From a virus: a stretch of DNA of 28,074 nt. A program made the translations under genes and the position numbers. Every line of letters begins with the position of its first letter. Positions within the stretch are counted from its first letter, which is position 1. Shown in pieces: positions 1 to 28,074 of the stretch. The notes under the pieces are model-generated. The model did no database searches. It saw nothing but the letters and a program-made list of their open reading frames with translations, and was not told the DNA's origin. The stretch spans positions 1 to 28,074 of IMG/VR virus record IMGVR_UViG_3300017987_001487; one strand, written 5' to 3'.

Positions 1-420
1 CACCGTGTGGGTCCGTGGGGCCACGTCACGCATCGACGGCAGGTAGCGCCTCACCTGGGCGCTGCCGACGGAGGTTATGGAGGGGCTGTCGGACAGGGCA
101 TTCAGGGCCATGCGTTCCCGGATGAGGCCCGCGCCGATGGCGGCCCGGAAGTAGTCGGCGCTCAGGGGCACACCGGGCAGGACTTCCCGTGGGCTGTCCT
201 GCCAGTAAAGCCGAATGCCGCAGGTGTCGTAGAGCGCGGCCAACGACGAGGCCGTTCCGCCCTTGCGTGGAGAGTTCGGGGAAAGAATCTGGTAGACGGT
301 GGCGTGACTGATGCTGGTCGACGATGTGGCGAGCGACGAGAGGGTCAGGCCGTGATCGCGGATGTACCGCAGGATGGGCTCCCGGAGATCGACTCGTCGA
401 TGCTCAGTCATGCGCCTCAC
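1..420 (-). CDS. Helix-turn-helix DNA-binding protein (partial, C-terminus outside window)
   Basis: The frame is open to the left window edge, so only about the first 140 residues are visible. The N-terminal ~60 residues look like a Cro/CI-type helix-turn-helix: a helix ending PILRYIRDHG, then LTLSSLATSS, a turn, and the recognition-type segment SHATVYQIL. A second part (LAALYDTCGIRLYWQ) resembles the domain that follows the HTH in phage regulators. I chose the GTG start at 420 because a GGGAGG ribosome site lies 7 nt upstream, the same spacing as in the exonuclease and ATPase genes. An ATG at 411, in frame, is the alternative. The gene has its own promoter just upstream (444-473), behind the terminator of the ssb operon. 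A regulatory role is inferred from the HTH. Operator and target are unknown. Confidence 0.7.
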   Translation of the reverse strand, partial: MRRMTEHRRVDLREPILRYIRDHGLTLSSLATSSTSISHATVYQILSPNSPRKGGTASSLAALYDTCGIRLYWQDSPREVLPGVPLSADYFRAAIGAGLIRERMALNALSDSPSITSVGSAQVRRYLPSMRDVAPRTHTV

Positions 421-443
421 CTTACTGCCTCCCATTACGCGAT

Positions 444-473
444 ATGTTACTATGGATGATGTTGGACCGTCAA
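444..473 (-). promoter_or_regulatory. Probable sigma70-type promoter for the HTH gene
   Basis: On the minus strand there is TTGACG (473-468), an 18-nt spacer and TAACAT (449-444). The -35 matches five of six consensus bases and the -10 four of six. It lies between the ssb-operon terminator and the HTH gene, about 25 nt upstream of its ribosome site. The -10 assignment is the weaker part. Confidence 0.5.
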
Positions 474-474
474 G

Positions 475-522
475 AAAAAAACAAAATATTTTGCGCCCCC
501 CCGGTTCAGCCCGAGGGGGCGC
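475..522 (-). terminator. Rho-independent terminator after ssb
   Basis: The minus strand reads GCGCCCCC (522-515), a short loop region, GGGGGCGC (500-493), and then a T-rich tract that includes seven consecutive T (481-475). It starts 8 nt after the ssb stop codon, so it ends the recombination operon. Confidence 0.75.
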
Positions 523-529
523 TCCTGAG

Positions 530-982
530 TCAGAAGGGGATTTCCTCGTCGTCGATATCGGACACAGGAGGGGCGCTCGGCATGGGCTTCGGCCCGCCCT
601 GCTGGGGCCTGGACCTGGGCGCGTCGCCGCCCCCGTTGCCGTCGAGGAACTCGACGCCCTGGAACCCCTGCACGCTGATCTCGGGGGTGCTCCGCCTTTC
701 GCCGTCCTTGTTCGTGTAGGGGACACACCGAAACTCGCCCCACACGGTGATGCGCTGGCCCTTCTTGGCCCGCTCGGTGAGCTTTTCGGCGGCATGGGCG
801 AACGCGGTCAGGTTGATGAAGCTGGTTTCCTGCTCCCACTCGCCATCGCCCTTTTTCTTGTAGTGGTTGATGGCGATGCTCGTCTTCGCGAGGGCCGTTC
901 CGCTGGGTAGGTAGCTCAACTCGGGGTCACGGCAGAGGTTCCCGGTCACGGTGATCGTGTTCAGGCTGTTCGTGGTGCTCAT
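530..982 (-). CDS. ssb: Single-stranded DNA-binding protein
   Basis: The 150-aa product has the standard bacterial/phage SSB layout. An OB-fold covers about residues 6-110, with the typical opening TVTGNLCRDPEL and the core segment INLTAFAHAAEKL. A Gly/Pro/Gln-rich linker follows, and the protein ends in the acidic tip DIDDEEIPF that recruits partner proteins. The length is normal for the family. It coats single-stranded DNA during replication and recombination. It is the last gene of the operon with the exonuclease and ATPase, which fits a phage recombination module, since Sak4-type recombinases are known to work with SSB. The start is supported by GAAGGAG upstream, inside a leader (TAACCCC then GGAG) shared with other genes here. 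Confidence 0.95.
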   Translation of the reverse strand: MSTTNSLNTITVTGNLCRDPELSYLPSGTALAKTSIAINHYKKKGDGEWEQETSFINLTAFAHAAEKLTERAKKGQRITVWGEFRCVPYTNKDGERRSTPEISVQGFQGVEFLDGNGGGDAPRSRPQQGGPKPMPSAPPVSDIDDEEIPF

Positions 983-1018
983 GTGCTTCTACTCCTTCTA
1001 TGGGGTTATGGGTGCCGC

Positions 1019-1228
1019 CTACGCAGCGGACAGTTCTGGATTCAGAGACACGACCAGTTCCTCGATCTCCTCCTCGGTGGCATATCGAGGATACGGCAGG
1101 TCGCGCAACACGTGGACCAGCACGGCGCGGGCCTGGGGAGTCAGTGTCCTGTCGTTTTCCACGCGGTCGACGATGCTCTTGATTTCCTGGAGCACCTCGT
1201 CACACACGTCTTTGGGTTTGGGGTTCAT
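1019..1228 (-). CDS. Hypothetical 69-aa protein
   Basis: This small gene sits between the ATPase and ssb. The ATG at 1228 follows an AGGAGAG ribosome site. An upstream-extended frame exists but reads through the ATPase gene out of frame and is not credible. The product is charged and mostly helical, with segments EVLQEIKSIVDRVEND and EEEIEELVVSLNPEL. It has no cysteines, no membrane segment and no motif I recognise. Its conserved-looking position between two recombination genes suggests a recombination or replication accessory role, but that is context only. A strong hairpin (1254-1284) lies directly upstream of its leader. Confidence 0.75.
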   Translation of the reverse strand: MNPKPKDVCDEVLQEIKSIVDRVENDRTLTPQARAVLVHVLRDLPYPRYATEEEIEELVVSLNPELSAA

Positions 1229-1253
1229 GGCTTCTCTCCTGTGTTTGAAAGTA

Positions 1254-1284
1254 GGGGGTGGCGCGGAGGCGTCACGCCACCCCC
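1254..1284 (-). other. Intergenic hairpin between ATPase gene and 69-aa gene
   Basis: GGGGGTGGCG and CGCCACCCCC form a perfect 10-bp stem around an 11-nt loop. No T-run follows, so it is more likely an attenuating or mRNA-stabilising hairpin than a full terminator. It would lower expression of the 69-aa gene and ssb relative to the ATPase, or protect the ATPase transcript. Confidence 0.6.
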
Positions 1285-1296
1285 AGCGAGCCGCCG

Positions 1297-2313
1297 TCAG
1301 GCGGCGTCGCTCCCCTTCTCTTTCATGGTCTCGGCCTGCTCGTCGATGTACGCCTTGATGAACTTCGAGACCTTGCGCACGTCGCCCAGGGTCTCGATCT
1401 TGCCGCCGCCCAGGGCCGACGTGGCGGCGCTGGCGATCCAGTTGCCGAGGTGGTCCACCTTGATGAACGTCGCCGTCAGCCACTCCTTGACCTGCGCCTT
1501 GAGGGCGATCTTGTCGGCGTCGGTGGCCGCCGTGTCGTCGGGCCGCTCGTCGAACAGGGTGGCCATTGGTGGCGGAGGCGGCGTGGCGGCCTGGAACCCT
1601 TGGGGCTGGGCCGCGCGGGGCTCGGGCTCCTCGCCCCCCTCGGCCCAATCCGCGAGGATGTGCGCGAACTCCTCACCGGGCTTGTGCGCCTGGTAGCCGT
1701 CGATCTGATTGCACCGGGTCTTGCTCACGGTCAGGACGTGCTCGACGTTCATGTCGCAGAACACGTCGAACTCGTACTCCATCCCGTCCCGCTGCTCGGG
1801 GCTCATGCCGATCTTGACGGGCACCTTTTTACCATTCACCTCCTCGACCTCGTAGCCCATCTTGGAGCGCATCGTTGCGATGATATGAATACCGCCCTTC
1901 AACACCCCCTCGACCAGCTTGTCGTGCTCGGGGCTGGCGTCGCGCCATGCGCCGAACTGGTTGCCCCTGGCCTTGGCCTTGTCCACCATCTGGAGCACCC
2001 CGCCCGTGCCCTTCCAAGCATGGGTCAGGGAGTCGAGCACGATTACGTCATAGCCTGCCTTCGCCGCCGCCTGGATGGCCCGCACGTAGTTGGCGGGGGC
2101 GTGGTTGTCCAAGTCCATCACGTCGAAGTCGAACAGGTCGGCGTAGCGCCGACTACTGCCCGCCTCGGTATCCACCACGGCGACCTTGCCGCTGCCGTGG
2201 CGCTGGGCGATGGCCTGGGCGAGCTTGAGCGCGGTGAACGTCTTGCCGCTGCCGCTCGGCCCCGCAATCGCGATGCGCAGTTTCAGCTTCTCTCGTTTGG
2301 CTTTTTGAAACAT
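1297..2313 (-). CDS. RecA/Sak4-like AAA ATPase, probable phage recombinase
   Basis: This 338-aa P-loop ATPase has Walker A GPSGSGKT at residues 18-25 and a Walker B-type strand DVIVLDS at 89-95. The ATPase core ends near residue 230. A Pro-rich linker (PPPPP) and a C-terminal helical part (~270-338) follow. The size and the opening LKLRIAIAGPSGSGKT match the AAA_24 group found in phages, which includes the Sak4 single-strand annealing recombinases. The neighbours support that role: a PD-(D/E)XK exonuclease upstream and SSB downstream. The expected job is annealing or strand pairing on SSB-coated DNA. The alternative is a generic phage DNA-repair ATPase. The ATG follows GGAGG at 7 nt, in a leader nearly identical to that of the exonuclease gene. 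Confidence 0.85.
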   Translation of the reverse strand: MFQKAKREKLKLRIAIAGPSGSGKTFTALKLAQAIAQRHGSGKVAVVDTEAGSSRRYADLFDFDVMDLDNHAPANYVRAIQAAAKAGYDVIVLDSLTHAWKGTGGVLQMVDKAKARGNQFGAWRDASPEHDKLVEGVLKGGIHIIATMRSKMGYEVEEVNGKKVPVKIGMSPEQRDGMEYEFDVFCDMNVEHVLTVSKTRCNQIDGYQAHKPGEEFAHILADWAEGGEEPEPRAAQPQGFQAATPPPPPMATLFDERPDDTAATDADKIALKAQVKEWLTATFIKVDHLGNWIASAATSALGGGKIETLGDVRKVSKFIKAYIDEQAETMKEKGSDAA

Positions 2314-2355
2314 AGTCCTGCCTCCTATCTCTTGGGGTTAAAAGGGCGGCGCGCC

Positions 2356-3165
2356 TTACGCCGCTTCTGATTCGGCGACCGCTTCACGCGGGTCGTAGTT
2401 CTTGAGGAAGCACCACAGATCGAGGGCGCAGGAGAACCCCTTCCACAGGTGGCCCGCCTTGGGCGTCCAGTCGTAGAAGTCGATCAGGCCCGGTTCGGTG
2501 GTGCTCGTGGTCAGGTTGAAAATCCGGGCCTTGCCGCCGAGACGGGCGCCCACCCGGTAGGCGGACACCTGCATCCCGTAGTCGATCCAGTGGTTGAACC
2601 GTCCTTTCTTGGTGCTCTGCGTCTTGAGATCGAGCACCGACAGGCCGTGGTGCTTGAGGTCGGCGATCAGGTCGATCGTGCCGCCAAAGCCCAGCGAGCG
2701 GTCCCCGAACGCCTTCTCGACGGCGTGTACTTCGTTGACGTTCGAGGACAGCCAGTCCAGCACCGGGCGCACAATCTCCCACAGCTCGGCGGGGATCGGG
2801 GGCTTGTCGCCCTTGAGCCACCCCTCGACGATCTTGTGGACCTGGGTTCCGAGGTCCGCCGCATCCTTCGACACCGAGCGCCCGTCGGCAACGACACGCT
2901 TGGCGAAGTTGTCGTCGCCCTCGTCCGGAAGGCGCGGCAGGGTGAGGCTGGCGAGAATCGCCTGCTCGATCTTCCACGCCTCCAGGGCGGGCTTGCGAAT
3001 CACGGCGTTGACGTTGGTCACGCTGGGGACGAGCCCCAGCTTTCGGGCGTCCTTCACGGTCGTGTTGCGCAGCCCCCTAGAGGGGTCGGCGTAGGGCACT
3101 TTGTGGCACGGTTCGCCGCCGTCGCGATACCAGTGCGCTCCTCCTTCGACTCCGACGAGTTGCAT
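2356..3165 (-). CDS. PD-(D/E)XK (RecB/Cas4-like) exonuclease
   Basis: The 269-aa product carries the RecB-family nuclease signature in order: a GTQVH motif (His110), Glu150 in VEKAF, GTIDLIADL with Asp165, LDLKTQ with Asp179 and Lys181, and the QxxAY-type motif QVSAY (199-203). These residues bind metal and cut DNA. Phage enzymes of this kind resect double-stranded ends to give the single strands used by an annealing recombinase. It is the first gene of a leftward operon driven by the promoter at 3214-3242 and is followed by the ATPase and SSB genes. The ribosome site GAAGGAGG is 7 nt from the ATG. The first ~100 residues show no domain I recognise. Confidence 0.85.
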   Translation of the reverse strand: MQLVGVEGGAHWYRDGGEPCHKVPYADPSRGLRNTTVKDARKLGLVPSVTNVNAVIRKPALEAWKIEQAILASLTLPRLPDEGDDNFAKRVVADGRSVSKDAADLGTQVHKIVEGWLKGDKPPIPAELWEIVRPVLDWLSSNVNEVHAVEKAFGDRSLGFGGTIDLIADLKHHGLSVLDLKTQSTKKGRFNHWIDYGMQVSAYRVGARLGGKARIFNLTTSTTEPGLIDFYDWTPKAGHLWKGFSCALDLWCFLKNYDPREAVAESEAA

Positions 3166-3213
3166 GGTCCTGCCTCCTTCATGGGGTTAGTGGTTTTTTG
3201 CTTACTGCATAAC

Positions 3214-3242
3214 GTTATAACACATATTTTAGGGGGTGTCAA
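3214..3242 (-). promoter_or_regulatory. Near-consensus sigma70-type promoter of the recombination operon
   Basis: The minus strand shows TTGACA (3242-3237, six of six), a 17-nt spacer and TATAAC (3219-3214, five of six). It lies just past the late terminator and upstream of the exonuclease gene. The -10 sits in a short inverted repeat (ATAACGTTAT, 3209-3218) that could serve as an operator. Confidence 0.85.
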
Positions 3243-3255
3243 GGGTTGATGGCAC

Positions 3256-3291
3256 AAAAAAAGGGCCGCCGACTTTTTCTGTCGGCGGCCC
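3256..3291 (-). terminator. Strong rho-independent terminator ending the late operon
   Basis: The minus strand has GGGCCGCCGAC (3291-3281), a 7-nt loop and GTCGGCGGCCC (3273-3263), a perfect 11-bp stem followed by seven T (3262-3256). It lies 14 nt after the stop of the 2807-aa gene. Confidence 0.95.
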
Positions 3292-3304
3292 CTTGGGATT
3301 GCGG

Positions 3305-6300
3305 TTACTTGTAGGCGGGCTTTTTTCCCAGCGCCTTGCGCGCCACGTTGACCATCTTGACCTCCAGGGCGCGGGCCTTCTCGCGCCGCTCCTCCATCGA
3401 GAGTTCGGCGTCGAACAGCACGTCGTACCGCCGTTCGCGCAGGTCCGATAGCTTGATGGCGGCGGCGTTCAGGCGCTTGTACTCGCGGCGCACGGCGGCG
3501 GGAGCCTTCTCGCCGTCGAGTTCCGCCGAGCCGATGATGCGGCCCAGCTCCTCGCGCCGATCGTACAGATCGCCGACCGAGCGGCCCGGTGTCCCCCGCT
3601 GAAACAGAGTCCCCGCGGCGGGCACGTCGGCGAAGTCCAGCGGCAGCACGGGGCGGTCGTTCAGCAGACCCGTCGCACGCAGCCCGTTCTCGACCGACGT
3701 CTCGATGCGGCGGTAGAGGCCGCCCGTGTGCTGGTTGACCAGATGCTCCATCTCGGCGGGCGAGTAGTTCACCAGGTCACCCATCGCCTTCATCAGCTCG
3801 GTGGTGTAGTTGTTGTATTGGTCCCTGCCTTCGAGGCTTTTCTTCTTCCACTCGGCGACGATGGGTCGACCGAACGGATCCTCGTTCATGGCGACCTGGA
3901 TCGACGGCGCGAACAGCGAGGGGATCATCGGAGGTACGGTCTGCTGTGCGGCGAAGCCCAGGAAGTCCCCCATCGCCTCGGGATTCTCGTGGTAGAAGCG
4001 GTCGGCGACGGCCTCGGGGAAGCTCGCAAGCCCCAGGCCCCACTCGAACGGTTTGGGGATGCGGACGATCGGGCCGTCGGGATGCGGCTTGAAGTTCCAG
4101 AACCCGTATCGCTGCCAATCCTCCATTTCCTCGTACCAGTCCTCGTCCTTATTCATGTACCACAGGGCGAGCGTCGGGGCGAAGATGTAGGCCACGCCCC
4201 GCAGCAGGGTGCGTAAGGTGTGCTGCTTGCCCGTGCGGATGGCCTTGTCCACGCCCTGAATCGCGGGGTTGAAGAACGCTGACATCCGGTTGACCACCCG
4301 CCCCAGCGATCCTGCGCGCTTGAAGTCCACGGTGACCTCGTTGGCGGCGTGCATGGCTTCGATCAGGATATGCTGGGGCGGTCGACGCCCCTCGCGCTTC
4401 ATGCGTTCGGCGTCCCACCCGTGCTTCTTCAGCACGGCCCGGAACTCGGCCATCCGGGAGCCGACTTCAGTGGCTGACAGGGCCGCCCGGATCGCTTCTA
4501 TCGGGTGGCGCACCACGCCCATCGCCCTGCCCTTGGCGTCGTCGGCGAGCACGCGCTGGACCTGGGCGACCAGCGATTTGCGGTCCAGTCCCAGGGGTTG
4601 CGACAGGTCGCCGCCCGTGGCGTGCCACAGCTCGAGCACGGGGTCGCTGTACTCCCCCTTGAGAAACCGCCGCATTTCCTGCCGCGAGAAGCCGAGCATC
4701 TCCATGACGGGCTTATGGGCGACAAAGCCGCCCTGCTGGGTCTGCATGAGGAATGTCAGGGTGTCACGGAGCAGGTTGCGCAGCGTGAAGGCGGGCGACA
4801 GGCCCGTGGCCCCCAGGCGCACCAATCGCTTCGGGGCGCCGAGAATCGTCTCGAGCATCCAGGGGAGCTGGTAGTAGTCCATCGACCGGATGGCGGCATA
4901 GAGTTCCTTGTCGAACCGGAACCACTGTTTCTTTCCGTTGCGGTACAGTGCGACCGTGTTGGGTTCGGTGCCCCTTGGCTCGCCGAGCAGGCGCTCGATA
5001 TACCGCCCGTTGTTCAGGCCCACCGGGTTACCGTTCTCGTCCCACGCCATGTCGATGAGCTTGTTGATCACGAGCGTCTTGTTTACCACCGAGAAGACTT
5101 CCTCGGTCATGGCGACCATCGACTCCAGCGGGTTCAGAATCAGGCGCTGGGAGCCCTTCATGCTCTTGACCGGGCGGGCGGTGTTGACCAGCGTTTTGTG
5201 ATTCACGCTTCTACGGCCCCCGATGTCGCGCAGCTCCTCGTCCATGACGCGCCGTAGGGGCACGTAGTGCGGGTACTTCTCGATGATGCGTTGGGCCTCG
5301 GCGTCGGTGATCCGCCCCACCTGGGCCATCAACCGCACCAGGGCGTTGTTGAACTCAGTCAGCTTGGCCGCGGCGCGGGCGAACCGCTCGTTACTGCGAT
5401 ACTGCTCGAAGACATACCGGTGGTCCTCGGCCCGCCCGCCCGGGTCGCGCCCGTCGGCGATCACGTCGAGGGCGTGCTGGGAGTACAGGAAGTCCACGAA
5501 GTCCTCGAGCTCACCCTTGCCGATCTGTGCCAGTGCATCGCGCAGCGAGTCGGCCATCTTCTCGCCTGTCACGGGCGAGTAGAGCCCGTTCTCGACGGCC
5601 CCGCGGGCCTGGGCGGGCGCGGCCTGGTCCAGCACGCGGGCGATGGTGTCGGCGCGCTCGCCGTGCTCGATCTCCTCGCCGCCCCGCATGGCGTTCACCA
5701 TCTTTGTGATCACGTGCTTGTTGTCCACAAAGATGCCGTACAGCTTGTCAGTGAATCCCATCGTGCTCTCGAGCTCCCTGCCGCTGGGGGCTTTGCCCGT
5801 CGAGGTGCGCTGGGCGCGAACGCGGGCCTGCGAGCCCTGGAGCTTCCAGGTCTGAATCAGGCCGTCAATGTGGGCCAGCTTCTTGGCGACCTCGGAGTGG
5901 CGCGAGAGCCATCTGTCCCACCACTGACGCAGCTCGGTGGGCAGCGGCCCATTGGGGTTCAGCTTGTCCTCGGCCCCCAGCATCCGGTGGGCGATGTACT
6001 CGGCCAGCCCCTCGGAGGTGCGCCCCGCCGCCGCGTAGTCGGCGGCCCGAGCCTGCTTCAGGGCCTCGCCACCCACGGACTCCAGTTCCGGGGTGATCCC
6101 ATGCGCCTCGTCCAGGTGGTGCATGACCTCGTGCAGGGCCGTGGCAATGTCGCCCGCGGCCTGCAAGCGCACGAGGTTGGCCCAATGGACATAATACCCC
6201 TTGATAGACTTGCGCTTGCCTGTGGTCCCGACACGAATCGGCACCTGGAACAGGGCCTCCATTTCTTTGATGATATCGTGCGGCGCGACGAGATTTTTCG

Positions 6301-9300
6301 GCGGCGCCCCCTGGGGCTCCTTGGGCAGAACGAGGCTCTTGTCGCCCCGGTAGAGCAGCGGAACGACGGCGCCGTCGAGAAGCTCGCCACGCGGGAGGGT
6401 TGTGGGTAGAATGATGGAATCCCCCCCGAGGATCGACTCGCGCTCGGATGGCGCGGGCCGACTCGCCTGGGCGGGACGCGCATCAAGAAACGCGAACGCC
6501 GACTCGTCGTTGTCAGCGACAGTGGCCTCCCATGCCTCGTCGTAGAACGGGGGCAGCCCCTCGGCCTCGCGCAGCTTATTGCCTTCTTCTCGATCCAGCG
6601 GCGACAGGCCCTGCTGCTGTCTCTCCAGGTTTCTCTCGGAGATCTCCTGCCGATCCAGTTCAATCTGTTCCGCCCGCCACATATCGAGAAGTTCTTCGGT
6701 GGTATTGGCGTTCTTGAGGGCGTCGATAATCTTGCCCTCGGCGAGCGTGCTCCACCCGCCCGAGAACAGTTGTTCGCCGACGTAGGAGTCGTCCATCGCC
6801 GCGGCGGTAAACTCGTCGAAGCGAACCCCCTTCTCGTTGAACCGGATTCTCTTGTTGCGGCGCTGAAGGCGGCGGACCTCCAGGAGCCCCTCGCGGTACT
6901 TCGAGTCCCTGCTGAGGTCTCTGGTATTAAGGGCGCCGCTGAAATGATCGTTCAGGAAGGCGACCACGGGGTTGTAGCGCCGAACCAGCTCGTCGATGGG
7001 TGGCGGCTGACCATACTCTCTCCGCCGATTCACCTCCATCCGCTCTCCAAGGTCGAGGCCCATCAGGTTTTCGAGAAAACGCCTGATGTCGTCGGTCAGC
7101 TCGACGTCGAGCGGCGTTCCCTTGATCTTCTTGGCGGCCTTGCGAACGGAGGCCCCCAGCAGGGCGAACTCTTTCTGCAGGCTGGGATACGGCGTCTTGC
7201 CTGGGCGCACCCATCGGAGGAAAGCCGCGGCGACCTTCTCCGCCGCCTCCGGGGTGAACTCCCGCGCCGTCGAGTCCGGGTCCATCCCCACCCACTTCTT
7301 CAGGCCCGCATCGCGCGGACCAAACCCCTGTTTGTCCGCGATATTCAGCGCCGCAAGAAACGTCGTGTACAGCACCCCCAACGGGGTTGCCGACCCGACC
7401 TGTCCGTCGGTCACGATGGCGAAGTGCCCGCCGTCATGAAGCTCCACGCCCACCGGATCGAACGGCGAGCGGATGTCGGCCCGTTCGAGGTCGTTGTGTT
7501 CGGCGACCCCATCGAACAGGGCATAGAAGTCGTCCAAGGACTCCAGCGGCAGCGCCTTGAAAAGGCCGCTGGGGCGAATCGACGATTCTCCGATGGCGTC
7601 CAGCAGGGCCATGATGGCCGCAACGTTGTCCTTGCCGATCAGCAGCTTCTTCTGGAGCTGACTCGCGACGCGCTCCCGGTTGGCGGAAACGGGCGCCTCG
7701 TCGGCAGACGCATCGGCGGCGGCGGATTCCGCAACGGACAACTTGGATTGGTCGAAGACCACGAGCTGTGGATCACTGAACTCGTCCCCGCGCACGTAGG
7801 CCGCATCGTACCCCTGGGCCTCCAGGTGTTCGGTCGCCTTGACACGGGCCGCGCTGTCGCTGTCCGTTTCGTCGCGCAGCGAGTCGGCGAGGGCCTCGAA
7901 GTCGATGGGGTTCTCGAACAGATGGGGGTTCTCGATGGACAGGGACACCTTCACGGCGTCCTCGGAGGACTCAAAGACGATATTTGCGCCCGCGAACGAG
8001 GCGTTCTCTCCCGACCAGTAAAGCTCGCGCCCGTTGATTTCAGACACGAGGTCATTCGGCCCACTGTCCGGGGTGTCGTCGGAGGTGCTGTCAGACACGT
8101 CGTCAGACACGTCGTCGGAAGTATCGTCAGGAATGAGGCCACTGTCGGACTTGTCTGTCGGCTTCTCGGTAGATTCTCCGAGAAGGGACTCCAGGTGCGG
8201 GATCAGGCCCGACTGGTTCTTCGTGCCCGTGGTCAGGTCGCGGATGTCCTTCTTTGCCTGTCGAATCTGCCGCTCGGTCCAGGCGATGTCGTCCATCTCG
8301 ACCATCGTCTCGCTGCCATCTTCAGCCGAGACGGGCCGCGGTTCGGTGCGCACGGATTTCGGGTTGCGTTTCAGGAACGCGAGGTCTTCTTCGAGTTCCT
8401 GAAGCTCCGTCTGAAGCTCCTGAAGATCGGCGCGGGCCTTGTCGAGCTGCTTGCGGGCCATCTTTTTCGTGCGCTTCTCGGCTCGGGCCTCGCTTCGCTT
8501 GGTCTGCTCGTCACCGCTCAGGTCGCTCTCAAGGGCCTTGGCTTGCTCCACCGCCCACCCGCTGCCGAGCTGGGCCAGCGAGTCGAGGGACTCGATCGGC
8601 ACGTCGTAGCCCGCCGCGAAGGCGCCGCGCAGGATGTTCTCGTACGCCTGCTGTGTCACCGTGTGACCACCGGGAAGATCGGTCCCCAGCACGCCGAGCA
8701 GCGACTCCACCTCGGCGTCCGTGGCGTCACCCTCGCGAAGCAGGTCGGCCATGCGCCGCAATTCGGCCTGGGCGGGGGCGTAGATCGATTCGGCGAACTC
8801 GTCGAACGTCAGGGTCCACGCCTTCGCCTTCAGCACATCGGGCGTTAGGGCGCGCTCGAGCTTGGCGTCCTCGTCTTCGGCGCCCTCGACCACGATGCCG
8901 TCGGCGGCCACTTCGCGTTCGGACTCGCGGGCCACCTCAGCCATAGCGATGGCGTCCTCGCGAGACATGGACGCGATCACGTGGGATGGGTAGCCCGCCT
9001 CTCGCAGCGTGAGAATCGCCTCCAGGTGCGTCCCCCGCTCCTGCCCGAGCGTGCCGCTGGCAGAAGATGAAGATAAAGACTTGTCTTTATCTTCCGAATC
9101 TTCTAAGCCCGTAGATTCTACCGTAGAAGTGACCGTAGAAGCGGGCATCTGCCCGAGCAGCGCGTTCGTCAGCCACCCGTCGGGAAGCAACGCACGCTTG
9201 ATCTGCGGCTTGTCGGCGTGGACCTTCTCGCCCCGCATTTCCTTGTCGTCGGCCCGCCCCTCACCGTACAGTTCCCCCTCGGGTGTGGCGTCACTCAGTG

Positions 9301-11728
9301 TGGTGGTGCGCGCGATCGCCAATGGTCCGATGCGGACGATACCCTCGCCGCCCGTGTCGCCCAGGGAGGTCTCGACGTCGGCCACATGGGGCGACGTCTC
9401 CACGTCGGAGAAGCCCGCCTCGTCACCCTGAAGCGACAGGTCGGTCTCCATCGGGTTGGCGAACAGGGCCTCGGGGAGTTCGCCGTAGATCGCCTCCTGT
9501 CGAGCGAGCCACTCGTTCGCCAGGTCGGGCCGCCCCGACTGCACCAGGGCGAGAAGCGCCTGCCGCACGGCCATCAGCCGTTCGGCGTCCCATTCGGTTT
9601 GGGCGAGCTGGGCGCGGGCGTCAGTGGCCGCCCCACCCGCCCCAAGATTCAACAGGTTCATCGCCCCGAACATCAGGAACTCGGCCAACAGGTCGTCACC
9701 ACCGGGAACCTCGCGGGCGTAGCGGTTCAAGAACGTGTCTTCGCCCTCGCCCTCCATGCGGGTCGTGCCAAACGCGGCCCGCAGCACCTCGCCCGCGCGT
9801 TCTTCGAGCGACTCGCTAAAGGGATCTTCGATGTGTGTGAGGCGCCGCCCCAGGCGCAGCCCTTGCCCGTACTTCTGCGCGAGCAGGCCGCGAGCTTCCT
9901 TCGTGCTGGCGGCATGCCCGTTGTCGACCAGCCACCGCGCCGTGCGGTTGTATGCCTTCTGAGCTGTCCGCTGGGCCTCGCGCCCCAGGCCGCTTTTCTT
10001 GAGGGCGTTGGCGCCCTTACCGATCGCCCCCGAGAAAAGGGCCTCGCCCATTTCCTCTGTGGCGTATTCTGTAGCCACGTTCAAGCAGGCGTCCAGAAAC
10101 ACCGTGTCGCTCGACGGGGCGGTGTCCGACAGCGACCAGTTGCCCGCGGCGTCCTTCTGGAGATATGGAGTGATGTCCTGCGTAAATGTCGAGGCCACGC
10201 GCTGGGGTGAGGCGAGGGTGCGCGCGACGCTAGACGCGGCGACCTGTGCCCCGGTTTCGACGATGCCGTAGGCCATGCGGAACGCCCGCTCCCCCATCCT
10301 GCGCTTGAGGTAGCTCGCCGAGCTGCGTTTCAGCCACCCCTTTCCGAGGGCCTTGACGCCCTCTTTGCCGACGGCGGACGCGGGGTTGGTCAGCAGGATG
10401 TCATACACGAACGGGATCATATTAAACCCGAGGTCCATCGCCTTCGAGGCGACCGTGCCGCCACGGGTTTCCCGCTCCTTCAGTTCGAGCAGGTACTTCT
10501 GGAGCACGAGCTGGTCCTGTCGGCGCAGATGCACGTCGGCCCAGGAGCCCGGTTCTCCGTAGTCCCGGATGGCACTACTCGACTCAATGATCGACAGTGC
10601 GTCCGTCGCGAAATTACCGAACCGCTTCTCGCCCACGGGCTTCTCGCCGCGGCGCTTGAGGTCGTCGTTCTGCTGACGCAGCGCGGCCCAATAGATGCGC
10701 GCAAACTTGGCATCCTCGTATTTTGGGATCGCCTTGGCCCAATTGTTCGTGTCGGTAGTCGACTCGAGCCAGTCGCGAGGCCCCAGCGACTTCCACCGCT
10801 CCACCCGCGCCCCTGCCTCGCTCGACAGGTAGTTCGAGAACCGTTCGGGATCGCTCCGCACGTCGTCCGGGATGTCCGTGAGGCGCGACACGGGGATGGT
10901 TCCCCGGTATTCGGCGCGGCTGCCGTCGCTGTACTGGTTGAACCGGAACTCGAACTCCTGGTCGAGTTGCGCTTCGTCCAGGCCCATGTCGCGCAGGCGC
11001 CGCTTCTCGGCGTCGAGAAGCCTGAGGCGCTCGCCGACGTTATCGGCGTTCGTCGGGGGCAGGGCCACGAGGTGACCGCGGGCGTCCTCGACGATGTCCC
11101 TGCCCGGAACGAACGCATACCGCACGGCCTCGAACAGGAACGGGGCCACGCGCTGTCGGTCGTAGTCCGAGAGGTCGCTGGTCGCATCGAGTACCGCCTG
11201 GGTCAGGTCGACATGATCAGCCCCGTGTCCGCCATCGGGCAGGCGCTTCTCGTCGTAGCTGGGACGCCCCATGCGGCTGACCTCGACCAGCTTCGACTGG
11301 ACCATCGAGCGCAGGCCCGCGTCCTTGATTCCGTAGACGCGCGAGAGGGCCTCGGGGCCGCCAGGCTTCTCCATGATGCGGCGCTCGAAGTCGTCCATCT
11401 CCTTGCGATTCTCGGGCTTCCCCACCTCCCGCGTGCGAGACGACGCCTCTTTCTCGAACGCATCGAACATCCCGCGCAGGGACTTCCCCTGCACGCGCTT
11501 GGAGAGCGCCGTCGCGGGGCTGGGCTTGGATGCGGGCCTGGTCTTGGCGTCTCGGTCGTAGTCAGCCAAGACGTCGGCAGCCGCGCCCACGGGGGACTGC
11601 GGCGCTCCGGTCAAGGGGTCGGCGGGGAGGCCACGGTGGGTGGGCAGCGTAGAAGGAACGACGGTCGATCCATCGAGCGGCGAGGTCACGATGGGACCGG
11701 TGCGGTCGAGCAGGTCGGTTGCGGGCAT
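3305..11728 (-). CDS. Giant polyvalent / internal virion protein (2807 aa) with ART-like and zincin domains
   Basis: This is the largest gene in the window, uninterrupted over 8.4 kb. Visible parts, in order: a helical N-terminal third; Ser/Asp/Glu-rich linkers (~860-888 and ~1193-1228) flanking a coiled coil (~1089-1122); a segment at ~1229-1325 ending GYDAAYVRG...LVVFDQSKL, typical of the ADP-ribosyltransferase-like domains of phage polyvalent proteins; a zinc-metallopeptidase motif HEVMH (1866-1870) with a likely third ligand in EGLAEYIAH (1906-1914); and a C-terminal region (~2300-2560) with LSPAFTLRNLLRDTL and IPKPFEWGLGL, matching what I know as large polyvalent protein domain LPD38. 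Such proteins are packaged in the virion and enter the host with the DNA. The enzymatic activities are inferred from motifs. It is the last gene of the late operon, 17 nt after the 466-aa gene, and ends at a strong terminator. Confidence 0.9.
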   Translation of the reverse strand: MPATDLLDRTGPIVTSPLDGSTVVPSTLPTHRGLPADPLTGAPQSPVGAAADVLADYDRDAKTRPASKPSPATALSKRVQGKSLRGMFDAFEKEASSRTREVGKPENRKEMDDFERRIMEKPGGPEALSRVYGIKDAGLRSMVQSKLVEVSRMGRPSYDEKRLPDGGHGADHVDLTQAVLDATSDLSDYDRQRVAPFLFEAVRYAFVPGRDIVEDARGHLVALPPTNADNVGERLRLLDAEKRRLRDMGLDEAQLDQEFEFRFNQYSDGSRAEYRGTIPVSRLTDIPDDVRSDPERFSNYLSSEAGARVERWKSLGPRDWLESTTDTNNWAKAIPKYEDAKFARIYWAALRQQNDDLKRRGEKPVGEKRFGNFATDALSIIESSSAIRDYGEPGSWADVHLRRQDQLVLQKYLLELKERETRGGTVASKAMDLGFNMIPFVYDILLTNPASAVGKEGVKALGKGWLKRSSASYLKRRMGERAFRMAYGIVETGAQVAASSVARTLASPQRVASTFTQDITPYLQKDAAGNWSLSDTAPSSDTVFLDACLNVATEYATEEMGEALFSGAIGKGANALKKSGLGREAQRTAQKAYNRTARWLVDNGHAASTKEARGLLAQKYGQGLRLGRRLTHIEDPFSESLEERAGEVLRAAFGTTRMEGEGEDTFLNRYAREVPGGDDLLAEFLMFGAMNLLNLGAGGAATDARAQLAQTEWDAERLMAVRQALLALVQSGRPDLANEWLARQEAIYGELPEALFANPMETDLSLQGDEAGFSDVETSPHVADVETSLGDTGGEGIVRIGPLAIARTTTLSDATPEGELYGEGRADDKEMRGEKVHADKPQIKRALLPDGWLTNALLGQMPASTVTSTVESTGLEDSEDKDKSLSSSSASGTLGQERGTHLEAILTLREAGYPSHVIASMSREDAIAMAEVARESEREVAADGIVVEGAEDEDAKLERALTPDVLKAKAWTLTFDEFAESIYAPAQAELRRMADLLREGDATDAEVESLLGVLGTDLPGGHTVTQQAYENILRGAFAAGYDVPIESLDSLAQLGSGWAVEQAKALESDLSGDEQTKRSEARAEKRTKKMARKQLDKARADLQELQTELQELEEDLAFLKRNPKSVRTEPRPVSAEDGSETMVEMDDIAWTERQIRQAKKDIRDLTTGTKNQSGLIPHLESLLGESTEKPTDKSDSGLIPDDTSDDVSDDVSDSTSDDTPDSGPNDLVSEINGRELYWSGENASFAGANIVFESSEDAVKVSLSIENPHLFENPIDFEALADSLRDETDSDSAARVKATEHLEAQGYDAAYVRGDEFSDPQLVVFDQSKLSVAESAAADASADEAPVSANRERVASQLQKKLLIGKDNVAAIMALLDAIGESSIRPSGLFKALPLESLDDFYALFDGVAEHNDLERADIRSPFDPVGVELHDGGHFAIVTDGQVGSATPLGVLYTTFLAALNIADKQGFGPRDAGLKKWVGMDPDSTAREFTPEAAEKVAAAFLRWVRPGKTPYPSLQKEFALLGASVRKAAKKIKGTPLDVELTDDIRRFLENLMGLDLGERMEVNRRREYGQPPPIDELVRRYNPVVAFLNDHFSGALNTRDLSRDSKYREGLLEVRRLQRRNKRIRFNEKGVRFDEFTAAAMDDSYVGEQLFSGGWSTLAEGKIIDALKNANTTEELLDMWRAEQIELDRQEISERNLERQQQGLSPLDREEGNKLREAEGLPPFYDEAWEATVADNDESAFAFLDARPAQASRPAPSERESILGGDSIILPTTLPRGELLDGAVVPLLYRGDKSLVLPKEPQGAPPKNLVAPHDIIKEMEALFQVPIRVGTTGKRKSIKGYYVHWANLVRLQAAGDIATALHEVMHHLDEAHGITPELESVGGEALKQARAADYAAAGRTSEGLAEYIAHRMLGAEDKLNPNGPLPTELRQWWDRWLSRHSEVAKKLAHIDGLIQTWKLQGSQARVRAQRTSTGKAPSGRELESTMGFTDKLYGIFVDNKHVITKMVNAMRGGEEIEHGERADTIARVLDQAAPAQARGAVENGLYSPVTGEKMADSLRDALAQIGKGELEDFVDFLYSQHALDVIADGRDPGGRAEDHRYVFEQYRSNERFARAAAKLTEFNNALVRLMAQVGRITDAEAQRIIEKYPHYVPLRRVMDEELRDIGGRRSVNHKTLVNTARPVKSMKGSQRLILNPLESMVAMTEEVFSVVNKTLVINKLIDMAWDENGNPVGLNNGRYIERLLGEPRGTEPNTVALYRNGKKQWFRFDKELYAAIRSMDYYQLPWMLETILGAPKRLVRLGATGLSPAFTLRNLLRDTLTFLMQTQQGGFVAHKPVMEMLGFSRQEMRRFLKGEYSDPVLELWHATGGDLSQPLGLDRKSLVAQVQRVLADDAKGRAMGVVRHPIEAIRAALSATEVGSRMAEFRAVLKKHGWDAERMKREGRRPPQHILIEAMHAANEVTVDFKRAGSLGRVVNRMSAFFNPAIQGVDKAIRTGKQHTLRTLLRGVAYIFAPTLALWYMNKDEDWYEEMEDWQRYGFWNFKPHPDGPIVRIPKPFEWGLGLASFPEAVADRFYHENPEAMGDFLGFAAQQTVPPMIPSLFAPSIQVAMNEDPFGRPIVAEWKKKSLEGRDQYNNYTTELMKAMGDLVNYSPAEMEHLVNQHTGGLYRRIETSVENGLRATGLLNDRPVLPLDFADVPAAGTLFQRGTPGRSVGDLYDRREELGRIIGSAELDGEKAPAAVRREYKRLNAAAIKLSDLRERRYDVLFDAELSMEERREKARALEVKMVNVARKALGKKPAYK
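8091..8114. repeat. 12-bp tandem duplication inside the giant gene
   Basis: TCAGACACGTCG occurs twice in direct succession. It encodes part of an Asp/Ser-rich linker (SDDVSDDVSD) and keeps the frame. It is a likely site of copy-number variation. Confidence 0.8.
9069..9094. repeat. 26-bp perfect inverted repeat in an AT-rich patch of the giant gene
   Basis: GAAGATAAAGAC (9069-9080) is followed, after two bases, by its exact reverse complement (9083-9094). It lies in a short AT-rich patch inside a GC-rich gene and encodes a Ser/Asp/Lys-rich linker. It could be a protein-binding site or a by-product of biased composition. Confidence 0.75.
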
Positions 11729-11745
11729 AGTGTCCCTGTCGGCTG

Positions 11746-13146
11746 TTAGTTGAGGGCGTCAGTCAACGTCCTGAGCTGCTTGCGCTGCTCCTGGTCGAGA
11801 CTGAACACATAGAAGTCCCGGAACTTGGAGAGGAAGTCGGGGTCGGATTCGAGGCGCCGCTTGAGGGCCTTGGGGCGGTTCGTTGCCACATCCGAAATCG
11901 CCTTGAACATCTTGAGCGCGGGTGCGGAACCAACCGGTATCGGGCGTCCATCGGGCATCAATCCCAGCCCGGATTCGAGGCCCGAGAAGATCACGTCGTC
12001 CTCGGTGGTCCTGAGATTCTCTTTCCGGGTCGCCCTGTCCTGCTCCTGCTGTTGGCGCACCTCGGGGGGCAGGGGCGGATCGAAGGCCCCGAGCTGGGAC
12101 GCCGAGCGTTCCTCGTAGAGCCTCTCGCGCACCTGCCGATATTCCTCCTGGGCCGCGCGGTACTGCTCCATGTACTGATCGGCGGTCATGGGGTTGTCGT
12201 CGTCTTTGCCGCGATCGTAGGCTTTGTCCAGCATCTTGATGCGGGCCTGGAAGTCCACCTCGGCGTCGGCGAGCTGTCGGTCGATCCGCTCCAGCGAGAT
12301 GGCGTTCTCGGTCTGAGCGCGGGTCTTGGCCTTGAGGCCCCGCTGCTCGACACCCTCGCGGTATTTGGCGTAATCGTTGAAACGCCGCTCGACCTTCTTG
12401 TGAGTCAGCTCCCAATTGACGCTCTCGCCCTTCTCCTCGGCCTGCTGGGCCTCGGTGAGGATGCGGTTGATGTCGGACATGGCCGTCGTGTCGCGCTGCG
12501 TGACCTCGCCGCTACGGATCAGCGTGTCGACCTCGGCGGTAATGTCGGCGGCGTAGTCCTCGGCCAGTCCCCGAGAGAGCTTCTGCCGCTGCCGCACCTC
12601 GTGAGTCGGGGTTTCTTCGAGCATCTTTTGCTGGGCGAGGTGGCGCGCCCGCATCGCCTCGGTGGCCGTCTGCCCCTGGGCGGCGACGTAGAGGGTGGCG
12701 TAGGCGGGGTATCGCTTGGCGTCCTCGCCGAGCTGCTGTTCGAGAAACGACAGGGCCTTGCGGGCCTGAAGGGGGTCGTGAGCGTACTGCTTGGCGAGGT
12801 TCTCGACGACCGTCTTTGCGTTGTCCTGTGCGGGCGCGCGGACGGCCTGACCTGGGGCGAGGGGCGTCCCCCCGTAGGGCTGGATGGCCGTGGCGGGCTT
12901 GGCGCGGGATGTCTTGCGGGACTCGTTGTACTCGCGGGCGGGATTGGGATACGGGGCCCTGTTCGACGGACCAACGACCATCTCCCCCCCCATCGGCATC
13001 TCGGCCTGAAACGAGCGGCCCGTCTGATCCGCGATGCCGCGGGCACTGTCGATCGCCTCGCGCTGCGTCTCGACCAGCCAACGGTCGCGCTCCATTGGAT
13101 CCTGTACGGGTTCCAGCTCGCTGGGATCGGGCTTGCGTTTCGGCAT
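11746..13146 (-). CDS. Helical 466-aa protein, probable internal virion protein
   Basis: I do not recognise a family. The protein is hydrophilic, rich in Glu, Arg, Gln and Ala, and largely helical from ~110 to ~390, with coiled-coil-like stretches such as EQYRAAQEEYRQVRERLYEE. The first ~110 residues are Pro-rich and probably disordered. It has no membrane segment, signal peptide or catalytic motif. It directly precedes the 2807-aa protein (17-nt gap) and follows the tail genes. In short-tailed phages this is where internal (ejection) proteins are encoded, so an internal-virion role is a reasonable inference. The ATG at 13146 follows CCGGAGC. The tRNA-Thr gene ends 26 nt upstream. Confidence 0.8.
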   Translation of the reverse strand: MPKRKPDPSELEPVQDPMERDRWLVETQREAIDSARGIADQTGRSFQAEMPMGGEMVVGPSNRAPYPNPAREYNESRKTSRAKPATAIQPYGGTPLAPGQAVRAPAQDNAKTVVENLAKQYAHDPLQARKALSFLEQQLGEDAKRYPAYATLYVAAQGQTATEAMRARHLAQQKMLEETPTHEVRQRQKLSRGLAEDYAADITAEVDTLIRSGEVTQRDTTAMSDINRILTEAQQAEEKGESVNWELTHKKVERRFNDYAKYREGVEQRGLKAKTRAQTENAISLERIDRQLADAEVDFQARIKMLDKAYDRGKDDDNPMTADQYMEQYRAAQEEYRQVRERLYEERSASQLGAFDPPLPPEVRQQQEQDRATRKENLRTTEDDVIFSGLESGLGLMPDGRPIPVGSAPALKMFKAISDVATNRPKALKRRLESDPDFLSKFRDFYVFSLDQEQRKQLRTLTDALN

Positions 13147-13172
13147 GGGGGGGCTCCGGTGCGGAGTAAAAA

Positions 13173-13246
13173 TGGAGGCGGGAATCGGAGTCGAACCGAT
13201 GTCAGCGGTTTACGAAACCGCCGTTCTACCACTGAACTAGCCCGCC
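13173..13246 (-). tRNA. tRNA-Thr (CGT)
   Basis: The acceptor stem GGCGGGC pairs with TCCCGCC (six pairs, with a mismatch at 7-66). The D-arm is GTTC/GAAC, the anticodon arm GCGGT-TTCGTAA-ACCGC with anticodon CGT, and the T-arm ATCGG-TTCGACT-CCGAT. Discriminator T and an encoded CCA follow (74 nt with CCA). It reads ACG, a common codon here, and is transcribed within the late operon. Confidence 0.9.
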
Positions 13247-13254
13247 CGGAAGGA

Positions 13255-13329
13255 TGGGAGCGGGGGCGGGAATCGAACCCGCGTCGGCGGGGATATGAAC
13301 CCCGCGTGGGAACCAGCACCCTCCCCGCT
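13255..13329 (-). tRNA. tRNA with CAT anticodon (Met, possibly Ile2)
   Basis: The acceptor stem AGCGGGG/CCCCGCT is perfect. The anticodon arm is CGGGG-TTCATAT-CCCCG with anticodon CAT, and the T-arm is GCGGG-TTCGATT-CCCGC. CCA is encoded after discriminator C, which is unusual for Met. The D-arm is irregular: only a three-pair GTG/CAC stem is convincing. CAT may read AUG, or AUA if C34 becomes lysidine. Its 5' end overlaps the stop codon of the 115-aa gene by 2 nt, and it lies 8 nt from tRNA-Thr. Confidence 0.8.
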
Positions 13330-13675
13330 ATGTCTCGGGCCATCGCCCCTTCGGGCAGCGAATGGCTGGATTTTTAACGCGCTTGGTGAACTGGCAGGTG
13401 CGCGTCCGGTAGAATATTTTCATCGGGCAGTCGCCGTCGTCGCAGTCTTTGCAGGCGTTCACGCGGTCACTGACCCAGGCGGGCAAGTCGCTCACGCGAG
13501 GCAACGGGTAACCTTTCTTGGCGCCCCAAGGCTGTCCATGGGGGCAGTCAAAATCGACCCCGCGCATATTATATCTTTTGGCCAGCGCAACGCGAAAACC
13601 CAGCCCAATCTTACGGTCGCGGCAGGTTCGGCAGTGGACGCCGCTTGTGCAATGTATCGTATCGAAAAAATTCAT
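13328..13675 (-). CDS. Cys-rich 115-aa protein, probable zinc-binding
   Basis: Nine cysteines are arranged in clusters: CTSGVHCRTC near the N-terminus (residues 9-18), FDCPHGQPW in the middle, and CKDCDDGDC followed by two further Cys near the C-terminus. This looks like one or two small zinc-binding knuckles in a basic protein. I cannot name a family, though the CxxxxxCxxC...FDCPHG layout looks familiar from small proteins near phage tail genes. The ATG at 13675 overlaps the stop of the upstream gene (ATGA), so translation is coupled. Its stop codon lies 2 nt inside the tRNA-Met gene. The region has lower GC than its surroundings. Confidence 0.8.
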   Translation of the reverse strand: MNFFDTIHCTSGVHCRTCRDRKIGLGFRVALAKRYNMRGVDFDCPHGQPWGAKKGYPLPRVSDLPAWVSDRVNACKDCDDGDCPMKIFYRTRTCQFTKRVKNPAIRCPKGRWPET

Positions 13676-14196
13676 GTGAGTGTAATCACGGCCTCCCCGC
13701 AGCGCGGATACCCTTCCTCGCCTATATCCATCGTGACCGATCCGCTGGGATGCCCATCGTTACACGTTACAGCTATGGCCGATTCCCCTTGACATACGAC
13801 GCTGCCTGCGCAGAAGCCGCTGGATATCCCTGCAAGAACGCGCCATTCGTTCGACACGCAGCGAATAGATACGGTCCATTCCTCGCAGTCGCCTGAACCT
13901 GGACCACTAAACGTACCGGACCATTTGCAATCGTCAACCCAGCTTAAAGAAAGCGATTCGGCAAAATCGTCTTCGCTGCAACCGTCAGCGCAACTGCCCC
14001 CGCCATCCCGCGTGTAGGTAATCGAACAGGAAATGGTTTCGTTATCGTTGCAATTCGTCGCACAATCCGAGCAGTCACTCGATGGTCCGCCGCCCTCGCC
14101 ACAGCAGCAGTCCTCGTGCATGGCGATCTTATCGGTGTCGGCGGTGCCGTCGTTGTTGCCGAATAGAATCTGACCGTCTTTGAACTGGATCGTCAT
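13672..14196 (-). CDS. Cys-rich 174-aa probable structural protein
   Basis: The product has 16 cysteines in 174 residues, beginning with a CCC triplet near residue 30 and continuing in pairs and singles through a Gly/Ser/Asp-rich, probably beta-stranded chain. The opening MTIQFKDGQILFGNNDG resembles the start of a tail-appendage protein. The density suggests disulfide knots or bound metal. There is no signal peptide, so oxidation would have to occur in the virion after release. I chose the ATG at 14196 because it overlaps the stop of the upstream gene as ATGA. A longer frame starting further upstream would overlap that gene more. Base composition is noticeably less GC-rich than the neighbouring genes. 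Function unknown. Confidence 0.8.
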   Translation of the reverse strand: MTIQFKDGQILFGNNDGTADTDKIAMHEDCCCGEGGGPSSDCSDCATNCNDNETISCSITYTRDGGGSCADGCSEDDFAESLSLSWVDDCKWSGTFSGPGSGDCEEWTVSIRCVSNEWRVLAGISSGFCAGSVVCQGESAIAVTCNDGHPSGSVTMDIGEEGYPRCGEAVITLT

Positions 14197-14897
14197 GCCG
14201 CGCAGTCCGTTCCGGTATGCAGGTCGCGCCACTCGGCGGTCGTGACCACTGTCCCGAAGGTGTGGCGGAAATTACCCTTGAGTTTGTTGTTGGCGCCATC
14301 GACCTGGAAGTCGAGCAGCTCCTGCGCGGGGTCGCATCCGAACAGGTAGAAGCTGCCGCCGTCTTTGATATAAGGAATCACCGTACCCTCGGGGATATAA
14401 CACGTCGCGTCAGTGACAGCGGAGCCCGCAACGGTCAGGGCCGCAGGATTGAAGCTGCTTTCGTCCCGCTTCAGATAGACCGTCACGCTGCTCTCGCCCA
14501 GGCTGGTTCCTTCCCACGTCGAGGGGTCGAGCGACACCGTGGCCGAGGCCGTGTCGAAGTCGGCCTCCAGTGTACCGTATCGAACCCGGTGTGTCGAATC
14601 AGGTGCGAGCACCCGTGCCATGCTGGCTTCTACCTGCCGCGAACCCAGTAGAACGCGCCCCCCGACGACCTCCATCGTCAGCGGATCGCTGACACGCATG
14701 AAGCGGGCCACCGACCGGGCCAGCTTCTCGTCTTCGAGAAGCTCGTCCTCGATATAATCGTCCGGGTCGGGCAGGGGCATCGCCTGGGCCGCCTGAAGAT
14801 AGTCGGCCAGCGACTCCACGGAGTCCCTCGGGACGGGTGTCAGCCCGCGGTCAGTCAGGGCCTCGTGCAGGTCACGCAGGTAGTCAAGATCACGCAC
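14193..14897 (-). CDS. Hypothetical 234-aa structural protein
   Basis: I do not recognise a family. The first ~70 residues are helical and charged, with EDELLEDEKLARSVARFMR. The rest is beta-type, with short strands and many Thr, Ser and Val. The start is GTG at 14897, preceded by AGGGGGTGA, and it overlaps the end of the upstream gene by 8 nt. The position among neck and tail genes and the mixed alpha/beta make-up suggest a minor tail or appendage protein. There are no membrane segments or catalytic motifs. Confidence 0.75.
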   Translation of the reverse strand: MRDLDYLRDLHEALTDRGLTPVPRDSVESLADYLQAAQAMPLPDPDDYIEDELLEDEKLARSVARFMRVSDPLTMEVVGGRVLLGSRQVEASMARVLAPDSTHRVRYGTLEADFDTASATVSLDPSTWEGTSLGESSVTVYLKRDESSFNPAALTVAGSAVTDATCYIPEGTVIPYIKDGGSFYLFGCDPAQELLDFQVDGANNKLKGNFRHTFGTVVTTAEWRDLHTGTDCAA

Positions 14898-15795
14898 TGG
14901 TCACCCCCTGAATCATGGCGTCCAGCGCCGAGAAGTCGGCGGTCCCGAACAGCCGCGTGGACTCCTCGCTGGTCGTAGAGAAATCCCACTTGCCCGCCTC
15001 CTCATCGTCGGGCGTGAGCTTGCCGTCCACCTCTTTGAGACGCACGACGGGGTCGGCGTCCGTGTCGGCCACCCAGCTCGTGCCGCTCCACTTCAGCGGA
15101 TACTGGAGCACGGGCAGCTCGACGTAGTGCTGCCGCTTGGTCCGGTTATTCCAGCCGTCGAGGTCGATGGCGAACAGGAAGTTGGCGTGCCACAGCCCCC
15201 ATTCCTCCCAGGTCGTCTGGTACTGCGGCCCCAACATCAGAAGCGTCCCCTCGGCCAGCCCCAGCGTCGTCAGCGTGGCGTCGTTGACCTTGCCGCAGTA
15301 GTTGGTCATGACCGAGTTGACGTTCAGGGCGCTGCTGTAAGCCGTCTCGAGCTTCAGTAGGCCCTCGCACCGGTAGATGGCCGCCTCGCCCTGGGAGAGG
15401 CGCACCTTGGCGTAGGCCCCGTTGGCGAGGTCCGTGTCCACCCCGTCGAGAATCTTGTCGTCGAGGTCTTTCTTGACCGCGCGGGCCTTGAGCGAGAAGT
15501 CCAGAGAGATCAGGGCCACTCCGGGCTTGCGCGGCGTCTCGTAATGCACCCCCAGCAGGGTGCGGCCCGGAGTATAGTTGGGCCGCGCCGAGACCCACTT
15601 CACCCTCGGAGCGATCGACCCGCCGCCCGACAGGTCGATGTCGTAGGTCGGGTGGTCCGCCCCCGTGAAGCTCTCGATGGCGCTCTCGGCCTCATCGTTC
15701 AGTACGGCATACTTCTCATCCACAACGTAGCCGTAGGCGCCCACGCGCTTGCGCAGGCCGCTGGTGTAGAGCTTCTGCAGGGAGGCGTGAGCCAT
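14890..15795 (-). CDS. Hypothetical 301-aa structural protein
   Basis: I do not recognise a family. The opening MAHASLQKLYTSGLRK is helical. The body alternates strands and loops, with Trp- and Tyr-rich stretches (TWEEWGLWHANFLFAIDLDGW). Residues 60-110 (RVKWVSARPNYTPGRTLLGV) look like a beta-sandwich core. It follows the triplicated 486-aa gene by 3 nt and overlaps the next gene by 8 nt, so the three are probably translated together. The context indicates a virion (tail or baseplate-like) component. Nothing points to an enzyme. Confidence 0.75.
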   Translation of the reverse strand: MAHASLQKLYTSGLRKRVGAYGYVVDEKYAVLNDEAESAIESFTGADHPTYDIDLSGGGSIAPRVKWVSARPNYTPGRTLLGVHYETPRKPGVALISLDFSLKARAVKKDLDDKILDGVDTDLANGAYAKVRLSQGEAAIYRCEGLLKLETAYSSALNVNSVMTNYCGKVNDATLTTLGLAEGTLLMLGPQYQTTWEEWGLWHANFLFAIDLDGWNNRTKRQHYVELPVLQYPLKWSGTSWVADTDADPVVRLKEVDGKLTPDDEEAGKWDFSTTSEESTRLFGTADFSALDAMIQGVTSA

Positions 15796-15798
15796 CGG

Positions 15799-17259
15799 TT
15801 ATGTCCCCGGTTGGAGTCCGACGTAGGTCAGGGTGATTTCATATAGACCGGGCCAGTTCTCGGGCACGGCCCGGTATCCCGTGCGTACCGCCTTGCACGC
15901 CGTCGACGTCACGCCGCTGTCGTAGCCGCTCTGCGCGCCGAAGGCGGGCAGGTTGGCGGGGCTGTCCGTCAGGGCGGCGTACCGCTCCTGAAACGTCCGC
16001 GTCTCGGTGTCGGCGCTGATGGCCCCCGCCCCCGGTAGAAGCAGCAGGTTGCCGTCCACCACGCGCGTGCCGATCAGTACATAGGTCGACAGGGTGACCT
16101 TCTGTTGGCCCTCGCCCTCGCCATCTTCGTCGCGAGTCGACATGATGCGCTCCTCGTCGACCGTCGTTCCCGCACCCCCGAAAGCGTCGCCTGGATCGGG
16201 CAGGGCCGTGCCGTCGGCCTCGCGGTAGACGTAGTGGCGCAAGGTCATGTTGGGGCGCTTCTCGACGGCCACCAGCACGGGGCTCGCCGCCGTCGGGAAG
16301 TCACAGACATACTCGTAGGTCACGAGGTCCAGACCGGGCAGGTGGTCGGGGGCGAGACGCCGCTCGACAAGTCGGGCTGTCTCGCTGAACAGGTTGCCCG
16401 CGGGGTGGTCATCGGGCGGGGCCTCCTCGGCTTCTACGAGAAGCTGCTGCGAGAAGCCCTTGAACGTCGGCGTCTCGCGCGTCTGTCCCGAGCCGATGGG
16501 TTCCAGGGCCGCGTCGTGAACCACCCCCAGCGGGGTGAAGGTCACCAGCTCGATGGCCTCCTGCGCGTCGGCCTCGTCCAGTCGGGGGATAACTTGATAG
16601 ATGCGTTCGGCGCCCGCACCAGTCCCCGAGTGGATGTCCCCTGGATCGGGTGTCGTATAATCGCCGCCCGTCTCGGCGTCACGCACGAGGTAGCGGGCAA
16701 CGATCCGATCATGCTGCTTCTCGATGGAGAGAAGCTCGGGGGAGGCGGGCCACTCCGCGACGTACACGCAGTCCACGAGCACGAGGCCCGGTGCGTTATT
16801 GGCGTCGGTGGTCACCTGCCGCTGCGAGAGCTTCAGGGCCGCCGTGATCGTGTCGCGGGACCCATCGTAGGCATCCCCGTAGTCGGGCACGTCCTCTAGG
16901 CTCACATAGGCAAACCGCGCCGAGAAGCTCTTGGACGACTGGTTCTCGCCCTGTACGCCGCCGAGAAGCTCGAGACGGTTCTCGCTCTCGTCGTAGGTTC
17001 CGCGGAGCTGGTAGGTGACGACGACGACTTCCTGCTGTCCGTCGGCAGGATTCATCCGCGGCTGAACGTAGTGGAACCGCTCCATCGCGGGCGTCTCGCC
17101 CCCGGATGTGTCCACCCAATACGGGACCGTACCGGGCGCGGGGGCCTCGCTCTCCACCACCGACCGGGCGACCCGATAGACGTAGCGTCGGACCACCCGG
17201 TCGGGGCGTTGCTCAACCTGGGAGAGCTGGGGCTGTAAAGGCCAGTCGGAGAAGGCCAT
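15799..17259 (-). CDS. Tail-region protein built of three tandem ~155-aa repeats
   Basis: The 486-aa protein consists of three diverged copies of one unit (approximately 11-171, 174-322 and 326-483). Each starts with the pattern VE[KQ]RP followed by a basic-aromatic strand (DRVVRRYVYR, DRIVARYLVR, NMTLRHYVYR). Each continues with a Gln/Glu-rich strand (QQEVVVVTY, QEAIELVTF, QQKVTLSTY) and ends with LPGL/APGL plus a strand such as DLVTYEYVCDFP. I cannot name the family. Three units in one chain could build a pseudo-symmetric ring or fibre segment in which one protein occupies three equivalent positions. The ATG overlaps the upstream stop codon (TAATG). It lies between a 109-aa beta protein and the 301-aa protein in the tail block. 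Confidence 0.85.
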   Translation of the reverse strand: MAFSDWPLQPQLSQVEQRPDRVVRRYVYRVARSVVESEAPAPGTVPYWVDTSGGETPAMERFHYVQPRMNPADGQQEVVVVTYQLRGTYDESENRLELLGGVQGENQSSKSFSARFAYVSLEDVPDYGDAYDGSRDTITAALKLSQRQVTTDANNAPGLVLVDCVYVAEWPASPELLSIEKQHDRIVARYLVRDAETGGDYTTPDPGDIHSGTGAGAERIYQVIPRLDEADAQEAIELVTFTPLGVVHDAALEPIGSGQTRETPTFKGFSQQLLVEAEEAPPDDHPAGNLFSETARLVERRLAPDHLPGLDLVTYEYVCDFPTAASPVLVAVEKRPNMTLRHYVYREADGTALPDPGDAFGGAGTTVDEERIMSTRDEDGEGEGQQKVTLSTYVLIGTRVVDGNLLLLPGAGAISADTETRTFQERYAALTDSPANLPAFGAQSGYDSGVTSTACKAVRTGYRAVPENWPGLYEITLTYVGLQPGT

Positions 17260-17588
17260 TACGCGATGGCGTCCGTGGTGTAGAAGTTCTCGCCGTCACT
17301 GAACAGCGAAATCATGTTGCCCTGCGACACCTGGGCCGCCTTGCTTGCGCCGCCGCCCCAGGTGGTCGTGATCGTGACGCTCTGGTCGCTGCCGTTACAG
17401 ACGACCATCGGCAGTCCCTTGACCACGGCGGGGTCGGGCAGGGTCACCGCGACGGCGCCCGTGGCCCCGGAGATGGTGACCGAGCCATTCAGGAAGTGCT
17501 GCCGCGTCAGGGTGAAGGCGGCGGATTTCTCGATGAGCTTGTTGCCGCGTCCGAGATCGGCGCGAACGGTGGCGGGAGTACCGGGCAT
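17259..17588 (-). CDS. Small beta-rich structural protein (109 aa)
   Basis: The protein is almost entirely beta-type. After a short helical start it shows alternating strands (GSVTISGATGAVAVTLPDP, MVVCNGSDQSVTITTTW) resembling the small jelly-roll or fibre-tip modules found in phage appendages. It has no catalytic residues or membrane segment. The ATG at 17588 follows GAAGGAG, and the leader contains two copies of a GGGTTAGAAGG-type repeat. Its stop overlaps the start of the triplicated gene by 1 nt. Function unknown; probably a virion surface or tail protein. Confidence 0.75.
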   Translation of the reverse strand: MPGTPATVRADLGRGNKLIEKSAAFTLTRQHFLNGSVTISGATGAVAVTLPDPAVVKGLPMVVCNGSDQSVTITTTWGGGASKAAQVSQGNMISLFSDGENFYTTDAIA

Positions 17589-17602
17589 GGAAAGGCTCCT
17601 TC

Positions 17603-17628
17603 GGGGTTAGAAGGCAGGGTTAGAAGGT
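17603..17628. repeat. 13-bp imperfect tandem repeat in the leader of the 109-aa gene
   Basis: Two adjacent copies share the 11-base core GGGTTAGAAGG. One copy includes the GGGGTTA element seen upstream of several other genes (minus strand TAACCCC). Confidence 0.7.
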
Positions 17629-17631
17629 GGG

Positions 17632-18357
17632 TCAGTGTGTCACGTCGCCGCTGATGCGGCTGATCGAATCGTAGAATCCGATCGGGGCGCCGATGTCCTT
17701 GCGCCGTGTCTGTGTCGAGGCGTCCTTGTCCCGTTCGATGGACCGGGCCAGCATCCGCTCGTAGTGGTTGGCATGGACGCCCTGGGTGCGCCCGCTCATG
17801 CGCTCGGCCACACGCAGGGACGCCGCCAGCAGCGTCGCGTCGTGATGCAGGCCGCCGACAGGATAGTCGCCGTCGGAGGAGAGCTTGTTCGGGCGGACCT
17901 CATGGGTCCAGTAGAAGGTCATGTCCTCGTCGGGGATCGGGTGCCACATGACCTCGTACCGCTGTCCCGTCGCGGCGGGCGTCTTGGGGACGATGGCGAA
18001 GTGCGTCGGCGTTCCGGTCAGCTCGTTGGACGCCGTGCGCAGGCTGCGCAGATAGGACGCCGAACACTCGACGGCGCAGACCTCCGACATCGCGGCGTCG
18101 TGATAAATGCGCCCGTCGGCGATGCGCCCGAAGTTGTCGGGCAGGTCGGTCGACTCGTCATCCTCAGTGACCGATAGCTCGCTTTCGGGCAGCAGGAACG
18201 ACCATTTGCGTTCGAGCAGGAACTCTGAGTAGCCGATGTTGACGTACCGCTGGGCCGTGGTTTTTTGCGAGTCGGTCAGCGTGTACGACTGGTAGAGATA
18301 GAAGCCGACCTCCTCGTAGAGGTCTTTGAATGTCATGGAGAGGGTCGGTTCGGCCAT
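17632..18357 (-). CDS. Probable head-tail adaptor (gatekeeper) protein
   Basis: The 241-aa product opens TFKDLYEEVGFYLYQ and continues QRYVNIGYSEFLLERKWSFL. This helix pair, with an 'R-W-x-F' after a 'Y-N-x-G-Y-x-E' segment, is characteristic of phage neck adaptor and tail-tubular-A-like proteins that sit between portal and tail. The remainder has strands (ESELSVTEDD, EVMWHPIPDEDMTFYW) and a helical C-terminus. I chose the ATG at 18357 (TGAGG upstream) because the longer frame to 18408 would run into the tRNA-like element. The family call rests on pattern memory, not alignment. Another structural role is possible. Confidence 0.75.
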   Translation of the reverse strand: MAEPTLSMTFKDLYEEVGFYLYQSYTLTDSQKTTAQRYVNIGYSEFLLERKWSFLLPESELSVTEDDESTDLPDNFGRIADGRIYHDAAMSEVCAVECSASYLRSLRTASNELTGTPTHFAIVPKTPAATGQRYEVMWHPIPDEDMTFYWTHEVRPNKLSSDGDYPVGGLHHDATLLAASLRVAERMSGRTQGVHANHYERMLARSIERDKDASTQTRRKDIGAPIGFYDSISRISGDVTH

Positions 18358-18374
18358 GAGAACCTCATAGAATA

Positions 18375-18466
18375 TGGTGGGGGCTGGAGGAGTCGAACCA
18401 CTCGTCATGCCGCCGCACTTCTTTAATCGACAGCGGCTTTACAGGCCGCCGTGCGGATCAGCCCCC
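18375..18466 (-). tRNA. tRNA-Tyr-like element (GTA) with abnormal D-arm and long variable region
   Basis: The acceptor stem GGGGGCT/AGCCCCC is perfect, with discriminator A and an encoded CCA. The anticodon arm GCGGC-CTGTAAA-GCCGC is a classic Tyr loop with anticodon GTA. The T-loop is TTCGACT, but the T-stem AGTGG/CCTCC has two mismatches. Only 10 nt separate the acceptor from the anticodon stem, so no normal D-arm can form, and position 8 is G instead of T. The variable region is 30 nt and contains GTGCGG, which can pair with CCGCAC of the 'D' region. The first 9 nt overlap the end of the protease gene. It may be a functional odd tRNA, a decayed tRNA-Tyr or a tRNA mimic. Confidence 0.65.
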
Positions 18467-19525
18467 GGAATGGCTCGACAGGTCCACTACGCTCACCGTG
18501 TGCTCGGAGCCCAGGGACGCGATGGCTGCGTTCAGGACCGACTCCTGCCCCGCCAGCGGCTGAGCGTAGGTGGCCCCGTACAGACAGCCGATCAAGACCA
18601 ACGACTCGTCCAGCAGCAGAAACACCGGACCGCCACTATCCCCCGTAACTGGCCGCGTGTACCAGGGCAGGGCCTCGGCGTTCGTGGGTTCAAGCACCGA
18701 GCCCCCACCGATCCACTCAGCCAACTTGGCCCGCTCGTACTGATCGATCCACAGCAGAGGGAGGCGGTTGACCACACCGAGTTCCGGGAAGTAGTCGCCG
18801 TAATCCGAGGGCAGAATCGGATAGCGGGCGATGGTTTCGGGAAGGTCCGAGTTCATGCGGCTGAGGCGAATATCAGTTCCAGCGATGTCCACCGACCCCA
18901 CCACCGTGCGTGTCACCCGAGTATCGTCAGAGGTGAAAAAATCCACCGTCGTCCCCACGGGCAGCCCTTCCGGAAAATGCTTGGCGTGAACGATGATGTC
19001 GGACGCGATGACCGTACCCGCCTTCAGCCTCCCGGACTTCGAGTTGTAGGGCGAGCACCCGGTCAGGTCAAGCGACGAGGCGAAGCACGATGAATTTCGC
19101 GTCATGTCCGTGGCGTAGTAGCCCGTGAAGACGTTCCGGGTGGTGCTCGATGGCGTCAGCCCGTCGATCAGATCGAGCAGCCCCAGGCAGTCGTTAAAGG
19201 CCGATCCCACAGCGGGCGGATCGGACGGCACGGGATCATCGACCACCCGCGTCACGTCGAGCGACACCGAAGCCGCCCCCCAGGGCGTCGAGGCGGTGAT
19301 CGTCACCGACCCGTCAGCTACACGTGAAACCACCCCGCTTGCGGATACGGTAGCGATGTCTGTGTCGCCGCTCGACCAGGTGACAGGCAGCGAGACGGTC
19401 AGGGGCGACTCCAGTGTCAGGCGATAGAGGGGATCGTAGCCACCCGTAACCGCCACCGAATCCGTCTCGGTGCGGATCGTGAACGCTCGCTCTCCAACTG
19501 TGGGGCTGCGTCGTGTCACGGTCAT
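18458..19525 (-). CDS. Trypsin-like serine protease with N-terminal Ig-like (BIG2) domain
   Basis: Residues ~35-92 form a BIG2-type Ig-like domain with the hallmark VTWSSGDTDIATVSASGVVS and a following VTITAST strand. Residues ~125-350 look like a chymotrypsin-fold protease: candidate His183 in VHAKHF, candidate Asp218 in GTDIRLSRM, and Ser297 in the diagnostic GDSGGP, followed by VLIGCLYG. There is no signal peptide. The gene lies in the tail/appendage block (ATGA overlap with the fibre-like gene), so the protein is probably virion-borne. It might process a structural protein or attack host surface proteins. Its last codons and stop overlap the tRNA-like element. The His and Asp assignments are by motif position and less certain than the Ser. 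Confidence 0.85.
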   Translation of the reverse strand: MTVTRRSPTVGERAFTIRTETDSVAVTGGYDPLYRLTLESPLTVSLPVTWSSGDTDIATVSASGVVSRVADGSVTITASTPWGAASVSLDVTRVVDDPVPSDPPAVGSAFNDCLGLLDLIDGLTPSSTTRNVFTGYYATDMTRNSSCFASSLDLTGCSPYNSKSGRLKAGTVIASDIIVHAKHFPEGLPVGTTVDFFTSDDTRVTRTVVGSVDIAGTDIRLSRMNSDLPETIARYPILPSDYGDYFPELGVVNRLPLLWIDQYERAKLAEWIGGGSVLEPTNAEALPWYTRPVTGDSGGPVFLLLDESLVLIGCLYGATYAQPLAGQESVLNAAIASLGSEHTVSVVDLSSHSGG

Positions 19526-20478
19526 GTCGCCTCCACGTATCCAGAGACGTGGGCCAACTCGGCGGTCGCGGCGTCGGAAACTACGGTGGGAGTACTATCG
19601 CCAAACGTGACATCGTACCCATCGTCATCCGCGTCGATTTTTGACAGCATGCCGACAGCCAACGTTCCATCTGCCGCGATCCAGTCAGCGGGGATTTCAA
19701 CGGCGTATTGGTAGACATAAAACCCTGAGCCCGCAACTAGCTCATACGATACCCCCGTCGCCGCCCACTCTTTGGCCGTGCCTGCAAAAGCGGCATAGTC
19801 GGTCAGCAGCTTGGCGTACCCATCGGCGGCAGAGGCGGAGCCAAAATCGTAGGTGCTATCGGCCTTGAAAAACTGTGGAACCTGAACACCACCGCTTAGA
19901 AATACATCGAACATTAAAAATACACAAATCTTGAGGGTAGCCGCCTTCTGCTTGAGGCCCGATGCGGTAATGACCAGGCGTTTAATTTGCCGCGCGACGG
20001 AGGTGGACCTGACAACCGAAATGCTACAGGTCGACCCAAAGGCCCCCGCCACGGCGGTGCTCTTGGTCCCGTCCCCATCGTGAATCTCTTCAAGCGTGTA
20101 AACGAACTCGCCGTCTTTGACTTCTTGCGCCATGAACTCCTTGACGGTCGCCGTAACATCGTCCAACTCAAGCACCGTGCCTTCCACCTCGAACGCCGCC
20201 AGAGTCGGGTAGGTAATAATCAGGTTCCCCGCAGGGGTTGTATCGACGTGCGGAGATGCAGGCACCCACCCGCTCGTTTCGTCGTAGCGCCAGCCGCGCC
20301 CCGTATCCACCGCCCAGGCGATTTCGTCCACCACGCCCGTCGTTGCCAGCAGGGCCGCTTCGGTGGCAGAGACAGTGGGGATGATTGGACCAACCATGTT
20401 ACCGTCTTCGTCCAACTGCGCGATGCCGTTGGGCTGGTTGAACAGGGCGCGGAAGCTGGTGTAATTGAAGGGGTCCAT
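19522..20478 (-). CDS. Fibre-like / receptor-binding candidate (318 aa)
   Basis: The start SFRALFNQPNGIAQLDEDG resembles the short N-terminal linker of phage fibre or appendage proteins. The middle and C-terminal parts are beta-rich, with aromatic strands (FYVYQYAVEIPADW) and Asp/Gly loops, typical of a receptor-binding or carbohydrate-contacting head. I chose the ATG at 20478 because it overlaps the stop of the upstream gene as TAATG. A longer frame to 20571 is not needed. The gene is visibly less GC-rich than the capsid genes, as often seen for host-range proteins exchanged between phages. It precedes the protease gene with an ATGA overlap. No catalytic motif is seen. Confidence 0.75.
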   Translation of the reverse strand: MDPFNYTSFRALFNQPNGIAQLDEDGNMVGPIIPTVSATEAALLATTGVVDEIAWAVDTGRGWRYDETSGWVPASPHVDTTPAGNLIITYPTLAAFEVEGTVLELDDVTATVKEFMAQEVKDGEFVYTLEEIHDGDGTKSTAVAGAFGSTCSISVVRSTSVARQIKRLVITASGLKQKAATLKICVFLMFDVFLSGGVQVPQFFKADSTYDFGSASAADGYAKLLTDYAAFAGTAKEWAATGVSYELVAGSGFYVYQYAVEIPADWIAADGTLAVGMLSKIDADDDGYDVTFGDSTPTVVSDAATAELAHVSGYVEAT

Positions 20479-20792
20479 TAGTCGTATTCCTCCATGCCGA
20501 CCTTCGGGGTGTCGCTCTCGGAGTACAGCTTGATGGTGTCGGCCACCGCCTTCGCGAGAGGCCGCCCCCACACCTCGCCAACGCCGAGATACATGGAGTC
20601 CGTGTCGGCGTCGCCGAACGACCAGTAGACCGTGCCCGACAGAACCGTCAGGATCACGTATCGCAGATCGTCGAGCAGGGCGGAGCCTTTGAGGACCGCA
20701 AGCGTCTTGCCGCCCGCGGTGCTGTCGGGCTCCAGGACGTTGCTTGCGGCGTTGCCGCTGAACCTCTGATCTTCCAGCCGTTTAACGGTCAT
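20478..20792 (-). CDS. Small beta-type structural protein (104 aa)
   Basis: I do not recognise a family. The central part alternates strands (LRYVILTVLSGTVYWSFGD), and the end is acidic. The ATG at 20792 follows CAAGGAG. The stop overlaps the start of the fibre-like gene (TAATG). A near-perfect 28-bp palindrome lies immediately upstream. The size and the neighbours suggest a neck or surface-decorating virion protein. Confidence 0.7.
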   Translation of the reverse strand: MTVKRLEDQRFSGNAASNVLEPDSTAGGKTLAVLKGSALLDDLRYVILTVLSGTVYWSFGDADTDSMYLGVGEVWGRPLAKAVADTIKLYSESDTPKVGMEEYD

Positions 20793-20813
20793 GTGCGACT
20801 CCTTGAGATTGAC

Positions 20814-20841
20814 ACCATTTTCGTGGCGCCACGTAAATGGT
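20814..20841. other. 28-bp palindrome with one central mismatch pair
   Basis: ACCATTT-T-CGTGGCGCCACG-T-AAATGGT is symmetric except for one T:T position on each side. As RNA it would form a hairpin in the gap between the 91-aa and 104-aa genes. As DNA it could be an operator. No T-run follows, so it is not a canonical terminator. Confidence 0.7.
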
Positions 20842-20853
20842 CACGCGGGATGA

Positions 20854-21129
20854 TTACTCGCCGAACCATACCTCGGCGGTCCCCGAGGTCATCAGGGCCG
20901 ACACGCGCATCTGCTGCATCTTGTCGACCTGGGTCAGGCCGCTGGCCTCGATGGTTTCCAGGTCCACCCAGGGCGCGCCGCTGGTCAGCCTGCCCTGAAC
21001 GGTGACGATGCCCTCGCCCCCATCGGAGAACGACGTCTGCACCCAGCAGACCTCGCCCGCCGCGGGCGACGGAAAGAGCACCCTGGAATCCGCTTCCGCC
21101 ACGCCATCGAGAAGCTTCTGTGTTCGCAT
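20854..21129 (-). CDS. Small structural protein (91 aa)
   Basis: The protein is beta-rich (VCWVQTSFSDGGEGIVTVQGRL, MRVSALMTSGTAEVWFGE) with a short helical start. I do not recognise a family. The ATG at 21129 follows AGGAGAG. It lies downstream of the decoration protein, separated by a hairpin gap, and upstream of the 104-aa gene, in the capsid-neck transition of the operon. Its size and fold are consistent with a head-completion, decoration or tail-terminator type protein. An overlapping longer frame (20789-21190) is a shadow. Confidence 0.75.
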   Translation of the reverse strand: MRTQKLLDGVAEADSRVLFPSPAAGEVCWVQTSFSDGGEGIVTVQGRLTSGAPWVDLETIEASGLTQVDKMQQMRVSALMTSGTAEVWFGE

Positions 21130-21161
21130 TGGTCTCTCCTGCGAATTGCGAATGAGGTGAT

Positions 21162-21202
21162 GGCTGGGCCTCTATGCGTTTCAGACACATAGAAGCCCAG
21201 CC
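21162..21202 (-). other. Intergenic hairpin after the decoration protein gene
   Basis: GGCTGGGC-TTCTATG and CATAGAG-GCCCAGCC form a 15-bp stem with one wobble position and an 11-nt loop. No T-run follows. It is likely to stabilise the upstream capsid mRNA or to attenuate downstream transcription. Confidence 0.75.
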
Positions 21203-21217
21203 GTTTACCGAGAAGCG

Positions 21218-21958
21218 TTAGACGCGAAGCTGTCGCGCGTCGACATAGTCGACGTCGAACTTGGTCTGAGCGCCCTCGTAGAGCACGCCGCAGGCCAGCC
21301 CCATCTCGTCGTCCGGGATGTAGGCCGCGCCGCTGATTTCGGCGACCGCCACGCCGTTGAGGAACGCCGTGATGACGTTGCTCTTGACGCGGAAGCCGAG
21401 CCGCACCCACGTGGCCGCCGCGATGGTGCCGACGGTCTGCGCCGTGGCGGCGCTGTCGCCCGCCGAAACGATCTCGATGGTCCCCGCGCCGTCGTTCACC
21501 TGGAACAGGATGTAGTCGGTGCAGGCCGCGTCGATCTCGTCGTCGGTCGGATCGAAGATGTGGTCGCTCGACCCGATGGTGTTCACCATGCCGATGCCGA
21601 GCTGGCCGCCGTCGATGTCGTCCACGCGGACGCGGGCCTCGTACCAGGCGTCCAGGCCCGTGGAGAGGTCGAAGTATTCCCCGACCGTCTCGATGTGGGG
21701 GCCCTGACCGTCGGCGGCGGCGGTCGTGTCCAGGCGGACCACGCCGCCCAGCGCGTCGAGGATGGTCGCCGTGCCCGCCGTCAGGGTCTGGATGTCCCAC
21801 AAGTAACCCTTGAGGTCGGCGGTGTCGTCGCCCTCGACGTCGATCTGCGGGTGACGCACGAAGTCGTCGAACACGCGCAGAAGGATTTCGGGGTTGCGAT
21901 CCACTTCCTCGGGCGGAGGACAGGTGTCGAATACCGAAGAACCGTGAGTCACGCCCAT
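21218..21958 (-). CDS. Lectin-fold capsid decoration / surface protein (246 aa)
   Basis: After ~60 residues without clear features, the protein reads as a concanavalin/LamG-like beta-sandwich. The strand FDLSTGLDAWYEARVRVDDI is followed by a central domain and the typical pair WVRLGFRVKSNVITAFLNGV, then GLACGVLYEGAQTKFDVDYV. Such folds bind carbohydrates or decorate capsids. It lies directly after the major capsid gene, the usual place for a capsid decoration protein, and is flanked on both sides by hairpin-containing gaps, which suggests independent mRNA stability. The ATG follows TAGGAGA. The alternative is a tail-spike or receptor-binding component. Confidence 0.75.
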   Translation of the reverse strand: MGVTHGSSVFDTCPPPEEVDRNPEILLRVFDDFVRHPQIDVEGDDTADLKGYLWDIQTLTAGTATILDALGGVVRLDTTAAADGQGPHIETVGEYFDLSTGLDAWYEARVRVDDIDGGQLGIGMVNTIGSSDHIFDPTDDEIDAACTDYILFQVNDGAGTIEIVSAGDSAATAQTVGTIAAATWVRLGFRVKSNVITAFLNGVAVAEISGAAYIPDDEMGLACGVLYEGAQTKFDVDYVDARQLRV

Positions 21959-21998
21959 GATGTATCTCCTATATGGGGGTGTGAGTGGATGGAGAAGG

Positions 21999-22028
21999 TT
22001 GGCCGCCGATCAGGGGCTCGGCGGCCAA
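21999..22028 (-). other. Intergenic hairpin after the major capsid gene
   Basis: TTGGCCGCCGA and TCGGCGGCCAA form a perfect 11-bp stem with an 8-nt loop, 12 nt after the capsid stop codon. No T-run follows, so it is an attenuator or 3' mRNA-stability element, not a clear terminator. Confidence 0.8.
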
Positions 22029-22040
22029 AGCCCGCGGCGT

Positions 22041-23141
22041 TTAGCTCGTGCTGCGAGGCACCGAGATCACGCCGCCCGCCCGCGGATTCGACACGCCGAT
22101 GTTGCCGCGCGTGTCGATGAAGTAGGTCTCCACGGTGTGCTGGTCGCGCGAGCGCAGGCCCTCGGTCTCGCGCATATAGAAGCCGTCCAGCACGTTGAAG
22201 TGGATGCCGTTGAAGTCCGTGACGTAGAGGCGGTGGTAGTCGTCGGCCAGCATCGGAACGTCCTTGATCGGGATGTTCCGGTAGGTGACCAGGCCCGCGT
22301 GCTCGCCCAGGTCGGGGCCGAGGCCCGTGTCCTTGTTGCGAGCCATCCGCACCATCGCCCGGACGTTCGGGCGCCCGGTGAAGATGCGCCACGCCTGGGC
22401 CTCGCCCAGCGACTCGTCGATGGTCATGGGCGCCTCGACTTCGAGGTCCATGAACATGTTGTCGAGGGCCTCCACGTCGCGCTCGGTGGCGAAGCCGTCG
22501 GTGGACTCCCAGCACTCGTTCCACGAGCGGGCGCGCGCGTTCGCGGCGAGGGAGCGGTCGAGGTCCTGCCACTTGGCGATGGCCTGCCCGTCCTCGGCGT
22601 AGGGGTTGGCCCCCTGGAACCCGCCGTTGAGGGCGGTCGTGTCGGTGGCCTGGGTGTCGAGGATGATCGGGAAGTGGTACGGGAGGCCGTAGATGTTCTT
22701 CTTGTCCGTGGGCGTGTCGAGCGACTTCCAGACGCGCTCCTCGAAGAAGTTACTTTTGCCCATCAGGGCGGCGAGGCGGTTGATGCGGAACAGCTCGACG
22801 AGCTGCTCGGGCGCACTGTTGACCGAGACTTCGTAGTCCTCGATGGAGTAGTCGGCCTGGATCATCCGCCACGGGACCACCGCCTCGTCGGTGTAATCGT
22901 CGGTCGAGGGGCGCGTCCGCTCGAAGGGCAGGGCGGCCTTGGCCGAGCCCGACTCCTTGAGCATGATTTTGTACCGCACGTCCTTGCCCGACTCGATGTT
23001 GACGCGGGTCTCGGACAGCAGCATATTGATCGCCCGGTACCGACCGTACTTCAGCAGCAGGGTCAGGTTGGGGACCAGGGGGTATTTCGAGCGGGTCAGG
23101 TTCAGAAGATCCCGCAGTTCATCGAAGTTGGTTCCGGGCAT
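22041..23141 (-). CDS. Major capsid protein
   Basis: The 366-aa protein follows the scaffold gene and precedes the decoration gene, the standard place for the capsid subunit. Length and composition fit an HK97-fold capsid protein: an N-terminal helical arm (~1-50), an extended charged loop region (~50-90, ESGKDVRYKIML), a helical core with SVNSAPEQLVELFRINRLAAL, and late beta strands ending RGNIGVSNPRAGGVISVP. A WRIFTGRPNVRAMVRMA segment probably belongs to the A-domain. There is no N-terminal protease or delta domain, consistent with the separate scaffold gene. The ribosome site AAGGAG lies just below a leader hairpin. The assignment rests on context and general pattern, not on a catalytic motif. 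Confidence 0.85.
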   Translation of the reverse strand: MPGTNFDELRDLLNLTRSKYPLVPNLTLLLKYGRYRAINMLLSETRVNIESGKDVRYKIMLKESGSAKAALPFERTRPSTDDYTDEAVVPWRMIQADYSIEDYEVSVNSAPEQLVELFRINRLAALMGKSNFFEERVWKSLDTPTDKKNIYGLPYHFPIILDTQATDTTALNGGFQGANPYAEDGQAIAKWQDLDRSLAANARARSWNECWESTDGFATERDVEALDNMFMDLEVEAPMTIDESLGEAQAWRIFTGRPNVRAMVRMARNKDTGLGPDLGEHAGLVTYRNIPIKDVPMLADDYHRLYVTDFNGIHFNVLDGFYMRETEGLRSRDQHTVETYFIDTRGNIGVSNPRAGGVISVPRSTS

Positions 23142-23163
23142 CGGAAGCTCCTTATCGTTTGCC

Positions 23164-23185
23164 GCGATACGCTATAACGCATCGC
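23164..23185 (-). other. Leader hairpin upstream of the major capsid gene
   Basis: GCGATGCG and CGTATCGC form an 8-bp stem (one G-U pair) with a 6-nt loop, ending about 10 nt before the capsid ribosome site. It could protect the 5' end of a processed capsid mRNA or mark an RNase cut site. Confidence 0.6.
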
Positions 23186-23223
23186 ATAGTTATTGGGGTG
23201 CGACAGCCCGGTTCTTCTCTGCG

Positions 23224-24216
23224 TTACCGCGTGCCGAGTTCCTTGCGAATCTCGTCGGCGGCGATTTGCTCGGGCGTGCGCGAGTCATTGGCGCCACCCC
23301 CCGTGTTGGCTGAGGGCGGCATGGTAATCTGGCGCTGCCGTCGCGTGACGCTCTCGCGCAGTCTGTCGCGCTCCTGGTTCACGAGGGCGTCGTAGTTCTG
23401 CACCCGGAGGGCCATCGTCAGAGCCGTGTGCAGGTCCGCGCCTTCGGCGTCCTGTGTCGCCTTGGCGAGACGCACGAGCCGTTCGCGGGCCTCCCGCTGG
23501 GGGGAGCCCTCGGGCAGGGCGACCGTGGGGCCGCTGCCGTATTTCTCGGACAGGGCCTTCACGGAGTCGTCCGCCATGAACGTCTCGACGATCTGCTGCT
23601 CGGATGTGGCCGCGCTGTCGGCCCCGTGCTGATTGGTGAGGGCGCCGACCTGGGCCTGGAGGGCCTTGATCGTCGCTCGCATCTTGTTGAACAGCTTGGG
23701 GGCCTCATCGCCAAAGAGGCTTTCCTCGTCGAACTCGGGCAGGTCGTCGTCGTCCTTGCCCGAACCCTCGTCGGCGACGTCACCGGGGGGCTCGTCCGAA
23801 TCGGCGTCACCGCCCGATTCTGCCTGCTTGAGCTGTTGCGTCAGCTGACCGATCTTGCCATTGAAGTCGTCGATGGTCTGCTGCATCTTGGCGGCGCGGT
23901 CGATCAGTTCCGGGTGGGACTGCGCCAGCGCCACCACATCCTCGGTGGACAGCTTCAGAGAACGGGCCGCGCGTTCCTGCTGGGGCGTCAGGGTGGGCGC
24001 GTCCTCGGCGGGAGGGGTGGGCTGTTCGCCGCCCTCGCCGTCGGGCTCGCCGCCTGCGTCCTCGCTGGGCGCCTCGGGCTTCTCCTCGGTAGAAGCTCCT
24101 GCGAAGGCGGGGTGGGTGGAGAGGGCCTCCACCGCCCGCTGTTCGGGAGTCTTCTCGTCGGCTGTGGTCGCGTTCTCGTCGACCACTTGGTCTTGCTGGT
24201 CTTTGTCCGTGTTCAT
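23224..24216 (-). CDS. Capsid scaffolding protein
   Basis: The 330-aa protein has the usual scaffold features: very acidic and Pro/Ser/Gly-rich in the first ~90 residues, helical stretches with a coiled-coil-like segment (IDDFNGKIGQLTQQLKQAE), a second acidic linker (KDDDDLPEFDEESLF), and a more basic C-terminal part (ERDRLRESVTRRQRQ) where scaffolds bind the capsid protein. It has no cysteines or membrane segments. It sits between the portal group and the capsid gene. The ATG at 24216 follows AAAGGA. A longer frame reaching 24516 would overlap the membrane-protein gene and is not credible. Confidence 0.85.
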   Translation of the reverse strand: MNTDKDQQDQVVDENATTADEKTPEQRAVEALSTHPAFAGASTEEKPEAPSEDAGGEPDGEGGEQPTPPAEDAPTLTPQQERAARSLKLSTEDVVALAQSHPELIDRAAKMQQTIDDFNGKIGQLTQQLKQAESGGDADSDEPPGDVADEGSGKDDDDLPEFDEESLFGDEAPKLFNKMRATIKALQAQVGALTNQHGADSAATSEQQIVETFMADDSVKALSEKYGSGPTVALPEGSPQREARERLVRLAKATQDAEGADLHTALTMALRVQNYDALVNQERDRLRESVTRRQRQITMPPSANTGGGANDSRTPEQIAADEIRKELGTR

Positions 24217-24227
24217 CGTGTGTCCTT

Positions 24228-24881
24228 TTATCGGGACTGCTCGATGCTGCCCTGAATCTCGTCGGCGGCATAGGCGTTCGCGCCCACAAACTCGCGCAGA
24301 ATAAGGTCCACGCTCTCGGAGGTCTCGACGTCCTGCCGCTTCAGGGCGGCCTTGAGGGCCTTGTACGCCTCCTCGCCCTCCTTGCCGTACATCCGCGCCC
24401 AGGTCTTGAAGTCCTCGACGCTCGCAACGACATCGCGAAGCTGCCACGCAGCCGCCTCGGCTCGCTGAAGGGGTTTCTTGCGCGCCCACCAGACAGCGGC
24501 GCCGCCCAGCGGCCACGGTAGAATGTATCCGAGAAGCGATAGAATCTCGCCGATAGAAGCGTCGGACGCCTGTGCGGCCCTGAACATTTCGCGACTCTCG
24601 GGAATCACCATAGCCCGACCGTGTTCGTCAATATCGGGCACGTTGTCGTTGTCGCGATCGAACGCCGCGGCATCGGGCACGGAGTCGCCGTCCTCGTCCA
24701 CGAGAACCAGCGATTCGCCGTAGCGGGCGTTCAGCTCGTCGGTGGCCCGGTCGATGGCCTTGAGATACGAGCACCCGGTGTTCAGCACCATCAGCATGAT
24801 GATAAACACGATCATCGCCGCCACGAAGGCGACGGGCTTTCGCAGTTGCCGCGCATCCTGGGTCAGGTTGTACGAAGCCAT
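24228..24881 (-). CDS. Two-TM membrane protein with acidic calcium-binding-like loop (217 aa)
   Basis: The N-terminus carries one hydrophobic helix (~17-34, ending near a Cys at residue 37, with a weak lipobox LNTGC). An acidic loop (~61-87) contains two DxDxDxxPD-like units (DEDGDSVPD and DRDNDNVPD), which look like thrombospondin-type calcium-binding repeats. A second hydrophobic helix (~110-133, LGYILPWPLGGAAVWW) is followed by a charged helical C-terminus. It lies between the 93-aa gene and the scaffold gene. A holin or other lysis protein is possible but unproven; a virion-associated membrane factor is the other option. The ATG at 24881 follows AAGGGGAAG. A frame extending to 25169 overlaps the 93-aa gene and is unlikely. 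Confidence 0.75.
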   Translation of the reverse strand: MASYNLTQDARQLRKPVAFVAAMIVFIIMLMVLNTGCSYLKAIDRATDELNARYGESLVLVDEDGDSVPDAAAFDRDNDNVPDIDEHGRAMVIPESREMFRAAQASDASIGEILSLLGYILPWPLGGAAVWWARKKPLQRAEAAAWQLRDVVASVEDFKTWARMYGKEGEEAYKALKAALKRQDVETSESVDLILREFVGANAYAADEIQGSIEQSR

Positions 24882-24891
24882 GATCTTCCCC

Positions 24892-25173
24892 TTAATCTTT
24901 GTCGTGCCCGTATTCGCGTCGGAACCGGGCGATGTCCTTGGCTCGTTTGAAGTGGGCCACGCCCCGCTTGTCCCAATGGCCCAGGTGTCCGTATCGCCGA
25001 TTGAACGCCCGGACCTGCCGCGGGTGGCATCCATAGGAGAGGCACGAGTAGTGGTTCTCGCCGCCTGTCGGTCGGGTCGCATCCCCGATGTGTCCGCGAG
25101 CCCCGGTCTGGAACTCCTTCGTGTCGCGCTTGCCGAAGATGCGCTCGTAGTTGTCGCGATAGGCGTCACTCAT
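24892..25173 (-). CDS. Hypothetical basic 93-aa protein
   Basis: I do not recognise a family. The protein is basic and rich in Arg, His, Tyr and Gly. Residues 41-50 (HYSCLSYGCH) hold two Cys and two His that could bind a metal. The C-terminal half (VRAFNRRYGHLGHWDKRG, FKRAKDIARFRREYG) looks DNA- or RNA-binding. The ATG overlaps the portal stop codon (TGATG), so translation is coupled to the portal gene. A longer frame reaching 25638 is a shadow of the portal gene. The position suggests a head-assembly or DNA-packaging accessory role. Confidence 0.75.
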   Translation of the reverse strand: MSDAYRDNYERIFGKRDTKEFQTGARGHIGDATRPTGGENHYSCLSYGCHPRQVRAFNRRYGHLGHWDKRGVAHFKRAKDIARFRREYGHDKD

Positions 25174-26969
25174 CACATCCGCTCCATCGCCCGCTGAGGG
25201 CTGACCTTCTTCTCGGGGGCCTCGGGACCGCCCTGAATCATCCGCGCCAGATCGGCCTCGGGGCTTCGCTGTCCCATCGCTCCGGTCATGGCGGCCTCGG
25301 GATCGAACTCCGTGCGGTCGCCCACGGGCGGGCCGATCCAGCGCGACAGCTCGGGCATCCCGGTCTCGCAAGACAGTGACTCGATAATTTCGCGCAGGTT
25401 CGGGGGCGTGCCCTGCTTCTCGGCGAAGGACGACAGCGGGATCACGGCGCGTTCGAGAATCTCGAGCTTTCGCTTGAGGCGTCGATCGGGCGTCTCGATG
25501 CGGCCCGAGTTGACCACGATCTCGAACCCGTAGTCGCTCAGGTCGCCGTGACGGAGCTTGGACGAGAAGCGCCCCACTTCCTCGCTGCCATCCCCGTAGA
25601 GCACGCGGATCGGCGTCTCGCCGATATTGTCGTCCCACAGGTAGGTGGCGATCCGTTCGGCCACGCGGGCGTCGAAGTCGTAGACGGCCTTGTCCATGTC
25701 GTCCACCCGCCGCCCCGCGTTGGCCGCGAGAATCTCGTCCTGGGTGGCCGTGCCCGACTGCGGCCCGGACCCGCTGAGAATCTCGGTGTTGCCGCTGATT
25801 TCGGAAAGCTGGCCGCTGGCGAAGGCCGCATACTCGTAGAGCTTCTCGCTCGCCCCGCCGACCTCCATCTGCCTGATCCGGTCGATGTTCGGGAACGGAA
25901 CCCAGGCGTCGTCGGCGTTCTGTGCGTTGCTGATGTACCGCTCGTCAGTCGAGTCGTCGTAGGCCACGAACCGCCGATACGATTCGGCCTGCCGCCCCGC
26001 CTTCTGCATATTCTTGTTAATCAGCACCGACAGATCGTACCACACCGCTACGGGACACAGTGGAATGGGCGAGTCGGGAACCTGCTCGAAGCCGAGAACC
26101 TCGTAGGGGCCGTCCGGGTGGTCGTACTCGGCGACGCGCAGCGACTTGGCGGGGCCGTGTCCGATTTCCGGGACCGTGTAGACCTTGCCATCCTGACGCA
26201 CCCAAATGTCGACCAGGGGCACGACAGGGCGAAGCGCATCCTGGGGCTTCTTGTACTTGCCCGCCCACTTGCCTTCGTGGCGGGCGACGAGAGAAACGGT
26301 CTTCAGTTCCGACACCACATCGGGCTCGAACAGCTCTGGATGGGCCTCGAGATAGTCCAGCGGAAGCTCGTAGCGGTTTCCCATGAACTGCGCCGACTCC
26401 AGCGTCTTGCAGTGCGGGTCCAGCACGAAGTCGTCGGGCGAGACACGAGAGACGTAGACCACGCCGTTCTGCAGGGGGTTGCCGTTGTCGTCCACCAGGC
26501 TGTCGCCCTGCGTCTGACCACCCGGTCCAAGGCCAACCTTCACGATCCCGAAAGACACGAAGGCGTCGATCAGCACCGTGCGTTTGACCTTGAACCAGTG
26601 CAGCCGCTTGAACTCCTGATCGACCGCGGCGCCCAGGCGGGAGGCCGTCACGCGCCGAGCCGCAATCTCGTCCCGGTCGGCGTCGTGCGGAACCACCTTC
26701 GGGATCACGCGCGCCCGCGGATTGGCCGACGAGAAGTAAGGCAGGAAGGTCGTGATGATGTGGTTGACCTTGTTGACCGGGAGCCGCGTGCGCCCCGCCT
26801 TGTGACCCGAAATGTCGGACCGGTAATACGGCCCCACGAAGTCCTGGAGGAAGGTGCGGCGCGTGGCCCGCAGCTTACGATGCTCGCGGTCCCACAGGCG
26901 CACCTGATCGAGCAGGCGCTCCTCCATCGACTTGTTTTTCGACTCGGATTGGACTGCGCGCTTTACCAC
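25173..26969 (-). CDS. Portal protein
   Basis: The 598-aa protein follows the terminase gene and precedes the scaffold, as expected for the portal ring that forms the DNA entry vertex. The start is GTG at 26969, with CGAGGAC upstream, overlapping the end of the 57-aa gene by 7 nt. Typical portal patterns are an N-terminal helical clip (RLLDQVRLWDREHRKLRATR), the segment NKVNHIITTFLPYFSSANPR, the strand VSPDDFVLDPHCKTLESAQF, and a long central helix region (EISGNTEILSGSG, DDMDKAVYDFDARVAERIATYLW). The size and layout resemble portals of short-tailed phages. I name it by pattern and context. Confidence 0.9.
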   Translation of the reverse strand: MVKRAVQSESKNKSMEERLLDQVRLWDREHRKLRATRRTFLQDFVGPYYRSDISGHKAGRTRLPVNKVNHIITTFLPYFSSANPRARVIPKVVPHDADRDEIAARRVTASRLGAAVDQEFKRLHWFKVKRTVLIDAFVSFGIVKVGLGPGGQTQGDSLVDDNGNPLQNGVVYVSRVSPDDFVLDPHCKTLESAQFMGNRYELPLDYLEAHPELFEPDVVSELKTVSLVARHEGKWAGKYKKPQDALRPVVPLVDIWVRQDGKVYTVPEIGHGPAKSLRVAEYDHPDGPYEVLGFEQVPDSPIPLCPVAVWYDLSVLINKNMQKAGRQAESYRRFVAYDDSTDERYISNAQNADDAWVPFPNIDRIRQMEVGGASEKLYEYAAFASGQLSEISGNTEILSGSGPQSGTATQDEILAANAGRRVDDMDKAVYDFDARVAERIATYLWDDNIGETPIRVLYGDGSEEVGRFSSKLRHGDLSDYGFEIVVNSGRIETPDRRLKRKLEILERAVIPLSSFAEKQGTPPNLREIIESLSCETGMPELSRWIGPPVGDRTEFDPEAAMTGAMGQRSPEADLARMIQGGPEAPEKKVSPQRAMERM

Positions 26970-27136
26970 GGGTTGTCCTCGGAAGCGGCCTCGATGTCGT
27001 CCAGCAGGTTGTCCTCGTCCTCGGCGCCGATGCCGAAGGCGTCCCGCAGGTCGTCGAAGTCGGAATCGTCGTCACACAGGCACAGCAGGCGGATATCTTC
27101 GGGGCTCAGAGCGGACTGGCGAACGATCGTCACCAT
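26963..27136 (-). CDS. Small acidic 57-aa protein between terminase and portal
   Basis: This is a short gene in the gap between terminase and portal. The protein is very acidic, beginning MVTIVRQSALSPEDIRLL and continuing CDDDSDFDDLRDAFGI, with a Glu/Asp-rich tail. It overlaps the terminase end by 7 nt and the portal start by 7 nt, so all three are probably coupled. I do not recognise a family. The gene-like evidence is the tight overlaps and the fact that it fills an otherwise empty gap. There is no separate ribosome site beyond the terminase sequence. Role unknown. Confidence 0.65.
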   Translation of the reverse strand: MVTIVRQSALSPEDIRLLCLCDDDSDFDDLRDAFGIGAEDEDNLLDDIEAASEDNPW

Positions 27137-28074
27137 CGGTGGATTCCTTGTCGTTGGCGCTGTTTCATGGCGTCACGGAAGCGCCCCTCGGGCGTCCAGA
27201 GCGACGGCATGGATTTCTTCGCACGGGCCGATGGCTGTTCTTTGAAGCACAGCACCAGGCCCGCCGCGGCGATCACCCGGTCCCCGTGCTCGGCGCGGCC
27301 TCCGCTGGGCGAGTCGATCAACTCCGAAGGCCCGATGGAGCCGCTGGGGTAATGCACGTACAGCTCGGCCTCGGCCACCGTGCGTTCGTCGTGAAGCGTG
27401 AACTCGCCATTCGCCAGCGCCCTGCGAAAGTCTTCCAGCAGCAGGCGCTTGTTGTCGCGGCTCGAGTGCCACCCGATTTTTTTGTTCTCGGGATGCCACG
27501 GGATCAGGAGGTTCTGGTTCCCCAGGACGTGCCGATACCCGCACCGATACACCTCGCGACCGAAGATTCCACCGGGGCCGTTGGCCTCCCACCCCAGGAA
27601 GCAGTGCCCCACCTCGCCCTTGAACCACTTGCAGATCGCCACGGCTTGACGCGCAAACTCGGTCGGGCTCGTGTCCGGGCACTCCCAGGACGCCACCTCC
27701 TCGCGCGTGTCCACACACGCAACCTTCAGCACACTATTCGAGGCGCCTTGACCGTTGGAGATGTCCGCAAACGCCACATAGTTAACATCCTGCGGGGGGT
27801 ACAGCATCCCGTTTCGGTCTTCGATCAGCGGACACCACAGCCTCAGTCGGCGTCGTCCCGAGTCGGGCCTGAACTCCACGTCGGTGATGTCATAGAACAC
27901 GCCCTCGGAGTGCGTCACCGTGCTGTAGTGCAGCTCTCCGCAACACGACGGATCGGACAGCCCGCCCTCGCCGCGAACGCGCTGGAGCACGTCCAGATCG
28001 AAGAAGGCGTCACCCGACGAGAGGTAGTCGATGTCCAGCTCCTGTGCGATTTCCATGCGGCTGGTGCGTCGCGC
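27130..28074 (-). CDS. terL: Terminase large subunit (partial, nuclease half)
   Basis: The frame is open to the right window edge, so the ATPase half lies outside. The visible ~314 residues contain the nuclease region: the strand YVAFADISNG with an acidic residue for metal binding, a second strand ending in GWEANGPGG, and HGDRVIAAAG near the C-terminus with the conserved Asp. The start ARRTSRMEIAQELDIDYLSSG is the usual linker before the nuclease domain. The protein cuts concatemeric DNA and pumps it into the prohead through the portal. The small subunit and the packaging site would lie further upstream. The stop overlaps the start of the 57-aa gene by 7 nt. Confidence 0.93.
   Translation of the reverse strand, partial: ARRTSRMEIAQELDIDYLSSGDAFFDLDVLQRVRGEGGLSDPSCCGELHYSTVTHSEGVFYDITDVEFRPDSGRRRLRLWCPLIEDRNGMLYPPQDVNYVAFADISNGQGASNSVLKVACVDTREEVASWECPDTSPTEFARQAVAICKWFKGEVGHCFLGWEANGPGGIFGREVYRCGYRHVLGNQNLLIPWHPENKKIGWHSSRDNKRLLLEDFRRALANGEFTLHDERTVAEAELYVHYPSGSIGPSELIDSPSGGRAEHGDRVIAAAGLVLCFKEQPSARAKKSMPSLWTPEGRFRDAMKQRQRQGIHRW

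Follow-up and report, generated by a model that had tools for sequence, protein, structure and literature searches.

The window analysed here, a virus record of 28,074 bases (65% G+C), encodes on its minus strand a giant protein that is probably the large internal virion protein, ejected during infection, of a phage resembling podoviruses, with one intact zincin next to a conserved C-terminal core and with other cargo that appears to have eroded. Proteins of this kind bear on how chains of 300 kDa pass through a short phage tail and on what they do inside.

Genomic context of the giant gene

The giant gene (P0001; 3305..11728, minus strand) consists of 2807 codons in one unbroken frame, as the earlier note had claimed without giving the strand, and starts with an ATG a few bases downstream of an AGGG-type Shine-Dalgarno sequence. 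The order of genes on the minus strand is a probable terminase near the window end (27130..28056; phrog_24361, E 0.0019), the portal protein (25173..26969; phrog_156, E 6.2e-7; SU10_portal, E 0.011), a probable major capsid protein (22041..23141; phrog_9953, E 7e-4), an Ig-containing protein, an SU10-type head-tail adaptor (17632..18408; PF24175, E 2.7e-7), the giant and then an exonuclease, a Sak4-like ATPase (recombinase) and an SSB. Since these last three follow the giant, we place it as the final gene of the late, structural cluster; judging by its profile match, the adaptor is evidence that this cluster is that of a short-tailed phage. Among the neighbouring genes, only those for the SSB and the Ig-containing protein have relatives in the phage loci compared, and the phage therefore looks like a separate lineage.

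Several features of the cluster deserve mention in their own right. The Ig-containing protein (18458-19525, minus strand; 355 aa) combines an N-terminal Big_2 domain (E 3.5e-6) with a trypsin-like GDSGGPVF signature and candidate His and Asp motifs, and has a single homolog, in locus L053. A tRNA-Thr(CGT) and a tRNA-Met gene (13173-13329, minus strand) lie within the late cluster; on one side they have the gene that precedes the giant and on the other a gene (13672-14232, minus strand) for a very Cys-rich protein of 186 aa (EDCCCGEGG...CSDCATNC...) that matches no family.

In Pelagibacter phages (HTVC034P and related ones), the homolog comes after two genes, a small one for an ‘internal virion protein’ and another of ~580 aa, and before a tail fibre gene; in Bacillus Page-type phages it lies downstream of a peptidoglycan hydrolase, and for the phiARM81mr homolog the annotation reads virion structural protein. 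This slot is that of T7 gp16 and of the N4 virion RNA polymerase (vRNAP) (PMC8954989, PMC12633501). The window giant is the last large gene of its late cluster and has a C-terminal core common to relatives in the gp16/vRNAP slot, the two features by which we recognised a podovirus ejection protein; by its position and sequence, it would occupy, in a short-tailed phage, the slot of the third ejection protein. Evidence from virions comes from the Lessievirus giant JC1 gp69, in which Pfam LPD38 lies near the C-terminus (4195-4401 of 4515 aa) and for which 51 unique peptides covering 15.6% of the 4515 aa were detected by mass spectrometry in CsCl-purified virions (PMC9144972); its DC1 homolog matches the core of the window giant with 23% identity (tblastn, E 2e-7). 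Synteny and the proteomics of this distant relative thus suggest that the giant is packaged in the virion. Of the earlier proposal, a large phage protein of polyvalent type that has a zincin and an LPD38 C-terminus is supported, and its delivery into the host appears likely.

A conserved C-terminal core larger than LPD38

The ejection core spans ~820 aa at the C-terminus (residues 1984-2807; 3308..5779, minus strand; PHROG 9854 / 14770, E 7.6e-63), the two PHROG families, both unnamed, covering residues 1992-2800. Pfam LPD38 (PF18857) matches only part of it (residues 2529-2680; 3689..4144, minus strand; 103.7 bits against a cut-off of 27, E 1.8e-29), which bears out the earlier label of an LPD38-like C-terminus, and the whole giant has otherwise no Pfam match of weight. 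With tblastn, the giant matched 148 phage records; in the best 40 of these, all matches fell within residues ~1984-2800 and had less than 60% identity. Ten core sequences (alignment A1), 22-27% identical to one another, align end to end as a single module with 31 invariant columns. A pattern scan for the core retrieved at least 524 stretches in viral contigs and 152 in bacterial genomes, ranging from Bacillus, Paenibacillus and Veillonella to Aeromonas, Pseudomonas, Nitrospirae and others. The core is C-terminal in nearly all of the 91 giants examined and can start anywhere from residue 1 (a fragment) to residue 3837; it is internal in three exceptions (L020, L032 and L036), where ~700-800 residues follow. 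In another set, of 81 core-bearing giants from bacterial genomes, a median of 6 residues comes after it. Because this ~820-aa module aligns end to end and recurs at the C-terminus of giants, LPD38 is only a section of a larger module.

AlphaFold2, run on residues 1780-2807 (the core and the zincin before it) with an alignment of 62 relatives, produced a confident model (pLDDT 83.8, pTM 0.84). Foldseek found no match for it in the PDB at E<=0.001 and 79 among viral models, many of them named large polyvalent proteins. What had been a vague label is thus now a defined core that can be modelled confidently and that has no fold match in the PDB. A simple hydropathy scan revealed no transmembrane segment that stands out (best value 1.41). 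Single-sequence scans of viral contigs with the whole protein, its middle part, its ART-like segment and L013 retrieved no relatives beyond the queries themselves, and those of plasmids none.

An intact zincin coupled to the core

Directly before the core lies a domain that we call zincin A (residues 1797-1985; 5774..6340, minus strand), delimited by profile relatives and AlphaFold2 secondary structure, with an intact active-site pattern. The earlier note had taken HEVMH and EGLAEYIAH as two motifs of a zinc protease; both are present (from residues 1866 and 1906), but they belong to a single zincin, HEVMH (1866-1870; 6119..6133, minus strand) being its HExxH motif and EGLAE (1906-1910; 5999..6013, minus strand) lying in the helix of the third zinc ligand, a Glu. 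In an alignment of 18 sequences (A6), G65, R75, H87, E88, H91 and P149 are invariant, among them the H, E and H of HExxH, and the EG.AE motif is nearly so. The domain matched 13 giants directly and 22 by iterated profile. HExxH is kept in all 22 of these viral relatives and in 17/17 core-bearing giants from bacterial genomes that have zincin A, the latter not used in building the profile, although the two sets may have a few phages in common.

The predicted structure supports the zincin assignment. Polyvalent MPTases have been defined by an N-terminal helix, a three-stranded sheet and a C-terminal pair of helices, one with HExxH and the other with the Glu (Iyer et al., PMC5512222), and the zincin A model shows this succession (DSSP: helix 37-48, strands 52-54, 65-68 and 73-76, helix 82-97 with HEVMH at 87-91, helix 121-137 with E127). 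Pfam MPTase-PolyVal (PF18818), which represents one clade of the group, does not match zincin A at E<=10, so that zincin A belongs to another clade. It is predicted to bind metal and to be catalytic. The best hit of the zincin A profile among PDB sequences (E 8e-4) was to the helical part of SOS1, a protein unrelated to zincins, and was taken as a chance helical match.

Zincin A keeps a near-fixed distance to the core. The gap between them measures 8-20 residues in 21 of the 22 viral relatives and 7-40 in 16 of the 17 from genomes, and overall zincin A sits 7-48 residues before the core in 38 of the 39 relatives that carry it; the part N-terminal to it has anything between 28 and 3098 residues (a few contigs being fragments). 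A zincin is thus built into the core at near-constant spacing across distant relatives, unlike cargo that is exchanged. By sequence at least, zincin A is absent from 69 of the 91 core-bearing giants and is therefore not essential for ejection in general; a search for a degenerate zincin in these zincin-less relatives gave no signal above decoys. On a tree of 89 cores, its presence is scattered over deep branches and requires 7 changes, compared with 19.8 when labels are shuffled, the pattern that an ancient joined unit with several losses would leave, although such a tree cannot tell gain from loss. Carriers of zincin A also have a longer N-terminal part (medians 776 vs 225, raw p 6e-6), but the link lost its significance when independent pairs of the tree were compared.

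Probably eroded domains and the N-terminal part

Upstream of zincin A, the giant holds two segments that resemble enzymes and lack their catalytic residues. The first is an ART-like remnant (residues 1238-1332; 7733..8017, minus strand) corresponding to the C-terminal two thirds of the ART-PolyVal fold. A home-made profile built on 18 ARTs from relatives scored 18.6 bits over these residues, compared with 5.4 for the best of 1001 shuffled decoys, and the match is limited to the back two thirds of the profile, the front with the YHG histidine being missing. Polyvalent ARTs have an H-Y-D active site with an NAD-binding His (PMC5512222), and residues 1179-1268 of the giant contain no His at all; the catalytic His has been lost. 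Pfam ART-PolyVal (PF18760), which passed its cut-off in 8 of the 46 records searched, does not match the giant at E<=10. Hence, the ART-like segment described by the earlier note exists by profile, but neither the Pfam family nor the histidine does. AlphaFold2 predicts some strands for this part, with an overall pLDDT of 61, and a structure alignment (A4) was left out because its partial ART rows were misaligned. Eight core-bearing giants from bacterial genomes (L268, L233, L216, L244, L231, L250, L224 and L266) have one or two ART domains per chain, mostly with a YHG-type motif.

The second segment, zincin B (residues ~1417-1559; 7052..7480, minus strand), first appeared as weak tblastn matches (E 0.1-6) of residues 1474-1559 to the giants of three phages, CP2 (Xanthomonas), AF (Pseudomonas) and Ab9 (Acinetobacter), in which the match starts ~30 residues past a HExxH. 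A profile of 53 non-redundant relatives, from which these three seeds were omitted as they had been chosen for matching the window, scored 26.1 bits over the back half of the segment (residues 1475-1557), compared with 4.8 for the best of 1001 decoys; the 53 relatives having been found via an alignment of the three seeds, this repeat test is only partly independent. HExxH is present in 78/78 members of the zincin B family and has been lost in the window, where alignment places either HDGGH (1431-1435) or SATPL (1446-1450) at its position; HDGGH needs a long insertion, and SATPL falls there when the pairwise alignment to L208 is prolonged gap-free. An active second zincin was rejected for lack of this motif. 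The AlphaFold2 model of the middle part has low confidence (pLDDT 61) and a fold search with it returned nothing.

In several relatives, zincin B comes immediately after an ART, which is also the order seen in the window. L208:2-4324, from a Synergistaceae contig, joins zincin B (HEFGH) and zincin A (HELGH), both intact, to the core in a single chain and is the closest parallel to the architecture of the giant from its middle to its end. Because of this shared order and the intact set in L208, we read the middle of the giant as an eroded ART-zincin pair. The picture of several weapon-like enzymatic domains given earlier is not supported: the ART-like segment is left with no candidate NAD-binding His, and zincin B, absent from the earlier note, has no HExxH. 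This is a warning that catalytic labels in such giants can designate remnants.

The N-terminal ~1070 residues (8519..11728, minus strand) have no relatives recognisable by sequence searches and are followed by a probable coiled coil (residues 1073-1163; 8240..8512, minus strand), suggested by many weak matches to coiled-coil Pfam families, and, upstream of the ART-like segment, by an acidic linker rich in Asp, Ser and Thr (residues 1201-1225; 8054..8128, minus strand). Of the acidic linkers reported between domains, this one is marked, with a net charge of -22 over residues 1201-1300, acidity elsewhere being modest. The statement that more than 1500 residues match nothing is borne out by sequence for roughly residues 1-1230 and for 1560-1790, but not for 1475-1557, the back half of the second zincin that the earlier note had missed.

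Proposed role

We propose that the giant would be packed in the phage head and expelled via the short tail ahead of or together with the DNA. The C-terminal ~820-aa helical core, common to all relatives, would be the packaging or ejectosome part, and the ~190-aa zincin A directly before it is predicted to be an active zinc metallopeptidase. This enzyme would most likely cut in cis, or else cut its neighbours, and a cut, made in assembly or once the protein has entered the host, may release or remodel the long N-terminal part. The ART-like segment and zincin B are probably decayed cargo, serving now at most as scaffold or spacer. As zincin A is paired with the core at near-fixed distance and the N-terminal part varies freely, we favour a function in delivery rather than in attack. 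Cleavage in cis is suggested by precedent and is not guaranteed, since N4 vRNAP, which has a zincin-like C1 domain, is nevertheless packaged uncut (PMC5512222; PMC12633501).

The timing of cleavage defines a sub-case of this explanation, possible if somewhat doubtful, in which zincin A would cut the chain, the scaffold or other ejection proteins during head assembly, so that only fragments would be packaged. It agrees with the near-fixed place of zincin A beside the core and with P1 DdrB, which has a domain of that class and is cut down to 76 kDa before it is packaged (PMC5512222); against it, N4 vRNAP enters the head whole, and the JC1 gp69 peptides neither show nor exclude cleavage. We consider it improbable that zincin A is a structural relic or a zinc-binding assembly fold instead of a protease, even though the catalytic residues are gone from two domains next to it in the chain and most core-bearing relatives do without a zincin, because the HExxH motif, with both His and the general-base Glu, the latter not needed for a purely structural role, is kept in all 39 relatives, a count that may miss degenerate members as the profile was built on HExxH sequences. 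Still more improbable is a multi-weapon effector whose active zincin and ART would enter the host to cleave and ADP-ribosylate its proteins: giants in the same slot, core-bearing ones included, regularly carry ARTs with the YHG/T signature, locus L014, a clade-mate of the window, retains YHG and LYLT, and the zincin A ligands are intact, but the window's ART is partial and devoid of its His, zincin B has no HExxH, and zincin A is locked to the core and not exchanged.

The ejection protein that we favour can be set in a broader and much more speculative picture, unlikely as it may be in all its parts. The zincin and the ~820-aa core would form an old, self-processing delivery engine, of unsolved fold, of short-tailed phages infecting Gram-negative and Gram-positive hosts. 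The C1-C2 end of N4 vRNAP would be its counterpart, perhaps even homologous to it at a very great distance. Cargo at the N-terminus would be swapped on and off this engine and released by the zincin; here, the old cargo (the ART and the second zincin) would have decayed and the engine not.

Comparison with known systems

The large polyvalent proteins of LPD38 type (Iyer et al. 2017, PMC5512222) share with the giant LPD38, a phage-only domain, and the combination of an MPTase-type zincin with an ART-like segment. The giant differs from them in matching neither Pfam MPTase-PolyVal nor ART-PolyVal and in the degeneration of its ART and second zincin, and it shows LPD38 to be part of the larger core. 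The ‘DarB-like’ giants of Lessievirus (Bcep22 gp75, DC1 gp67 and JC1 gp69) have a homologous C-terminal core with LPD38, 23% identical in DC1 gp67; unlike the window giant, they carry SLT lysozyme, methylase and helicase regions, and neither the whole giant nor its slices had a Pfam match to the DarB-like methylase or helicase domains. The podovirus giants of Pelagibacter (HTVC010P/HTVC034P) and Bacillus Page-type phages occupy the same ejection-protein slot, and those of HTVC034P and the Page-type phages align with the window giant over the whole core; their N-terminal part is shorter, and a zincin is not detectable in them.

N4 vRNAP (PMC12633501), also a third ejection protein, has a similar plan, with a variable N-terminal enzyme, a zincin-like C1 domain with HExxH and a large helical C2 domain, whereas the giant has no RNA polymerase (Pfam, whole protein and slices). 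We rejected it as a homolog because neither sequence nor profile comparison showed its C-terminal domain to be similar to zincin A or the core. T7 gp16 is likewise large and helical and has the same genomic slot as the giant's relatives, but there is no sequence match, the giant differs from gp16 in having no standout transmembrane segment, and gp16 is absent from the best 50 of the 96 PDB fold matches of the giant's model. Among other zincins, the Pro-Pro endopeptidase PPEP/Zmp1 shares HExxH and the Glu helix with zincin A (profile match over that region, E 0.04), and ATLF-like zincins match 3 of 18 zincin A relatives (best E 3e-4); these are weak, general zincin resemblances, with no common context and no claim of a common substrate. 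LPD38 giants, polyvalent zincins and ARTs being already known, the window giant is a further member of this group, with a clearer anatomy than its labels had suggested.
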